From: an uncultured Clostridia bacterium
GTDB taxonomy: Bacteria; Bacillota; Clostridia; Christensenellales; Borkfalkiaceae
Direction: 5' to 3'
Length of the DNA stretch: 64,000 nucleotides
Assembly (NCBI GenBank): GCA_947626105.1
Contig: CANQQY010000001.1
Coordinates: 124,001 to 188,000 of the forward strand
Shown here: positions 1-64,000 of the stretch, piece by piece
How positions within the stretch are numbered: position 1 is the first letter of the stretch
How the letters are laid out: each line of letters begins with the position of its first letter
The notes under the pieces: model-generated
Database searches by the model: none
Told to the model about the DNA's origin: nothing
Seen by the model: only the letters and a program-made list of their open reading frames with translations
Made by a program: the position numbers and the translations under genes

Positions 1-359
1 ACGAGGACGGACTTCCCCTTGACGGAAACGCCCGCGTTTTGGAGCATGAGCATGAAGCCGTAGCCGTCCGTGTTGTACCCCATGCGGGTCTTGGTGACGA
101 CGGTATTCACCGCGCCGAACGTCTTTGCGTCCCCCTCGAGTCCTTTCAGATAGGGAACGATCTCCCCCTTAAAGGGAATGGTGACGTTGAATCCGTCGTA
201 GCGGGAGAAGAGCTCCTCCGCATGCAGAGCAAATTCCTCGGGCGGAATGCTGACTTTTTCGTAGGTACATGCCGCCAGAAAGTGTCGGCGCATGAGAAAA
301 TCGTGAATGGCAGGACTGTCCGACTTCGAGACGTCCTTGCCGATGACTGCAAGCCTCAT
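1..359 (-). CDS. aroE: Shikimate dehydrogenase, N-terminal part (runs off the window)
   Basis: NADPH-dependent reduction of 3-dehydroshikimate to shikimate in the aromatic amino acid pathway. Only the first ~119 residues lie in the window; the gene continues beyond base 1. Seen directly: the substrate-binding segment GFNVTIPFK, then GAVNTV and the YNTDGYGF stretch, all typical of the AroE N-terminal domain. The start ATG (359-357) overlaps the aroB stop codon as ATGA, so translation is probably coupled to aroB. It is the last visible gene of an aroC-aroB-aroE run. The family call is firm; the C-terminal NADP domain cannot be judged. Confidence 0.93.
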   Translation of the reverse strand, partial: MRLAVIGKDVSKSDSPAIHDFLMRRHFLAACTYEKVSIPPEEFALHAEELFSRYDGFNVTIPFKGEIVPYLKGLEGDAKTFGAVNTVVTKTRMGYNTDGYGFMLMLQNAGVSVKGKSVL

Positions 360-1426
360 AAACTCTCTCCGATCTCACAGAGGGCGCGCTCGTACGCCGC
401 AAAGGGAAGTTCCAACATGGCGTATCCCCCCTTTTTGACGGGTACGGTGAGCGTGATCTCTCCCTGTTTTGTGTTCTTTTTATCGAGAAGGGCAAGGCGC
501 GCCGCATGTCCGACGTCGATCCCCTTCCAATCCGCGCCCGCAAGGACGAACCGTATCAATTCTTCGAGCGCGGCAAGATATTCCCCGTCTACTTCCAAGG
601 AACTGCGGGCGATACGGCTCTCGTACAATAGCCCCACGAGCACGCACTCCCCATGCGAGAGATCCACGCCCGAAAGCTCGACGGCGTGTCCCGTCGTGTG
701 CCCGAGGTTGAGACAGCGCCTCAACCCCTTCTCCGTGGGATCCCGCCGCACGACGTCCGCTTTGATCGCAATATTCCTGGGCACGATCCCGCCGAGGAAG
801 TTCAGATCGAAGAGCTTCTCCCTGTTTTGGGAAAGCAGATCGAAGAGTTCCCCGTTCAGGGCGGCGTGCTTGACAATCTCCCCGAGCCCGCAACGGATCT
901 CGCGCGGGGGAAGCGTGCGGAAAAAGGACGGGTCTGCAAAGACGAATTCGGGCGGATAAAACGCCCCGACAAGATTTTTCACGCCGCAGAAGTCCACGGC
1001 GGTCTTGCCGCCTACGGAGCTGTCTACCTGCGCGAGCAAGGTGGTCGGAACCTGAATGCAGCCGATCCCCCGCATATAGAGGCTCGCCGCGAGTCCGCCG
1101 ATATCCCCCACGACGCCGCCGCCGAGCGCGACAAGCGTGGAGTTGCGCCTAAGCCCGTGTTCCGCCATCGCCTTCAAGAGCGAAAACAGCGTCTGCTCGT
1201 TTTTATGTTCCTCTCCCGCGTGCATGACAAAGACGGGCACGCCCGCAAGGTATTTTTCGATCTTTTTCCGGTAGAGCGCATAGACGTTCGAATCGGTGAA
1301 CAGGATCCCGCCGCCGCCCGAAAGACGGTCTCTGCGCGGAGCAAGTTCCGCCTTGAAAACCTCTTTCCTGCAAACGACGACGCTCTCCCGCGCGCCCGCT
1401 TTTCCCTTGATGCGTTCGGTTTTCAT
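356..1426 (-). CDS. aroB: 3-dehydroquinate synthase
   Basis: Converts DAHP to 3-dehydroquinate, the second step of the shikimate pathway; cytoplasmic, NAD- and metal-dependent. The 356-aa length is normal for the family. Visible motifs: the NAD-binding GGGVVGDIGG (residues 102-111), PTTLLAQVDSSVGGKTAVD (127-145), and the metal ligands in GLGEIVKHA (Glu183), LNLGHTTGHA (His243/His247) and His258. The start overlaps the aroC stop by 4 nt and the stop overlaps aroE by 4 nt, so the three aro genes form a coupled block. Confidence 0.97.
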   Translation of the reverse strand: MKTERIKGKAGARESVVVCRKEVFKAELAPRRDRLSGGGGILFTDSNVYALYRKKIEKYLAGVPVFVMHAGEEHKNEQTLFSLLKAMAEHGLRRNSTLVALGGGVVGDIGGLAASLYMRGIGCIQVPTTLLAQVDSSVGGKTAVDFCGVKNLVGAFYPPEFVFADPSFFRTLPPREIRCGLGEIVKHAALNGELFDLLSQNREKLFDLNFLGGIVPRNIAIKADVVRRDPTEKGLRRCLNLGHTTGHAVELSGVDLSHGECVLVGLLYESRIARSSLEVDGEYLAALEELIRFVLAGADWKGIDVGHAARLALLDKKNTKQGEITLTVPVKKGGYAMLELPFAAYERALCEIGESL

Positions 1427-2553
1427 GAGAGTTCTCCGTAGCGCGAGATGAGCTCCGCCATTCTGTCTCCGCCGAGGCGCTCTGTGACGACTTTCGCAAG
1501 CTCTGCGGCAAGCGCGCTTTCGAGCACCCGCTCACAGGCGAAGATCGCACAGATATCGCTGCGCTCCGTGGCGGCGCGGGCGGGCTTTCCGGTTGCGATA
1601 TCCACCGTATCGAGCCCCCGCATCAGGGTGGGAATGGGCTTCATCGCGGCGCGGAGAACGATCTCTTCGCCGTTGCTCATGCCCCCCTCAATGCCGCCCG
1701 CACGGTTGGTCTTGCGGCAATATCCCCCTTGGGCGGCGGGATAGATGCTGTCGTGGACTTCGCTTCCGCGGCGGGACGCCGCCGCAAAGCCGAGCCCCAC
1801 CTCGACGCCCTTCACCGCCTGAACGCTCATCAGCGCGGCGGCAAGGCGGGCGTCCAGCTTCTCCGCATAGGTCATACAGCTCCCGAACCCCGCTTTCAAA
1901 CCCTTGACGCGGAGTTCGGCCGTACCGCCGAGGGTATCCTTTTCCGCTTTCGCCTCATCGACCGCGCGGCAGGCTTTCTCCTCCAAGATGGGATCGAGCA
2001 TGCCGAGAAGAGAAGAGCGGCTCTGTATTTCTTCAAACGTATATTCTTTTTCGTCCGAAACGTCGCCGACGCTTTGGACGTACCCCGCGATCTCGATCCC
2101 GAGCGCGGCAAGAAGCTGCCTGAAAATCTCGCCCGCCGCGACGCGCACGGCGGTCTCCCTCGCGGAAGCGCGCTCCAAAACGTTACGGGCGTCGTCCTGC
2201 CCGAATTTCATGACTCCCGTAAGGTCTGCGTGCCCCGGGCGGACGGTGGTGAGCCGCCTTGCGTCCGTATCGCACCCCTCGGGCGCCATATACGCCTTCC
2301 AATTCTCGTAGTCGCGGTTCCAGACGGCGAGCGTGATGGGACTTGAAAGCGTCACGCGGTTTCTCACGCCCGAGAGGATCTCGACGCGGTCCTTCTCGAT
2401 GCGCTGGCGCGCCCCCCTGCCGTAGCCCTCCTGCCGAAGGGCGAGAGCTTCGTCGATCTTTTCGAGATCGATCTCCAACCCCGCGGGGATCCCTTCGAGA
2501 ATGGCGAACAGCCCTTTCCCGTGCGATTCTCCCGCCGTCGTCAAGTGTATCAT
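1423..2553 (-). CDS. aroC: Chorismate synthase
   Basis: Makes chorismate from EPSP using reduced FMN, the last common step to aromatic amino acids. The 376-aa protein begins with the diagnostic GESHG(K) signature at residues 8-12 and continues with conserved segments such as RPGHADL and SNGEEI. Its ATG overlaps the stop of the upstream patatin-like gene and its stop overlaps aroB, each by 4 nt. Pathway order here is aroC, aroB, aroE in the direction of transcription. Start and family are secure. Confidence 0.97.
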   Translation of the reverse strand: MIHLTTAGESHGKGLFAILEGIPAGLEIDLEKIDEALALRQEGYGRGARQRIEKDRVEILSGVRNRVTLSSPITLAVWNRDYENWKAYMAPEGCDTDARRLTTVRPGHADLTGVMKFGQDDARNVLERASARETAVRVAAGEIFRQLLAALGIEIAGYVQSVGDVSDEKEYTFEEIQSRSSLLGMLDPILEEKACRAVDEAKAEKDTLGGTAELRVKGLKAGFGSCMTYAEKLDARLAAALMSVQAVKGVEVGLGFAAASRRGSEVHDSIYPAAQGGYCRKTNRAGGIEGGMSNGEEIVLRAAMKPIPTLMRGLDTVDIATGKPARAATERSDICAIFACERVLESALAAELAKVVTERLGGDRMAELISRYGELS

Positions 2554-3392
2554 CTCTTTTTCTCCTTGGCCTTATTTGCGATCAGCGCCTGAATTTCCGC
2601 AATGTGCGCCTTCGCCTCCTCGTAGCCGATCTCATACATCGCGTCCATGGACGGGCGCGAGACGTCGGTCGCTTTATAATCATAGAGATTGGGGCGGAGC
2701 ATTATATCCGCCGCCGCATAGCCGCGCGATTTGCAGTCGGGCGTGTTCCTGACGGGGCTCATCGCGTTGATGGCGGAGCCCACCATGCGGGAAAACCTTC
2801 CCTTTTCCTCTTCACTGCGGACAAATGCGGAGAGGTCGATCGCCACGACGATCTCCGCGCCGAGCTCCCTGCACACATCCGCGGGAATCGCATTGGAAAA
2901 GGCGCCGTCGTACAGCTTTTTGTCTCCGATCTCCACGCCGCGGAAGAAGGGCGGGATCGCGGCGGACGCCGTGAGCGCATGGGCGAGCTTTCCTTCCTTC
3001 AAGATCACGTTTTCGTTCGTTGCGCCGTCCGTAGCGGAGACGGCAAAGGGCATGGGAATGGTATCGAAGTCTCCCTCGAGATAATCTTCGAGAAAGCGTT
3101 CCGCAAAGGTAAGATCGGAAAACGGCTTTAAGTTTTTGGCGAACTCCTTGCGGTTGAGCCCTTCGACGATGCCGATCATGTCCGCCGAGGAGTAGCCCTT
3201 TGCATACAGTGCGCCGACAATGCCGCCGATAGACGCCCCCGTCACGACGGAAAAGGAAAGTCCCGCCTCTTCGAACGCTTTGATCGCCCCCAAGTGCGCC
3301 ATCCCTTTTGCGCCGCCGCTGCCGAGGGCAAGCCCAAGAACGGGCGGCCTCTTCCGCGAAAATAACGATTTCAAACGGGTAAGAAATCCCAT
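2550..3392 (-). CDS. Patatin-like phospholipase (RssA/NTE-like serine hydrolase)
   Basis: A 280-aa cytoplasmic patatin-domain hydrolase with the expected Ser-Asp dyad: oxyanion glycine loop GSGGAKG (24-30), nucleophile elbow GASIG with Ser54, and the catalytic Asp in DGA (about residue 162; the family more often has DGG). Members cleave acyl esters of phospholipids; the physiological substrate here is unknown. It sits between a metallo-hydrolase and aroC with a 4-nt overlap to aroC, so it is co-transcribed with the aro genes, though no functional link is evident. A CGGAG-type ribosome site precedes the ATG. Confidence 0.88.
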   Translation of the reverse strand: MGFLTRLKSLFSRKRPPVLGLALGSGGAKGMAHLGAIKAFEEAGLSFSVVTGASIGGIVGALYAKGYSSADMIGIVEGLNRKEFAKNLKPFSDLTFAERFLEDYLEGDFDTIPMPFAVSATDGATNENVILKEGKLAHALTASAAIPPFFRGVEIGDKKLYDGAFSNAIPADVCRELGAEIVVAIDLSAFVRSEEEKGRFSRMVGSAINAMSPVRNTPDCKSRGYAAADIMLRPNLYDYKATDVSRPSMDAMYEIGYEEAKAHIAEIQALIANKAKEKKR

Positions 3393-3405
3393 GATATTCT
3401 CCGAG

Positions 3406-4239
3406 TTACAGTTCTATTTCCATACCGTCGAACGCCGCGATCACCCCGTACGCCTCTTCGGCGCTTTTGAGCGCCTCTTGCGTCGGGCGGGCGTTGTGCG
3501 AAAAATGCGTAATGACTTTCTTGGTATGAGCGTCCGCAAGCCCGAGCGCTTCGAGCCGTTCGACCGTACGCATATTCTCGTCCAATCCCATATGGCGGGC
3601 GTCCTCGCCCGTTGCGCCGTACAAGAAAGTGCAGTCCAGCGTGATGAGATCCACGGGCGCGCCGCCGATCTCGGAAAGGTATTCCACGGTGTCGTCGGGG
3701 AGCCTTCCCGTATCCGAAAGATGCAAGACGCGCTTGCCCTCCTTTTCGATGAGAAAGAGGAGCGGCTCTTCGGAGGAGTGCTTTGCAAGAAGGGTGTAGA
3801 CGCGATACTTTCCAAAGAGAAGTTCCTCGAACGCGCCGATGGGATGAAGTTCGAGATTTTCTTTGACGGATGGCTTCATCTCGCGGGCGGTGCACTCCCC
3901 GAACACGGACATGACTTCCCCGTTTCCGTAAATGTGCAAAACGGGCTGCGTCAGGTTGCTTGCATATTTATAGCCGCGCAGAATGAAATCGTGCGCATAA
4001 AAGTGATCCATGTGGGAATGGGTCACAAGGAGATATTGCAGGGCGGAAGCGTCGAATTTTTGCGCATGCGCAAAGGCGTCGGGCGGGAAGTCAATGGAAA
4101 GCTCCCCGTCGATGAGCACTTGCGCGCGGGTGCGGATCTCCCTTCCCCCTCTTTGCCGCACGCCGCGGCAGTATTCGCAGTTGCAAAACAGGGCGGGGAT
4201 CCCCTCCGCCGCACCCGTTCCGAGATAGGTGATCTTCAT
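3406..4239 (-). CDS. PhnP-like metallo-beta-lactamase-fold hydrolase
   Basis: A 277-aa MBL-fold enzyme. It shows the metal-binding THSHMDHF motif (residues 73-80), a later LSDTGRL aspartate and an ITHFSHNA histidine. Its N-terminal FCNCEYCRG cysteine cluster resembles the zinc-binding loop of PhnP-type phosphodiesterases. PhnP hydrolyses cyclic phosphodiesters, but no phosphonate (phn) genes are nearby, so a general phosphodiesterase role is only inferred. It lies 19 nt after dtd and 13 nt before the patatin gene, in one transcription unit. GGGAG precedes the start. Confidence 0.8.
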   Translation of the reverse strand: MKITYLGTGAAEGIPALFCNCEYCRGVRQRGGREIRTRAQVLIDGELSIDFPPDAFAHAQKFDASALQYLLVTHSHMDHFYAHDFILRGYKYASNLTQPVLHIYGNGEVMSVFGECTAREMKPSVKENLELHPIGAFEELLFGKYRVYTLLAKHSSEEPLLFLIEKEGKRVLHLSDTGRLPDDTVEYLSEIGGAPVDLITLDCTFLYGATGEDARHMGLDENMRTVERLEALGLADAHTKKVITHFSHNARPTQEALKSAEEAYGVIAAFDGMEIEL

Positions 4240-4258
4240 ATGTAACGACTCCCGCGGG

Positions 4259-4696
4259 CTAAATTTCGTATATGATCGTGACGGGGCCGTCGTTCGTCTG
4301 CGCGATCTTCATATCCGCGCCGAAAACGCCCGTCTTGACGGCCACGCCGAGGCGTTTGAGCTCTTCCGCCGCCGCCAGAAAGAGGGGCTCCGCCTGTTCG
4401 GGACGCTCCGCTTCCGTAAAGGACGGTCTGTTTCCCTTCCGCACGTCCCCGTAGAGCGTAAACTGCGAGACGAGAAGCACTTCGCCGTCCACGTCGAGGA
4501 CAGAGCGGTTCATCTTGCCCGCTTCATCCTCGAAAACGCGAAGATTTGCGATCTTTTCCGCACACTTTGCGGCTTGTTTGAAAACGTCCCCCGTGCGAAT
4601 GCCGAAAAAAACGACAAGCCCGCGTCCGATTTCGGAGACGGGCTGACCGTTTACGGTGAGTTTCGCGCAAAGGACCCGCTGCGCGACAAATTTCAT
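4259..4696 (-). CDS. dtd: D-aminoacyl-tRNA deacylase
   Basis: Hydrolyses D-aminoacyl-tRNAs (and Gly-tRNA(Ala)), a proofreading step of translation. The 145-aa length matches the DTD family. Both active-site signatures are present: SQFTLYGD (77-84) and NDGPVT (135-140), the latter holding the Gly-cisPro chirality gate. It is the first gene of the unit that continues to the aro genes. Its ATG is preceded by AAAGGA about 10 nt upstream, itself directly after a C8-A6 tract on the coding strand. No convincing promoter was found in the repeat-rich 300 nt upstream. Confidence 0.95.
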   Translation of the reverse strand: MKFVAQRVLCAKLTVNGQPVSEIGRGLVVFFGIRTGDVFKQAAKCAEKIANLRVFEDEAGKMNRSVLDVDGEVLLVSQFTLYGDVRKGNRPSFTEAERPEQAEPLFLAAAEELKRLGVAVKTGVFGADMKIAQTNDGPVTIIYEI

Positions 4697-4737
4697 ATAG
4701 ATGGTTTCCTTTTTTGGGGGGGGCGAAAGAGAGAAAA

Positions 4738-4990
4738 CCCCTCAGTCGCCTGTGGCGACAGCTCCCCTAAAAGGGGCGCCAAGGTGCGGCTCCGTTCTAA
4801 ATTACGGCGCGAAGCAAAACCACGCTTTTGCGGCAGCGCACCCAATTTGTCGAACCCCTTCGACTTAATGTTTTGTGAAACGGAAAGGGGGCGGCCGAAT
4901 TGTAATTGCAAGGCAAACGCACTAACCCCTCGCTCGCATTTCTTTTGCGCTTGCGCCGACAAGGCGCAAGCGCAAAAGAAATCGAGCGAA
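4738..4990. repeat. Composite intergenic repeat, copy A
   Basis: The stretch after about 4800 matches 63552-63845 near the other end of the window. The shared blocks are a TTACGGCGCG-like start, CAATTTGTCGAACCCCTTCGACTT, an AATTACAAGGCA-like block and CACTAACCCCTCG, followed by a large inverted repeat. Both copies end within about 10 nt of the stop codon of a minus-strand gene (efp here, araD there). The first ~60 nt is a REP-like unit also found at about 24550. Confidence 0.75.
4931..4988 (-). terminator. Long perfect hairpin after efp, probable terminator
   Basis: Arms 4938-4957 and 4963-4982 pair perfectly over 20 bp around the loop GACAA. They are extended by CGCTCG/CGAGCG (4931-4936 and 4983-4988) across one bulged base. 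On the minus strand it lies 10 nt after the efp stop. The U-run lies before rather than after the stem, so folding plus downstream sequence rather than a classic intrinsic terminator may be at work. Confidence 0.6.
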
Positions 4991-4997
4991 AAAGGTC

Positions 4998-5561
4998 TTA
5001 CACTCTCGACATATACTCGCCCGTGCGGGTGTCGATACGGATCGTGTCGCCCTCGTTGACGAACATCGGCACTTGGAAAACTGCGCCCGTTTCGACCTTC
5101 GCCGCCTTGGTGACGTTGGTCGCCGTGTTCCCCTTGACGCCGGGCTCCGCCTCGACGACTTTGAGTTCGACAAAGTTCTCGGGCTCGACGGAAAACGCCT
5201 TGTCGTACAGGAAACGTACGGTAACGGTGTCGTTTTCACGGATATAGCGAAGCGCGTCCTCGACCTGGTCGTGATTGAGCGGGGTCATGTTGAATTCTTC
5301 ATCCATGAAGTAGTAGAACTCCCCGTCGTTGTAGGAGTAGGTCATCTTCTTCGTTTCGACCTGCGCCGTCTCGAGCTTCGTCGTGGGGTTGAACGTCTCG
5401 TCGGAAAGGACTTGTCCCGTGACGACGTTTTTCAGCGTCGTGCGGACGAACGCCGCGCCCTTGCCGGGCTTGACGTGCTGGAACTCCGTGACGGTGTAGA
5501 CGCCGCTCTTATATTCGAACGTGGTGCCCTTTCTGATGTCTCCTGCCATAATTTGTGCCAT
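4998..5561 (-). CDS. efp: Translation elongation factor P
   Basis: EF-P rescues ribosomes stalled on polyproline. The 187-aa protein has the normal three-domain length. The tip loop reads KPGKGAAF with Lys34 at the position that is modified in other bacteria; the modifying enzyme is not in the window. The C-terminus ([16 protein letters not shown]) is the usual EF-P signature. It follows the M24 peptidase gene by 14 nt and has a strong site AAGGAGA before the ATG, so the two are co-transcribed from the promoter at 6637-6665. Confidence 0.98.
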
Positions 5562-5574
5562 AAAAGTATCTCCT

Positions 5575-6630
5575 TTATTCCAAAACCAATAAATTTTTCG
5601 TTGTTTTGTGCATGAATGAGAAGGTCTTGCCCCCCTTCATATACATGCTGTCCTCAATGCGGATCCCGAGCCGGCCCGCAATATACACGCCGGGCTCGTC
5701 CGAAAAGACCATGCCGTCCGCGATTTTTTCTTCGCTCCGCGGCGACAAAACGGGATATTCATGGATCTGCAAGCCGATCCCGTGCCCGAGAGAATGGGTA
5801 AAATATTGATCGAGCCCCTTTTCTTTGAGGTAGTCCCGCGCGAGCGCGTCCCCCTCCCGCCCCGTCATACCTGCGACGAGGTTTTCTTTGACGAGTTCAT
5901 GCGCCGTGAGGACGCTATTGTAGATCTTTTTGAATTCTTCGTGTTTCCCGTCGTCGCCGAAGAGGAAGGTGCGGGTGATGTCCGAACAGTACCCTTTGAC
6001 TTTGCAGCCGAAGTCGATGAGGACGGGATCGCCGAAGCGGAGCTTTGTATCCCCCGTCTCGTAGTGCGGGACGCTGCCGTGGGCGCCGAATGCGCAGATC
6101 GTATCGAACGACGTTCCGCTCGCCCCGCGCTTTCTCATATTGTATTCGAGAAGGGCGGCGGTCTCGTTTTCCGTCATGCCCTCTTTGAGCTCCGTGAGAA
6201 GTTCAAGAAACGCCTCTTCCGCGATGTCGCAAGCCGTTTGGATGAGAGAGAGCTCTTCTTCGGATTTTACGATCATCGCCTGCTTCAACGCGGGCATGCA
6301 ATCGACGAGCGTATGCGCTTTTTTGAGCCGTTCGTAAGAGGATGCGTCCGTAAACGGGAAGGGAATGCCGAGCGTCTTTTTCCCCGCGATCAGATCCATC
6401 GCCTCGGGATAGGCGCCCGCCACGACCTCGACGCCGCTGCCTTTGAGCTCCCTCTCCGCCGCCTCAAAGTAGCGCGGATCGGCGACGAATTTACAGCTTT
6501 TCCCGTCGAGAATGACGTAGCCGTCCGTCGAGGAAAAGCCCGTGAGGTATTTTCTGAGGAAATCGCACTCGATATAGAGGGCGTCCACCCCCGAATTTTC
6601 ATATATTTTGCGCAATTTTTCCTTGACCAT
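5575..6630 (-). CDS. M24 family aminopeptidase (Xaa-Pro type)
   Basis: A metallo-peptidase of the creatinase/aminopeptidase P fold that removes N-terminal residues before proline. An N-terminal creatinase-like domain is followed by the catalytic domain with the metal ligands in order: [18 protein letters not shown] (two Asp), HSLGHGIG (His), SDEPGVY (Glu) and GIRIEDS (Glu). The upstream in-frame ATG at 6636 abuts the -10 box and would lie in the untranscribed discriminator. I therefore take the ATG at 6630, which is where transcription is expected to begin, giving 351 aa and a leaderless mRNA. Co-transcribed with efp, a pairing common in Bacillota. Confidence 0.92.
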
Positions 6631-6636
6631 AGCCAT

Positions 6637-6665
6637 ATTATACCAAATCAGGGGGCAATAGTCAA
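6637..6665 (-). promoter_or_regulatory. Promoter of the M24 peptidase-efp unit
   Basis: On the minus strand TTGACT (6665-6660), a 17-nt spacer, then TATAAT (6642-6637). Exactly six bases separate the -10 box from the ATG at 6630, which puts the expected transcription start on the A of the start codon. Confidence 0.8.
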
Positions 6666-6735
6666 CGATTTTTTATCAGAATGCTTGAAAAACGCGCCTT
6701 CCCGCCTTTGCGGCAATGGACGGGGGCATGCCAGC

Positions 6736-7605
6736 TCATTCTCTGCCGCCAAAGCCTTCCGCCGCCCTTTTGTACATCTCTTTCATCGCCATGGCATCCT
6801 CCGTCTGCGTTCCCGCGGACTCCGAGACGATATAGGGTTCGAGTTTCAGGCGGACGAGCGCCCTTGCAAGAGGTTCGAATTCGGGTCCGTAGACGGTATC
6901 GCCGAAGGTGAGATGCCGAATCTCCCCTTTCGCCCCGTACTGGATCTTGGAAAAATGCACATGAAAATGCTTCATGCGCTCATAGCCGAGCGCGTCGATG
7001 AGATATTCAAGGCGTTCGCTATAATCCCGTTCCGTCCTGAGGCTCCCCTGCTCGCGGGCGTTGACGTGCCCGAAATCCACGCAGGGGGTAAATACGGGAT
7101 CGGTCTTGCAGATCTCGGCGATCTCCTCCACGGTGCCGATCTGGGCGATCTTGCCCATGGTTTCGGGGCAGAAGATCATCTCTTCGAGTCCGTTTTGATA
7201 GATGAGATCCCGCAAGATCCCGATCCTTTTCAGGGTGCGGGAGAACGCCGCTTCGCGCGTCTCTTTGCCCTGCGTGGCGGGATGAAAGACGATGCGCTTC
7301 CCCCCCATCGCACGCGCCGCCCTTGCGCTGTCGAGGACGTACCCGTAGGATTTTTCCGCCATTTCGTCGTCGGGATTGGCGAAATTGATAAAATAGGGCG
7401 CATGGACGGAGATCTCTATCTCCGCCGCGTTGAACGCGTCGCGCACGCTCTCCGCCTTCTTTTCGGAGATACGGACGCCGCGCCCGAAGGAATATTCGAA
7501 GCAATCGAGTCCGTGCTCCTTCACAAACAAAGCGGACTCTTCCGTGTGTTCATAGCCCGCGGCATAAAAACTTTCGCAGTTGCCGCTCGGTCCGAATTTG
7601 ATCAT
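6736..7605 (-). CDS. Endonuclease IV-like / xylose isomerase-like TIM-barrel protein
   Basis: A 289-aa AP-endonuclease-2-type TIM barrel. Metal-binding features are recognisable: SVHAPY, IVFHPAT, FCPETMGK, CVDFGHVNA, HFHVHFSK and a late IVSES. These match the Nfo family pattern of His/Glu/Asp ligands. It is somewhat divergent from canonical Nfo, so DNA repair at abasic sites is the likeliest role, but a sugar isomerase-like activity cannot be excluded. The ATG overlaps the ribF stop by 4 nt, making it the last gene of the long nusA operon. Confidence 0.8.
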   Translation of the reverse strand: MIKFGPSGNCESFYAAGYEHTEESALFVKEHGLDCFEYSFGRGVRISEKKAESVRDAFNAAEIEISVHAPYFINFANPDDEMAEKSYGYVLDSARAARAMGGKRIVFHPATQGKETREAAFSRTLKRIGILRDLIYQNGLEEMIFCPETMGKIAQIGTVEEIAEICKTDPVFTPCVDFGHVNAREQGSLRTERDYSERLEYLIDALGYERMKHFHVHFSKIQYGAKGEIRHLTFGDTVYGPEFEPLARALVRLKLEPYIVSESAGTQTEDAMAMKEMYKRAAEGFGGRE

Positions 7606-8507
7606 CTGTACCTCTCCCTAAGTCTTGCAATGTCCTTTTGAAGCTGCGCTCTAAGCGCGTCCGCCCCCGAAAATTTTTGAATGGGACGGAAAAATTCTGT
7701 GGGATAGACCCGTACGGTACTTCCGTAGAGGTCTCCCGAAAAACCGTCGAGATATGCTTCGATCTTGCGCTCTTCGACCCCGAACGTGGGACGCGCGCCG
7801 ATGTTCACGATCGTCGGAAAGTTGCCCTGCGGAGTCGCGCAAAAGCCCCCGTACACTCCGTCGGGCGGAAGCAGTTTCTCCGCGGGAACGGAAAGATTCA
7901 GCGTGGGAAAACCGTATGTACGCCCCACCTCTCTTCCGTGCTCCACGACGCCCTGTACGAAATACGCGCCGCCGTAAAAATCTTCCGCCGCACAGGAGAG
8001 GCAGGCGTTCAGACGGGGCAGATCGCCGCTTCTCAAAAAATCTTTACAGGCGGAAGCGGAGAATTTGCACTCTTTCCCGCTCCCTTCCGCAAGATACCCG
8101 ACCGTGCGGAGAACAAAGACGGGACAGGGCGCGAGCCGTTTTAAGAGCTCGGGCGTGCCCGCGGCGTCCCTGCCGAAGCGGAAATCCTCGCCGCAATATA
8201 CCGCGCCGGCGTTAAAGCGGGAAAAAAGCGCTTTTGCAAACTCCTCGGCAGACGTTGTGCGGAGCGTTTCATCGAGGTCGATCTCGCAGAGAGCGTCCAC
8301 GCCCGCCTTTGCAAAAATCTCCCGCCGCTCATCGCGGGTGAAGAGGACGTGTCCCTTTCCGCCGAACATCGTCGTAAGCAGAATCGGGAGATCCCGCTTC
8401 TTTGCCTCGGAAAGGAGCGCACGGTGCCCGAGATGGAGCCCGTCGAAGCCGCCCAAGAGGAGCGTGCACGGCGTTTGATACTTTTCTTTGAAAGAAAAAA
8501 TCAACAT
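7602..8507 (-). CDS. ribF: Bifunctional riboflavin kinase / FAD synthetase
   Basis: Phosphorylates riboflavin to FMN and adenylates FMN to FAD. The 301-aa protein starts at ATG 8507 (MLIFSFKEK), overlapping the end of truB by 7 nt. The longer upstream reading is only the truB region in another frame. The N-terminal nucleotidyltransferase half shows GGFDGLHLGHR. The C-terminal kinase half shows GREVGRTYGFPTLNL, DGVYGG and NIGARPTFG. truB-ribF adjacency is the classic Bacillota arrangement. No FMN riboswitch is present, as expected for an operon-internal copy. Confidence 0.96.
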   Translation of the reverse strand: MLIFSFKEKYQTPCTLLLGGFDGLHLGHRALLSEAKKRDLPILLTTMFGGKGHVLFTRDERREIFAKAGVDALCEIDLDETLRTTSAEEFAKALFSRFNAGAVYCGEDFRFGRDAAGTPELLKRLAPCPVFVLRTVGYLAEGSGKECKFSASACKDFLRSGDLPRLNACLSCAAEDFYGGAYFVQGVVEHGREVGRTYGFPTLNLSVPAEKLLPPDGVYGGFCATPQGNFPTIVNIGARPTFGVEERKIEAYLDGFSGDLYGSTVRVYPTEFFRPIQKFSGADALRAQLQKDIARLRERYR

Positions 8508-9334
8508 AACTTTTTGTCGGGGCGGAGAAGCCCTTCCTCCACAATGCCCGTGCCGTAAAACTGCCCGCCGCGGTATAATTTGTAGACGCCGTCCGCGCAG
8601 TCTACGGGGACGTGGACGCCGTGGAAAAACCTCTCGTCCCCCACTTCCATGCACTCAAAGGGCAAAACGCTCTCCGTGGGGATCAGATATTCCCCGACGT
8701 TCTCCGCCGTGAGATCGTCGAGGGGAACGGCGGTCTCCTTCGTAAAGATCCCGCTCGCCGTGCGGATGAGTTTCGTCATATACGCGCCCGTTCCGAGCGT
8801 TTCCCCCATGTCCCGCGCAAGAGAGCGGATATAGGTGCCGCTTCCGCAGACGATCTCAAACTCGAACTCGTCCTCCGCCGTCTGCTCTGAAAGCGTGAGG
8901 GAGAAGATCTTGACTTTCCGCGCGGGAAGCTCGATATCTTTCCCCTTGCGGGCGAGCTCGTAGCTCCTCTTTCCGTCCACCGAAATGGCGGAAAAGCGCG
9001 GCGGACGCTGGAATATTTCCCCCGTAAATTGCGGCAGGATCTCCTCAACGGCGGATTTTGACGGTACCATGCCCGCAAACGTGGGTTCGGATTCGCGGTC
9101 GAGCGTCTCCGTCGTCCAGCCAAAGCGGAAACGGGCGAGATAGGTCTTTTCCTTGCCCAAAAAGTAGTCGAAAAGGCGCGCCGCATTGCCGACGCCGACA
9201 GGGAGCACCCCCTCCGCAAGGGGATCGAGGGTGCCCAAATGCCCGCAGGGGCACTTCGTGAGCCGCTTGGCACGGTTCACACAATATGCGGAAGAGATCC
9301 CCTCCCGCTTGTAGATATTCAAAAATCCCGTCAT
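8501..9334 (-). CDS. truB: tRNA pseudouridine(55) synthase
   Basis: Forms pseudouridine 55 in the T-loop of tRNAs. The start at ATG 9334 (MTGFLNIYKREG) gives 277 aa, a normal TruB length, and overlaps the stop of the DHH phosphoesterase by 4 nt. The catalytic motif GTLDPLAEG is at residues 34-42 (Asp37), followed by KTYLARFRFG and the GSGTYIRSLARDMG region. Part of the nusA-infB operon. Confidence 0.97.
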   Translation of the reverse strand: MTGFLNIYKREGISSAYCVNRAKRLTKCPCGHLGTLDPLAEGVLPVGVGNAARLFDYFLGKEKTYLARFRFGWTTETLDRESEPTFAGMVPSKSAVEEILPQFTGEIFQRPPRFSAISVDGKRSYELARKGKDIELPARKVKIFSLTLSEQTAEDEFEFEIVCGSGTYIRSLARDMGETLGTGAYMTKLIRTASGIFTKETAVPLDDLTAENVGEYLIPTESVLPFECMEVGDERFFHGVHVPVDCADGVYKLYRGGQFYGTGIVEEGLLRPDKKLC

Positions 9335-10293
9335 AGATCCAGATATTGCGACACTGTGAAGCGGAGCCTGTCGATCACTTCCTCCGCTTCCCCGAACAGC
9401 ATACAGCCCGAGGCGCGGACGTGCCCGCCGCCGCCGAACACGCGGGCGATCTCGTTGACGTCCGCCGTCTTGGAACGGAAGGAGACCTGATACTGCCCGT
9501 GTCTTACTTCGAGGAGACACACGCTCACCTCGACAACGTCGATCGAGCGCGCAAAATCGACGATCCCCTCCGTAGCGTCCGCCTTCAACCCATAGCGTTC
9601 CAGCATTTCCGCGGTCACGAGCGCGACCGCAAGTTTATCATCGAGGAAATATCGCACGTTCGAGGCGACCGTGGCATAGAGCTGTGCGCGCGCCTTGGAA
9701 CGCTTCGTCACCGTCTCGTAAGAGATCTTCGCGGGATCGGCGCCGCCGTCGATACAGCGTGCCGCAAGGCGGAGGGTGTCTCCCGTCACGTCGTCGTGGG
9801 AAAAGGAGCCCGAATCGGTGACGAGCCCCATAAAGAGACAGGCGTATATGTCCTCGTCGGGCTTCACCCCGAGCGCGGAAATGAGAGATGCGATATTCTC
9901 GCAATTACTCGAACAGGCGCGGACATAGTTGTACTGCGCATAGCGTTTGTTGGAGATATGGTGATCGACGTTGAACGTTTTCTTCTTCGCGGCGCGGCGC
10001 AGGTAGTACTCTTTGAGCTCGCCCAATCTCCCCGGGTCGCTGATATCCACGAGAATGAACGCTTCGGCATCAAAAGAGGGCGTGCGGACGATGTTTTTCG
10101 CGTCCGCCAAAAACAAAAATTTTTCGGGGATCGCGCCCTCGTTCAAGACTTCGGTTTTTACGCCGAGCATAGAAAGAGCGCGGCTCAACGCCAACGCGCT
10201 TCCCAAGGTGTCTCCGTCGGGGCGCATGTGGGTAAAGACAGCCGCGCTTTTTAAGTTTTTGAGTCCTCTTGCGATCTCCTCAATGGTGTTCAT
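9331..10293 (-). CDS. nrnA: DHH/DHHA1 phosphoesterase, oligoribonuclease NrnA type
   Basis: A 320-aa DHH-family enzyme; relatives degrade nano-RNAs from the 5' or 3' end and dephosphorylate pAp. The N-terminal motif THMRPDGDTLGS carries His22, Asp26 and Asp28. The DHH signature NVDHHISN is near residue 110, and the C-terminal DHHA1 motif appears as VFGGGGHVRASG. It lies between rbfA and truB, a place often occupied by nrnA in Bacillota, and overlaps both by 4 nt. Confidence 0.93.
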   Translation of the reverse strand: MNTIEEIARGLKNLKSAAVFTHMRPDGDTLGSALALSRALSMLGVKTEVLNEGAIPEKFLFLADAKNIVRTPSFDAEAFILVDISDPGRLGELKEYYLRRAAKKKTFNVDHHISNKRYAQYNYVRACSSNCENIASLISALGVKPDEDIYACLFMGLVTDSGSFSHDDVTGDTLRLAARCIDGGADPAKISYETVTKRSKARAQLYATVASNVRYFLDDKLAVALVTAEMLERYGLKADATEGIVDFARSIDVVEVSVCLLEVRHGQYQVSFRSKTADVNEIARVFGGGGHVRASGCMLFGEAEEVIDRLRFTVSQYLDL

Positions 10294-10646
10294 GATTCGT
10301 CCTTATGAAGTTTTGCAAAGAGCTCGTCCATTTTGGAGCCGTACTCCATGCTCCCGTCCTCTATAAACGTGAGGAGAGGCACGGTGCGCATGCGCATGAC
10401 TTTTGCAAGCTCCCTGCGCACGAACCCCGCGTTTTCCCTGACGATCGCAAGACTCCGCTCCTTCTGCTCCGCGTCGGCATAGACGCTGATGTAGATCTTT
10501 GCGGTTTTGAGATCGGGCGCGACGTCCGCCTCCGTAACGGAGATGATGCCTTTCAGCCCGGGCTCCTTGTCTTTGAGCGCGCCCGAGAGGATCGCCGCGA
10601 TCTCCTTCCGGAACTCGCTGTTGAGTCTGTCTGTCCGCTTCGTCAT
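10290..10646 (-). CDS. rbfA: 30S ribosome-binding factor A
   Basis: A small KH-fold factor for late 30S maturation. I use the ATG at 10646 (MTKRTDRLNSEF), which overlaps the infB stop by 4 nt and gives 118 aa, the usual size. The longer upstream frame runs within infB and has no RbfA homology. The conserved core KTAKIYISV and the MRMRTVPLLTFIEDGSMEYG stretch identify the family. Confidence 0.96.
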   Translation of the reverse strand: MTKRTDRLNSEFRKEIAAILSGALKDKEPGLKGIISVTEADVAPDLKTAKIYISVYADAEQKERSLAIVRENAGFVRRELAKVMRMRTVPLLTFIEDGSMEYGSKMDELFAKLHKDES

Positions 10647-13213
10647 TGCTTGATCTCCTCGATGACATAGCATTCGATATAGTCGCCGATCCTGATCTCG
10701 TTGAAACCGTCGATCGCGCAACCGCATTCCATGCCCGCCGACATTTCCTTGACTTCGTCCTTATAGTGCTTCAACGTCTTGACGTTGCCTTCGACGATCA
10801 TGACGTTGTCGCGGTAGATCCGCAGTTTTCCGCCGCGGACGAGCTTGCCCTCTTCGACAAGGCACCCCGCGACCGTACCGACGCCCGTGATCTGGAAGGT
10901 CTCCTTGACTTCCGCCTTCCCCATATAGACTTCCTTGTATTTGGGGGAAAGCATGCCGTGGAGGGCGGCTTCCATGTCGTCGAGAAGCTCGTAGATGATG
11001 CGGTATTGCCTGACGTCAACGTGCGTACGCTCGGCAAGCGTCTTGCTCTTGCTGTCGGGACGGACGTTGAAGCCGATGACGACCGCGTTCGCGCTGTCCG
11101 CAAGCATGATATCGCTCTCGGTGATCGCGCCCGCCGCCGCATGGATGACCTTGACGCGCACTTCCTCATTTGAAAGTTTTTCGAGCGAACTCTTGACCGC
11201 CTCCACCGAGCCCTGCACGTCGCCCTTGACGATGACGTTGAGCGTTTTGAGGGTCCCCTCGGAAACGTCTTTGAACAGATCGTCGAGGCTGGTCTTTTTC
11301 ATCTCGCGGATCATGGATTCGCGCTCCTTGTTCTTGCGCTCCTCCTGTACCTTCTTCATCAGGGACTGTTCGACGGCGAAGATCGTATCGCCTGCGCCGG
11401 GAACGTCCTCGAGCCCAAGCACGGAGACCGCCTCGGAAGGGCCCGCTTCCTTGACTTGTTTGCCCTTGTCGTCGAACATTGCGCGGACGCGTCCCATCGT
11501 CATACCCGAAATGAGATTGTCGCCCGTGCGGAGGGTGCCGTTCTGGATGAGGACGCTCGCCATGGGACCCTTGCCCTTGTCGAGTTTCGCCTCGATGACG
11601 ACGCCCTTCGCCTTCCGTGCGGGATCCGCTTTGAGTTCGAGCATTTCCGCTTCGAGAAGGATGCTTTCGAGCAAGGCGTCGATCCCCTCGCCCGTCTTTG
11701 CGGAGACGGGAACGACCATGACGTCGCCGCCCCATTCCTCGGGAACGAGGTCGTATTTCATGAGCCCCTGCTTCACCTTGTCGGGATCGACATGGGGCTT
11801 ATCCATCTTATTCATTGCCACGATAATGGGAACGTCCGCCGCCTTCGCGTGGTCGATCGCCTCGACCGTCTGCGGCATGATCCCGTCGTCCGCCGCCACA
11901 ACGAGGACGACGATATCCGTGACCTTTGCCCCTCTCGCGCGCATGGCGGTGAACGCCGCATGCCCGGGGGTATCAATAAAGGTGATGCGTCTGTTTTCGC
12001 CGAGATCGACGGTATAGGCGCCGATCGACTGCGTGATGCCGCCCGCTTCCCCTTCCGTGACGTTGGTGCTCCTGATCTTGTCGAGAAGGGAGGTCTTGCC
12101 ATGGTCGACATGTCCCATGACGGTGACGACGGGCGGACGGGCGACCGCGTTTGCGTCGTCTCCTTCGCCGTGCACCTCGATCAGGGTCTCCTCCGCCGTC
12201 TTTTCGGGCTTATATTCGAGATCGATCCCGAGTTCAAGCGCGATAAACGCCGCGTTGTCGTAATCAATGGACTCGTTCACCGTCTTTGTAACGCCCTCGC
12301 GGAACAGTTTTTTTACGATCTCGACCGCGGAGATGCCGAGCTTTTCGGACAGTACCTTGATGGGGATCTCCTTCGTCGTGACGACGGCATGGTCGATCTT
12401 GACCGTCTCGCGCTCCCTTTTTACGCCCTTCTTCTGGAAACGCGCCTTGCGGTAGCCGCTCTTCTCTTCGTCGAAATCTCCGATGCTCGCCCCCTGCTGG
12501 CGTTGCAACGCGCGTTTGTTGACGGGACGGCGCTCGACAAAGGTCTTTTCAAACTTTTTGGGCGACTCCTTGCGCTGGACGGGCGCAGGAGGAGGCGGCG
12601 CGACGGGTCTTACCCCTGCGGGACGTCCCATCGGCGGTCTTGCGCCCATACCCTGCGGGCGGGGCGGATAACTTCCCTGCGGGCGGGGCGGATAGGGACC
12701 GCGGTTCTGCTGCGGACGGTTCTGCCCTGCGGGAGGCGTATAGGTGGGTCTCCCCTGCGGCGCTTTCGTCTCGGGACGGAAGGTCGTGCGGGGCGCAGAC
12801 TGTGCGGAAGAGGGAGCGGGAGCCTTCGGAGCCGTCCGCGCCCCCGTGTTCTTTTCGGTCACCGGCGCGGGAGCGGGTTTTTCCGCTGCGACGGGCGCGG
12901 ACACCGGCGCGGGAGCGGGTTCTGCGACGGGAGCGGGCTCGGGCGCGCGCGTCTTTTCCGCTTCGAGCCGCTGCCGCTCCGCCTCTTCGGCGGCGGCGCG
13001 CGCCTCTTCTTCCGCCCTTTGGCGGCTCTCCTCCTCTTCGCGCAGACGCGCCTCTTCCTCGGCGCGCTTCTTCGCGACCGCCGCTTCGAGCTCCGCGAGC
13101 TTCTTCATGAGCTCGGAGAGCTGCTTCTCGTTTGCGGCGATCGCCTTTTGCAGAGCCACCGTATCTTTATCCGTGATCAGAAGATTGAGTTTTTCAATAT
13201 TCTCGTAAGCCAT
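10643..13213 (-). CDS. infB: Translation initiation factor IF-2
   Basis: GTPase that places fMet-tRNA on the 30S subunit. 856 aa. The first ~80 residues form a charged coiled-coil rich in Glu/Arg/Ala, followed by a Pro/Ala/Gly/Arg-rich disordered region (about 90-270). Then come the conserved IF2-N helix-bundle region, the G domain with GHVDHGKT near residue 366, DTPGHAAF and NKMD, and the C-terminal fMet-tRNA binding domains. Downstream of ylxQ and coupled to rbfA, as in other Bacillota. Confidence 0.98.
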   Translation of the reverse strand: MAYENIEKLNLLITDKDTVALQKAIAANEKQLSELMKKLAELEAAVAKKRAEEEARLREEEESRQRAEEEARAAAEEAERQRLEAEKTRAPEPAPVAEPAPAPVSAPVAAEKPAPAPVTEKNTGARTAPKAPAPSSAQSAPRTTFRPETKAPQGRPTYTPPAGQNRPQQNRGPYPPRPQGSYPPRPQGMGARPPMGRPAGVRPVAPPPPAPVQRKESPKKFEKTFVERRPVNKRALQRQQGASIGDFDEEKSGYRKARFQKKGVKRERETVKIDHAVVTTKEIPIKVLSEKLGISAVEIVKKLFREGVTKTVNESIDYDNAAFIALELGIDLEYKPEKTAEETLIEVHGEGDDANAVARPPVVTVMGHVDHGKTSLLDKIRSTNVTEGEAGGITQSIGAYTVDLGENRRITFIDTPGHAAFTAMRARGAKVTDIVVLVVAADDGIMPQTVEAIDHAKAADVPIIVAMNKMDKPHVDPDKVKQGLMKYDLVPEEWGGDVMVVPVSAKTGEGIDALLESILLEAEMLELKADPARKAKGVVIEAKLDKGKGPMASVLIQNGTLRTGDNLISGMTMGRVRAMFDDKGKQVKEAGPSEAVSVLGLEDVPGAGDTIFAVEQSLMKKVQEERKNKERESMIREMKKTSLDDLFKDVSEGTLKTLNVIVKGDVQGSVEAVKSSLEKLSNEEVRVKVIHAAAGAITESDIMLADSANAVVIGFNVRPDSKSKTLAERTHVDVRQYRIIYELLDDMEAALHGMLSPKYKEVYMGKAEVKETFQITGVGTVAGCLVEEGKLVRGGKLRIYRDNVMIVEGNVKTLKHYKDEVKEMSAGMECGCAIDGFNEIRIGDYIECYVIEEIKQ

Positions 13214-13230
13214 TCAAATACCTTCCTGTC

Positions 13231-13515
13231 CTATTCTCCGATTTCCCCGATAATCGCCGCCGCAAGATTTTCGTCGCGCACGGCGGCAAGCATGCAGCCC
13301 GGCTTTCCCACCGCTTCCCCTAAATTTTCGAGGAAGAGAAGTTTACAGCCGAGTCTCGATTTCTGTTTTTCGATCTCCTTTCGTGAATTGACCCCGACGG
13401 CGGGATCCGCAACGAGAAGAAAGCATTTTTTTACCGTCGCCGCGGCGTTGACGCCAAGGGTGAGCTTCCCCGCCCTGCGGGCGAATCCAAGATAACTTGC
13501 TGCCTTACTTCGCAC
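13231..13515 (-). CDS. ylxQ: L7Ae-family RNA-binding protein YlxQ
   Basis: A 94-aa ribosomal L7Ae/L30e-fold protein; YlxQ-type proteins bind kink-turn RNA, with no settled role. The N-terminus SYLGFARRAGKLTLG is the family hallmark. It overlaps rnpM by 11 nt and lies 17 nt upstream of infB, the standard nusA-rnpM-ylxQ-infB order. Confidence 0.92.
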   Translation of the reverse strand: MRSKAASYLGFARRAGKLTLGVNAAATVKKCFLLVADPAVGVNSRKEIEKQKSRLGCKLLFLENLGEAVGKPGCMLAAVRDENLAAAIIGEIGE

Positions 13516-13774
13516 CGAACGCCTCCTCGATGCCGAGATACACTTCCTCGGGCACTTCCGCGGAAAACGCTTTGTTGAGAAGCCGGTATTTCCGAAGCCG
13601 TTTGATGCAATCGGCGCTGTCGCAGATGTACGCGCCGCGCCCCGAAAGTTTGCCCGAGAAATCGAGCGCGATCTCTCCCGCCGCGTTTTTCACGATACGG
13701 AGCATGTCACGCTTGGGCTTCTCCTCTCTGCATGCGATGCAGGTGCGCATGGGAATTTTGCGCTCTTTCGGCAT
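13505..13774 (-). CDS. rnpM: YlxR / RnpM, RNase P modulator
   Basis: An 89-aa DUF448 protein; the Bacillus relative binds RNase P RNA and modulates its activity. The signature RTCIACREEKPKRDMLRIV is intact, as is the GRGAYIC motif with the second cysteine pair (ICDSADC). It follows nusA directly (nusA stop at 13775) and overlaps ylxQ. Confidence 0.93.
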   Translation of the reverse strand: MPKERKIPMRTCIACREEKPKRDMLRIVKNAAGEIALDFSGKLSGRGAYICDSADCIKRLRKYRLLNKAFSAEVPEEVYLGIEEAFGAK

Positions 13775-14866
13775 TTATTCCTCCGTCCCGTGATCTGCGT
13801 ATTCGCCGAGATTGAGTTTTTGCGCCGCGCTCTCGCTCTTGACGTCGATCTTCCAGCCCGTGAGCCTTGCGGCAAGGCGTGCGTTCTGACCGTCCCTGCC
13901 GATCGCAAGGGAGAGTTTTTCATCGGGAACGACCGCAACGGCGGACTTTTCCGTGAGCTGCGTCACCGAGATGACGGACGCGGGAGAGAGCGCCTTTGCG
14001 ATGAATTCGAGCGGATTTTCGCTATAAGGAATGATGTCGATCTTCTCCCCGCCGAGCTCCTGCACGACGGCGTTGACGCGCGCGCCCTTGTTGCCGACGC
14101 ATGCGCCGACCGCGTCGATCCTGCTGTCCTCCGAACAAATCGCCATCTTCGTCCTGTGCCCCGCTTCGCGGGAGATGGACTTGATGGTGACGAGCCCCTG
14201 CTTGATCTCGGGCACCTCTTCCTCGAAGAGGCGGCGCACCAAGCCGGAAGCGGAGCGGGAAACGAGCACCTGCGCGTTTCTTCCGCCGCTCTTGACTCTC
14301 TTTACAAAGACTTTGATCCTGTCGCCGGGCAGATATTTTTCCCCGGGGACCTGATCCTGCGGAAGCATGAGCCCTTCGATCTGCCCCTTGCCGAGTTCGA
14401 TATAGACGTTCTTCATATCGACCTTGCGGACGAGACCGCTCATGAGCTCGCCCTCTTTATCCGAAAACTCCGAGAGGGTATTGTCGCGCTCGGTTTCGTG
14501 GATCTTCTGCAAGATGACCTGCTTTGCGGTCTGCGCGGCAATGCGCGAAAAGTCCTTCGGCACAAATTCCTCGGACAAAACGTCCCCCACCTTTGCGTTC
14601 TTTTTGATCTCCTGCGCTTCTTCAAGGGAGATCTCTCCGTCGAGCGGCTCCTCGCTGTCTACGACGGTGCGCGACAAAAAGAAACGGATGGAGCTCTTTT
14701 CGGGCGAGATGCGGACTTCCACGTTCCCGACGCCACCGTCCGACTGCTTTTTATAGGCGGAAGCGAGCGCATTCGAGAGCGCTTCGATAAAAACCTGTTC
14801 GCTGATTCCCTTTTCGCGTTCCAGATCGGCAAGCGCCGCAAAGAAATCCTTATTGACCATACTCAT
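13775..14866 (-). CDS. nusA: Transcription termination/antitermination factor NusA
   Basis: Binds RNA polymerase and nascent RNA to tune pausing, termination and antitermination. 363 aa: N-terminal RNAP-binding domain (1-~130), S1 domain (LMSGLVRKVDMKNVYIELG region), then two KH domains (GNKGARVNAV; AIGRDGQNARLAARLTGW). There are no C-terminal acidic repeats, as usual in Gram-positives. Two starts are possible (ATG 14866 or ATG 14860). It follows rimP by 30 nt. Confidence 0.97.
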   Translation of the reverse strand: MSMVNKDFFAALADLEREKGISEQVFIEALSNALASAYKKQSDGGVGNVEVRISPEKSSIRFFLSRTVVDSEEPLDGEISLEEAQEIKKNAKVGDVLSEEFVPKDFSRIAAQTAKQVILQKIHETERDNTLSEFSDKEGELMSGLVRKVDMKNVYIELGKGQIEGLMLPQDQVPGEKYLPGDRIKVFVKRVKSGGRNAQVLVSRSASGLVRRLFEEEVPEIKQGLVTIKSISREAGHRTKMAICSEDSRIDAVGACVGNKGARVNAVVQELGGEKIDIIPYSENPLEFIAKALSPASVISVTQLTEKSAVAVVPDEKLSLAIGRDGQNARLAARLTGWKIDVKSESAAQKLNLGEYADHGTEE

Positions 14867-14896
14867 TCTCCTTGTAATTATACGATTGCGTTTTTT

Positions 14897-15352
14897 TCAA
14901 ATTTCAATGAAAAGGCAGACCTTGGCGCACTTTTCGAAGGGGAAGGAAAGTTCCCCTTTCTCTGTACGGAGAACGACCGTCTCCCCGTCGAAGGAGAGGA
15001 GCTCTCCCTCGTGATATTTCCCGCCGTAGAGGGGCGCGTAGAGCCTAAGCTCCACTTTTTCCCCGATATGGCGGTCAAAATCGGCTTGGGTCTTGAAGGG
15101 ACGGTCGAGCCCCGGGGAAGAACAATTCAGCGTGTACGATTCCCCGTAGGTGGGATCGAGGTCGTCGAGCGGAAGGTCGATGGCGCGGTGGAATTTTTCG
15201 CAGGTCTCGATGTCGAGCCCGCCCGCGCAGTCGATATAGACGGTGAGCGCGCGCTGCCGCATGTCCCACTCGGCGTCCACGATCTCGACGCCCGACTCCT
15301 GCGCATAGGGGCGGAGAAATTCGATGATCTCCGCGATCGGTTTGACCTTCAT
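14897..15352 (-). CDS. rimP: Ribosome maturation factor RimP
   Basis: Needed for 30S subunit maturation. The 151-aa protein starts at ATG 15352 (MKVKPIAEIIEF), which has the strong site GGGGG 4 nt upstream. A longer reading from a TTG at 15415 would include the leader hairpin and is unlikely. It has the N-terminal alpha/beta domain (GVEIVDAEWD, LTVYIDC, CEKFHRAID, YTLNCSSPGLDRPF) and a C-terminal SH3-like barrel. First gene of the operon, downstream of the promoter at 15424-15452. Confidence 0.95.
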   Translation of the reverse strand: MKVKPIAEIIEFLRPYAQESGVEIVDAEWDMRQRALTVYIDCAGGLDIETCEKFHRAIDLPLDDLDPTYGESYTLNCSSPGLDRPFKTQADFDRHIGEKVELRLYAPLYGGKYHEGELLSFDGETVVLRTEKGELSFPFEKCAKVCLFIEI

Positions 15353-15372
15353 ACAACCCCCGAATAAACAAT

Positions 15373-15397
15373 TTGAGAGCGGCAGAACCGCTCTCAA
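15373..15397 (-). promoter_or_regulatory. Hairpin in the rimP-nusA operon leader
   Basis: Perfect 10-bp inverted repeat TTGAGAGCGG / CCGCTCTCAA around a 5-nt loop, placed about 20 nt after the predicted transcription start and about 20 nt before rimP. On the transcript the stem is followed by AUUGUUUAUU, a weak U-rich tract. It could be an attenuator or an RNA-stabilising leader; the role is inferred. Confidence 0.55.
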
Positions 15398-15423
15398 TCT
15401 CTTTTCATCGATCAAGTAACATC

Positions 15424-15452
15424 ATTATAGCATGTTTCAGGGCGCTTTGCAA
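15424..15452 (-). promoter_or_regulatory. Promoter of the rimP-nusA-infB operon
   Basis: Minus strand: TTGCAA (15452-15447), 17-nt spacer, TATAAT (15429-15424); transcription start expected near 15417. The -35 hexamer is embedded in CGCTTGCAAAGCG. Confidence 0.75.
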
Positions 15453-15521
15453 GCGTTTGGAGAGATTTTTTCGGGAGAAAATTTACAATCCGGCGCAAGA
15501 TTGCCGAAAATTTGCAAAAGT

Positions 15522-17030
15522 TCAGATCCCGCCCTTCTTTTTGGCAAGCTCCAAAAAGATCTTCGCCGTGACGAACGCGTCGTCGTACGCCCTGTGATGG
15601 TTGAAAGTAAAGCCGTAATAGGCGGCGATGGTATCCAGCTTATAGTTGCTCAAACGGAGAAGCTCCTGCGACAGGAGAAGGGTATCGTGCATGCGATGGG
15701 AGAAGAGGAAGCCCTCTTTCTCGCCGTAATAGCGGATAAATTTGAAGTCGAAGAGGAACCCGTTGTGGGCGACGAGCTCCGCCCCGTCGCAAAAACGGAA
15801 GAAGTCCGCGACGACGTCCCCGATCGCGGGCGCGCCGACGAGCATATCGTCCGTGATCCCCGTGAGGCGGACGATCTCCTCGGGAAGCCGCACGGGGCAG
15901 GCGACGAACGTCGAAAAGCGTTCCGAGATCCTGCCGTCCTCGATCTTGGCGGCGCCGAGCTCGATGATCCTGTCCATGCCCGAGGCGGGATTGGCGTTGA
16001 GCCCCGTCGTCTCGATGTCAAAGACGACAAATTTGCGGCGGGCGACGCTTTCGGGCACCGCGGTCTCGCCGAACATTCCCCCCTGCACCAGATCGGACGC
16101 GGGCGCGGGAAAGACGGCGCGGTATTGCGCGGGAACGGGGCGGGACGGGCGCGCTTCGGGGACGAATCCCTCGGGCGCGGCGCCGAGGTCGATCTGCCTG
16201 ACGCGGAAGGAGAGCGCTCCGTTGAAAAGTTCGTTGTCTCCCGTGAGACACACGCTCGTCCCCGCTTTGAGGGCGCGCACCTTCTCGAGGGTCGCCTTCT
16301 TGGAAAAATAAGAACATCTGAGGCTCCCCGTGCCGTCCGTGACGGTAAGCGAAAAGTAGGGCTTTCCCGTCTTTGTGACGCGCTCTTCGAAATATGTAAG
16401 AGAGCCGCACACGGTCACGCCCGCCGTCTCCTTTGTGAGATCGGCGATATAGATCGCCCGCTGCGGCGAGGCGCCGTCGATGGCTTCGAAACCGGTCACG
16501 GGGAAGAAGCGCGGCGCAAGAATGCGCTCCGCGGGCGGAAGAGTTTCCTGCTCGACCTCCCCCCTCTCGCGATCGGAAAAACGGAATTCCCCATACCATG
16601 TCCCGCAGAACATGCGTTCAAGCTCTTCATGCACTCTGTCGAGTGCGCCGTCTGCGGCGAGGAGCGCCCTGTCGTTCTCGCCCGCGGGGATATAAAATCT
16701 TCCGCCGCCCGGATCCTGCTCGATCCTGATCTCCTCGGGCACGACGAACGCCGCGATCGCGGGGAAACGCTTGGCGAGAATGTCCGCCACGGCGCGGCGT
16801 ACGCCCTCTTCGCTCGGAACGGATTTCCTGACGTTCGCCTTCCCGCAAAAGCCTGCGGGGACGTAGCGCGCGGCGACCGAAGAAGCATAGGCGACGTCCT
16901 CGCCCGAATATCCTCTGTCTGTAACAAGGCAGAAAGTGACGGTATTCCCCTCCACTTCGAGCTTCGTGAGAACGGCGTGCTCCAAATTTTCCGCCCGTCT
17001 GATCTCCTGTAAAAATTCTTTGCTCTTCAT
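15522..17030 (-). CDS. PolC-derived protein: N-terminal and OB regions plus DEDDh exonuclease, no polymerase
   Basis: 502 aa. An N-terminal region resembling PolC domains I/II leads into an OB-fold segment (VCGSLTYFEERVTKTGKPYF ... VTDGTGSLRCSYFSKK, about 215-260). After a Pro-rich linker comes a proofreading exonuclease with Exo I (FDIETTGL), Exo II (LVAHNGFLFDFKFI) and Exo III (HHRAYDDA). The PHP and Pol domains of PolC are absent; the gene ends right after the exonuclease. It occupies the exact locus of polC (ispG upstream, rimP-nusA downstream) and overlaps ispG by 4 nt. I infer a shortened polC paralogue or remnant acting as a stand-alone 3'-5' exonuclease. Confidence 0.8.
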   Translation of the reverse strand: MKSKEFLQEIRRAENLEHAVLTKLEVEGNTVTFCLVTDRGYSGEDVAYASSVAARYVPAGFCGKANVRKSVPSEEGVRRAVADILAKRFPAIAAFVVPEEIRIEQDPGGGRFYIPAGENDRALLAADGALDRVHEELERMFCGTWYGEFRFSDRERGEVEQETLPPAERILAPRFFPVTGFEAIDGASPQRAIYIADLTKETAGVTVCGSLTYFEERVTKTGKPYFSLTVTDGTGSLRCSYFSKKATLEKVRALKAGTSVCLTGDNELFNGALSFRVRQIDLGAAPEGFVPEARPSRPVPAQYRAVFPAPASDLVQGGMFGETAVPESVARRKFVVFDIETTGLNANPASGMDRIIELGAAKIEDGRISERFSTFVACPVRLPEEIVRLTGITDDMLVGAPAIGDVVADFFRFCDGAELVAHNGFLFDFKFIRYYGEKEGFLFSHRMHDTLLLSQELLRLSNYKLDTIAAYYGFTFNHHRAYDDAFVTAKIFLELAKKKGGI

Positions 17031-18067
17031 TCCAGAAGTTCCTTCAATCTCCCGAGAAAGACGCTCTCCGCATCCGAAACGGGAACTCTTCTCTGCTGCC
17101 CGTCCTTTTCCATGATGATACAGAATTCCTTTCCGCCCGCGATCCCGAGGTCACACCCCCTCGCCTCGCCCGGCCCGTTGACGACGCAGCCCATGACGGC
17201 GACTTTCAGGGGCTTTTTCACGTCCTTCACCTGCTCCCGCACCCTCGCCGCAAGCCCCGTGCAATCGTACATACATCTGCCGCAGGTGGGACAGGAGACG
17301 ACTTCGACAAAGTTCTTTCGGAGCCCCACGGCGCGCAGGATGTCCCGCGCCGCATAGACTTCCTTGACGGGGTCGTCCGAAAGAGAGACGCGGATCGTGT
17401 CACCGATCCCTTTCAAAAGCAACGCGCCGATCCCGATCGCGCTCTTCGTGAGCGCAAGATCCCCGCCGCCCGCCTCCGTCACGCCGACATGCAGGGGATA
17501 GCGGGTGCGTTCCGACAGGAGCTCATACGCCTTGACGGTGAGCGGGACGTCCGACGCCTTGACGGAGATCACGACGTCCTCCACGCCGTGTTTTTCGAAC
17601 AGCGAAACGTTCCATAAAGCGCTTTCCACGAGCGCCTCCGCGCTTCTGCCGTATTTTTTATAAAATTCGGGCTCGATACTCCCCGTATTCGACCCGACGC
17701 GCACGGGAATGCGGTGCGCTTTCAGGCAGTCGGCGACGAGAGCGATCTCCCGCTCACCTCCGATATTGCCGGGATTCACGCGGAGTTTTGACGCCCCGTT
17801 CTCCGCAGCCAGCACGGCGAGACGGGCGGAAAAGTGGATATCTGCGACGATGGGAACATGGACGCGGCTGCGCACTGCGGCGATCGCCCGCGCGTCGTCC
17901 TCGTCGAGCACGGCGACCCGTACGATATCGCAGCCCGCTTCTTCGAGACGCATAATTTGAGCGACGCTCCGAGGGACGTCGCTCGTTTTCACGGTTGTCA
18001 TGCTTTGCACGGAGACGTCCCCTCCGCCGAGGAGGACGCCGCCGACGCGGACCTGTTTCTTTTCCAT
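17027..18067 (-). CDS. ispG: 4-hydroxy-3-methylbut-2-enyl-diphosphate synthase
   Basis: [4Fe-4S] enzyme of the MEP isoprenoid pathway. The start at ATG 18067 (MEKKQVRVGG) gives 346 aa; the longer open frame upstream is a shadow of nrdR. It has the TIM-barrel N-terminal half (VQSMTTVKTSDV, LRVNPGNIGG, VGSNTGS) and the Fe-S domain with CPTCGRCMYDC and CVVNGPGEA supplying the cluster cysteines. It lies 11 nt after nrdR and overlaps the PolC-like gene by 4 nt. Confidence 0.97.
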   Translation of the reverse strand: MEKKQVRVGGVLLGGGDVSVQSMTTVKTSDVPRSVAQIMRLEEAGCDIVRVAVLDEDDARAIAAVRSRVHVPIVADIHFSARLAVLAAENGASKLRVNPGNIGGEREIALVADCLKAHRIPVRVGSNTGSIEPEFYKKYGRSAEALVESALWNVSLFEKHGVEDVVISVKASDVPLTVKAYELLSERTRYPLHVGVTEAGGGDLALTKSAIGIGALLLKGIGDTIRVSLSDDPVKEVYAARDILRAVGLRKNFVEVVSCPTCGRCMYDCTGLAARVREQVKDVKKPLKVAVMGCVVNGPGEARGCDLGIAGGKEFCIIMEKDGQQRRVPVSDAESVFLGRLKELLE

Positions 18068-18078
18068 AGAGAATGCGC

Positions 18079-18549
18079 TCACTTGCCCTCGCTTGCTTTC
18101 TTCTCCATCATGCGTTGGAGTTCGGTCATGAAGGAGGAGATGTCCTTGAAGGAGCGGTAGACTGAGGCATAGCGCACATAGGCGACCTCGTCGAGCTCTT
18201 TGAGCCCTTCCATGACCATCTCGCCGATCTGTTTGGAGGTGATCTCCTGCTCCATCGAGTTGTACACCTGCTTGGAGATGTCCTCGACAAGCGCGTCGAT
18301 CTTTTCGAGCGGAACGGACGTCTTTTCGCATGCCTTGATGATGCCCTGCCTGATCTTTGTGACGTCGAACGCCTGCCGCGTCCCGTCCGATTTCACCACG
18401 AGAATGGGCGCGACTTCGATGGTCTCGTACGTCGTAAACCGTCTGCCGCAACCGATACATTCCCTGCGGCGGCGGATCGTTCTGTCGTCGTCGGCAGAGC
18501 GGGAATCAATGACCTTGCTCTCTGTGCAGTTACAGTATAAACAGCGCAT
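18079..18549 (-). CDS. nrdR: Transcriptional repressor NrdR
   Basis: Senses ATP/dATP and represses ribonucleotide reductase genes through NrdR boxes. 156 aa: zinc ribbon with Cys3, Cys6, Cys31 and Cys34 (MRCLYC ... CIGCGRRFTTYE), then an ATP-cone from about residue 49. A good site AGGGGAGAA precedes the ATG. No nrd genes are in the window. It may be read through from the small lipoprotein gene 68 nt upstream. Confidence 0.97.
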   Translation of the reverse strand: MRCLYCNCTESKVIDSRSADDDRTIRRRRECIGCGRRFTTYETIEVAPILVVKSDGTRQAFDVTKIRQGIIKACEKTSVPLEKIDALVEDISKQVYNSMEQEITSKQIGEMVMEGLKELDEVAYVRYASVYRSFKDISSFMTELQRMMEKKASEGK

Positions 18550-18617
18550 ATGTTCTCCCCTTATTTCGTCTGCGGAACCGCTACGGCTCCGCCGTAAATT
18601 TCATGATCTGTGCCGCC

Positions 18618-18827
18618 TCACGCAGCTTTGCCCGCAGCGGGATTGAGCTCGGGGCGCAGGTTGGGATCGATTTCCGGTTCAAGCGGAATGTCCTTCTCTT
18701 TCTCTTCTTCCCCGTTCTGTTCCGGGGCGGAGGGCTCCGTCGTATTGCCGTTGCCGCAAGCGGCAAAGCAAAAGAGCAGGAGAAGGGAAAGGAGGGCTGC
18801 CGCAATGCAAAAGATACGTTTTTTCAT
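18618..18827 (-). CDS. Small predicted lipoprotein
   Basis: 69 aa with a lipoprotein signal: positively charged start MKKR, hydrophobic stretch, and lipobox FAAC at about residues 21-24, so the mature part would be a ~46-residue acidic, Pro/Glu-rich tail (EQNGEEEKEKD). No family recognised. A strong promoter (18834-18862) sits so close that transcription would begin at the ATG. The tail has the look of a surface spacer peptide. Confidence 0.7.
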   Translation of the reverse strand: MKKRIFCIAAALLSLLLLFCFAACGNGNTTEPSAPEQNGEEEKEKDIPLEPEIDPNLRPELNPAAGKAA

Positions 18828-18833
18828 GGTTTT

Positions 18834-18862
18834 ATTGTATCAAATTTTGAAAGATAAGTCAA
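18834..18862 (-). promoter_or_regulatory. Promoter of the small lipoprotein gene
   Basis: Minus strand TTGACT (18862-18857), 17-nt spacer, TACAAT (18839-18834), six bases, then the ATG at 18827. The -35 box overlaps the stop codon of the upstream yitT-like gene. A leaderless transcript is predicted. Confidence 0.75.
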
Positions 18863-19986
18863 GGGGTTTGGGAAGAATCGGTCTCGTCGGCGGGATCTTC
18901 CACAAGATGGACGGACGCGTCGTCCCGCTCCTGTTTCATCAGGAAATCGACCCCTTCGAGCTGGAATCCCCTGCCCTTCACCTCCGAAACGACGCTGATC
19001 GTCATAAAGGCGTTCGGGTCGATCTTCTGGACTTCCGATTTAAGCGTCACGAGCTGGCGGGAGGAGACGACAGTGAGAAGCATGTGGCAGGGCTGTTTGA
19101 GGTAGCCCGTCTGCCCGTAGAGGACGGTCACGCCGCGGCTGACCTTTGTGATGATCATGTCGCGGATCTCCTTATAGTGCATGGATATGATCTTGACCTG
19201 CATGCGTTTCATGCCGATGGGCGTCACTTTGTCGACGACGATCGCGGAAATGAGCGTGATGAATACCCCGTAGAGAACGGAATCGAGGGGCGCGGCGATC
19301 AAATTGAGCGCAACGATGCTGAAATCCACGATCCACATCGTCACAGAGACGGGCGCGTTGAAAAACTTTTTGAAGATGAGCGGCGGGATATCCGTGCCGC
19401 CCGTGCTCGCCCCCACGCGGAGGACGAGACCGATGCCGAGTCCGAAGAGCATTCCTCCGCAGAGCATCGCAAAGAACGGACTGCCGAGCGCGACCGTCGC
19501 GGGCTGCCCGATCGCTTCGGGCGGCATGCCGACGGGGTGCCCGTACGCTTCCACATAGGCGTCGTTCGCAAACTTGAAAAGAGACATAAATGTGGGATAG
19601 AGGAAGGTTCCCGCGCCCGTTGCGAGCGCGAACTTCTTCCCGAGAAGGACCGCGCCGAGGACAAACAGGAAAATGTTCGCGACATAGACGGTGATCTCGA
19701 CCGCCCAGTACGTCCATTCGCCGCTGACATTGTTCTTTGTGAGCATGTTTTCCACAAAGATGCCGAGCCCCGTCGTTCCGCCCATGACGAAATGGTTCGG
19801 CACGATGAAGAATGCGGAAGCCGCCGCCGTGATCGCGTTGCCGATGACGATAAAGAGAAAGTTCAGAATGAACTTCTCCATTTGTCTCTTCGTCGGCTTT
19901 TTCCAAGCGATCCGCTTTTTGGCTTTCCCGCTCCCCTCGGTTTCTTCGGTCGTCCCGATCGTCTCTTTTTGCGATTCTTCGTTCAT
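18859..19986 (-). CDS. YitT family membrane protein with DUF2179 domain
   Basis: 375 aa from ATG 19986 (MNEESQKETIG), which has GAGAGGGAC upstream. After a charged ~40-residue cytoplasmic N-terminus come about six membrane segments (for example FILNFLFIVIGNAITAAASAFFIV and the GGTTGLGIFVENML loop typical of YitT). A soluble C-terminal DUF2179 domain (ITKVSRGVTVLYGQTGY) follows. The function of YitT proteins is not established; transport has been proposed. The gene has its own promoter at 20015-20043. Confidence 0.9.
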   Translation of the reverse strand: MNEESQKETIGTTEETEGSGKAKKRIAWKKPTKRQMEKFILNFLFIVIGNAITAAASAFFIVPNHFVMGGTTGLGIFVENMLTKNNVSGEWTYWAVEITVYVANIFLFVLGAVLLGKKFALATGAGTFLYPTFMSLFKFANDAYVEAYGHPVGMPPEAIGQPATVALGSPFFAMLCGGMLFGLGIGLVLRVGASTGGTDIPPLIFKKFFNAPVSVTMWIVDFSIVALNLIAAPLDSVLYGVFITLISAIVVDKVTPIGMKRMQVKIISMHYKEIRDMIITKVSRGVTVLYGQTGYLKQPCHMLLTVVSSRQLVTLKSEVQKIDPNAFMTISVVSEVKGRGFQLEGVDFLMKQERDDASVHLVEDPADETDSSQTP

Positions 19987-20014
19987 AAAGTCCCTCTCTC
20001 GTTTGACGCCGAAT

Positions 20015-20043
20015 ATTATACCACCGCCCGCACGCTTTTGCAA
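20015..20043 (-). promoter_or_regulatory. Promoter of the YitT-family gene
   Basis: Minus strand TTGCAA (20043-20038), 17-nt spacer, TATAAT (20020-20015). The -35 box lies in CGCTTGCAAAAGCG, close to that of the nusA operon promoter. Leader of about 22 nt with a clear ribosome site. Confidence 0.75.
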
Positions 20044-20075
20044 GCGAAATTCGGAACATCTCCGAAAAAGTAAGA

Positions 20076-20095
20076 GCGCCGCCCGAAGGCGGCGC
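20076..20095 (-). terminator. Terminator of the Cys/Asn-rich protein gene
   Basis: Stem GCGCCGCC/GGCGGCGC with loop CGAA (20084-20087), followed on the minus strand by TCTTACTTTTTC. Lies 13 nt after the stop codon of the gene at 20109. Confidence 0.85.
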
Positions 20096-20108
20096 AGATA
20101 AGACGGAC

Positions 20109-20543
20109 TTAGAACGTGTTGTTGCAGCCGCAGCCCGAGGAATAGGGACCGAGCGCATACTGCCGCGCGTAGTAGTTATCGGAACCGTTATAGGGAGTGA
20201 AATCCCCGCCGTTGCAGCCGCAACCGCAGTTGCAGCAGCCCTGTCCGTTCGAAGCGTTGACCGCGTTGACGCCGCTCACAAAGCCGTTCGAGAAGTTGTT
20301 CCAGCTGTTATTGCAGCCGCAGCCGTTGTTGCAGCCGCAGCCGCCGTGTCCGTTCGAGGCGTTGACCGCGTTGACGCCGCTTACAAAGCCGTTCGAAAAG
20401 TTGTTCCAGTTGTTATTGCAGCCGCAGGAAGAACCGAACAGGTTGTTCACGGCGCTCGCAAGGCTGTTATTCTGACAGCCGCAGGGGCTCCCGAACAGAT
20501 TGTTGAGAGCGCTCGCAAGGCTGTTGTTACAAGAATTACACAT
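20109..20543 (-). CDS. Cys/Asn/Gly-rich internally repeated small protein
   Basis: 144 aa, no family recognised. It is built from two kinds of repeat: a short unit with LASALNNLFGSPCGC / LASAVNNLFGSSCGC, and a longer unit with WNNFSNGFVSGVNAVNASNG present twice. GCGCNN-type cysteine clusters separate them. No signal peptide or membrane segment. The composition recalls spore-coat or other cross-linked structural proteins, or metal-binding peptides, but that is only analogy. A strong terminator follows, and a perfect 14-bp palindrome lies upstream. The GC-rich repeats also give near-identical DNA repeats. Confidence 0.75.
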   Translation of the reverse strand: MCNSCNNSLASALNNLFGSPCGCQNNSLASAVNNLFGSSCGCNNNWNNFSNGFVSGVNAVNASNGHGGCGCNNGCGCNNSWNNFSNGFVSGVNAVNASNGQGCCNCGCGCNGGDFTPYNGSDNYYARQYALGPYSSGCGCNNTF

Positions 20544-20570
20544 TTTCTTTTTGATCCTCTATTGTATTTC

Positions 20571-20584
20571 ACGGGATATCCCGT
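20571..20584. promoter_or_regulatory. Perfect palindrome ACGGGATATCCCGT between divergent genes
   Basis: A 14-bp perfect palindrome in the divergent gap between the Cys/Asn-rich gene and the YiiX-like gene. For the minus-strand gene it lies between TTGACG (20587-20582) and TACAAT (20566-20561), whose spacing is only 15 nt. A repressor site is possible; a half-site CACGGG recurs just after the plus-strand -10 box. Confidence 0.45.
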
Positions 20585-20627
20585 CAATGTTATCTTATGA
20601 AATCTTTCCCCTTTTCGTGCCCGAAAG

Positions 20628-20656
20628 TTGACAGTTTCCGATTTTGGGTTTATACT
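20628..20656 (+). promoter_or_regulatory. Promoter of the YiiX-like gene
   Basis: TTGACA (20628-20633), 17-nt spacer, TATACT (20651-20656), followed by the strong ribosome site GGGGGAGG (20664-20671) and ATG at 20678. This decides the start of the gene over an upstream in-frame ATG at 20597. Confidence 0.85.
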
Positions 20657-20677
20657 ATTTCACGGGGGAGGCGCGCA

Positions 20678-21550
20678 ATGCGGAGCTTACGGAGATCGGT
20701 ATTTCTTCTATTTCTCATCGGCACGGTTTTCTGCCTGGCGGTAGCGTCCGCGGGCGTCTTTTTCCTTGCCGCCGACGCCGTGTGCGAGACGACTGCCCGC
20801 TTTGTCCCCTCTTATGAGAAAATAGACCTCGGAGAGCTTATCGAGAAAGAGGTCTGGACGGACGCCGACTACGATCTCATCTACCGCCAGACGGGGCTCG
20901 CAAGGGCGGGCGCGGACAGCGTTCCGCGGAGCGAACTGAAAAAATACCAGGACGCGTTCTTCTTCGAGGGGGAGATCTATCATGAGATGACGACCCCCAT
21001 CACGCCGCACGACAAGCTCCGCGACCCCGTGACGAAACGCGATGTTACGGCGCCCGTCGTCCCGCTCGAAGAGGGCGACATCATTCTGACTTCTACGACC
21101 CATCTCTTCGGCTGGCGGCACGGGCATGCGGGGCTCGTCATCAACGGAGCTCACGGGACGACGCTCGAATCCTTTTCGATCGGCGTGGACTCCAACGCCA
21201 AAACAAACGGCATACGCTGGTTTGCGCGCTCCACGAATTTTATGGTGCTCCGGCTCAAAGGCGCAAGCGCGGAGGAGCGGAAAAAGATCGCGGACGACGC
21301 CGCAAGGGAGCTGAAAGGACTCTCCTATAACGTCTTTTTGGGCTTCTTCCTGCCCAAGGATCAATGCAAGGACGGGAGAACGCCGACCGCGACGCACTGC
21401 TCCCATCTCGTCTGGCAGGCGTATAAAAATGCGGGTTACGACATTGACCCGACGGGCGGGCCCCTCGTGACCCCCGGCGACATCGCGAACTGCCCGCTCT
21501 TCGAAGTTGTGCAGATCTACGGCTTCGATCCCGATAAACTCTGGAACTGA
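20678..21550 (+). CDS. YiiX/YebB-like permuted NlpC/P60 cysteine hydrolase, membrane-anchored
   Basis: 290 aa. A single N-terminal hydrophobic segment (about residues 8-30) acts as signal or anchor, placing the domain outside the cell. The papain-like fold is circularly permuted, with the histidine first (WRHGHAGLVI) and the nucleophile later (THCSHLVWQAYKNAGYDID), as in YiiX/YebB proteins. GDIILTSTTHLFG opens the domain. Relatives cleave amide or peptide bonds in cell-wall or lipid-type substrates; the substrate here is unknown. One of few plus-strand genes, with its own promoter and a bidirectional terminator. Confidence 0.82.
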   Translation: MRSLRRSVFLLFLIGTVFCLAVASAGVFFLAADAVCETTARFVPSYEKIDLGELIEKEVWTDADYDLIYRQTGLARAGADSVPRSELKKYQDAFFFEGEIYHEMTTPITPHDKLRDPVTKRDVTAPVVPLEEGDIILTSTTHLFGWRHGHAGLVINGAHGTTLESFSIGVDSNAKTNGIRWFARSTNFMVLRLKGASAEERKKIADDAARELKGLSYNVFLGFFLPKDQCKDGRTPTATHCSHLVWQAYKNAGYDIDPTGGPLVTPGDIANCPLFEVVQIYGFDPDKLWN

Positions 21551-21552
21551 AT

Positions 21553-21599
21553 GGATACAAAGTGCCGCCCGCATAATACGCGGGCGGCGTTTTGTATCC
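21553..21599. terminator. Bidirectional terminator between convergent genes
   Basis: Stem GCCGCCCGC (21564-21572) / GCGGGCGGC (21580-21588), extended outward by GGATACAAA (21553-21561) pairing with TTTGTATCC (21591-21599). T-rich flanks on both strands suit the convergent YiiX-like and aldo/keto reductase genes. Confidence 0.88.
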
Positions 21600-21609
21600 G
21601 AAATTTCAT

Positions 21610-22572
21610 TTACAGCGCTCCGACGACCTTGTGCGGAAGATAGAGCTCGTTGAGATAGGTAACGTCCTCATCGGTGAGTTCCAGATCCATTGCCCCCACC
21701 GCTTCCCGGAGATATTTGGGCTTTGTGACGCCGACGATCGGGGAAGTCATGCCTTGGCGCAAATGCCATGCAAGGGTGATCTGCGTCATCGTGACGCCGT
21801 ATTTTTCGGCAAGCTCATGGATACGGGCGACGATCGCCGCGTCCTGCGCTTCCGTACTGTCGTACTTCTTCGCCGCCATCGCGTCCGTGCGGCTGCGGAG
21901 AGAATCGGAATGCCAATCGGGGCGGCAGCACCTGCCCGAAGCGAGCGGGCTGTACGGCGTGAGCGCAACGTTCATCATGCGGCAGAGCGGGATCATCTCG
22001 CGCTCGTCCTCGCGGTAGAGCGGATTGTAATGGTTCTGCATGGAGACGAACTGCGTCCAGCCGTTGCGTTCGGCGACATGCTGCATATTGTGGAACTGGT
22101 AGGCGTACATCGCCGACGCGCCGAGCGCGCGCACTTTGCCCGCACGGACGAGCGAATGGAGCGCTTCCATCGTCTCCTCGACGGGCGTATCATAATCGAA
22201 GCGGTGAATGATATAGAGGTCGACATAGTCCGTCCCGAGGCGTTTGAGGGAGCCGTCGATCTCCCGAAGGATCGCCTCTTTTGAAAGGTGCCCCTCGTTG
22301 AAGTATACTTTCGTCGCGATGACGACCTTGTCGCGCGGGACAAGATTTTTGATCGCCCGCCCGAGATACTCTTCGCTCGTGCCGTGGGAGTACTTATTTG
22401 CGGTATCGAAAAAGTTGACGCCCGCATCGAGCGCAAGTTTTACCATATCCTGCGTTTCGCTTGGCCCAAGCGTCCAGAGATGGAAGTCCTCCGAGGGTTT
22501 CCCGAAGCTCATGCACCCCACCGAGAGGCGGGAAACTTCGATCCCGCTGTTTCCGAGCATTGCGTATTTCAT
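21610..22572 (-). CDS. Aldo/keto reductase
   Basis: 320-aa (alpha/beta)8 NADPH oxidoreductase of the YdhF/YajO-like group. The catalytic tetrad is visible: Asp and Tyr in FFDTANKYSHG, Lys in VVIATKV, His in LYIIHRFD. The start at ATG 22572 (MKYAMLGNSG) has AAGGAGAG upstream; the longer open frame is a shadow of rny. Substrate unknown. It follows the rny terminator, so it should have its own promoter, which I could not identify. Confidence 0.92.
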   Translation of the reverse strand: MKYAMLGNSGIEVSRLSVGCMSFGKPSEDFHLWTLGPSETQDMVKLALDAGVNFFDTANKYSHGTSEEYLGRAIKNLVPRDKVVIATKVYFNEGHLSKEAILREIDGSLKRLGTDYVDLYIIHRFDYDTPVEETMEALHSLVRAGKVRALGASAMYAYQFHNMQHVAERNGWTQFVSMQNHYNPLYREDEREMIPLCRMMNVALTPYSPLASGRCCRPDWHSDSLRSRTDAMAAKKYDSTEAQDAAIVARIHELAEKYGVTMTQITLAWHLRQGMTSPIVGVTKPKYLREAVGAMDLELTDEDVTYLNELYLPHKVVGAL

Positions 22573-22599
22573 AGATCTCTCCTTCAAATTGCTTCTTGT

Positions 22600-22623
22600 G
22601 AAAAGACCCCCGTGCGGGGATCT
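22600..22623 (-). terminator. Terminator of rny
   Basis: On the minus strand the 8-bp stem AGATCCCC/GGGGGTCT (one G-U pair, loop GCAC) ends in TTTTC, 9 nt beyond the rny stop. Confidence 0.75.
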
Positions 22624-22631
22624 TTTTGTTT

Positions 22632-24272
22632 TTATTTTGCGTATTCGACGCTTCTGAACTCGCGGATGACGTTGACCTTGATTTGCCCCGGATATTCGAG
22701 CTCGTTTTCGATCTTCTTGGCGATGTCCTTCGCGAGGAAGAGCGCCTGCGCGTCGTCCACCTGGTCGGGCTTGACGATGACGCGGACTTCCCTGCCCGCC
22801 TGGATCGCATAGCACTTGTCGACGCCCTTGAAGGAAGAGCCGATCTCTTCGAGCTTTTCGAGCCGCTTGACGTACCCCGCGCCCGTCTCCCTTCTCGCTC
22901 CCGGGCGGGCGCCCGAGATCGCGTCCGCCGCCTGCACGAGGACGGCTTCGACCGTCTTGGGTTCCACGTCGCCGTGGTGCGCCATGATCGCATTGACGAT
23001 CATCGCGTTTTCCTTATACTTTTTGGCGACATCCGCGCCGAGCTGGATATGCGTCCCCTCCTGCTCGTGGTCGACCGCCTTGCCGATGTCGTGCAGAAGT
23101 CCCGCGCGCTTGGCGAAATTGACGTCGAGCCCGAGTTCCTGCGCCATGAGCCCCGCGAGCTGGGACACCTCGATGGAATGGCGGTAGACGTTCTGCCCGT
23201 AGCTTGTCCTGAATTTGAGCCGCCCGAGAAGTTTGATGATCTCGGGGTGCAGATTGTAGACGTTCGTTTCGAACATCGCGCTTTCGCCCGCCTCTTTGAT
23301 CTCCTGGTCGAGCTCCTTCTGCACCTTTTCCACCGTTTCCTCGATACGGGCGGGATGGATCCGTCCGTCCGAGATGAGCTTTTCAAGCGTAAGACGGGCG
23401 ACTTCCCTTCTGACAGGGTCGAACCCCGAGAGAAGAACGACTTCGGGCGTATCGTCGATGACGAGCTCGATCCCCGTCGCATTTTCGATAGCGCGGATGT
23501 TTCTGCCCTCTCTGCCGATGATGCGCGCCTTCATATCGTCGTTGGGAAGGGGCACGACGGAGACGGTCGATTCGGACGCCTGGTCGGCGGCGCAACGCTG
23601 GATAGCGAGCGTAATAATGCTCTTTGCGTTGAAATCCGCCTCTTCCTTCGCCTGCTGTTCGAGATTGCGCACCTGAACGGCGAGGTCGCGCCTCGTCTCG
23701 TCCATGATCTCGTCCGTAAGCTGCTTTTTCGCCTCTTCCTTGGTGAGCTGGGAAATGCGCTCGAGCTCCTCGATCATGAGTTCGTGCTGGCGGGAGACGA
23801 GCTCCTGCGTCTTTTGCACTTCTTCGAGCTTTTTCTGCGCCTCTTCGATCTTTTGGTTGGCATTGTTGAGCCGGTCGTCGAGGGACTGCTCTTTGCGTGA
23901 AAGTTCGGTCTCCTTCTTTTCGAGCGCGTCCTCCTGCCTGTTGAGACGATCTTCCACGCGCTTTTGCTCTGCGCGCTTCTCCTTCATCTCCTCTTCGAAC
24001 TCGTTCCTTCGTTTCAGATCCTGTTCCTTAGCCTCTAAAACTGCTTCCTTCTGACGCTGCTTGATCTCGGCTTCTGCCTTTTGCAGCATGTCCTCGACCT
24101 GCTTTTCGGTTGCGTCAAGTTTGTTTTCCGACCTCTTTTGGGAAACTTTTTTGAGTACCTGCCATGTAACGACGGCGGCGATCCCCGCGCCGAGAACAAG
24201 GGCAAGAACGATGAGCCCGACCGCAAGACCGGTGTCCATCGCAAGGAGCAGGCTGCCAAAATTTGCCATCAT
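22632..24272 (-). CDS. rny: Ribonuclease Y
   Basis: Membrane-bound endoribonuclease that starts mRNA decay in many Gram-positives. 546 aa from the first of two adjacent ATGs (24272/24269), preceded by GAGGAGG. N-terminal membrane helix ([21 protein letters not shown]), long charged coiled-coil (about 40-200), KH domain ([17 protein letters not shown]) and HD domain with [11 protein letters not shown]. Length and order are canonical. It has its own promoter and terminator, so it is monocistronic. Confidence 0.97.
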
Positions 24273-24354
24273 GACTGCCTCCTCTGAATAAAATTTCGAC
24301 TTATTTCCCTGCACTGTCCGAAAAAATGGACAGATATAGGCATTGTCGTAAAGT

Positions 24355-24383
24355 ATTATACAATATTTTGTCTTTGCTGTCAA
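24355..24383 (-). promoter_or_regulatory. Promoter of rny
   Basis: Minus strand consensus TTGACA (24383-24378), 17-nt spacer, TATAAT (24360-24355); leader of about 75 nt before the ATG. Confidence 0.9.
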
Positions 24384-24733
24384 TGAGTTACCGTCATATT
24401 GCGCCGTTTTTCCAAAAAAATTTTTCTTGATTTTTGAAAAACCCCTCGCTGCCCCTTTTAGGGGAAGTCCGCCTTCCGCCCTCGCTGCCCCTTTTAGGGG
24501 AAGTCCCCGAAGGGGAAAGGGGTTCCCGAAAAACGGAGCCGAGGAAACCCCTCAGTCACCTGCGGTGACAGCTCCCCTACAAGGGGAGCCAAGGAGGCGA
24601 GGGGCGTGACAGCTCCCCTATGAGGGGCAGCGAGACAACCCCCACCACCGCCTGCGGCGGAGCCGCCCCCTTCAAAGGGGGCAGCTTCCCCTAAGAGGGG
24701 AGCCAAGACCCATTCAAAAAAACCGCCCCGAAC
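24384..24733. other. Intergenic region between rny and tsaD, repeat-filled
   Basis: No gene seen in 350 nt. Apart from the start of the rny promoter region, it consists of successive CCCCT...AGGGG repeat units (24430-24715), then the 3' end region of tsaD. Confidence 0.8.
24430..24715. repeat. Cluster of REP-like units with CCCCTNNNNAGGGG cores
   Basis: At least five imperfect palindromes in a row. Cores include CCCCTTTTAGGGGAAGTCC (twice), AGCTCCCCTACAAGGGGAGCC, AGCTCCCCTATGAGGGGCAGC and TTCCCCTAAGAGGGGAGCC. The connecting sequences CAGTCACCTGCGGTGACAG and CACCGCCTGCGGCGGAG also contain inverted repeats. Related units lie at 4738, 26890, 30196, 61585 and 63301. Confidence 0.8.
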
Positions 24734-25768
24734 TTATCGGAGCGGAATGCTTGCGCATGCGTTGAGGGAGAGCGGGGAGAAGTTGCCCGCCTCGTACTCT
24801 ATGAGCCCTTCGGCGGCGATCATCGCGGCGTTATCCGTACAGCGCCGCTTTTCGGGAAGGACGAGTTTCAGCCCCGCCCGACTGCATGCGGACTGCAATC
24901 TTTCCCGCAGGTACCCGTTGGCGACGACCCCGCCGCCCGCCGTGACCGTCCTGACATGCCGCTCGAGCGCCCCTTCCACCGTCTTTTCGACGAGGATATC
25001 GAGCGCGGCGGACTGGAAAGAAGCGGCAACGTCCGCCTTCGACCACGCCTCCCCCTTTTGCTCCTTGGTATGCACATAGTTGATGATGTGCGTTTTGAGT
25101 CCGCTGTAAGAGAAGTCGTATCCCCCCAACCCTTTGAGCATCTTGGGCATGGGTACCACGTTTTTGCCCTCTCTTGCGAGCTGTTCGACATGGGGGCCAC
25201 CGGGATAGGGAAGTCCCAATACGCGGGCGACCTTATCGAACGCCTCCCCCGCGGCGTCGTCGAGGGTGCCGCCGAGGACTTCGAACTTCGTCGGCGTTTC
25301 GGTATAGAGGATCGCCGTGTGCCCCCCGCTCGCGAGAAGCGTCATGAAGGGCGGAGCGAGCGTTTCGTCCTCGAGATAGCATGCCGCAAGATGCCCGCGG
25401 ATATGGTTGACCCCGATAAGGGGGATATTCAGCCCGTAGGCAAATCCCTTCGCGAAAGAGAGCCCCACGAGAAGGGCTCCGAGCAGCCCCGCGCCATAGG
25501 TAACGGCGACCGCGTCGAGCTCCTCTTTTTTGACGTCCGCACTGCAAAGCGCGCGCCGCACGACTTCGTCCACCGCGTCGCTGTGGACGCGCGAGGCGAT
25601 CTCGGGCACGACGCCGCCGTATTTGGCCTGCAAGGAAGCGGACGAGATGATCTCGTCCGAAAGTAAAGTGCGACCGCGGATCACTGCCGCGGCCGTTTCG
25701 TCACAGGATGATTCGATTCCCAAAATCAACGGAGATTTTTTCATGGATAATAAAAACGAATCCCTCAT
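24734..25768 (-). CDS. tsaD: tRNA N6-adenosine threonylcarbamoyltransferase
   Basis: Transfers threonylcarbamoyl to A37 of ANN-decoding tRNAs with TsaB/TsaE. About 344 aa. The ASKHA fold is evident: LGIESSCDETAAAV, the metal ligands in NHIRGHLAACYL, LASGGHT and the C-terminal CTDNAAMIA. ATG 25768 overlaps the prfB stop (TGATG), suggesting coupling. ATG 25744 (MKKSPLILGIE) starts nearer the family's usual N-terminus but lacks a better ribosome site. Overlaps prfB by one base. Confidence 0.95.
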   Translation of the reverse strand: MRDSFLLSMKKSPLILGIESSCDETAAAVIRGRTLLSDEIISSASLQAKYGGVVPEIASRVHSDAVDEVVRRALCSADVKKEELDAVAVTYGAGLLGALLVGLSFAKGFAYGLNIPLIGVNHIRGHLAACYLEDETLAPPFMTLLASGGHTAILYTETPTKFEVLGGTLDDAAGEAFDKVARVLGLPYPGGPHVEQLAREGKNVVPMPKMLKGLGGYDFSYSGLKTHIINYVHTKEQKGEAWSKADVAASFQSAALDILVEKTVEGALERHVRTVTAGGGVVANGYLRERLQSACSRAGLKLVLPEKRRCTDNAAMIAAEGLIEYEAGNFSPLSLNACASIPLR

Positions 25769-26865
25769 CAAGTCTTTTTCAGATAGTCAATGATGAAACC
25801 TTGAATATTGCCGTCCATCACGGCCTGCACATCCCCCATCTCGTATCCCGTCCGATGGTCTTTGACGAGCGTATAGGGACAGAACACATAGGAGCGGATC
25901 TGCGACCCCCATTCGATCTTTTTCGTCTCCCCTTTGAGGGCGGCTTCATCCGCCATGCGCTGTTCGATCTGCTTTTCGAGGAGTTTCGAGCGGAGATATT
26001 TGAACGCCATCTCCTTATTTTGGAGCTGGCTGCGCTCGTTCTGGCAGGTGACGACGATCCCCGTCGGGAAGTGGGTGATGCGGATGGCGGTCTCCGTCTT
26101 GTTGACCTTCTGACCGCCCGCGCCCGAGCTTCTGTATACGTCGATACGGATGTCCTCGTCCTTGATCTCGATCTCATTGTCGTCGTCGACTTCGGGCATG
26201 ACTTCGACGGAAGCAAAGGAAGTTTGGCGGCGCTTGTTGGCGTCGAACGGCGAAATGCGCACGAGTCTGTGTACGCCGATCTCCGCTTTGAGATAGCCGT
26301 ATGCGTTTTCCCCTTCGATCTTGAAATCCACCGATTTGAGCCCCGCGCTGTCGCCCGCAAGGCGGTCGATCTCGGTCGTCTTGAAGCCGTTCATGTCGGC
26401 ATAGCGGCAATACATGCGGTAGAGCATGGAGCACCAATCGCACGCCTCCGTGCCGCCCGCACCCGCATGGATGGAGAGAAGGGCGTTGGAATTATCATAC
26501 TTGCCGCGGAGAAGCGCCCTCACGCGCATCTCCTCGATGTCGGCTTCGGCGTTCAACATCATCTTGTCGAGCTCGGAAACGAGCTCCTCTTCCTCTGTCT
26601 CTTCGATGAGGTCGATGATCTCGTTCGCGTCGTCGAGCGCCTTTCTGCCCTTTTCGTAGGAAGCGATCTTGTTCTCGATCGAGGAGATCTCCCGCCCGAT
26701 CTTGGCGGAGCGTTCCAAGTCCTGCCAGACGGCGGGGTCCTCCTGCTCCGCACGCAGCTTTTTGAGCTGTTCGTAGCGGTTGTCGATATCCAAGGCATAT
26801 TTCGCTTCGCCGAGCGTCTCTTCGAGATCTTTGATTTTAAGTCTGTAATCGTCTGCTTTGAACAT
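25768..26865 (-). CDS. prfB: Peptide chain release factor 2
   Basis: Recognises UGA/UAA stop codons. 365 aa in one open frame, with the codon-recognition SPF motif (VRISPFDANKRR) and the GGQ motif (SSGAGGQKVNKTETAIR). The usual in-frame UGA near codon 25 with programmed +1 frameshift is absent; the region reads straight through (KYALDIDNRY). Autoregulation by frameshifting is therefore lost. AAAGGGA precedes the ATG. It follows secA across a 214-nt repeat-bearing gap and is coupled to tsaD. Confidence 0.97.
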   Translation of the reverse strand: MFKADDYRLKIKDLEETLGEAKYALDIDNRYEQLKKLRAEQEDPAVWQDLERSAKIGREISSIENKIASYEKGRKALDDANEIIDLIEETEEEELVSELDKMMLNAEADIEEMRVRALLRGKYDNSNALLSIHAGAGGTEACDWCSMLYRMYCRYADMNGFKTTEIDRLAGDSAGLKSVDFKIEGENAYGYLKAEIGVHRLVRISPFDANKRRQTSFASVEVMPEVDDDNEIEIKDEDIRIDVYRSSGAGGQKVNKTETAIRITHFPTGIVVTCQNERSQLQNKEMAFKYLRSKLLEKQIEQRMADEAALKGETKKIEWGSQIRSYVFCPYTLVKDHRTGYEMGDVQAVMDGNIQGFIIDYLKKT

Positions 26866-27079
26866 AAATCCCTTTGATTTTTTTGATGTTCTATCCCTTG
26901 GCGCTCCTTTTGGGGGAAGTACTGCAACGCCTTCCTTGCTTCCCCTATTAGGGGAAGTACCCGCGCAGCGGGGGATAGGGTTTCAAAACCCCTCAGTCAC
27001 GCAAGAGTGCGTGACGCCTTCTGCACAAGGCACGCCCTTCGGGTGCCCTCAAGGGGAAGGCAAGTGTTCGGGCGCTCAA
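26866..27079. repeat. REP-like repeats between secA and prfB
   Basis: Contains CCCCTATTAGGGGAAGTAC, CCCCTCAGTCACGC... with the inverted repeat CACGCAAGAGTGCGTG, and a CCCTCAAGGGGAAGG unit, related to the cluster at 24430. No gene, and no obvious terminator after secA other than these palindromes. Confidence 0.7.
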
Positions 27080-30046
27080 TTAAAACGGTTTCCCGTGGCA
27101 CTTTTTATATTTGAGTCCGCTGCCGCAGGGGCAAGGATCGTTGGGACCCGGCTTTTTCGCCTTCTTCATCGTCGCAGGGTTGAACCGCTCCGAACCGCTC
27201 GTTCTAAGCGCGTCTACATTGATCGCAGCGGGCACGGCGGGCGCAGCGACGGTTGAAACGCCGCTTCTCTCCGCGGGCGCTTGGGGCGCGGGCTGCTGTT
27301 CCGCTTCGGGGGCAGCCGTCTGCTGCGTTTGGGGCGCGGAAGGCTGTTCCTGCGCCTCGGGCGCCTCGGCGGGCGCGGGACGAGGCGTCGGCGCCGTGGG
27401 CATAATGCGCGGCGTAGGCTGCTGGCGGACTTCAAGCTGTGCCTTCAAGAGGATCGCGATCGTACGTTCCTGGATCCTTTCGACCATCTCGTCGAACATC
27501 GCAAGCCCTTCCTGCTTATAGGCGATGATGGGATCGGACTGCCCGTACGCGCGGAGCCTGATGCCCTTGCGGAGCTGATCCATCGCGTCGATATGGTCGA
27601 TCCAGTTGCTGTCTACGACGCGGAGCAAGATCCTTCTCTCTGCGTCCGCAAAGTCGATATGCGCTTCCTCGCGGATGCGCGCGATCTTCTCTTCGTAGCA
27701 TTCCGCGGTCTTTTTGGAGATCTTCTCGATCGCCGTGTTATACTCCCACTTTTCAAGTTTTTCACGGGTGATATAGTGCGTCCCGGGGGGAAGGAGCTTG
27801 CGTTCAAGCGCTTCGTTGAGGTCGTCCTCGTTCCACTTCTCGGGCATATCATCCGCATTGACCGCGTCGTGCACGACCGTCTTTACATAATCGGGAATAT
27901 ATTTGAGAACCTGCTGGTGGACATCCTCGCCGCGGATGACCTTCATGCGCTCGGCATACATGATTTTGCGCTGCGTGTTCATGACGTCGTCGTATTGCAG
28001 GACGTTCTTACGGGTGGCGAAGTTCCTGCCCTCGATCTGCTTCTGCGCATACTCGATGAGACGGGTCAGGAGCCTGCTTTCGAGACTCTCGTCCTCCTCC
28101 ATCTTGGACATTGCGTAAATGCGCTTCATGCGCTCGCCGCCGAACCGCACCATGAGGTCGTCCTCGAGGGAAAGGAAGAAGATAGACGCGCCGACGTCTC
28201 CCTGACGTCCCGCACGGCCGCGGAGCTGGTTATCAATACGGCGGGATTCGTGCCGCTCGGTGCCGATAATGCAGAGGCCGCCCGCCTCGATGACTTTCGT
28301 CTTTTCCTCGTCCGTCTTTTCCTTATATTGTTTGTAGAGTTCCTGATATCTTTCGCGGACTTTCTGCGTCTCTTCGTCCACTTCCGCATAGCTCGTGGCA
28401 AGCTCGATCGTGTCGTGCTCGACGCCCTCTTCGCGTAAGCGTTTCTTGGCAAGATATTCGGGGTTGCCGCCGAGCAAAATATCCGTGCCGCGGCCCGCCA
28501 TGTTGGTGGAGATGGTCACCGCACCGTATCTGCCCGCCTGCGCGACGATCTCCGCCTCGCGTTCGTGGTTCTTCGCGTTGAGAATGTTGTGTTGGATCCC
28601 GTTCCTGCGCAGAAGCCTCGAAATCTCTTCCGATTTCTCGACGGAGACCGTACCGACGAGGATGGGCTGCCCCTTCTCGTGGCGCTCCGCGATCTCGCGG
28701 ACGATTGCCTTTTTCTTCCCCTCTACGGTGGAGAAGATCCTGTCGTGCAAATCCTCTCTGCGCACGGGCTTGTTGGTGGGGATCTCGATGACGTCGAGCG
28801 AATAGATCGTGCGGAATTCGCCTTCCTCCGTCTTGGCGGTACCCGTCATGCCCGAGAGTTTTTTATAGAGACGGAAATAGTTCTGGAAAGTGATCGTCGC
28901 ATACGTCTTGTTCTCTTCACGGATCTTGACGCCCTCTTTCGCCTCGATCGCCTGATGCAGACCGTCCGAATAGCGGCGTCCGATCATGAGACGTCCCGTA
29001 AACTCGTCTACGATGATGATCTCCTCATCCTTGATGATATATTCTTCATTGAGATGGAAAAGTTTATGCGCTTTGAGCGCCTGTTGGATGTGATGGTTGA
29101 GGGAGGCATGCTCGATATCGGCAACGTTGTCGATCCCGAAGAACTTCTCCGCTTTCTCCGCGCCGTACTCCGTGAGATGGACTTGCTTGTCCTTCCGTTC
29201 GATGACGTAATCCCATTCCAGCGCTTCCGCCTCGGCAAGTTTGCGCTCCGAGCCGCGCTTTTCGTGCTTCTTGCGGTTCTGCTCCTCCTCGAGCTCGTCG
29301 TCGAATCCGCCCGTAAGCGTCCTGACGAAACGGTCGACCTGTACATACAGATCGGAGGACTTGTCTCCCCTGCCCGAAATGATGAGCGGCGTCCTCGCTT
29401 CATCGATCAGAATGGAGTCCACCTCGTCGACAATGGCGAAGTTCAGATCGCGCTGCACCATGAGTTTTAGGTCGGATTTGAGATTGTCGCGCAAGTAATC
29501 GAAGCCGAACTCGTTGTTCGTCCCGTAGGTGATGTCGCTCTGGTATGCGGCGCGCTTATCGTCGTCGCTCATGCCGGGGACGACGACCCCGACCGTAAGC
29601 CCCATAAAGCGATGAACCTTTCCCATCCACTCCGCGTCGCGGCGGGCAAGATAATCGTTGACCGTGACGATGTGGACGCCCTTGCCGCTAAGCGCTTCAA
29701 GATACGCGGGGAGGGTCGCGACGAGGGTCTTTCCTTCGCCCGTTTTCATCTCGGCGATACGGCCTTGGAAAAGACAGATGCCGCCGATGATCTGGACGCG
29801 GAAATGACGCATTCCGAGAACGCGCCCGCTCGCCTCACGGAGCGCGGCAAACGCGTCGGGAAGGAGGGCTTCGAGCGTTTCGCCCTTGGCAAGACGGTCG
29901 CGGAAGAGCTGTGTCTGCGATTGCAGCTCGCTATCCGACATTGCCGCATATTTGGGAGCGAGCTTTTCCACCAAGTCGGCGGTGGCATTGAGCTTTTTGA
30001 GGCTCCTGCGCCCGTCCCTGTTTTTAATATAACGAATCAGTCCCAT
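27080..30046 (-). CDS. secA: Preprotein translocase ATPase SecA
   Basis: ATPase motor of the Sec pathway. The start at ATG 30046 (MGLIRYIKNRDGRR) has GAGGA upstream; 988 aa, longer than the usual 800-900. It has Walker A (MKTGEGKTL), DEVDSILIDEARTP and the helicase motif RGRAGRQGD. The extra length comes from a charged insertion in the variable subdomain (around EEEQNRKKHEKRGSERK) and a long Pro/Ala/Gln-rich C-terminal linker. The C-terminal zinc motif is CPCGSGLKYKKCHG. It presumably exports the giant protein encoded upstream of it in the window, but that is inference. Confidence 0.97.
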   Translation of the reverse strand: MGLIRYIKNRDGRRSLKKLNATADLVEKLAPKYAAMSDSELQSQTQLFRDRLAKGETLEALLPDAFAALREASGRVLGMRHFRVQIIGGICLFQGRIAEMKTGEGKTLVATLPAYLEALSGKGVHIVTVNDYLARRDAEWMGKVHRFMGLTVGVVVPGMSDDDKRAAYQSDITYGTNNEFGFDYLRDNLKSDLKLMVQRDLNFAIVDEVDSILIDEARTPLIISGRGDKSSDLYVQVDRFVRTLTGGFDDELEEEQNRKKHEKRGSERKLAEAEALEWDYVIERKDKQVHLTEYGAEKAEKFFGIDNVADIEHASLNHHIQQALKAHKLFHLNEEYIIKDEEIIIVDEFTGRLMIGRRYSDGLHQAIEAKEGVKIREENKTYATITFQNYFRLYKKLSGMTGTAKTEEGEFRTIYSLDVIEIPTNKPVRREDLHDRIFSTVEGKKKAIVREIAERHEKGQPILVGTVSVEKSEEISRLLRRNGIQHNILNAKNHEREAEIVAQAGRYGAVTISTNMAGRGTDILLGGNPEYLAKKRLREEGVEHDTIELATSYAEVDEETQKVRERYQELYKQYKEKTDEEKTKVIEAGGLCIIGTERHESRRIDNQLRGRAGRQGDVGASIFFLSLEDDLMVRFGGERMKRIYAMSKMEEDESLESRLLTRLIEYAQKQIEGRNFATRKNVLQYDDVMNTQRKIMYAERMKVIRGEDVHQQVLKYIPDYVKTVVHDAVNADDMPEKWNEDDLNEALERKLLPPGTHYITREKLEKWEYNTAIEKISKKTAECYEEKIARIREEAHIDFADAERRILLRVVDSNWIDHIDAMDQLRKGIRLRAYGQSDPIIAYKQEGLAMFDEMVERIQERTIAILLKAQLEVRQQPTPRIMPTAPTPRPAPAEAPEAQEQPSAPQTQQTAAPEAEQQPAPQAPAERSGVSTVAAPAVPAAINVDALRTSGSERFNPATMKKAKKPGPNDPCPCGSGLKYKKCHGKPF

Positions 30047-30062
30047 TTTCTGTTCCTCGATA

Positions 30063-30081
30063 GCGCTTTTTATGGAAGCGC
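30063..30081 (-). promoter_or_regulatory. Hairpin in the secA leader
   Basis: GCGCTT-N7-AAGCGC inverted repeat immediately upstream of the GAGGA ribosome site of secA. It might modulate initiation; a weak -10-like TACAAT lies at 30103-30098 without a good -35 box. Confidence 0.35.
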
Positions 30082-30195
30082 AGATTTTCACTAGTCTATT
30101 GTACAATATTTTCCCGAAAAATGAAAGCGATTTACAGGGGTTTTCGAGAATTTCATGCAATCGACAAAGAACGACACAGGAATACGCCTTAGGAG

Positions 30196-30322
30196 ACAAC
30201 CCCCACCTGACGCGCCAAGGACGGCGCGCCACCCGCCCCCTTGAAAAGGGGGCAGGTCCCCTTGGCTCCCCTCTTAGGGAGCTGGCGCGCGCCCTTGCGC
30301 GACTAAGGGGGTGTCGTTCTCA
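30196..30322. repeat. REP-like block sharing modules with 63326-63545
   Basis: The left part (CCCCCACCTGACGCG ... CCCCCTTGAAAAGGGGGCAGGT) is the reverse complement of a module at 63492-63543. The right part (GCGCGCGCCCTTGCGCGACTAAGGGGGTGTCGTTCT) matches 63326-63365 in the same orientation. Confidence 0.75.
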
Positions 30323-30324
30323 AT

Positions 30325-30398
30325 TACGTCATGGTGAGCTTGTCGAACCATCACCTTATTATAAAGCGGTGACCCTTCGACAGGCTCAGGGTGACGTA
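30325..30398. repeat. 74-bp inverted-repeat element, copy 1
   Basis: Two ~31-nt arms (TACGTCATGGTGAGCTTGTC... and its imperfect complement ending GGGTGACGTA, 24 of 31 positions paired) flank TTATTATAAAG. A second copy is at 63369-63443 with the same preceding module. The arms carry the TGAGCNTGTCGAA motif. No protein coding capacity; a MITE/REP-type repeat is the likely nature. Confidence 0.8.
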
Positions 30399-30571
30399 TT
30401 TGGAATGCCGCCCCCTCCCCGTCCCCCTCATTCCGAGCCCCGTAAGGGGTGAGTGAATCCCCTCGTAAGTACGGACGCACGTGGGTCTATAAGATCCGCT
30501 CGCTTCGCTCGGGATGAGGACGGGATTGCGGTGCGCTGGATAAGAAAGGGCGACTACGGTAAATGTAACGA

Positions 30572-30603
30572 AAAAGACCGACTTGTTTCCAAGTCGGTCT
30601 TTT
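30572..30603 (-). terminator. Terminator of the giant surface-protein gene
   Basis: Stem AAGACCGACTTG/CAAGTCGGTCTT with loop TTTC, flanked by A and T runs, so it can act on both strands. It lies 15 nt beyond the stop codon at 30619. Confidence 0.9.
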
Positions 30604-30618
30604 GTCGCAAGTTTGAGA

Positions 30619-33600
30619 TCAATCCTCAAACATTCTGTTCACTTCGCCGTCGACAACAAGCGTAAACTTTGTGTGGTTGCCGATCAAGTTTTTCATGTCC
30701 TTCCCTTCCTCGGTGAAGGTGGGATTCTTGACGGTGATCGTGATCCCTGCTTTCCCTGCATCGTATTGGAACCCTCCGTCGAAAGTGCAATTATCAAGCA
30801 AGGTATCCACATACGGTCTGAAAAAGTTATAACTTCCGCCGTCCTTAAAGTGCGTATTGTAAACCTCAACTTTTCCGCCGCCGGTGGAGCCGAAGGAAGT
30901 CCAAGCTCCGATCTCACAGTCCTTGATGACGATCTTCGCGCCATTGGTCTGGTCGAAGTGAACGCCATACGTCCCGTTTTCGATCGTGCAATGGTCGATC
31001 GTGATCGTCGTACCTTTTGTGCCGTAAGAGGAGCCGATCGCCTTGAAACCGCCATTGAAGTGGCAACCTTTGATCGTTACATTCTCCGCCCCACTAAGGA
31101 TCTGAACAGATACATAGTTGGTTCCGGAAACGTCGAACGTGCAATCTTCAAGCGTGAAATTATCTCCGTGCACTTGAACTGCGCTACCGCTGTTATTGGT
31201 GCCGATTTCCGCTTTGAACGTCATGCCCTTCAATGTTACGTTATTGCCCGTAATATCGGTTTTCTTCCCTTCGGAGGGATTCACGTCGATAACGGTTCCT
31301 TCAACGCCTTCGATAACAACATTTTCAACGGATACTTTCGCCGACAAGGTGTAATGATCTGCACCGAGGACATAGGTCTCGCCTTCTTTCGCGCTCTCGA
31401 GAGCCCTCGCAAGATCTGCGCCTTCGCCGAGCGTCCACACATTGTCGTCATAGGAATATTGATTATTCCAGTTGATCTTCAAATCGTTGTTCTCGAGTGT
31501 AAGCCCGGTAAGAGGAATATTTTGCTTCGCATTTCCGATAAGCCCATAGTAATTAAGGCGCACCGATTTGTCTGCTATAACAGTCACCTCGCCACTGTTG
31601 CCGCGGAGTGTAACGTTGTTAGCTCCTCTGCCCGCAATCGCACCGACGCCGTTGGAATCTTCATCGTCTCCCGAGAATACCCGTTCAACGGTAAGGGTCA
31701 CACCGTCGATAATGCAATTCTCAATCACATTATTTGCCTGCGCGATCCCGCTGACAGCGCCGATCGCGGAATAGCCTGCCTTGGTTACTCTGATGTCAAT
31801 GTTGGTATAGCAACCGGAGATTGAGCTACTGCCTTCGCCAAGCCATCCTGCAATACCGCCGGCATACTGCCAATAGTTTTCAACATAGCTCCCGTCGTTT
31901 GCCTCAACGCGGCAATTTTCTACGTTGACATAGCCTTTCCCGATAATCACACCGGTATATTGACCGCCCTTAACGACCACTGTGCCCTTAACGACAACAT
32001 CGCTGATATGGGCGCCAGGGAAAGACTCTCCGACGACAACCGCAACGCAATTAGAACCGTCGTTGTGGAAAACATAGGCATTCTCTATCGTCAGATTGCA
32101 AATCGTAGCACTTTCGACTCTGCCAAACAGACCAAGATGCTGATTGTTGTGATTTTCGGGTGCAAGATTTGTTATATAGAGATTCGTAAGCGTGTAACCC
32201 TGCCCGTCGAAAGTTCCGGCGAAAGTCGCGCTTGCCTCGGAATTAGAAAATCCGATGGGAGCCCAAGGATCTTCCTCGCCGCCAAGGTCAAACCCTGCTT
32301 CAAGCAAGATAGTCGCACTCTTATAGTTATTGCCGGCGTTGACGCTGTCACGGAAAGCCTTCAAGCCCGCAAGATTGTAGATGTGGTAATCTCCAACCGT
32401 AACGGCGCCTTCAGCGTCCCAAGCGAAGTCCTGCGTGAAGCCCGCTTCTCCCTCTTCGTCACTTGCATACACAAGCGAGAGTGTGGTGTTGGTGAGGGAA
32501 ACCGCATAATCTTTGCTATCAGTTCCACCCAAAATGGTATAAGTGGATTCATTGACGGGATTAATCGTCACAGAAATTTTAACATCAGAGATTGATACAG
32601 GCGCGGACTTCGTCACAAATGCAACAACGGAACCCGCAAGTGCAACACCGACAGCCTCACCTTTATTGATAGCTGTAATTGTACAATCAATTTCTGCATT
32701 CGTAACGGTAAGCGAACCGCCGTCTTCCCAACCCATTATACCGCCTGCAACTGCACGCTGTGTATCATTTGTTGTACATGTAATGTTACCTTTACTGATA
32801 ACACCATTCATCTTATCGCTTTGACTTGATGAGCCAACAATACCGCCAACTTTGGGTTGAATCTTTGCACCAGGCTCTGCCGTTGCAATAATTTCTCCAT
32901 AGTTCGCAACTTCGGTAAACTCAAAGTCGCCTTGATGTGTTGTACCAATAATACCGCCAACGTTCAACTTGCTACTTGTCATTGCACCGCATGCGGTTGC
33001 AGAAATTGTACCATAGTTCGAGCAGTACTCAACAACCGTTTTTGCAGATCTCATAACATATGCTACCATGCCACCTGCATTTGTCTCGACCTTCTTGTCG
33101 GAATTACCAGTAGCCGTCAAGTTGCCGTGATTGACACAATGACTAAAAGTAACATTGGAATGCTGAATATGTCCTACGATACCGCCAACCTTTTCCTTTG
33201 CGGTGACAGATGCATAATTCGTGCAATTTGTAATCAAAACCTTGGGTGCATCGGCAGCGCTAAGGTCGCCTTCCCCCCATTTTTCGTCATCTTTCACATA
33301 GCCAACCAATCCACCACCGACTTTTTCAGAGCTAACTACGCAAGAATCTTTGACAACAAGGCCATTCAAAGTAGTTGCGCCCATTACACGACCTGCGACA
33401 ACAGCAACTTTTCCATCATTATACTTGTTGTCGATCATCGAATTGGCGAAAGATGTATTTTCAATAACATTGCCATCAACGACGCCAAAGAATCCCGCAA
33501 ATTCTCGATCCAAATTCACGACATGGATTCCATCGATCGTGTGGCCTTCGCCGTCAAAATTCCCGGTGAAAGGAGTGTCCTCGGTGCCGACGGGGGTCCA

Positions 33601-34689
33601 GTTGCCCGCGTCGTTTGCCGCAAGCGTGATGTCCGACTTGATGTGGACGTCAACGCCGAGCCACTTTGCAGCGTCCGCGCCGTTTACAAGTTCATTCCAA
33701 GCCTTGAGACCGTTTTCATCGTAGATCTCAATGTACAGAGCCGTAGATTGCTCTTTGTCGCCCTTGGGTCCTTTGTAGGCGACAGTCATGCCGTTTTGCT
33801 CATCAAGCCAAATCACGCTGTCTGCGGGAACCGTGAAGCTGCCGCCGACGACGGGAGCTTCATTGCCCACTTCGGGAACGTCCTCTCCGCCCTCCGTCTT
33901 GTTCACGATCTCTTGATTTTCATCGACGATTTCGGAATCGGTGGAGACATAGTAGCTTTCGAGCGTCAAACCTCCTGCGACAACGGAACCGACAAGCGCG
34001 CCCGCTTTGTTTGCAGCGGCCTGCTGTTGAGCTTCCGTCTCATTGGTTGCGCCTGCGCCGACCTTGACGTCGCGGACTTCGAGACCGGAAGCCTCGACCG
34101 CCTGCTCAACGACGACGCCCGCGATACCGCCCGCATAACCTACGTCGGTGGACTCGGGATTTTCTGCGTTCACGCCGTCAACGAACACGGAGATGTGTTC
34201 TGCGCTAAGGTCGGAAAGGGTGGCGCCGGCATATCCGCCGACAATACCGCCCGCGATCTTCACTGTCGCGTGAATGTTCCAGCTCGGTTCGCCGTCTACC
34301 GCCGCGACGCCGTTTGCGCCGTCGACATGGACGTCCTTCAATTCGCCGTAGCAAAGACCGACAACGCCCGCCGCATGGGTTTTCGCTTCCACATGAATGT
34401 TGCCGATAACGGAGACATTCTCGATGGAGCCGTAGACAAGGGTGCCGACAACGCCGCCGACGTGAGCGTCGCCCTTGAGCGTGACGTTTTCAATCGTCAA
34501 ATTCTTGATCGTCGCAGTTACGACCTGACCGCCGTTGGAGCCTTCCCATTGGGAAGCGTATCCGAAGAGTCCGAGCTCGCTTGCTTCGCTCGTATTCACA
34601 AGATTGAGGATCTTATGTTCCCTGCCGTCGAAGGTCCCGAAGAAGGGATGGGTTGCAGAGCCGATGGGCTCCCAATTAGTACCCCCCCC
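30619..34689 (-). CDS. Giant surface protein, C-terminal portion (out of frame with the rest)
   Basis: About 1,356 codons continuing the giant gene in another frame after the G9 tract at 34682-34690. The frame resumes within one module: the upstream part ends ...DLQDVENGG and this part continues TNWEPIGSATHPFFGTFDG. It carries about two and a half GLUG-type modules (GLFGYASQ..., LGLFGRVES...), then a right-handed beta-helix-like tail with short strands (AVQVHGDNFTLEDCTF, TITIDHCTIENGTYG, KIVIKDCEIG). The protein ends VVDGEVNRMFED, with no LPXTG, SLH or other wall anchor. No ribosome site was seen for separate translation, so it is expected to be silent unless the tract changes length. Confidence 0.8.
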   Translation of the reverse strand, partial: GGGTNWEPIGSATHPFFGTFDGREHKILNLVNTSEASELGLFGYASQWEGSNGGQVVTATIKNLTIENVTLKGDAHVGGVVGTLVYGSIENVSVIGNIHVEAKTHAAGVVGLCYGELKDVHVDGANGVAAVDGEPSWNIHATVKIAGGIVGGYAGATLSDLSAEHISVFVDGVNAENPESTDVGYAGGIAGVVVEQAVEASGLEVRDVKVGAGATNETEAQQQAAANKAGALVGSVVAGGLTLESYYVSTDSEIVDENQEIVNKTEGGEDVPEVGNEAPVVGGSFTVPADSVIWLDEQNGMTVAYKGPKGDKEQSTALYIEIYDENGLKAWNELVNGADAAKWLGVDVHIKSDITLAANDAGNWTPVGTEDTPFTGNFDGEGHTIDGIHVVNLDREFAGFFGVVDGNVIENTSFANSMIDNKYNDGKVAVVAGRVMGATTLNGLVVKDSCVVSSEKVGGGLVGYVKDDEKWGEGDLSAADAPKVLITNCTNYASVTAKEKVGGIVGHIQHSNVTFSHCVNHGNLTATGNSDKKVETNAGGMVAYVMRSAKTVVEYCSNYGTISATACGAMTSSKLNVGGIIGTTHQGDFEFTEVANYGEIIATAEPGAKIQPKVGGIVGSSSQSDKMNGVISKGNITCTTNDTQRAVAGGIMGWEDGGSLTVTNAEIDCTITAINKGEAVGVALAGSVVAFVTKSAPVSISDVKISVTINPVNESTYTILGGTDSKDYAVSLTNTTLSLVYASDEEGEAGFTQDFAWDAEGAVTVGDYHIYNLAGLKAFRDSVNAGNNYKSATILLEAGFDLGGEEDPWAPIGFSNSEASATFAGTFDGQGYTLTNLYITNLAPENHNNQHLGLFGRVESATICNLTIENAYVFHNDGSNCVAVVVGESFPGAHISDVVVKGTVVVKGGQYTGVIIGKGYVNVENCRVEANDGSYVENYWQYAGGIAGWLGEGSSSISGCYTNIDIRVTKAGYSAIGAVSGIAQANNVIENCIIDGVTLTVERVFSGDDEDSNGVGAIAGRGANNVTLRGNSGEVTVIADKSVRLNYYGLIGNAKQNIPLTGLTLENNDLKINWNNQYSYDDNVWTLGEGADLARALESAKEGETYVLGADHYTLSAKVSVENVVIEGVEGTVIDVNPSEGKKTDITGNNVTLKGMTFKAEIGTNNSGSAVQVHGDNFTLEDCTFDVSGTNYVSVQILSGAENVTIKGCHFNGGFKAIGSSYGTKGTTITIDHCTIENGTYGVHFDQTNGAKIVIKDCEIGAWTSFGSTGGGKVEVYNTHFKDGGSYNFFRPYVDTLLDNCTFDGGFQYDAGKAGITITVKNPTFTEEGKDMKNLIGNHTKFTLVVDGEVNRMFED

Positions 34690-37600
34690 CGTTTTCAACA
34701 TCTTGAAGATCAATATCGTTATGGAGCGCAACGGTCTTTCCTGCGAAGTTGGCGCCGCCATTGACGAGGTCGCGGAAGTATGCAAGGCCGTTCGCGGAGT
34801 AGACGACGTATTCGCCGTCATACTCCCCGGAATAGACCTGTGCATAATCGTTGACACTTGCCGTGCCCTGCTGAACTTTGATCTCGCCGTTGTTGACAGG
34901 GTCGCCGTTCGTGTTGGATTCACCTGCCGACCAACCGACAAGGTATTCGCCGTCGTTCGTGAAATCGCTCTGGAATTCGCCGTCGAAGGTGATCGTGACA
35001 ACGCAATCCTTATCGATCGTCACGCCGTAGGAGCTGTTCGCGCCGTTGATACCCGTGATCGCACCGACGCCGCAGCACTTTTCGGTGAAGTCCGCCTCAC
35101 CCTTTACGGGGTTCTTAACAGACCATACAAGGTTGACAGTGCCTTTCAGGTAGCTGTTCGTGATCGTCTGTGTGTCGAAAGAGTGACCCGAGAAGGTACC
35201 GACCTGTGCGCCGTATGCGGTGAAGTTTTCGATCGTGAGATTGTTCACATGGTTTGCGCCCGCATAGCCGAAGAGACCCGCTTTGCCTTCATGATCCGCA
35301 ACGACCTTCATGTTCTTGATCGTGTGACCGTTACCGTTAAGGGTGACCCAGTGGCCGTCCAGTGCAACCCAGTTGTATTCATGACCCTGCGCGTCGGTCA
35401 TGAGATCGACATTGTCCATGTCGATATCGTTGAGAAGGTTGATCGTGAAGCTCAAACCTTCACCTGCCCCAGGGAACAGTTCGCCGTCACCATGGTTATT
35501 GTCGACAAAGACGAGCTGTGCCGGCGTGGAGACACTGACTTCGCGGATACGGCCGCCCTCAATTCTGTCGATCTGAATGCTCGAGTTCACCGTAACATTT
35601 TCAAGCGTCACATCACTCAAAGTGAGAACTCCGTTCGCTGCACGGGTGCCGCCGACAACTTCGCTGGGCTTGGTGCCGCTCTGTGCACCGCTCGGATAGG
35701 TGTAAAGCGCTTCGACAGTAACGTCTTTCACGCTGACGTGTTCCATACCGCCGCAGACGGAGGAGCAGAACTCACCGACAACCGCGCCGACGAAGAGATT
35801 CGCCATATTGTCCTTGGCGTAGTCATCAGTGCAGAAACCAAGCACCTCAACGTTTTCAAGCGTGACGTTGGTGATGTGGAAACCGCTATTAGGGTTCGTC
35901 ACGTTATTTGCCCTGTTGTAGTAGCCGACCGCGCCGCCGACCTTACGGGAGCCCATGACAGAAATATTCTTGACGGTGAGGCCGTCATAAGTGTAAGTGT
36001 CGCCCTCGCCCGTGTAGCCGATGATACCGCCGACGTTGTCGCCCTCGAGCTGAGAAACAATGCCATTCTCGTCGACTGCGGCAACGCCGTCAATGTGGCT
36101 CTGCAAGTCGTCTGCTTCGACTGTGGCATTCTGAATGTTGCCATAGCCGCTGCCGACCACGCCGCCGACCTTGTAGTTACCGACGATCACAATATGGCCG
36201 CTGACTTTTACGTCCTTGACCCAAACGGAGGAGAAATACCCGCCGACTACGCCGCCGATCGAAGTTGAACCGGAGACGATAGGATCGATCACTTCGACCC
36301 CTTCGATCGTGGTGTGATCATTCGCGTGACCTACGAGAGCGCCGACGCTATCCTTGCCCGAAACAACGGGATTGAAGATTTTGACGTTCTTGATGACCGC
36401 ATTGCCGTCCGTGTAACCGAAGAGACCCGCGTAGTCAAGCGTACCCACCTTAAAGACGCTGTGTTGAAGGCTTCCGTCGCCAATCAAAAGGCCGCGAACC
36501 GTATAACCTTGTCCGTCAAAAGTGCCCTTGAAGGGGTTCTGGCAAACTTGCGTGGGCTTATTGTTGACTTGTTTTTCTTCCCACTTTGTACCGCCGATCG
36601 GAGTCCATTCGCCGCTAAGGGTGACATCGTTCTCGAGGTAAACAGTTTCGCCATTGAAATCGTGGCCGCCGTTCACCATGTCGCGGAAGGTCTTCATGCC
36701 CGCTTCATTGGAAACATAGTAGCCGTCTTCTTGCGCCTTGAGGCCATTCCAAATGACTTCGATATCGTTGTCCGAGAACGTAGGGATTTCGCCTTCTTCC
36801 GTGCCGCAAGGACCCGAAAGGCCTTTGTTGGTCATGAGCGCATCCGGTGCGATGATCGTGACGGATCCCGTGTTGCCGCTGTAAGTAGCCGCACCGCCGT
36901 TCGGAACGAGTGCGCCCGTGTACCGCTCATAGACGCGGAAATTTGTTTCCACAAAGTCGCCATCTTTTGGCGTCTTGCCGTCGATCCCGATTGCGCTGAC
37001 GTCGATCGTGACGTCAACGAGCCTGTTGTCGGAGACGGTCACGTCTGACTTATGATCGGTACCGCCGAGGACACCGCCGACCATGCCATAGCCGTCATCC
37101 GCATTCTCTGCGCTCTGCGCAAGTGCAAGCAACTTGACGCTGCCGACCACATTGCCACTGACTGTCGCTTCGGTGTGTTCACCCGCAACAAATCCGACGA
37201 TGCCGCCGAGTTTGTAATTCTGGACAGAGAGTGTACCGACGGTGACCGCGCAACCATCAACGTGCGAATTGCCGCTCATGTGACCGACAACGCCGCCGAC
37301 CCACGTACCGCCGACGATCGTTGCATTTTGGATCGTAACGTTCGTGACCGTGGAATCCGTGATGCCGGACGCAAGCGCGCCGACAAATTCCGCCTTAGGT
37401 GCATTGATGTTTGCCTTTTCGATGACGAGATCCTTCACGGTTGCGCCATTGAGGTTGCCGAACAAGCCCGTCGCATATCTCGCCGTTGCGCTTTCGATCG
37501 TCAAACCCGTGATCTTTTTGCCGGTGCCGTCGAACGTGCCTTTGAAGGCATGGGCGCTATCATTCCCGATAGGCGTCCAGTTCACCCCCCCCAAATCAAC

Positions 37601-40600
37601 ATTTTGAGTGAGAGTGACGGTTTTTTCCGCAAAGTCGATCCCGCTGTTGACGAGGTTCGCGAAGTAGCGAAGACCGTATGCGGAGGAAACGCTAAGAGAT
37701 TCGACCGTAAACGTTCCGTCTTCGTTATACCCGCCCGTAAGGATGTAGTCCTCTCCGTAAAGGTTGCCCGAGAGCTCGGAAGAGCCGCTGTCGACCGTAA
37801 TGGACGTCGACGTGATCTTTACCGTGGAGGCCTGTGCTCCTTTAAGGTAGCTGCGGTAGCTGCCGACGAGGCCGAAGTTGGGAAGATCCGAAAGCTCATA
37901 GAGACGCAACGTATCATCACCTTCAAGTGCATACGCATTGACTCTGGTAATGGAGCCGTTGAACGAAGAATCGGTGATGGTGACAAGATGATCGCCAGCC
38001 TCCGCCGAGTCAAGTTCTGCCGTACCGATGAGACCGCCGACCATTGAGTAATAGACGGAGGTATCGACGCTGTTATAGTACCAAGCAAAGTTCATGTAGA
38101 CATTGCCGCCGACTTTGACGTTCGTGAGCGTCTCGCTTCCGAACGCGGTACCGATGAGGCCGCCGACCGCAAAGTTGCCATCGACCCAAGCATTCACAAC
38201 AATAACATTCGTCAAAGAATCGTGCATGGAGAGACCGATGAGGCCACCGACCATGATACCGCCCTTATCGTTGACACGGATCGTGCAGTTGGCTTGAATG
38301 ACATTGTACGTGCAGGACTGCGACGCGCCGACAAGACCGCCGACCGCATTGCCGCTGTAAGTGCCTACACCCGTAACGGTAACGGAAGCACCCTCTTCAA
38401 TCGTGATGTTGGAGAATGCGACATTTGCAGCATAGCCTACAAGCAGACCGGAATCGTTACGATCGCCATGCGCTGTACCGTTCACGGTAACAGTGTTGAC
38501 GCCTGCGATGGTGAGGTTTTTGATTACGACCTCTGTCGGATTCACTTCGTTCTTACCAACAGCGCCGAACAAACCGACGAACCGAGAACCCGAGACGTTG
38601 ATGTTGGAGATCTTGTGATTCAAGCCGTCGAAGGTGCCCATGAAGCGAGCGCCGTCCGTACCGATCGGCGTCCACGCCTCGCCAAGTTCCGCGAGGTCGA
38701 TATCCGCCGTCAAGAATACGTGCTCATCCTTAAAGTCTTTGCCGCCGTTGACCTTTTCCGCAAATGCTTTGAGGCCCGCCGCGCTGTCGATCAGGTAACC
38801 CTTGGTAACTTCGCCGGTGCTGTCTGCTACTGCGCCGTAGAAGAGCCCATCGGGAAGTTCTTCTTCCGTCGCATTGGTGACTTTGGAAGAGGAATCGGTG
38901 ATCGTCGTTGTGCTCGAATCGAGAGCTTCGCCGACAAAGGCGTGCTCAGACTTATCGAACTCTTCAACAGAAGAAGTGAGCTCACCTTCGAACGTGCTCT
39001 TCTCGATCGTGTTATTATTGCTTTCCTGAACGGAACCGAGGATACCGCCCGTATGAGCCGACCTGCCCGTTACATTGGCTTGAACGGTGATATCGCTCAA
39101 AGTAGCGCCGTACGCAAGCGCACCGGCAAGACCGCCAGCCCAGTTACCTTCCACATTGAGGTTGGAAGAAACTTTATTCAAGTTGGACTGTTGAAGGTGA
39201 CCCGTCAAACCGCCGACCTGCGCGCCCGCATGATCCGTAGTATCGTCAAACGACGACTTCGCATAGCTCTGCGCTTCGTCCGTGTAGGACGCATTGATCG
39301 TTACGTTCGAGATCTTGTCGTTCGTGATATAACCTGCAAGACCGCCGACAAAGTCGCCTGCCGTCTCGATCTGGATAAGCCCTTGGATCGTGACATTCGC
39401 AATGCCGCCCTTTGCCGCGTCGCCGTTATTCGTCCCGGCAAAGCCTGCGAGCGCACCGACGTAGTCTACCCTTTGAGCGGTGACTTTGATCGAAACATTC
39501 TCGATCGTGAGATTGGAGATGCCCGCAGAATCCTCATAAATTTCGTTATTGACATACCCGAAGAAGCCGAGATAGTTGTGCTCTGCGGACGTGATGATGA
39601 GGTTCGAGACGGTGTAATTCTGCCCGTCGAACACGCCTCTGAACGGGTGGTCGCTCGTTCCGATGGGCGTCCATTCCTCGGCCCCCTCTCTCGTCGCCAA
39701 AGAGCGGCGAGAAAGAGGTTCTGCTACTGTCGGCACACTAAGGTCGATGTCGCATTCGAGTTGAACGGTTTCACCTTCAAAACCTTCCTTGAAGGTCTTA
39801 CGGTTGTGTGTTGTTGCTCCGTCGTTCACAAGGGTGCGGAAAGTTTCGAGACCTTCTTTGGAGACGATATGCCAAGCGTTGTTGTCTTTGATGAGACCCT
39901 TGTCATTCTTATCCGCCCCGTGGAGGATGGTCACGTCGATCCTATGGTTGTCGTGGTCATCGCCGTCGACGTTGACGCCGTGCGCAGCCGCTTCCTCGGC
40001 AGTGTAACTCATCCTACCGATCATCCAATCGACGTACTGATCCTGATCGGCGTCGACGTGTTCGTACTCTACCTTGTAGCCCGCCAAGCCGTCGGGATCT
40101 ACTTCCATGTAACCGTCGCGCTTGATGGTGAGGTTCACGTTCTTGACGGTATTCCCGGTGGCGTCGAGGGCGCTGCCGTTGTCAATACCTGCGAGACCGC
40201 CGAGATCCTTATATGCGGTGAGTTTCGATTCCGCAACCGTATTATCAGTGAACTGTGCGCCCTTGCTGAATCCGACGAGACCGCCGAGCTTCGCGCCGTA
40301 GTCAAACTTCGGAGTCGAATCCTTCATGATCTTTTCGGGGAACGCCTGACCTTCGAGACCGACGACAACGACATTCTCGTATCCTTCAACGCCGATATCC
40401 CAAACGCCTTCGGAGCAGTCGTTATGACCCGCGATACCGCCGACATAGCTGTGACCCTTGACGACAGCGTTTGCAACGGTGATGTTGCTGAATGCCGTAG
40501 CCTTGCCCGTACCGACGACAACGCCGACGGAAAGGTTACCGGTGACCTTTGCATTTGTGATGTTGAGGTCTTTGATGACCGCACGGCTCGTACGACCGAA

Positions 40601-43600
40601 GAGACCCATGTTGTTGCCGTTTACGTCTGCCTCTGCCTCGGTGTGGGCGTTGTGGCCTTCCACGGTGAGGTTAGAGATCGTGTAAGCGTTTGCGTTGAGT
40701 GTGTACCCGCTGTCTTTGCCGTCGACCATGATCTTGACGGCTTCGCCTGCGGTTTCCTTATACGCAGTGAAGATGCCTTGGAATACTGCCTTAGGAGTCT
40801 CGTTCGGGCCGACTGTTTCGTCTGCACCGATCGGTTCCCAATCTTCGCCTGTAAGGTCGACATCCGCAAGCAGGTGGACAGTTTCACGGATGATCGTCTT
40901 GTGGTCGGGAAGCTGTTCGGCATATGTGTTACCGCCGTTGACCTGATCGCGGAAGAATTTGAGACCTTCTTCCCCCGTGATCTGGTATTCGGAAGTGACT
41001 TTGTTTTCACCCTCCTCGGTGAACCAGTCGGTATCCTGGACGAACGTATCCGTCGCGTCCGCATCATTCTTATAATGAACGACGTCGAGCGTGGAGTTCG
41101 TGATCGTGACCGTGCCGGTCGTTGTTGTCGTGTAGCCGCCGACAAGACCGTAGTTCTCGTACTTCGTCGAGGAAGCATTCTTCCAGCCGACGCGGGTAAG
41201 CGTACCCATGAAGTGCGCATCGTTGACGTTGAAGTCGGAGCTTTCCGCACCCTCACTCACGGTGAGCGCACCGACGATACCGCCGATTTGAAGGGTTGTT
41301 GCCTCCTGCACAGACGACGCTTTGAGAACCGCGCCGGAGTAGACGGGAGCTGTCGTTCCGATCGTGACGCCGTCCTCGGCAACGCCGACAACACCGCCGA
41401 CCTTGAACGAACCGCTGACCTTGACATTTCCGTCAGAGACGTACTTATCGCCTTCGTCATACTTCACGCCAACGTAGATGTCGTCGAGCTTGCAAGCCTT
41501 TGCGATACCTGCGACCGCGCCGACGTTCGGCGTATCGGTCGTTTCGATCGTAAGACCGTTCACGGTGACGTCGGAGATGGAGCCGCCGTCGATACGACCA
41601 ACGACTGCGCCCGCGTTCCCAACATAGCCTTTGAGCTCTGCGGTCGTTACGGTGATACCGGAGATCGTCGTTTTCTCTGCAAGGGCGACAAGAGCGCCGG
41701 TGCTGCGCGAATCAGCGGTCACGTTGATCGTAACAGTCGTACTAAGAATGTCGAGATTGGAGAGCGTTGCGCCGTCCGTGTGACCGAAGAAGCCGACGAG
41801 ATCGCCCGTACCCGTGTATTTGAGATTCAAGATCTGCCAATTACCGGCCGATTCGCCTTCGCCGTAGCTGCCGTCGAAGGTGCCCTTGAAGGCGTGCTCG
41901 CTGTTGCCGATCGGCGTCCAGCTCTCGTAAGAGCCGAGGTCGAGCTGGTGCTCTGCGTTCAACTCGTCCGCAAGTTTGACCGTCTTATCTTCGCCTGTCC
42001 ACGAGCCTGCGTTCACGAGGGACGCAAACGTGTTGAGACCGACAAGCGAGAAGTTGTAATAGGTATCATATTTCTCGGCAAGAAGATCGCTAAGTCTGCG
42101 GCCGAACTGCTCGCCGATGACGATGTGGATATCCGCCTCGGAGCCTTCGGCGACGTAGCCCTTGAGCGCTTCCGCCATTTCCTTATCCTGCGTGGATTCG
42201 AATCTGCTCGTATGACCGAAGATGAAGTCGCCCTTCGTGATCTTGCCGTCATCATTGAGGACAAGGTTGTAGCCGATGAAGTCGTAGCAGTTATCCGTCG
42301 AAACGCCGCTCACAAGGTCGAAGTCGACAGCGACAGCTTCGCCGTTCACGTTGACCTTATTGTCGTTCGTGATGAAGATACGAGCCTTTCTCGGGCCACG
42401 ACCCGTGTCCGATTCTGCGGAGACGAGCGAGTAACCTTTTGCCTTCTCGGCGTTCTCCGGGTCGCAGACAACGTTGATCGTGTTGCCCTTCATCCAGACT
42501 TCGTACTCGTCAGTCTCGGACGATGTTGCAAGGTCGATGAATGCAGACCTGTTGCCGCCGGATTTGCCGCTGATCGCGCGTGCCGCGTCGGTGTAGACCG
42601 TGTTGTTCTCGACCGTGATCTTCGCGCCCTTTACGATGCGGAAGAACTTCACGACAGCCTCGTGGTAAGGCTTATCGGCCGAACCGAATACGTTGCCGCT
42701 GATCTCGGAGCCGTCTTTGATCGTTGCATACGCGAAGATTGCAGTCGCAACGTCTTGATACTGATCGCTCGTCGCGCTCTCGTTGGAGAGCACAACGTTG
42801 TTCGTGAATACGAGTTTTGTCGTGACGACGCCATTATTCGACGAATGCCCGAGAATGAACGTTGCATACATTCCGCTGTATCTTTCGGGAACAATGTCTG
42901 CGTAGCAGTTCGTCACGGTGAGGGCGTCGACGACGGGAGCCACACCTTCTGCGCCCGCGCTCAAATCGATGTAGCTGTTGCCCGTGAACTTGATACCCGT
43001 GAAGGTAAATTCTGCCGTAGGAGCCTTATCGTTCACGTTGGTGTTGAAGCCGCCGAGACGGAAGATCTCGTTGTTGACAACGGCTGTGTAGTTGTGATTC
43101 GAAGCGGTTTCTTCTGCGCCGAGCGTGTCGCCTGTGTAGGTGACGGTCGCGTTGCCGTCGCCGTTGGTCGTGGCCGCGAAGGTCACATCGCCGATCGAGA
43201 TCGTGATGTTGGAATTGGTCACAACGACCGTAGGCGTTCCTGCATAGAAGCCGAACGGAGCCGCCGCAAAGTCGCTTGCCTTCGCCGCACCTACACCGTT
43301 CAAGAGCTGTACCCATGCGTCAACGGTGACGTTGTCGATCGTCGCGTCTTTGGAAACGACCTTCGCGACCGTCGCCTTCGTGGCGTCTGCGTCGCCCGCG
43401 AGCTTGTTGATGTTGAGGTCGCCGAGGACGAGGTGCTGTACGGTACCTGCGAGGTTGCCGAACAGAGGCCCGTAGAGACCGACGATCTTGTAGGTCGGAG
43501 TGCCCTCGAAGCCGTAGCCGCCGTTGAATGTACCTTCGAATGCGTAGGTTTCGTTACCGATACCGACCCAATTCGTCTGGTAGGACACCATGTTGATATC

Positions 43601-46600
43601 GCTGCCGAGCGAGACGTCTTCACCCTCGAAGGTGACGCCGTGATTGACGAGTTCCGCAACATTGGCAAGACCAAGCGCAGTCCTTGCGATTACGAGAACG
43701 TTCGCCTTGCCGTGTGCAACCGTGCCGTTGAAGAAGTTTACCGAGAGGTCAAGGTCGGTCGCCGTGATGTGCGCGTTGACCGTGCCCGTGTATGCCGTAT
43801 TGCCGAACACCGAACCCGTGCTAAGAGAGGAGTCAACCTGAACCTCCGCCGCGGGAAGGACGCCCTTGCCGTTTGCCCAATCGTCCGTCGCTACGCCTTC
43901 GAGCGCGGAGCCGACGAGGCCGTAGTTGTAGACAAGGTAGTTGAGGTTATTCGCCTCGTGGTTGTTCGTGAGCGTGCCTTCGAAGTACACGCCGCTGACC
44001 GTAAGGCCGTCCGCCGCGCCGACGAGCGCGCCGACCGAGCGTGCGTGCGCCGCATCCGTCGGGGTCGCCGTAACGGTACCGTAGACGGAAATGTCAATGA
44101 GGGTGGAGTTCTTCGCAACGCCGATGACCGCACCGACATTGTCCGTACCCGTGACGTCAACGCCGTCGAGAACGAGGTTCTTCACCGTCGCACCGTCGGT
44201 GAGCCCGAAGAGGCTACCCGTGAGACCGGTAATGCTGTGGCCCTGACCGTCGAAGGTGCCCGCGAAAGGAACCTTTGCAGGGCTGTTCGTGATAGGCGTC
44301 CACTTCGTTTCCGCACCCATTTCAATGGAGGCGGTCAAGACGGCTTTGAGCAGCTTGCTTTCCTCTGCGGAAGGCTGATAGGACGTTCCGACCACGTCGA
44401 ACATTTTGCTGAACTCGAGGAGGCCGTTCTCGTTCCCGATTTCGAGAACGCCGTCGTGCATATAGAAGCCATCGGCAAGTTTCGCATAGAGATGATTCTC
44501 GCCGCTGATGGTGACGTTGGTAGCCTTGTCTCCCGCTGTACCATGTTTGATTCCGACATAACCATCATTCCATACATAGCTTGTATGTTGATTCATTGTG
44601 GCGCTTTCAAACTGATGAGGAGTTCTACGGAATTCGCCATCGAAGGTGACATTGCTTACCGAGATGTTCTCGCCGTCCGTTGCAATACCTGCAACAGCGC
44701 CGATATACATACCCTGGGCACCGCCCACACCTGCATGCTTGGTTTTGGCAAAATTCCAGCCACCGGTAATTTCCAAGATAACATTACTAAGCGTTGCGCC
44801 ATCGACGACTGCACCATGCTGAATGAAACCCGCGATACCGCCCGCAAGGTGACAACCGCTTACGGTGATGTTTTCAACGGTGAGATTCTTGAAGGTGTTG
44901 CTTGATCCCTCGCCTGTGAAGCCAGCGATACCGCCGATGTAATCGGTGCTCACCGAAACATCTTGCTGAATTACGCTACCGCTGTCCTTCGTTGCAAGGA
45001 CTTTTACCGTGTCAAGAGCGGAGTACTCGCTCCGACCGACCACGCCGCCGACGTCTACGTTGCCGGTGATGTTGATCGTGCCCTGAATGGTTACATTTGT
45101 AAGGGTTGCCTGATAAGCGCGTGCGACAAGTGCACCAACGCCTTCGGTTCCCACTATGGTACTATCTGTCACAGCATTGATCGAGACATTTTTAATGATA
45201 ATGTCGTGAAGTTTTGTACCGGTATTCCCTGCATAACCGAAGAGACCTGCATTGTTGCATGTTCCACTGATTGCAAGGTTTTGCAATTTGTACTGCTCCT
45301 CACCGAGCTTCATCGAGAAGTCACCGCTGAAAGGAGTCGTCGCTGTGCCGATCGGCGTCCAATTGGTGATGTTCGCTTCTGCAAGGTCGATGTCAGCCGC
45401 CTGAACGACATACAGGCCGGAGAAGTTTTTCGCGTTATCTTCGTAAGCGCCTGTGCCGTTGACCATGTCGCGGAAGGAGCCGAGACCAAAGGCGTTGTTG
45501 ACGTAGTAGTGATCCTCGTGGTCCGCAACGTGCTGGACGAATCCGAGAGGATCTTCGAACGCAAGGTCGATGATCCAAACTTCATGTCCCTTTCCGGGCG
45601 TGACCTTATTCCCCAATTTCGCGGGTGTGAACTGATGCCCTTCGCCGAAGTCGGCGCCGAGGTAGACCTTGCCCGTATACATATTGAATTCGTCGCCGTC
45701 GATCGTGCCGGCCTCGAATGCGATGAAGTCGAAGCTGTTCTCACTCGACGTCTTAACAGCCTTGTAGAGGTTGGCTTCGCCGTTGAGGGTGTTGCCCGTG
45801 CCGAGGAGATAGACCTGCGCATGGCCTTCGCCCGTGACGGAGAGGAAGTTGCCGCCTTCTGCGACCACGGCGTTCGTATCGAACTTCGCCGCGTAAGGCT
45901 CTGTTCCCGTCGAATCGCCAAGGGTGAACGCCGCAAAAGCGTTGCCCGCGCCGTAGACGGTGTTGCCCGAGATCGTAAGCTCGGCATTCTCCGCCATGGA
46001 CGTGAACTTGACTGCCGCGAGGGTGTAGCCCTTCTTGTCGCCCTCTGCGCCGAAGGTGTTGCCGGTGATCGTCGCTTTGGCGAGCTTGGTGTTGATAAGG
46101 ATCGCCATGCTGTCCGTATCGGGGCTCCGTCTGCCCGGCAGTGCAGCGTCGTTATCCGCTGTGGACTGTGCGGAAAGAATCGTGCTGTCCTCAATGGTGA
46201 GTTTGAGCGCGTTCGCGCGTTCTGCGGACGAAGGTCTGCTGACGATGAACGCCGCGTTGCCCGACCTGTCGGACCCGGCCTGAAGGTAGCCCTTTCCATC
46301 GGACTTGCCGTCCGCATTGCGTCCGCAAGCCTCGACGGGGTTGACGTCTGCATAGCAGTCTTTGAGCGTCAAGGATTTGGCGTCCGTCACGTCGATATAA
46401 GTGCTCTGACCGGAATTGTCTTCAAACTTGACGTGTTCAAACGTGAAGTCTGCATTGCCGAGTTCGAGCTTCCGGTTGCGGATCACGAGCAGGTAATCGT
46501 TTGCGCTGCTCAAAGCGATGCCGGCAGCCGCAGGCGTCTTGCCCGTAATCACAACGGAAACTTCTCCTTCGGCGTCCCACGTGACGACGACCTTGCCTGC

Positions 46601-49600
46601 GTTGTTCTCGAGTTCGAGTGTGACATTGATGAACTTCGTCCCGTTCGTCGCCGACTTCGCGAGACCGTAAGTGTCTTTGAGGAGAGAAGTCTTGTCGCCA
46701 AGGGCAAACGTCGAAAGCGTAAACTCGTCGAGCGTTCCCTTGACATGGAGATTCTGGATCGTTGCGTTGTCGAGGTACCCGAAGAGCGGATCTTTGAGTC
46801 CTTCGATGTAAAGCCCTTCTTCGCCGCCGTCGAAGATGCCCTTGAAAGGCGTATCTTCGGTTTCGCCGATCATGCCGAAATCTTCGTCCTCGGGGATCGT
46901 GACTCTGCCCGTGAGCGTGACGGTCGTCTTTTCACCCATACTATCTTCATACGGGTTCGGATCCTTTCCTGCGATGTCGCCGTTGACGCTGTCGCGGAAG
47001 GCGCGGAGTGCGTCATAGTTCGGGATCTCATAGTTAGGCGTGCCCGTAATCTCGGAACGCATATCGACGTGCATGTTCCACTTGCCGTTGTTGCCGTCGG
47101 CGTCGGTTTCAAAGATGTAGATCCTGAATCCCGTGTATCCGCTGAACGGATAGTAGGTTTGCAGATAGAAGTCACCCTTGATGTGACCTTCGGTCGCCTT
47201 GATGAAGCCTTCATCTTCGGCATCAAGGATAGGATCGTATGTACCGTAGTACCAAACGGTGCCGCGGTCTTCCGAATCGGTGAGCTTGCCGAGGAGTTCC
47301 CATGCGGACTCGCCGCTCGGCTGAGGCTTCTTCTGCCAAATCGTCTTTTCAACGGTGTTGAAGTAGACGTCCCAATCGTTCGCGTCGTCGAGAAGCGCTT
47401 TGAGATCTGTATCGGCGTCGGCGGGATCGACTTCGCCGCTGAGCCACTTGGTGCCCGCAAGAGGATCGTCGGAATTGACAGCCTGCCAAGTCTGCACGCC
47501 CTCTGCGTCGACAGACGTGAGTGTGTAAATAATGCCGTGTTTGGTTTCGAAATAGTAGTCGCCGACAAGCGCGCCCTCAACATGTACGGGCGTCTCTTTG
47601 CCGTTGAACCACTTGCTGCCGCGGTCGCCCTTCTCGCCCTTCGTCGTGAAGATGTTGACCCACGCGCCTTCCTGCATCTGATAGATGTCGCCGGTGGCCG
47701 TGTTGAGATACATATCGCCGTTCTTCGCATCTGCGACATAGACTTTTTCGTTCTCAACTTCTTGTTCTTTCGCCAAGACGGGTTCGCCCTTGCCGCTATA
47801 CAGATAGTTGCCGCGTTCGCCCTTGATGTTGAGCTTCTTCGTCCAGGAAGCGGACTCTTCGCCGAGCGCCGCGTTGCTGACGTAAACGTCGCCCGTCAAC
47901 GTATCGAGGTAAAGGTCGCCGTAAACGCCGCTTACGTTCAGCGCGTTAGGATCGCCTTCGCCCGTGTGCCACGTGCTGACATAGAAGCCCGTGGGTCTGC
48001 CGTTGAGATACCATGCGCCGTGGACGTTCGTGATCGTGTCGCGCAAGGTGACGATCTTTTCCCACGTGCCGGTTGCGGCGTCGCCTTCCAACACATACAC
48101 GTCGCCCGTGTTGACGTCGAGATAGAAGTCGCCTTCGTAGACGTTCGGGCCGGTGTAGTTTTCACCGTCCGCCGGAGACGTCGACGTGACGGGCTTGCCT
48201 TGACCGGAATGCCAAACGGTACCGTTCTTGCCGTCTTCGCCGGCCGCCTTCACTCCCGTGTCGTGGGCGCCGATCTGCCAATTGCCGTCATCATTGATAT
48301 AAGGCGTGTCGCCCGGCCTGCCGTCAGCGCCGACTGCGGGACCGAGATCCTGATCGCCGATGTGCCAATGATTATCTTCGCCGATGTAAGGCGTCTTGCC
48401 GTCTTCGCCCTTCTCACCGCGCGCGGGAATGCCCGTGGGCGTGTTGCCGACCCACCATTCGCCGTCTTCGATGTGGGGAACTTCGGGTTCGACCGTGAGA
48501 TTCACGAGTTCCGTCCAATCGCCCGCGTCCTTTATATATATAATGTTAGAGGAGCTGTCGAAATAGTAATCGCCGTCACGGGCTTCCGCAGGATCTTCTG
48601 CCGAGGGTTTGCCCTCGCCGTGGTACCACTTTGTACCGGGGTTGCCCTGTTCGCCCTGCGCGCCGAAAGATACGGGTTCGCCCCAACCCGCTACACCACT
48701 ATAAGTACCGTATGTATAGAGGTTGTGATTCGCCGTATCGTAATAGATATCGCCCTCGTGGAACTCTATTCCGTCAAGGTCGTGATTGTCTTGAGGTGCG
48801 ACGGTGCCGTAATACCACTTATTCCCGGGGTTGCCTGCGCTCCCCTGTATCGTGATCCCGAGATCCGTCCACGTCTCTACGCCTTCGGCGTCCTGACGCT
48901 GATAGAGTTTCCCGGTCGTCGTATCAATATAGAAGTCGCCATTCTTGGAGTCGGCAACAGGCGTATGATCATTGGGATCGCCTTGGCCTTTGAGCCACTT
49001 CTGCGCATCGCCCGTTGCGCCGGTTGCGCCGAAGGGAACGCCGTCGCCCCATGCCGAACCGTCGTAGGTGTAGAGAAGGTGATTTTCCGTATCGAAATAG
49101 ACGTCGCCCTTGTGGAGATCCTGATCCTTGAGGGAAGGAGTATCCTGCGTGGGTTCGCCGGTGCCGCTATACCACTTGTTGCCGGCGCTGCCGGAATCGC
49201 CCTTCATGGAGATACCGGTGTCGTCCCATTTGTCAGCGCCCTTCTTATAGATCTCGCCCGTTTCGTTGTTGAGATAGAAGTCGCCGACATTCGCATTCTG
49301 CAACTGCTCGTAAAGCGTGGGATTGCCCTCTTGGGTGATCGTGTTGGGATCGCCTTCGCCGAAATACCATGCGATCTCTTCCTGGGGAGCGGGCTCCTTA
49401 TGAAGGTTGCCGATCGAATCGCCCCAACCGGACGCGCCTTTCATATAGACGTTGCCCGTAGCGGTATCGAGATAGAAGTCGCCGACTTTCGCCGATGCGG
49501 GCTTGTCGTTCGTGGGCGCACCCGTATCGGTGTACCATACCGAGCCGTTGACGTCGGTCGCGGGAGCTGCCTCGACCGTGACAACGTCTTTCCAATGGCC

Positions 49601-50170
49601 GTCGGTACCCTTCTGATAGAACGTCGTTGTGCCCTCGGCGGTCTGCACATAGAGATCGCCGATGGCGCCGTTGGCGTCATTGGGCGCTTCGGAGCCCGAC
49701 GTCATCGTCGGAAACGCCTTGTAGTCGGACTTCGTATCGCCGAAATACCAATACCCATCCAAGCCGATCTCGGGCGTAATACCGTCCGCCGCTTCGGCGC
49801 GGACGTTGGTATTCTTCCCGTCGACCCACCAGTAGCCGTCTTTGATCTCGGGGGCTTTGCCGTCGCTTCCCTTCATGTTCAGGACGACGTCTCCCCATCC
49901 CGTCGCGGACTTGCAGTAGACATCCCCGGTCTCTTCGTTGAGGTAATAGTCGCCTTCAACGCCGAGGTCGTTCCCGGGAACGCCTTTCCCCTTGTGCCAA
50001 ACCGATCCACGGTTGCCCGGTTGTTCGGTCTGGGGGTCATCACTGAGATCACCGTTCGACATGCCGATGCCGAGCGTCGTGATAGCCGCGATCATGAGAC
50101 AAGCGCATACTATGATCAGTACGAGCAATGCAATAAAGCCCTTGTCTCTTTTCTTGCCGTTAGCACTCAT
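34676..50170 (-). CDS. Giant modular cell-surface protein (GLUG modules), frame-interrupted by a poly-G tract
   Basis: 5,164 aa as sequenced, ending at a TAA directly after the G9 tract. Start ATG 50170 has AGGAG six nt upstream. Residues ~11-37 form one membrane helix (FIALLVLIIVCACLMIAAIT) after a basic N-terminus: an uncleaved anchor or signal. Residues ~50-1040 hold about 14 fibre-like repeats of the pattern W-x-G-x-G-x-P ... GDFYLDTxTGxVY ... W with collagen-like GxxG links. From ~1040 on, ~12 modules follow the plan RDxVNGG - WTPIG - FxGTFDGxGHxI - GLFGxxxGAxIKNLTI - VGALVG, the GLUG/beta-helix type seen in adhesins. No sortase motif. With one G fewer the gene encodes 6,516 aa. Adhesion or surface coating is inferred; own promoter at 50304. 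Confidence 0.85.
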   Translation of the reverse strand: MSANGKKRDKGFIALLVLIIVCACLMIAAITTLGIGMSNGDLSDDPQTEQPGNRGSVWHKGKGVPGNDLGVEGDYYLNEETGDVYCKSATGWGDVVLNMKGSDGKAPEIKDGYWWVDGKNTNVRAEAADGITPEIGLDGYWYFGDTKSDYKAFPTMTSGSEAPNDANGAIGDLYVQTAEGTTTFYQKGTDGHWKDVVTVEAAPATDVNGSVWYTDTGAPTNDKPASAKVGDFYLDTATGNVYMKGASGWGDSIGNLHKEPAPQEEIAWYFGEGDPNTITQEGNPTLYEQLQNANVGDFYLNNETGEIYKKGADKWDDTGISMKGDSGSAGNKWYSGTGEPTQDTPSLKDQDLHKGDVYFDTENHLLYTYDGSAWGDGVPFGATGATGDAQKWLKGQGDPNDHTPVADSKNGDFYIDTTTGKLYQRQDAEGVETWTDLGITIQGSAGNPGNKWYYGTVAPQDNHDLDGIEFHEGDIYYDTANHNLYTYGTYSGVAGWGEPVSFGAQGEQGNPGTKWYHGEGKPSAEDPAEARDGDYYFDSSSNIIYIKDAGDWTELVNLTVEPEVPHIEDGEWWVGNTPTGIPARGEKGEDGKTPYIGEDNHWHIGDQDLGPAVGADGRPGDTPYINDDGNWQIGAHDTGVKAAGEDGKNGTVWHSGQGKPVTSTSPADGENYTGPNVYEGDFYLDVNTGDVYVLEGDAATGTWEKIVTLRDTITNVHGAWYLNGRPTGFYVSTWHTGEGDPNALNVSGVYGDLYLDTLTGDVYVSNAALGEESASWTKKLNIKGERGNYLYSGKGEPVLAKEQEVENEKVYVADAKNGDMYLNTATGDIYQMQEGAWVNIFTTKGEKGDRGSKWFNGKETPVHVEGALVGDYYFETKHGIIYTLTSVDAEGVQTWQAVNSDDPLAGTKWLSGEVDPADADTDLKALLDDANDWDVYFNTVEKTIWQKKPQPSGESAWELLGKLTDSEDRGTVWYYGTYDPILDAEDEGFIKATEGHIKGDFYLQTYYPFSGYTGFRIYIFETDADGNNGKWNMHVDMRSEITGTPNYEIPNYDALRAFRDSVNGDIAGKDPNPYEDSMGEKTTVTLTGRVTIPEDEDFGMIGETEDTPFKGIFDGGEEGLYIEGLKDPLFGYLDNATIQNLHVKGTLDEFTLSTFALGDKTSLLKDTYGLAKSATNGTKFINVTLELENNAGKVVVTWDAEGEVSVVITGKTPAAAGIALSSANDYLLVIRNRKLELGNADFTFEHVKFEDNSGQSTYIDVTDAKSLTLKDCYADVNPVEACGRNADGKSDGKGYLQAGSDRSGNAAFIVSRPSSAERANALKLTIEDSTILSAQSTADNDAALPGRRSPDTDSMAILINTKLAKATITGNTFGAEGDKKGYTLAAVKFTSMAENAELTISGNTVYGAGNAFAAFTLGDSTGTEPYAAKFDTNAVVAEGGNFLSVTGEGHAQVYLLGTGNTLNGEANLYKAVKTSSENSFDFIAFEAGTIDGDEFNMYTGKVYLGADFGEGHQFTPAKLGNKVTPGKGHEVWIIDLAFEDPLGFVQHVADHEDHYYVNNAFGLGSFRDMVNGTGAYEDNAKNFSGLYVVQAADIDLAEANITNWTPIGTATTPFSGDFSMKLGEEQYKLQNLAISGTCNNAGLFGYAGNTGTKLHDIIIKNVSINAVTDSTIVGTEGVGALVARAYQATLTNVTIQGTINITGNVDVGGVVGRSEYSALDTVKVLATKDSGSVIQQDVSVSTDYIGGIAGFTGEGSSNTFKNLTVENITVSGCHLAGGIAGFIQHGAVVDGATLSNVILEITGGWNFAKTKHAGVGGAQGMYIGAVAGIATDGENISVSNVTFDGEFRRTPHQFESATMNQHTSYVWNDGYVGIKHGTAGDKATNVTISGENHLYAKLADGFYMHDGVLEIGNENGLLEFSKMFDVVGTSYQPSAEESKLLKAVLTASIEMGAETKWTPITNSPAKVPFAGTFDGQGHSITGLTGSLFGLTDGATVKNLVLDGVDVTGTDNVGAVIGVAKNSTLIDISVYGTVTATPTDAAHARSVGALVGAADGLTVSGVYFEGTLTNNHEANNLNYLVYNYGLVGSALEGVATDDWANGKGVLPAAEVQVDSSLSTGSVFGNTAYTGTVNAHITATDLDLSVNFFNGTVAHGKANVLVIARTALGLANVAELVNHGVTFEGEDVSLGSDINMVSYQTNWVGIGNETYAFEGTFNGGYGFEGTPTYKIVGLYGPLFGNLAGTVQHLVLGDLNINKLAGDADATKATVAKVVSKDATIDNVTVDAWVQLLNGVGAAKASDFAAAPFGFYAGTPTVVVTNSNITISIGDVTFAATTNGDGNATVTYTGDTLGAEETASNHNYTAVVNNEIFRLGGFNTNVNDKAPTAEFTFTGIKFTGNSYIDLSAGAEGVAPVVDALTVTNCYADIVPERYSGMYATFILGHSSNNGVVTTKLVFTNNVVLSNESATSDQYQDVATAIFAYATIKDGSEISGNVFGSADKPYHEAVVKFFRIVKGAKITVENNTVYTDAARAISGKSGGNRSAFIDLATSSETDEYEVWMKGNTINVVCDPENAEKAKGYSLVSAESDTGRGPRKARIFITNDNKVNVNGEAVAVDFDLVSGVSTDNCYDFIGYNLVLNDDGKITKGDFIFGHTSRFESTQDKEMAEALKGYVAEGSEADIHIVIGEQFGRRLSDLLAEKYDTYYNFSLVGLNTFASLVNAGSWTGEDKTVKLADELNAEHQLDLGSYESWTPIGNSEHAFKGTFDGSYGEGESAGNWQILNLKYTGTGDLVGFFGHTDGATLSNLDILSTTVTINVTADSRSTGALVALAEKTTISGITVTTAELKGYVGNAGAVVGRIDGGSISDVTVNGLTIETTDTPNVGAVAGIAKACKLDDIYVGVKYDEGDKYVSDGNVKVSGSFKVGGVVGVAEDGVTIGTTAPVYSGAVLKASSVQEATTLQIGGIVGALTVSEGAESSDFNVNDAHFMGTLTRVGWKNASSTKYENYGLVGGYTTTTTGTVTITNSTLDVVHYKNDADATDTFVQDTDWFTEEGENKVTSEYQITGEEGLKFFRDQVNGGNTYAEQLPDHKTIIRETVHLLADVDLTGEDWEPIGADETVGPNETPKAVFQGIFTAYKETAGEAVKIMVDGKDSGYTLNANAYTISNLTVEGHNAHTEAEADVNGNNMGLFGRTSRAVIKDLNITNAKVTGNLSVGVVVGTGKATAFSNITVANAVVKGHSYVGGIAGHNDCSEGVWDIGVEGYENVVVVGLEGQAFPEKIMKDSTPKFDYGAKLGGLVGFSKGAQFTDNTVAESKLTAYKDLGGLAGIDNGSALDATGNTVKNVNLTIKRDGYMEVDPDGLAGYKVEYEHVDADQDQYVDWMIGRMSYTAEEAAAHGVNVDGDDHDNHRIDVTILHGADKNDKGLIKDNNAWHIVSKEGLETFRTLVNDGATTHNRKTFKEGFEGETVQLECDIDLSVPTVAEPLSRRSLATREGAEEWTPIGTSDHPFRGVFDGQNYTVSNLIITSAEHNYLGFFGYVNNEIYEDSAGISNLTIENVSIKVTAQRVDYVGALAGFAGTNNGDAAKGGIANVTIQGLIQIETAGDFVGGLAGYITNDKISNVTINASYTDEAQSYAKSSFDDTTDHAGAQVGGLTGHLQQSNLNKVSSNLNVEGNWAGGLAGALAYGATLSDITVQANVTGRSAHTGGILGSVQESNNNTIEKSTFEGELTSSVEEFDKSEHAFVGEALDSSTTTITDSSSKVTNATEEELPDGLFYGAVADSTGEVTKGYLIDSAAGLKAFAEKVNGGKDFKDEHVFLTADIDLAELGEAWTPIGTDGARFMGTFDGLNHKISNINVSGSRFVGLFGAVGKNEVNPTEVVIKNLTIAGVNTVTVNGTAHGDRNDSGLLVGYAANVAFSNITIEEGASVTVTGVGTYSGNAVGGLVGASQSCTYNVIQANCTIRVNDKGGIMVGGLIGLSMHDSLTNVIVVNAWVDGNFAVGGLIGTAFGSETLTNVKVGGNVYMNFAWYYNSVDTSVYYSMVGGLIGTAELDSAEAGDHLVTITDSSFNGSITRVNAYALEGDDTLRLYELSDLPNFGLVGSYRSYLKGAQASTVKITSTSITVDSGSSELSGNLYGEDYILTGGYNEDGTFTVESLSVSSAYGLRYFANLVNSGIDFAEKTVTLTQNVDLGGVNWTPIGNDSAHAFKGTFDGTGKKITGLTIESATARYATGLFGNLNGATVKDLVIEKANINAPKAEFVGALASGITDSTVTNVTIQNATIVGGTWVGGVVGHMSGNSHVDGCAVTVGTLSVQNYKLGGIVGFVAGEHTEATVSGNVVGSVKLLALAQSAENADDGYGMVGGVLGGTDHKSDVTVSDNRLVDVTIDVSAIGIDGKTPKDGDFVETNFRVYERYTGALVPNGGAATYSGNTGSVTIIAPDALMTNKGLSGPCGTEEGEIPTFSDNDIEVIWNGLKAQEDGYYVSNEAGMKTFRDMVNGGHDFNGETVYLENDVTLSGEWTPIGGTKWEEKQVNNKPTQVCQNPFKGTFDGQGYTVRGLLIGDGSLQHSVFKVGTLDYAGLFGYTDGNAVIKNVKIFNPVVSGKDSVGALVGHANDHTTIEGVEVIDPIVSGSTSIGGVVGGYFSSVWVKDVKVSGHIVIVGNYKVGGVVGSGYGNIQNATVEADDLQSHIDGVAAVDENGIVSQLEGDNVGGIIGYTGEGDTYTYDGLTVKNISVMGSRKVGGAVGYYNRANNVTNPNSGFHITNVTLENVEVLGFCTDDYAKDNMANLFVGAVVGEFCSSVCGGMEHVSVKDVTVEALYTYPSGAQSGTKPSEVVGGTRAANGVLTLSDVTLENVTVNSSIQIDRIEGGRIREVSVSTPAQLVFVDNNHGDGELFPGAGEGLSFTINLLNDIDMDNVDLMTDAQGHEYNWVALDGHWVTLNGNGHTIKNMKVVADHEGKAGLFGYAGANHVNNLTIENFTAYGAQVGTFSGHSFDTQTITNSYLKGTVNLVWSVKNPVKGEADFTEKCCGVGAITGINGANSSYGVTIDKDCVVTITFDGEFQSDFTNDGEYLVGWSAGESNTNGDPVNNGEIKVQQGTASVNDYAQVYSGEYDGEYVVYSANGLAYFRDLVNGGANFAGKTVALHNDIDLQDVENGGGY
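34682..34690 (-). other. G9 homopolymer tract that breaks the giant gene
   Basis: Nine C on the plus strand (G9 in the mRNA) encoding GGG GGG GGG, followed by TAC TAA. Eight (or eleven) G would read GGG GGG GGT ACT AAT TGG, restoring the conserved TNWEPIG of the module. Candidate phase-variation switch, or a homopolymer error. Confidence 0.8.
37585..37592 (-). other. G8 homopolymer tract in the giant gene, in frame
   Basis: Reads GAT TTG GGG GGG GTG AAC TGG (DLGGVNW) directly before the WTPIG motif. This is the same module position as the G9 tract about 2.9 kb downstream in the gene. A change of one base would truncate the protein here. Confidence 0.75.
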
Positions 50171-50303
50171 GCTTTTCTCCTCTTGACACAGAAAATTTTC
50201 TTTGCCTTGCGTCGCTACATTGCGTTTTCGCCCGCGCCAAACATATATGCGTGTGCGCGTACGCGTGAGCAACGACTGCATAGACTCTATGTCATACATG
50301 CCG

Positions 50304-50332
50304 ATTATATCACGATTGAAAAGGCAAGTCAA
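50304..50332 (-). promoter_or_regulatory. Promoter of the giant surface-protein gene
   Basis: Minus strand TTGACT (50332-50327), 17-nt spacer, TATAAT (50309-50304). Predicted start near 50297 gives an unusually long leader of about 127 nt compared with other genes here. Confidence 0.85.
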
Positions 50333-50436
50333 TGATTTCACACAAAAAAACTTTCACAAAACGCACTTTTTTTCAAAAAAATTTTCCCTCCGAAGGGAAA
50401 TTTTCCCGAAAATGCATTCTAATGACGCGCACGCGA

Positions 50437-50465
50437 AAAAAGCTCCCCGCGGAGAGGAGCTTTTT
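50437..50465 (-). terminator. Terminator of the DeoC-like gene
   Basis: 10-bp stem AAAAAGCTCC/GGAGCTTTTT around a 9-nt loop, with A/T runs on both sides. It lies 16 nt past the stop codon at 50481. Confidence 0.85.
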
Positions 50466-50480
50466 GTTTACGGCGGGCGA

Positions 50481-51209
50481 TCATGACGACCAGAGTTCTT
50501 CCCCGATCCGCTCCGCACAGCGGGATACGACGCGGGAAGCGCCCAAATGCAGGAGCGAACGCAGCTGTTCGGCGTTTTCCACTCCCGAACAGTCCACGAA
50601 CAGCTTGCCCGACGCCGTCTCCTCGGCGCGGAGAAGGAGGGGGGTCTCCCCCCGCACGCAGACGCCGCTCGCGCCCCCTTCCGCCGCCGCCCGCACGCCG
50701 AGCGCGATCTCGTCCTCGCCGAGGGTATGATCTTCAAGGGACAGAATTACGCTGCAACCCCTCACGGCGCGCCGCACTTTCGCGATCTCCCGTTTAAGGT
50801 AAGTGAGATTTCCCCCGATGAGCGCCGAATAGCAGGGCACGAGGCGGATCTCCGCCGCCCCCGCGCGCATGCAGCGCTTTGCCTCGGTTTTTTTGACTGC
50901 GGGGAGCGTTTCGCCCGTCCCGCCGACGAGGCAGACGATCTTCACGTCGCCGTGCAGGAGCCTCCGCGCGGGCGGAACGTTGACGGGAGAGAGCAAAATG
51001 CCGCTCGCGTGCGCCCTTCTCGCAAATTCGCATGCCTTTTTGAGGAGAACGCCGTCCGTTTCGCGGCGCGACGCGTCCACGATGATCTTTTTAAGCGTGA
51101 GAAGGATCTCCGCCTCGCGCTTGGTGCGTTTGAACTCGACATATTCCGCCGCTTCCTCGGCGGGGAGAAGCGTCCCCGCGCTTCCGCTTACCGTCTCTTC
51201 CATGTGCAT
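50481..51209 (-). CDS. DeoC-like aldolase-fold protein lacking the catalytic lysine
   Basis: About 242 aa (ATG 51209 chosen; ATG 51203 and a TTG at 51269 are possible). The pattern follows deoxyribose-phosphate aldolase: ILLSPVNVPPAR, IVCLVGG, KKTEAKRCMRAGAAEIRLVPCYSALIGGN, SVILSLEDHTLGEDEI. However, the Schiff-base segment normally reading FVKTSTGF is GVCVRGETP, the D of EIDMV is R (EIRLV), and the second active-site Lys is missing. Aldolase activity is therefore unlikely; it may bind a ligand or have changed function. No deo-operon partners adjoin it. The N-terminal 60 residues are not typical of DeoC. Confidence 0.65.
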   Translation of the reverse strand: MHMEETVSGSAGTLLPAEEAAEYVEFKRTKREAEILLTLKKIIVDASRRETDGVLLKKACEFARRAHASGILLSPVNVPPARRLLHGDVKIVCLVGGTGETLPAVKKTEAKRCMRAGAAEIRLVPCYSALIGGNLTYLKREIAKVRRAVRGCSVILSLEDHTLGEDEIALGVRAAAEGGASGVCVRGETPLLLRAEETASGKLFVDCSGVENAEQLRSLLHLGASRVVSRCAERIGEELWSS

Positions 51210-51251
51210 GATTTTTCCCGAAAAAAAGGCGATATATGCGAAAGAATCGCA

Positions 51252-51280
51252 TTTTATGACAGGATCCAAAGCGGTATGAT
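51252..51280 (+). promoter_or_regulatory. Possible promoter of the 80-aa membrane protein gene
   Basis: TATGAT (51275-51280) lies exactly six bases before ATG 51287; the -35 region at 17-nt spacing is TTTTAT, a poor match. If used, the mRNA would be leaderless. Confidence 0.4.
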
Positions 51281-51286
51281 CGTGCC

Positions 51287-51529
51287 ATGCTACTCTCTGT
51301 CCAAGGATATGGGGCTCTGTACACGGTATGCCTCTTTCTTCTCTGTATCATCTGCGTTCACGCCTTCAAACTCGTGCGGATCGGGTATCGGACGCTCCGC
51401 AAAAAGCTGCCGCCCGATCCTCCGCCCAAACAAAAAACGGAACCCGAGCCCGTGTTCTACCTCGTGGAGCGCAAAAAAAAGCGCCCGAAGCCCGAATACT
51501 CCGAGCCCAAGCGCTTTCAGTTCAAATGA
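51287..51529 (+). CDS. Small single-pass membrane protein
   Basis: 80 aa, no family recognised. A hydrophobic helix at residues ~8-25 (YTVCLFLLCIICVHAF) is followed by a basic, proline-rich tail (PPDPPPKQKTEPEP, ERKKKRPKPEYSEPKR). The charge pattern suggests a cytoplasmic tail. No ribosome site is visible; a -10-like TATGAT sits six bases upstream of the ATG. It stops 1 nt before the rsfS stop codon on the other strand, with no terminator between. Confidence 0.6.
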   Translation: MLLSVQGYGALYTVCLFLLCIICVHAFKLVRIGYRTLRKKLPPDPPPKQKTEPEPVFYLVERKKKRPKPEYSEPKRFQFK

Positions 51530-51530
51530 G

Positions 51531-51878
51531 TTATTCTTCAAACCGTTCGACGTTCTTTCCGCTGTCCCACAGACGTTCGAGATAGTAGAACAGGCGGGAT
51601 TCTTCGTTGAACACGTGCACGACGACGTCGCCGTAGTCGAGCACGCCCCACCTTCCCTCGCGGACGCCTTCGGTGCGGACGGGTGCGAGCTCCTTCTTTT
51701 TGAGTTCTTCCTCCACATTGTCGCAGAGCGCGCGCACCTGCGTGGTGGATCTGCCGCTTGCGATGACGAAATAACTGCAAACGACGGTCTGGTCCCCCAC
51801 GTTCACGATGACGATGTCCTGCGCCTTTTTGTCGGACAGGATCTTTGCCGCCGCCCGTGCAAGTTCGTAACTTTCCAT
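51531..51878 (-). CDS. rsfS: Ribosomal silencing factor RsfS
   Basis: Binds L14 of the 50S subunit and blocks subunit joining under nutrient limitation. 115 aa with the family core DIVIVNVGDQTVVCSYFVI, SGRSTTQVRALCDNV and WGVLDYGDVVVHVF. Located 27 nt after nadD-yqeK, the usual nadD-yqeK-rsfS order in Bacillota. Confidence 0.96.
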   Translation of the reverse strand: MESYELARAAAKILSDKKAQDIVIVNVGDQTVVCSYFVIASGRSTTQVRALCDNVEEELKKKELAPVRTEGVREGRWGVLDYGDVVVHVFNEESRLFYYLERLWDSGKNVERFEE

Positions 51879-51905
51879 ATGCTACCCCCATGTCTTGATT
51901 TTTTA

Positions 51906-53048
51906 TCAGAAACGCGATCCGTATCGCGATCCGATCCATTCATATGCCCGTTCCGTCAGCGGATAGACGGGCTTTTTTTGCGCTTCCAGATAGCTAAGCT
52001 GCTGTTTGAGCGCCAAACAGAGACATCTGTCGAGATCTTCCCAAAACACTTTGCGGAGCGCCCCGACGCCTTCGAAGTCGCGCCCCTCCTCCAACAGATC
52101 CGAGAGGAAAATGAGCTTGCCGAGCGCCGTCATGTCCTCTCTGCCGCTCGTATGGTAGCGGATGGCGTCGAGGATCTCTTCGTCCGTAACGCCGAACCGA
52201 TGCTCCGCGAGATAGGCTCCCGCATATTGGTGCAGAACGGGCGCGGGGACGTCCTCGGGGGGCGAAAAGCCTTCGAGGAGCGGACTGTCCGAAGGGACGT
52301 TTTTGGCGCAATCGTGCAGCATCGCCGCAAGGAGCGCCTTCTCCTCGGGAATTTGAAGGCTGCGCGCCCGCCTGCATGCCATGCGTGCGACGCGCTCGCT
52401 GTGCGCCCGTCTTTCGGGCGTAAGAAGTTCGAGCGCCCCCTCTTCCCGCAAAAACCTGTACATGGTATGCCCGAAAATGTAATCGAGCGAGCGTTCGTCG
52501 AGATAATTTGCCGCTTCCGCGCGGTCGGAAAAGGCGAGCGCGACCCTTAGGTCGGTGGAAGAGACGTCCCTCCCCGTGAAGGCAAGTTCTTCAAAATCGG
52601 TATGAAAGCGGGCAACGAACCGCCCGTGCGCCGCATGGACGCCCGCTTTCCCTCTGCCGCAGGCGACGAGCGTGACGTGCCGCAGGATCTCCTCGGGTTC
52701 TTTCCAGAAGAAGAAATTTTCAAGCATATCCGCTCCGACGAGGAAAAAGAGACGGGCGGAGGGATATTTTTCGGCGAAAGCGCGGCAGGTGAGATAGGTG
52801 TAACTCGTCCCCTGCGCCGCGATCTCGAGATCGGAGACTTCCGCAAACGGCAAGCCGCGGCAGGCGATCCGGCAAAGCGCGAGCCTGTCCTCCGCGCTTG
52901 CGGCGGCTCCGAACGCCTTGTGCGGGGCGCGGTAGGACGGGAGAAAGACGACTTTATCGAGCCCGAGCTGTTTCTGCGCCGCCTCCGCGAGCCGAAGATG
53001 TTCGCAATGTATCGGGTCGAACGACCCGCCGAAGAGCGCGATCCTCAT
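51906..53048 (-). CDS. nadD: NadD-YqeK fusion: nicotinate-nucleotide adenylyltransferase plus HD domain
   Basis: 380 aa. Residues 1-~195 are NadD with the nucleotidyltransferase motif GGSFDPIHCEHLRLA at 8-22 and the C-terminal SSTDLR signature; it makes deamido-NAD. Residues ~210-380 are a YqeK-type HD domain (HSERVARMACRRA, MLHDCAKN, IRYHTSGR, FLSDLLEEGR), in relatives a diadenosine tetraphosphate hydrolase. The two are usually separate neighbouring genes; here there is one uninterrupted frame. The start is fixed by homology and lies 8 nt after the -10 box, giving a ~2-nt leader. Confidence 0.94.
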   Translation of the reverse strand: MRIALFGGSFDPIHCEHLRLAEAAQKQLGLDKVVFLPSYRAPHKAFGAAASAEDRLALCRIACRGLPFAEVSDLEIAAQGTSYTYLTCRAFAEKYPSARLFFLVGADMLENFFFWKEPEEILRHVTLVACGRGKAGVHAAHGRFVARFHTDFEELAFTGRDVSSTDLRVALAFSDRAEAANYLDERSLDYIFGHTMYRFLREEGALELLTPERRAHSERVARMACRRARSLQIPEEKALLAAMLHDCAKNVPSDSPLLEGFSPPEDVPAPVLHQYAGAYLAEHRFGVTDEEILDAIRYHTSGREDMTALGKLIFLSDLLEEGRDFEGVGALRKVFWEDLDRCLCLALKQQLSYLEAQKKPVYPLTERAYEWIGSRYGSRF

Positions 53049-53056
53049 ATATTCTG

Positions 53057-53085
53057 ATTATACATTATTTTCGTCCGTTTTGCAA
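53057..53085 (-). promoter_or_regulatory. Promoter of nadD-yqeK-rsfS
   Basis: Minus strand TTGCAA (53085-53080), 17-nt spacer, TATAAT (53062-53057). ATG 53048 follows after only 8 bases, so the leader is at most 2-3 nt. Confidence 0.8.
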
Positions 53086-53120
53086 GTTTAATTTGAAAAT
53101 TTCAGGGCAAAAATCAAGAC

Positions 53121-53879
53121 ATGTCGCGATTTTCTCTTGCGGACGTTTTGGACGTCCTGTTTTATACGGTTTCCGTGAGCTTTCTTGCCTTCGGCGTTCT
53201 GCGCTACTACCGGCTGGAACTGTGGCTGTGCGTGATGTTCTCGCTCCTGTTTGCCGTGCTGACTTGCGCCGTCTGCGCCTTTCTCCTCGGCGGAAGAAGG
53301 CGGAAAAAAGTGCGGAGCAGGCGGGAAAAAGAGGAACGGGACGCCCTTCTTCTGCATTTGGCGCTCGAAAAAGAGGAGCGGGTGCGGGCGGATCTTCTCT
53401 CCGCGCTCGCGGCGGACGGAAAGAATGCGAGCTGCGAAGAGGACGTGCTCTCTTCGGAGGGGGTGCTCCTCATCCCGATCTTCACGATGGAACCCCTGTC
53501 TGCGGACATGGTGGCCTCTCTTTTGAAAAAATACGGCGAAGCGCCCTTCAAGATCGTTTGCAACAGCCTGACGGCGGAGGCGGAAAAACTCCTTTTGACC
53601 TTCCAAAAAGGCGCTGTCAAGGGGGATGAAGTCTACGCGCTGTTCGCACGGACGAAAATGCCCTCCCCTCTCATCTGCGGCCAGCTCCCCCGCCGCTCCC
53701 TGCGCGGAAGGCTCCGCATCTCCTTTTCCAAAAAAAATGCCCGCCCCTTCTTCGTGAGCGGACTGCTTCTCCTCTTTATGAGCCTGTTTACCCTCTTCCC
53801 GCTCTATTATCTCGTAACGGGAAGCGTGCTGCTTGTCGCCGCCGTGCTCGTCCGCGCGGTGGGGTTCTCCGAAGGCTGA
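53121..53879 (+). CDS. Unknown membrane protein with a central soluble domain
   Basis: 252 aa, no family recognised. Two membrane segments at the N-terminus (about 9-27 and 34-56), a basic linker (GGRRRKKVRSRREKEER), a soluble alpha/beta-looking middle of ~150 residues (VLLIPIFTMEPLSADM, KIVCNSLTAEAEKLLL, GDEVYALFARTK), and two more membrane segments at ~208-245. The middle could be a Rossmann or nuclease-like fold; there are no clear catalytic residues. Divergent from nadD, convergent with nnr (3-nt gap). No clear ribosome site or promoter. Confidence 0.7.
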   Translation: MSRFSLADVLDVLFYTVSVSFLAFGVLRYYRLELWLCVMFSLLFAVLTCAVCAFLLGGRRRKKVRSRREKEERDALLLHLALEKEERVRADLLSALAADGKNASCEEDVLSSEGVLLIPIFTMEPLSADMVASLLKKYGEAPFKIVCNSLTAEAEKLLLTFQKGAVKGDEVYALFARTKMPSPLICGQLPRRSLRGRLRISFSKKNARPFFVSGLLLLFMSLFTLFPLYYLVTGSVLLVAAVLVRAVGFSEG

Positions 53880-53881
53880 TT

Positions 53882-55327
53882 TCAGACCGATTCCATCGCG
53901 TTGGGGAGAAAAGACAGGATGTCCGTCGCGTCGGGCGCGTATTCGCCCATCTCCCGCGCCGCGATCTCCCCGCTTCTGCCGAGGAGAAAACATCCCGCGC
54001 ATGCCGCCTCGAAGGGCGGGATCCCCCGCGCCGCAATGCCCGCGATGAGCCCCGCGAGGACGTCTCCGCTCCCCCCTTTCGCCAAGACGGGCGAGCCCGT
54101 CACATTGATCGCCGTGCGCTCCCCTTCCGCGATCACGCTGCGGTTATTCTTGAATACGACGGTAACGCCGTACGCCGCAGAAAACGCCTTCGCTTCCCCG
54201 ATGGGGTCTAAGAGTAGCGTTTCGACGGATTTGCCCGTGAGGCGGGAAAACTCCATGGGATGGGGCGTTATGATGACCTTACAGCCCTTATTTTTGAGAA
54301 TATCAAGGCCGTAGACGGAGAGGGCGTTCAGAGCGTCGGCGTCGAGCACGAGCGTCCCTTGATATTCCCCGAGAAGGCGTGTGAGCATCTCATACTGCCG
54401 CTCCCCCACCCCCGCGCCCATGCCGAACGCGACTGCGTCCGCACGCGGGAGAAAGCGGTCGTCGTACGCAGAGAGGATACAGGCGGGATACTTCGCCGCG
54501 GCGGACAGGAGCGTCCCCGGAGAGGGATAGACTTCGGGCGGCAGGAAAAGTTCGGAATACCCCGCGCCCGATTTCAGGCATGCGCCGACCGAAAGAAGGG
54601 GCGCGCCCAAAGAACCGTATCCGGCAAGAACGGCAGCCCTTCCGTAGCTCCCCTTGTGGGAGCATGATTTTTTTGCGGGAAAGAGGGTTTTAATATCTCC
54701 GTCCTCAAAAACTTCCGCACCGCCTTCCGCGGGGATCCCGATGTCCGCGACGGAAATCGAGCCACCCATGTCCGCGCCGTCCGCGAGGAGAAGGGCGGTT
54801 TTCAGCTGTCCCATGCAGACCGTTTCATCTGCCTTGACGCAAACAGGCGAGGTGATCCCGCCGTCCGTCAGTCCCGATGGAATGTCGCATGCGATCACAT
54901 GATCCGCATGGCTAATAAAGTCCACGAGCGCGGCGTTTTCCCCCTCGATAGGGCGGGAGAGCCCCGTTCCGAACAGGCAGTCCACGGCGACAGAGTACTT
55001 TCTTCTCGGGATCCTGTCGAGGATCTCGCCGCGGTATCTCTCCTTTGCCGCCTTACAATCCCCTGAAAAGCGATCCGCAAGGCAGAGAACGGCGACGTCG
55101 AAGCCCTCTTCCCGTAGCCGCTTAGCGGCGACAAACCCGTCGCCCCCATTGTTTCCCCCTCCGCAGACAAAGATCGCGTCACGGACGCACAGCCGCTCCA
55201 TTGCCGCCTTCACCGCCGCGGCGAGCGCGTTTCCCGCCCGCTCCATGAGCGTTTCCGCAGAAGTCCCGCGCCTTATTTCCCTTTCGTCAAACATGCGCAT
55301 TTGCGCATTCGTGTATGCGTATTTCAT
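53882..55327 (-). CDS. nnr: Bifunctional NAD(P)H-hydrate epimerase / ADP-dependent dehydratase
   Basis: Repairs hydrated NAD(P)H. 481 aa. The N-terminal epimerase domain (YjeF_N) shows VCGGGNNGGDGFVAAKRL and VDCLFGTGLSRP. The C-terminal ribokinase-like dehydratase shows GSYGRAAVLAG, VLDADALNAL, TPHPMEFSRLTG and the catalytic KGGSGDVLAG. GAGGA precedes the ATG; it starts 9 nt after birA and ends the comEC-like/recX/birA/nnr unit. Confidence 0.96.
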   Translation of the reverse strand: MKYAYTNAQMRMFDEREIRRGTSAETLMERAGNALAAAVKAAMERLCVRDAIFVCGGGNNGGDGFVAAKRLREEGFDVAVLCLADRFSGDCKAAKERYRGEILDRIPRRKYSVAVDCLFGTGLSRPIEGENAALVDFISHADHVIACDIPSGLTDGGITSPVCVKADETVCMGQLKTALLLADGADMGGSISVADIGIPAEGGAEVFEDGDIKTLFPAKKSCSHKGSYGRAAVLAGYGSLGAPLLSVGACLKSGAGYSELFLPPEVYPSPGTLLSAAAKYPACILSAYDDRFLPRADAVAFGMGAGVGERQYEMLTRLLGEYQGTLVLDADALNALSVYGLDILKNKGCKVIITPHPMEFSRLTGKSVETLLLDPIGEAKAFSAAYGVTVVFKNNRSVIAEGERTAINVTGSPVLAKGGSGDVLAGLIAGIAARGIPPFEAACAGCFLLGRSGEIAAREMGEYAPDATDILSFLPNAMESV

Positions 55328-55336
55328 AACAATTCC

Positions 55337-56017
55337 TCAATTTCCGATCGTGATCTCCGCGCTCGAGAGGGCGAAAATCTCCCCGCCGCGTTCGATTTCA
55401 AGCCGCCCGTCGGGAAGAATGCGCCGCGCAGTCGCAAAATATTCCTCTTCTCTCTCGGCAACGCGGATCCGCTCCCCCAAAAAATGCGCATGGGAGAGAT
55501 ATTCCCCGAACGTAGAGGGACGGCGGAAATTTTCGAGCAGGGCTCTTCCGACCTCTTCGGCAGAGGGTGGATCGCGGAGAAACGCCGCCATATTGACGGC
55601 GATCCCGCCGAGCGCGGAGACGTCGTTCGTCACATTCATCCCGATCCCGATCACGCTGTGGTCGATCTTTCCCTCCCGCAAGCCGTTTTCAATGAGGATC
55701 CCCGCGATCTTTTTGCCCGAGACGCGAACGTCGTTCGGCCATTTGATCTCGGGCGGGATACCGTATTCCCCGAGCGTCCTGCAAACCGAGACGGCGGCGT
55801 GCGCCATGATGCGGAAGGCATTTGCGGGCGCCATGTCCGCATAAAAAACCAATATGGAAAGATATACCCCACCCATGTCGGAGAGGAAGCTGCGCCCTTT
55901 GGTGCCCCTTCCCGCCGTCTGGACGTCCGCGAACACGGCGACGTTTTCCCTTGCGGGCAGGTATTTCCGGAGATACTCGTTCGTCGAAGAGACGGACGGC
56001 AACCGCTCAATCTTCAT
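55337..56017 (-). CDS. birA: Biotin--[acetyl-CoA-carboxylase] ligase (no DNA-binding domain)
   Basis: Attaches biotin to the carrier protein of biotin-dependent carboxylases/decarboxylases. 226 aa from ATG 56017 (MKIERLPSVSSTN), seven nt after GAGGGG. Motifs: SSTNEYL, the biotinyl-AMP loop GRGTKGRSF, KWPNDVRVSGKKIAGILIE and GIGMNV. The winged-helix N-domain is absent, so this is a group I enzyme that does not repress transcription. It overlaps the recX stop by 11 nt. Confidence 0.94.
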   Translation of the reverse strand: MKIERLPSVSSTNEYLRKYLPARENVAVFADVQTAGRGTKGRSFLSDMGGVYLSILVFYADMAPANAFRIMAHAAVSVCRTLGEYGIPPEIKWPNDVRVSGKKIAGILIENGLREGKIDHSVIGIGMNVTNDVSALGGIAVNMAAFLRDPPSAEEVGRALLENFRRPSTFGEYLSHAHFLGERIRVAEREEEYFATARRILPDGRLEIERGGEIFALSSAEITIGN

Positions 56018-56621
56018 CATACAGCCCCTCGAGCGCATGGCGGGCGGCGTCGTGGTCGAAACCCTTCGAAATCAGGTGCGCATATGCCTTGCGGATGACC
56101 TGTTTTTCGGTGACGTCTTTGCCGCGCAGGTACTTTTTCAGAACGGCCGCGGCGGCTTCCTCTTCCCCCGTAAGCGTGGAAAGAGCCTCTTCGATCGCCT
56201 CGTCTGAAACGCCCTTGCGCCTAAGTTCGAGGGCGATGAGACGGCTTCCTTTCTTCTTTGCCGCGCTCTCCGCATAGGCGCGCGCGTAGGCGGCGTCGTC
56301 CAAAAAGCCGTATTCACGCATTTTGCCCACGACATGTTCGCAAACCTCGTTCAGATAACCCTTTTTCCCGAGGTATTCTACGATCTCGCGCTCCGTTTTC
56401 ATCGACGCGGAAATAAAACTCAACGCCTTATCAAACGCAGTCTGCTTTTCGCTTTCAAGCTGCATCGCCGCGAGCCCCTCTTCCGTGACGGCGCTTCCCA
56501 CCTTCAAACGGTTCTGCACGACGGTGAAGAGCTCCATACCGCAAAAAAACCTGCCGTCAACTTCGATATTGCAGCGGGTTTTATCGTTTTTTTGTGCCGT
56601 AATGGCTGTGATCTCGGACAT
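56007..56621 (-). CDS. recX: Regulatory protein RecX
   Basis: Modulates RecA filaments. 204 aa of tandem three-helix repeats; recognisable segments are KTEREIVEYLGKKGY, MREYGFLDDAAYARAYAES, KKKGSRLIALELRRKG and a final KAYAHLISKGFD. recA is not in the window. It follows the ComEC-like gene by 16 nt and overlaps birA. Confidence 0.92.
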   Translation of the reverse strand: MSEITAITAQKNDKTRCNIEVDGRFFCGMELFTVVQNRLKVGSAVTEEGLAAMQLESEKQTAFDKALSFISASMKTEREIVEYLGKKGYLNEVCEHVVGKMREYGFLDDAAYARAYAESAAKKKGSRLIALELRRKGVSDEAIEEALSTLTGEEEAAAAVLKKYLRGKDVTEKQVIRKAYAHLISKGFDHDAARHALEGLYDED

Positions 56622-56637
56622 GGTAGCCTCTTTTTTC

Positions 56638-57825
56638 CTATTGAACGCCGTATGACGGCCACGTTCTGTTCGCTCTGAACCACTCTGTATCCTTCAACAC
56701 CGTCGAATTGTTGCTCCCCGTCACGGTGAGCCCCTCCGCGGTGACCGTCACGACGATATTGCCGTTCATCGAAGTATAGTTCCATGACGCTTTGGGTTCG
56801 TAGACGACGTCCGTCGCGAGCGAAGTGACGTAAATATTCTTCGTATATCGTGCGACGCGGTCGATCATCTCCTGCGTGGGGAAGATCGCGGCGGGATCCG
56901 TCGAGTATTCGGGCGCGCCCGCACAGCAGCAAATACAGACGTTTTCGGGCGTGATTTCGGAGAGAAGAACGTCGTTGCTCGAAGTACGGCTGCCGTGGTG
57001 CCCGCCCTTGAACAGTTTGCAATGGGGAAGATCGTTCGATTCCGCAAGGCTCTCCTCCCCCTCCTTTTCGAGGTCGCCCGTAAAGAGAAACCGGTCGTTT
57101 CCGCGCGTTAAAAGCATGCAGACCGAATAATTATTCTCATCGGAACTCTTCGTCTCATAGAATTTTTGGTAGAGAATGGTCATTTCCATCCCTTCGCCGA
57201 GGGCATAGCTCTTCTTTGCGCCGTTCTCCCCATTGACGCATTCGAGGGCGGTATAGTGCTTTGCCCCGGCCCCGACTTCGGCGCTAAGAGCGTCCACATA
57301 CTTCCCGTAAAGGGAACGTCCGCCCGATCCCGTCGTTTCGGATTGATTTGTGCGGGGAAAATCAATGATCGTGCCGCACTCGAAGCTCTCAAAGACGCCT
57401 TTTGCCGACGTTGTCCCGACAAACGCCGCGATGTGATCCTGATGCGCATGGGTCGCGATGACGTATTCGAGCACACCGTCCGTGCAATATTGCTGTATGT
57501 AGGGCACGATCGCCTCCGCCGAGTTCTGCCTCGAACCCGCGTCGATGAGCACCTCTGTATTTCCCGTCTTGATGAGCGTGCAGTCGCCCGCGTATTTATT
57601 TCCGAGCTCCAAAAAATGAATGGAAAGCTCTCCCGAAACGATGTCTCCCGCCCCGCCGGGGTTCTTTTCGGGATCATCTTTTTTATAGATGAAGAAGTAC
57701 CAATACGCTCCCGCGGCGATCGCAAGGATGAGCACAAAAGCGATGACCGCAATCAAAATTTTCGGGTGTTTTTTAAGTTCCTTCTCCGCCTCCGCGGCGG
57801 CCTTTTTTTGTTTTTTCGACGCCAT
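56638..57825 (-). CDS. Membrane-anchored ComEC/Rec2-like metallo-beta-lactamase-fold hydrolase
   Basis: 395 aa. A Lys/Ala-rich N-terminus precedes one membrane helix (residues ~23-47), then an MBL domain of the type found at the C-terminus of ComEC: IHFLELGNKYAGDCTLI, VLIDAGS, VIATHAHQDHIAAF, FLFTGDLEKEGE and KGGHHGSRTSS. Topology predicts an extracellular domain. Stand-alone relatives are thought to be secreted nucleases or hydrolases; without the ComEC channel it is not a DNA importer itself. GAAGGAGAA precedes the ATG. First gene of the recX-birA-nnr unit. Confidence 0.87.
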   Translation of the reverse strand: MASKKQKKAAAEAEKELKKHPKILIAVIAFVLILAIAAGAYWYFFIYKKDDPEKNPGGAGDIVSGELSIHFLELGNKYAGDCTLIKTGNTEVLIDAGSRQNSAEAIVPYIQQYCTDGVLEYVIATHAHQDHIAAFVGTTSAKGVFESFECGTIIDFPRTNQSETTGSGGRSLYGKYVDALSAEVGAGAKHYTALECVNGENGAKKSYALGEGMEMTILYQKFYETKSSDENNYSVCMLLTRGNDRFLFTGDLEKEGEESLAESNDLPHCKLFKGGHHGSRTSSNDVLLSEITPENVCICCCAGAPEYSTDPAAIFPTQEMIDRVARYTKNIYVTSLATDVVYEPKASWNYTSMNGNIVVTVTAEGLTVTGSNNSTVLKDTEWFRANRTWPSYGVQ

Positions 57826-57847
57826 AATTCTCCTTCACGGAACCGCC

Positions 57848-57865
57848 GATCCGTTCAAACGGATC
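57848..57865. promoter_or_regulatory. Palindrome GATCCGTTCAAACGGATC upstream of the ComEC-like gene
   Basis: Eight-base arms around CA (GATCCGTT / AACGGATC), 22 nt before the ATG, hence likely in the leader as an RNA hairpin or an operator. AT-rich GTTATATAAC repeats lie just upstream (57880-57899), but no standard promoter was found. Confidence 0.4.
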
Positions 57866-57964
57866 ATAAAATGACATATGTTATATAACGTTTGTTATAA
57901 ATGATTTCTTCCCTTCCGATCCCTCGGCTTTTTCGGACTTTACTTCAAAGGAACGGACGGGACT

Positions 57965-58309
57965 TTATACAACGCCCAACGCGGAAGCGATGTTTACCAC
58001 GGCCTCGTCGATGTTGTGCAGAAACTTATTGAGGGCGGACTGCGCGCCCGCGTCGATCGTGCCGTCCTCCGTCGTGCGGAGCACGGCGACGATCATATTG
58101 AAATTTCCGTAGATGACGCCGCACTCGATATTGAGCGCCTTCATCACGGGATCCTCGCTCCCGCTCTGCAAACGGTGCAGTTCCTTGATCTCTGCGTTCA
58201 TCTCGGTAAAAAGCGCAACGTTCCCGCTTGCAAAGAGCTCTTCCATCGTCTTGTTGAGCGCAAAGAGAGCAGTGATGAATTGCTTGTGCGTTTCGCTTAG
58301 TTCCGTCAC
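57965..58309 (-). CDS. Small helical protein of unknown function
   Basis: 114 aa, no family recognised; predicted almost entirely alpha-helical with heptad-like hydrophobics (FITALFALNKTMEELF, FTEMNAEIKELHRL, NKFLHNIDEAVVNIASALG). No signal or membrane segment. The ATG overlaps the stop of the nucleotidyltransferase gene as ATGA, so it is translated with that enzyme and may be its partner. Last gene of the galactosidase unit. Confidence 0.75.
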   Translation of the reverse strand: MTELSETHKQFITALFALNKTMEELFASGNVALFTEMNAEIKELHRLQSGSEDPVMKALNIECGVIYGNFNMIVAVLRTTEDGTIDAGAQSALNKFLHNIDEAVVNIASALGVV

Positions 58310-59520
58310 AGCGTCACCCCGTTCTTTTGAAGGAGAACTCTCGCGGTCTCCACGCTGTCCGTGCCTTCTTTGTTTTTGATGGGCGCGAATTCCTTCTCCC
58401 GCTCCACTTCGAAGGGCAAGCAGCTCCCCATGAGACGGATCATATCGAGAATGAGCGTCTCGAATTTATAGCCGTTCTCCTTTTCGGGCTTGACGAGCTC
58501 GCCCTTTTCATCGAGGTAAGGAATCTTTTTCTTGACGACGTGCACGGGGATCCTATCCTTTGCGATCTCCTCGAGTTTTCTTGCGGAGAGAAGATAATTG
58601 AGGATGACCCCGAAGGAGTAGGCAAGATTTCCGTCCGCGCCTCTTTGCTGCGCCATCTCTTCGGTGAGCTCATAATATTCGATGACGGACGGCTTTTGAT
58701 CTTCGAGGCACAAAACGCCCACTCTCTCGTGCGGATCATTCTTTCTGACGACTTTCGCCCCGCTCATCATGCCGCTCATGATCGTCGCGCCCACGAACAC
58801 GGGATCTGCGCTCCTCTGCAATACATTGTCGACGCCGTAGACGTTATACCATTCTACCGCGGGGAAATCCCGATCCGCGGCGGCGCGTTTCAAAGAGGAA
58901 TACCAGCCGCCGTTGCCGTTGGGCGAAAGCGCAAGCGCGCCCTCGCCTTCGAGGAAAAGTTTCCCCGTAAGATCCACGCTCGGAGCCATTTCCTGCTCGA
59001 AAAAGCGGATATACTCCTCGGGATAGCCGAAATAGGCATGCTCCTTCAAAAATGCGCGGGTCGCGGCGTCGTTTTTGTCGCTCGTCATGATGAAGAGCGG
59101 GACCGCCGCCCCGCAGGACTTACAGACGGAGAGAAGATTTTTGATCTGCATTTCAAAGATGTACAGAGGATGGGAGACGCCGATATCGTACGCCCCCTTG
59201 GGAGCGTCCGAACCCAGCCGCGTGCCCTGTCCGCCCGCGAGGAGCACACAGGCGACCTTGCTAGCGCGGATCGCCTCCGCGCCGATCTGAAAGTATTCCT
59301 CCCGCTTTGATTCGATCTCTTTGAGGGAAAGACCTGCGATGGGCTCGACCTTCCCCTTTCCGCTCAAATCCTCGGGGTGTTTCCAAAGATCCACCGTATC
59401 CCAGTCGATATTTTCGATCTCCGTGATGAATTTCCGCTGGGCGTCGATGGGTAGCGTATCGAACCCGCGCAGAATGTGCGTCTGCCCCCGCTCGGAGAGC
59501 AAACTGTTGAGTTCTTTCAT
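58306..59520 (-). CDS. UDP-sugar / UDP-N-acetylhexosamine pyrophosphorylase (UDPGP family)
   Basis: 404 aa from ATG 59520 (MKELNSLLSERG), with AAGGAG upstream. Eukaryotic-type UAP1/UGP-like nucleotidyltransferase, shown by LLAGGQGTRLGSDAPKG (about 89-105), MTSDKND, NGNGGWYSSL, VYGVDNVL and VVKKKIPYLDE. It makes UDP-sugars from sugar-1-phosphate and UTP; whether it prefers GlcNAc-1-P, Glc-1-P or Gal-1-P cannot be told. It begins 1 nt after the alpha-galactosidase stop, so a role in handling released galactose is plausible. Confidence 0.85.
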   Translation of the reverse strand: MKELNSLLSERGQTHILRGFDTLPIDAQRKFITEIENIDWDTVDLWKHPEDLSGKGKVEPIAGLSLKEIESKREEYFQIGAEAIRASKVACVLLAGGQGTRLGSDAPKGAYDIGVSHPLYIFEMQIKNLLSVCKSCGAAVPLFIMTSDKNDAATRAFLKEHAYFGYPEEYIRFFEQEMAPSVDLTGKLFLEGEGALALSPNGNGGWYSSLKRAAADRDFPAVEWYNVYGVDNVLQRSADPVFVGATIMSGMMSGAKVVRKNDPHERVGVLCLEDQKPSVIEYYELTEEMAQQRGADGNLAYSFGVILNYLLSARKLEEIAKDRIPVHVVKKKIPYLDEKGELVKPEKENGYKFETLILDMIRLMGSCLPFEVEREKEFAPIKNKEGTDSVETARVLLQKNGVTL

Positions 59521-59521
59521 G

Positions 59522-61579
59522 TCAATTCTCCTTTTGAAGCAGGAAGGCGCCCGCATGGAATTTTTCTCCATGGATCTCAAGCGCGTCCCCCGCCGTAAAT
59601 TCGAGGTCGGTATACTGCTTTGTGAGCGTATACCCCTTTATGTCGAGCCTGACAACGCTTTCGTCGTCGAGGAAATGCACGATCACGAGCTTTTTTCCGT
59701 TCCATTCCTTGATGTAGACCTGCCGCCCCTTGGGATCGCGGTAGTATTCGACGGAATTGTCGATGAGAAGGATGTCGCCCCGACGCACGATCTCCTTGAC
59801 GGCTTCGTAAAAATCAAGCCCCCTTTGGATGAGCGCGATTTTGCCCTCGGAGAGATCCAAAATGTCTCCCGAAAGGCAGATCCTGCCCATCATGGCGGCG
59901 CAAAGGGAATAAATTGTGCGCGCGTCGGGCTCATTTTCCCTTAAAACCGCCCAGATCTGAGACTGTCGGGCGGGGATCACGCGGGAAACGTTCGCCGCAA
60001 CGAGGGGGATCTCCGGGCATTCGTGTGCGTCCGAAAAGGAGCACATAGAGACCAGATTCATGCGCTTGGGCTCGATACGGCTCCCGCCCGAGGAGCAATT
60101 CTCGATGACAAGGCCGGGGATCCCGTCCTTGAGCTTTGTGAGCCATTCGAGGCTCGCTTCCGTCACCTGCCTGCCGCCCTCGCCGAGTGCGGCGCCGTCC
60201 TCGCTGTCGCAACCGACGCCGATATTGTCGTTATAGTCAATTTTAATATAGCCGAACCCGTTCTCTTTGAGCTGCCGCAAGAGTTTTTCTTGCAGGAAGG
60301 ACTCCGCCTCTTCCGTCCTCAAATCGAGGAACCGCCTGTTCTTGCTCGTGAGAAGGTATCCGTCCCGATGCAGGAGCATTTCTTCCCTTTGGAAGGTCTC
60401 GCTGTCCCTGCCTGCGACCTCGAACTCATACCAAACGCCCGCCTTCATGCCGCGCTCCGCCGCCTTCTTTGAAATCACAGAAAGATCGGGAAAGATCGTG
60501 CGGTTGATGTTCCAGTCGCCGATGGCGTTGCACCCCCCCTTATCCTCGGGTTTATACCAGCCGCTGTCGATGACGAAATATTTGATCTGCGGGAAGGGCG
60601 CAAGCGCGTCGATCATACGGAGCATAAGTTCCTCGGTGGGATTCCCCCACGTCGCGCAGTACTCATTATACATGACGGGCATCTCTTCCTCGCTTTGGGG
60701 AACGCGAAGGATCCTGTCCTGCTCGTGCACGAGCGCATTGCAGACGGCATCGAGATCCTTCTGCACCGTGAAAAAGGCCTTGTCCGTCGTAAAGCTCTCG
60801 CCGGGGAGAATATCTTTGCGCCAATGCGCCCATTCGAAGTCCCCGAGCCCGCCCGAGAGCGCGCACGTCTCCTTTTCCTCATAGAGTTCGATCTGCCACG
60901 AATAGGGTGCTTCGATCTGCACACCGAGGCAGAACACCCCGTCCCCGACCGCGGCGAAGGGATAATAGCCTCGGTTTGGCATGGAGCCAACTTGTCCGAA
61001 TTTTTCGACCTTCACGCCGTACCGCGCCCAACTCATATCGAAGCCGAGAGAGGAGAAGGATTCCGCTTTCAGCCTGCATTCACGCGACCACGCGCTCGTC
61101 ATGCGGTAGAAGGACAGCTCCATCGTGTTTTTACAGCCGCCCGCGACCGAGGAGATGCCGCTCAAAGAGAAGCTCGAAAGCAATTCGAGCGTGCGCACCA
61201 TGTCCGAATTGTTGGTATAGCGGACATGGGTAGTGAAAACGCCCGTTTCGGAACAATACTCCAAGACATGGGTATAGGTATTTCCGTTCCCGTCCGAAAG
61301 AACCGTCGTGACGGCGTCCCCTTCCCGCGTTTGGCGCTCGACATGCAAAAGGGTGGAAGTTCTGTTCCGCATGGTGACGCCGAGCGTATAGTCGATGAGC
61401 GCTTCGTCCCCCGTGAAAGATACCTGCACCAAACTGTCGCAACAGAGCTTTTCGGGCTCGATCTCCGCGTCCTTCGGATAGACGGCAAGCCCGACGACCG
61501 TCCTGCTCTCATGCCCCTCGACGGGAGTTTCCACATAGTATACGGCGGTGTCGCCGAAGATATATTTTTTCAAAAACAT
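59522..61579 (-). CDS. Alpha-galactosidase, GH36 family
   Basis: 685 aa, the usual length for GH36: N-terminal beta-sandwich (1-~280), TIM barrel and C-terminal beta domain. Catalytic nucleophile in YIKIDYN, general acid/base Asp in CSFSDAHE, substrate-binding ENCSSGGSR and FVIDSGWY. No signal peptide, so it acts inside on imported raffinose-family or melibiose-type sugars. GGTGAGG precedes the ATG. A G7 run (60533-60539) lies in frame in the coding region. Forms a unit with the nucleotidyltransferase and the 114-aa gene. Confidence 0.94.
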   Translation of the reverse strand: MFLKKYIFGDTAVYYVETPVEGHESRTVVGLAVYPKDAEIEPEKLCCDSLVQVSFTGDEALIDYTLGVTMRNRTSTLLHVERQTREGDAVTTVLSDGNGNTYTHVLEYCSETGVFTTHVRYTNNSDMVRTLELLSSFSLSGISSVAGGCKNTMELSFYRMTSAWSRECRLKAESFSSLGFDMSWARYGVKVEKFGQVGSMPNRGYYPFAAVGDGVFCLGVQIEAPYSWQIELYEEKETCALSGGLGDFEWAHWRKDILPGESFTTDKAFFTVQKDLDAVCNALVHEQDRILRVPQSEEEMPVMYNEYCATWGNPTEELMLRMIDALAPFPQIKYFVIDSGWYKPEDKGGCNAIGDWNINRTIFPDLSVISKKAAERGMKAGVWYEFEVAGRDSETFQREEMLLHRDGYLLTSKNRRFLDLRTEEAESFLQEKLLRQLKENGFGYIKIDYNDNIGVGCDSEDGAALGEGGRQVTEASLEWLTKLKDGIPGLVIENCSSGGSRIEPKRMNLVSMCSFSDAHECPEIPLVAANVSRVIPARQSQIWAVLRENEPDARTIYSLCAAMMGRICLSGDILDLSEGKIALIQRGLDFYEAVKEIVRRGDILLIDNSVEYYRDPKGRQVYIKEWNGKKLVIVHFLDDESVVRLDIKGYTLTKQYTDLEFTAGDALEIHGEKFHAGAFLLQKEN

Positions 61580-61742
61580 GGTTCCTCACCCCCTTCCGCC
61601 CCTTGCGGGGCACCTTCCCCCTCCCCCAAGGAGGGGGAAGGCAAGATTTGTCCGCCCGCGCCTCCCCCTCCCCCAAGAAGAGGAGAGACAAGCGCGTCAT
61701 TACAATAGGGGCGGCGAAAACCGCCGCCCCCCTATTTTTCGG
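61580..61742. repeat. REP-like repeats between araA and the alpha-galactosidase
   Basis: Contains CCCCTTGCGGGGCACC and the inverted pair CCTTCCCCCTCCCCCAAGGAGGGGGAAGG, and ends in the araA terminator. No clear promoter for the galactosidase gene was found. Confidence 0.65.
61708..61730 (-). terminator. Probable araA terminator
   Basis: Nine-bp GC stem GGGGCGGCG / CGCCGCCCC, placed 13 nt after the araA stop on the minus strand. The following TATTGTAAT is only weakly U-rich, so read-through into the galactosidase gene is possible. Confidence 0.6.
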
Positions 61743-63203
61743 TCATCTTCTCGTTTTCCAAACGGCGTCCGACCACATCAATTTTTCCTTGAAAGACTCA
61801 ATTTTCGTGTTTTCGTCGATGAGAACGACTTCCACACCCCACATGTTGCCGAGATCGACCATCTGCTGTGCCGTGACGACGGAAGAAACGACGGTATGAT
61901 GCGCGCCGCCCGCGTAGATCCACGCCGCAACGCCGTCTTTGAAATTGGGCTGATATCTCCACATCAGTCCGCCGACGGGAAGGTTGGGCATCGGATGGGG
62001 ATATTTCACAAGGGAGATCTTTTGGACGATGAGGCGCATTCTGTCGCCCATGTCGATCATGGAGACGGCGACAGCTTCCGGCGCTTCGATCCCCTCGAAC
62101 ACAAGGCGGGCGGGATCGCTCTTTCCGCCGATCCCGAGCGGATGCACCTGAATTTCGGGCTTCGTGGAAGCGAACTGGGGGGAGACTTCGAGCATATGCG
62201 CGCCGAGGCAGAGCCCGTCTTTGAGGTCGTAGGTATAATCCTCCATGAGGCCTGTGCCCTTCTGCCCCGCCATATACTGCATGGTCGCCCCGAGCGCTGC
62301 GATCTTCCAGTCGCCCTCTGCGCCGAACCCGTAGCCCTTGGATTGCAGATCCTGAATGGCAAGCCCGGGGAGCTGGTTCATATCGTGGAGCGCGCCGAAG
62401 TGGTCGACAATGCCGATGTAGCCGCCCTTTTCCTTGCAGAGCTTTTCGATCGCGATCTCGTATTTCGCCTGTTCACGGACGACTTCGATCCGCTTCGTCC
62501 CCATCGTGTACTTCTTCGCATACTCCGCCATAAGCGCGTCGACTTCTTCTTCCGTTACCTCGTTGATATAGTCCACGAGATCGCCGACGGGATAATAATC
62601 GACCTGCCAGCCGAGATTGATATGGGCGTCGATCTTGTCGCCCTCGGTGACGGCGACGTCGCGCATATTATCTGAAAAACGGGCGACTTTCACGGTCTTG
62701 GAGAAGGCATAGCCCGCCGCAACGACGCACCACGACGCAAGCTCTTTGAGGGCTTCCTCGTCCTTATAATAGCCGACGATGACCTTGTTGTCCATGCGGA
62801 GCCTCGAGACGATATAGCCGAACTCCCTGTCGCCGTGGGCGGCTTGGTTTTCGTTCATGAAGTCCATATCAATGCTGTCGTAAGGCAGTTTCTCGTTATA
62901 TTGCGTCGCGAAGTGGCACATGGGCTTTTGCAACATTTTAAGCCCCTTGATCCACATCTTCGCGGGCGAGAAGGTATGGCACCATGTGATGATACCGATA
63001 CAGTCGGGATCGTTGTTGACTTTCCTTACCGCCTCGACGACTTCATCCGAGCTCTTGCAGGTGGTGAGATACTTCACCGTGACCGGCACATGCCCGTTGA
63101 CATAGTTTGCCATTTCCTCGGAGTGCTGTGCGACATGCGCGAGCACATCGTCGCCGTACAGCGTCTGCGACCCTGTGAGCCAATAAACAATTTTTTCTTT
63201 CAT
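61743..63203 (-). CDS. araA: L-arabinose isomerase
   Basis: Converts L-arabinose to L-ribulose. 486 aa from ATG 63203 (MKEKIVYWLTGSQTLYG), with AAAGGGG upstream. Family landmarks: WLTGSQTLYG at the N-terminus, HTFSPAKMWI, the active-site region around FGAEGDWK and MEDYTYDL, HMLEVSP and GGAHHTV. It pairs with araD upstream, but the two are separated by about 640 nt of repeat DNA, unusual for an ara operon. araB is not seen. Confidence 0.96.
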   Translation of the reverse strand: MKEKIVYWLTGSQTLYGDDVLAHVAQHSEEMANYVNGHVPVTVKYLTTCKSSDEVVEAVRKVNNDPDCIGIITWCHTFSPAKMWIKGLKMLQKPMCHFATQYNEKLPYDSIDMDFMNENQAAHGDREFGYIVSRLRMDNKVIVGYYKDEEALKELASWCVVAAGYAFSKTVKVARFSDNMRDVAVTEGDKIDAHINLGWQVDYYPVGDLVDYINEVTEEEVDALMAEYAKKYTMGTKRIEVVREQAKYEIAIEKLCKEKGGYIGIVDHFGALHDMNQLPGLAIQDLQSKGYGFGAEGDWKIAALGATMQYMAGQKGTGLMEDYTYDLKDGLCLGAHMLEVSPQFASTKPEIQVHPLGIGGKSDPARLVFEGIEAPEAVAVSMIDMGDRMRLIVQKISLVKYPHPMPNLPVGGLMWRYQPNFKDGVAAWIYAGGAHHTVVSSVVTAQQMVDLGNMWGVEVVLIDENTKIESFKEKLMWSDAVWKTRR

Positions 63204-63300
63204 TTTATCATACCCCTTTATGGATTTTTGATAGATTAATATAGGTTTTGACGGCACCATGCCCGTAATCCTACCCTCGGCGCCCTACTTTTGCGTCATT

Positions 63301-63368
63301 TGAGGGAGCGTCCCCTCGAGGGGGAGCTGTCGCGCGCCCTTGCGCGACTGAGGGGGTGTCGTTCTAAT
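63301..63368. repeat. REP-like block, second copy
   Basis: GCGCGCCCTTGCGCGACTGAGGGGGTGTCGTTCT matches 30285-30320, in the same position next to a 74-bp inverted repeat. Confidence 0.7.
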
Positions 63369-63443
63369 CACGTCATGTTGAGCTCCGTCGAAACATCACC
63401 TTATTATACTGCGGTGACCCTTCGGCAAGCTCAGGGTGACATA
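63369..63443. repeat. Inverted-repeat element, copy 2
   Basis: CACGTCATGTTGAGCTCCGTC ... CAAGCTCAGGGTGACATA around TTATTATACTG; homologous over its whole length to 30325-30398. Confidence 0.8.
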
Positions 63444-63454
63444 ATCAGGAATCG

Positions 63455-63545
63455 TTGCCCACCCCCTACCCCCTCCTCGGGAGGGGGCAAGACCTGCCCC
63501 CTTTGAAGGGGGCGGGTGGCGCGCAAAGCGCGTCAGGTGGGGGTT
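63455..63545. repeat. GC-rich REP-like units
   Basis: ACCCCCTACCCCCTCCTCGGGAGGGGGC, then GCCCCCTTTGAAGGGGGCGGG and CGCAAAGCGCGTCAGGTGGGGG. The latter two match 30202-30254 in reverse orientation. Confidence 0.7.
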
Positions 63546-63551
63546 CATTCC

Positions 63552-63845
63552 AAATCACGGCGCGTGGCAGGGTCTCCCTGCCTAAGCGATTTGGGCGGCA
63601 GGGACCGCCGCAAAGCACGTCGCGCTGCCAGCACTCCTGTCGCGGCGCAGCTCACAGTGCACCGCACTGTTGAGCAGAATTGCGCCGCTCCACTCAATTT
63701 GTCGAACCCCTTCGACTTCATGTCGTGCAAGGCAAAACAGGGACGGGCGAATTGAAATTACAAGGCACGCACACTAACCCCTCGTTGAATTTGTTTTTGA
63801 GCATGCGCCCCAAGGCGCAGACGAAAAAAGAAATTCAACGAAATA
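63552..63845. repeat. Composite intergenic repeat, copy B
   Basis: Matches copy A at 4800-4990: CACGGCGCG start, CAATTTGTCGAACCCCTTCGACTT, GGGCGAATTGAAATTACAAGGCA, CACTAACCCCTCG, then a large hairpin whose arms (CGTTGAATTTG... / ...GAAATTCAACG) differ in sequence from copy A but pair again. Its hairpin ends 5-8 nt before the araD stop codon, as copy A does at efp. Copy B has ~100 nt of extra sequence in its first half. Confidence 0.75.
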
Positions 63846-63849
63846 AGCC

Positions 63850-64000
63850 TTACTTTTGTCCATAATACGCATTCTTTCCGTGCTTGCGCTGATAGTGCTT
63901 TTCCATCATGAACTGATCCGCGCGGACGACGGTGGGATTGAGTTGTTCGGTAAGATACGCCATTTTGGCGACTTCCTCGATGACCGTGGCGTTATAAACG
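63850..64000 (-). CDS. araD: L-ribulose-5-phosphate 4-epimerase, C-terminal end
   Basis: The last 49 residues of a gene that continues beyond the window. The tail VYNATVIEEVAKMAYLTEQL and KHYQRKHGKNAYYGQK is the characteristic AraD C-terminus, and the neighbour is araA. It converts L-ribulose-5-P to D-xylulose-5-P. It ends in TAA at 63850, directly beside the hairpin of composite repeat B. Confidence 0.9.
   Translation of the reverse strand, partial: VYNATVIEEVAKMAYLTEQLNPTVVRADQFMMEKHYQRKHGKNAYYGQK

Follow-up and report, generated by a model that had tools for sequence, protein, structure and literature searches.

A G9 tract dividing a giant surface-protein gene of an uncultured Clostridia bacterium: a candidate phase-variable locus in a genome with poly-G promoters

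Background

Phase variation by slippage has its best-documented cases in small-genome pathogens and, among gut bacteria, in bifidobacteria. In the stretch of DNA analysed here (64,000 nucleotides from an uncultured Clostridia bacterium, referred to as the window), a 19.5-kb gene is read as two long frames, abutting at a run of nine G. Is this break a switch, by which a giant surface protein is made in two lengths, an accident of sequencing, or the start of a decay? The original prediction had chosen the first answer, describing a candidate phase-variable, adhesin-like surface protein under a "classic" homopolymer switch. If true, uncultured Clostridia commensals would vary their surface stochastically, and poly-G tract lengths would be a signature countable in existing metagenome reads.

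The locus was compared within its genus group (103 genomes), where one genome stands for each species, and alleles are compared between species. The relatives are rabbit-gut metagenome-assembled genomes (MAGs), labelled "uncultured Clostridia bacterium"; the contigs of G031 and G098 are NODE-named rabbit-gut MAG contigs. The genome of the window is indicated as G000.

Results

Two long frames meeting at nine G

The coordinates of the described features are reported in Table 1. Read on the minus strand, an ATG at 50170 opens 5,164 codons, closed by the G9 tract, one sense codon and TAA: the upstream frame ends in ...DIDLQDVENGGGY-TAA, while the downstream frame, offset by one, picks up at ...GGGTNWEPIG and runs from 34680 to 30622, for 1,353 codons, without a stop. 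The reading frame is therefore set by a homopolymer lying within it. The gene spans 19,552 nt, that is 6,517 codons with one base in excess, and besides the G9 no further frame break is found in its 19.5 kb. In all these points the original prediction is borne out: nine G where the frames meet, TAA soon past them, resumption with TNWEPIG, 6,517 in-frame codons with one G fewer and, as assembled, a 5,164-aa form deprived of the C-terminal ~1,350 residues. The expression signals, which it had described as intact, are also in place: the ATG, the AGAGGAG ribosome site, a TTGACT-17-TATAAT promoter and a stem followed by a T run.

Table 1. Location of the features described in the text; positions without a contig name refer to the window.
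Feature	Position	Strand	Basis
Giant surface-protein gene	30619..50170	minus	two abutting long frames, +1 frame shift at G9; single-frame orthologue in G031
Upstream frame, 5,164 aa + stop	34676..50170	minus	translation; Pfam Peptidase_M26_N
Downstream frame, 1,353 aa + stop	30619..34680	minus	translation; AlphaFold model and Foldseek
Site B, G9 tract, frame-breaking	34682..34690	minus	sequence
Site A, G8 tract, in frame	37585..37592	minus	sequence; species comparison
Promoter TTGACT-17-TATAAT, TG-extended	50304..50332	minus	promoter scan; conserved in G031, G052, G098, G033
Ribosome binding site AGAGGAG	50177..50183	minus	sequence; conserved in related species
N-terminal hydrophobic segment FIALLVLIIVCACLMIAAITTLGIG, presumed membrane anchor	50063..50137	minus	translation; inference from sequence
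G-rich repeat region common to lipoprotein paralogues	approx. 47066..50011	minus	own-genome protein search
Terminator-like stem-loop, then T run	about 30571..30601	minus	sequence
SecA, downstream neighbour kept in G031 and G033	27083..30172	minus	Pfam; ORFs of G031, G033
Poly-G-spacer promoter	G000 C2:8868-8894	minus	sequence
Poly-G-spacer promoter	G000 C7:44064-44094	minus	sequence
Poly-G-spacer promoter	G000 C7:47649-47679	minus	sequence
Poly-G-spacer promoter	G000 C12:22008-22038	plus	sequence
Poly-G-spacer promoter	G000 C20:24084-24110	plus	sequence
Poly-G-spacer promoter	G000 C25:9816-9842	minus	sequence
Poly-G-spacer promoter	G000 C30:3345-3371	plus	sequence
Poly-G-spacer promoter	G000 C31:1966-1995	plus	sequence

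A separate second gene, located 3' of the tract, was considered and discarded: the downstream frame reaches its first ATG only at codon 297, and none of the possible starts before it is preceded by a convincing ribosome site, a GTG at codon 270 having a weak motif.

In the promoter of the giant gene, the spacer is fixed at 17 nt and free of poly-G. The 5' leader, about 137 nt long, consists of TGTATGACATAGAGTCTAT and then of an alternating, CGCG-rich stretch. The segment comprising promoter and leader (window 50170-50332) is strongly conserved in G031, G098, G052 and G033, being much more alike than the coding region; an element of the leader may play a part.

Architecture of the protein

The upstream frame encodes a presumed N-terminal membrane anchor, G-rich WYYG..GDFYLNTxTGxVY repeats, and beta-helical modules resembling GLUG and M26_N. 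Pfam Peptidase_M26_N is matched in its middle and distal portions (1.7e-17 and 3.9e-9), while Glug matches single modules below threshold; of the M26 peptidases only the N-terminal region was matched in the Pfam search, the catalytic C-terminal metallopeptidase domain being absent from the matches. For the module of G031 that contains site B, a beta-helix is predicted, in which a loop holds the residues encoded by poly-G (mean pLDDT 75.7); its best PDB match by Foldseek is 3n6z from Bacteroides ovatus, putatively an IgA1 protease (E 1.3e-4). Further GLUG-type modules follow in the downstream frame, up to a C-terminal right-handed beta-helix, predicted for the last 330 residues (AlphaFold from one sequence, moderate confidence); by Foldseek, this model resembles polysaccharide lyases and the pneumococcal adhesin PfbA, with a low TM-score. 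The protein is a putative adhesin by its architecture only (anchor, repeats, beta-helix), the fold being of the GLUG/IgA-protease N-terminal kind, with a pectate-lyase-like tail. The position of the hydrophobic segment suggests that both forms of the protein would be anchored to the membrane.

G tracts in the gene and in the genome

A second tract, G8 at site A, lies 974 codons upstream of site B and is in frame, its codons (CTG-type Leu, GGG GGG, Val) reading L-G-G-V. The number of tracts is no argument in itself: the window contains 4 matches to G8, with a mean of 3.2 in dinucleotide shuffles, and the presence in the giant gene of 2 of the 30 tracts of G8 or longer found in G000 is marginal (P about 0.05), so that a G run, taken alone, is unremarkable. 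The tract as a numerical oddity was therefore set aside. In-frame G8 tracts are present in other long ORFs too. What departs from chance is the codon make-up, together with the reappearance of the tract at one site in orthologues: GGG accounts for 6.6% of the Gly codons of the upstream frame, and GGG-GGG occurs at 3 of its 51 Gly-Gly pairs, all three within tracts.

Loss of mismatch repair was also discarded as a driver, MutS and MutL being encoded in all nine genomes checked. Since both are present, and G9 is short, the slippage rate may be modest. Of the "classic switch" of the original prediction, the homopolymer setting the frame is retained; "classic" is not, with a tract short for a highly mutable one and mismatch repair in place.

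Other runs of G000 are reported here as side observations. Four G8/G9 tracts fall within 7 kb of a mobile-element-like region (C3:101414-108022), containing genes for a helicase loader, a replication initiator, an HNH endonuclease and a Holliday junction resolvase; two of the four are located in the final codons of an ORF. Other intergenic G8/G9 runs belong to repeated GC-rich palindromic elements (aggctccgccgtaggcggtggtgggg...), for example at C1:45579, C3:155195, C13:4979, C21:16736 and C29:218.

Poly-G promoters of paralogous lipoproteins

A search for G9 runs in the same genome led to eight promoters of the form TTGACA-(7 or 10 nt)-G8/G9-TAAAAT, three of which read G9. Six of them head genes for shorter surface lipoproteins, paralogous to the giant protein, which share its WYYG..GDFYLNTxTGxVY repeats and whose N-terminus is lipoprotein-like; two of these six genes run off contig ends. 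The other two promoters precede genes outside the family, for a 215-aa lipoprotein-like protein and a 509-aa zinc-ribbon protein. The same design is found in related species, mostly ahead of lipoprotein genes, with tracts from G8 to G11. Altogether, 25 promoters of the exact form are present among the genus genomes searched, none of them at the giant gene, with spacers of 12, 15 (14 sites), 16, 18 and 19 nt. Most are 15 or 19 nt long and none of the 25 measures 17 nt, which may indicate either OFF alleles or a fixed architecture.

The second possibility deserves the most attention among the alternatives considered. Promoter poly-G might be a constant element, such as a regulator site, unrelated to slippage, and the coding tract could then draw no support from it. 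The exact 15-nt spacer at 14 of 25 sites, the lack of 17-nt ones, a constant G8 in several flank classes and the two promoters lying outside the family are in its favour, but G8 and G9 are found on identical flanks in three classes, ATCAAAAACC, AAAAAGC and AAAAATC (between copies and species), and tracts reach G9 to G11 in other species. A fixed architecture is therefore considered rather doubtful, although the best surviving of the alternatives. As at porA, poly-G is interposed between recognisable -35 and -10 sequences, and its length differs among otherwise identical promoters.

Alleles of related species and constraint on the tail

The nearest orthologue, from G031, adjoins SecA as in the window and is open throughout its 6,642 codons, in one frame. 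Its site B carries G8, in frame, with flanks 64% (upstream) and 69% (downstream) identical to those of the window. In G098, the gene is likewise broken by a G9 at the position matching site B, with the frame shifted in the same direction as in the window, into parts of 5,117 and 1,936 codons (counted from stop to stop); this tract lies 994 codons past site A (974 in the window), although its module is only about 37% identical to that of the window, which makes the match less certain. An in-frame G8 (G031) and out-of-frame G9 (window, G098) are therefore seen, between species, at one site. At site A, the four species compared (G031, G052, G098 and that of the window) all carry G8, in frame. Three long single-frame homologues (G033, G044, G089) have no G8 tract in the gene; orthologue length ranges from 5,726 to 6,642 codons. 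The comparison of alleles, which the original prediction had called for in strains and metagenomes, is available between species, as G8 in G031 and G9 in G098.

Two candidate alleles were rejected: the G8 of G052 belongs to site A, and a G9 beside W-x-P-I-G in G030 is a chance occurrence, outside any giant gene. Two further runs may be mentioned. One contig of G026 starts with G13 beside a WTPVG module (C123:1-14), hinting that the assembly broke where a poly-G tract was present in more than one length; a search for the partner contig end found none. The longest run among related genomes, G17, is located in G098 (C34:13853-13869).

A simple Nei-Gojobori count over well-aligned codons of the window and G031 gives a dN/dS of 0.31 for the upstream part and about 0.22 for the downstream one. 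The part lost in the short form is under purifying selection; its low ratio indicates that the tail was kept as protein through most of the divergence of the two genes. This value mostly reflects time before the present allele, and provides no dating of it.

These data bear on the remaining alternatives. An assembly or sequencing error, with a true, invariant G8 and an intact gene, would agree with a draft genome of 32 contigs, with the disturbance of Illumina reads by G tracts (PMC9187656) and with the G8 of the intact G031 orthologue. Against it, the break is the only one in 19.5 kb, the neighbouring G8 of site A is in frame, a break of the same kind is found at the matching position of an independent genome, G098, and G9 also occurs at three promoter copies of the same genome: such an error is judged unlikely. 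An equally low probability is assigned to a one-off slip which permanently shortened the protein in this lineage, leaving the tail at the start of its decay. The shortness of G9, the presence of mismatch repair genes and the wide variation of orthologue length fit this explanation, but the 1,353 downstream codons are stop-free and strongly constrained, and the split of a second species at a matching position would have to be an independent coincidence. It is chiefly G031 and G098 that make a contingency locus more likely than either an ordinary artefact or simple decay.

At programmed recoding sites, the break is usually retained in all orthologues. Slippage of RNA polymerase or ribosome on the G run, yielding both forms from one DNA, is very improbable here: homopolymers are potentially slippery for both (PMC3711429), and both forms could be useful, but the intact orthologue, with its G8, is read in frame and needs no recoding, and the same genome features poly-G in promoters, where recoding would be meaningless.

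Discussion

The best explanation is slipped-strand phase variation affecting the giant protein at its distal tip, as one part of a larger set of poly-G tracts in rabbit-gut Clostridia; a probability of roughly 0.7 is assigned to it. The intact G8 orthologue, the second G9 split, purifying selection on the tail and the poly-G promoters of paralogues uphold the designation of candidate phase-variable surface protein. Replication slippage at site B would lengthen or shorten the tract, by a base or more. With the length of the intact orthologue (G8 in G031), translation would read through, giving a protein of about 6,500 aa; at G9 it would end just past the tract, giving the 5,164-aa protein. The short form is predicted to keep the membrane anchor, the repeat stalk and most beta-helical modules, and to lose the distal 1,353 residues, including the C-terminal beta-helix. 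Since the anchor and most modules are retained, the switch should change the presentation of the tip, and not remove the protein. To our knowledge, switches that cut off only the last fifth of a giant anchored protein, and spare the rest, are rarely discussed. Changes of tract length in the -35/-10 spacers of the lipoprotein genes would, in turn, alter transcription. Slippage within the population, its reversibility, the promoter lengths corresponding to ON, surface exposure and any binding role are components of this explanation that we infer.

A broader proposal, for which the odds appear even, is that in this genus poly-G acts in two layers over one paralogous repertoire, by promoter switching of the lipoproteins and tip switching of the giant protein. 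With the same balance of probabilities, the giant protein would then be constitutively transcribed, and the coding tracts would be held at fixed module positions by unusual codons.

The kind of mechanism is already known, from porA, Helicobacter canadensis and Bifidobacterium breve. In the literature searched, nothing specific was found on such a poly-G system in Clostridia, nor on promoter and coding tracts acting over one protein family. In B. breve, an intragenic G tract in sortase-dependent pilus genes was shown to vary within the population, switching pili ON and OFF, with strong slippage at G11 and a much weaker one at G10 (PMC9187656). The likeness is close: a gut commensal, a surface-structure gene with poly-G, abutting frames joined or parted by tract length, and a downstream frame devoid of its own start. 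Unlike the ON/OFF pili, the short form of the giant protein would keep anchor and most modules, and the alleles compared here are those of different species. For C-terminal phase variation in H. canadensis, read data gave ranges of length, for example G8-11 (PMC2823697). There, as here, the homopolymer lies far into the gene, its length alters the C-terminus without abolishing the protein, and promoter tracts are present in the same genome; here, in contrast, the part concerned amounts to about 1,350 of 6,500 residues, in a member of the Clostridia. At the porA promoter of Neisseria meningitidis, 11G, 10G and 9G are tied to levels of expression (PMC3639595), while the eight poly-G promoters described here serve a paralogous lipoprotein set. 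Finally, the giant protein resembles GLUG-motif proteins and the N-terminal beta-helix of M26 IgA1 proteases, as indicated by Peptidase_M26_N, weak Glug matches and 3n6z; it differs from them in lacking a match to the M26 catalytic domain, in its thousands of residues of repeated modules and in its predicted N-terminal anchor, with no LPXTG.
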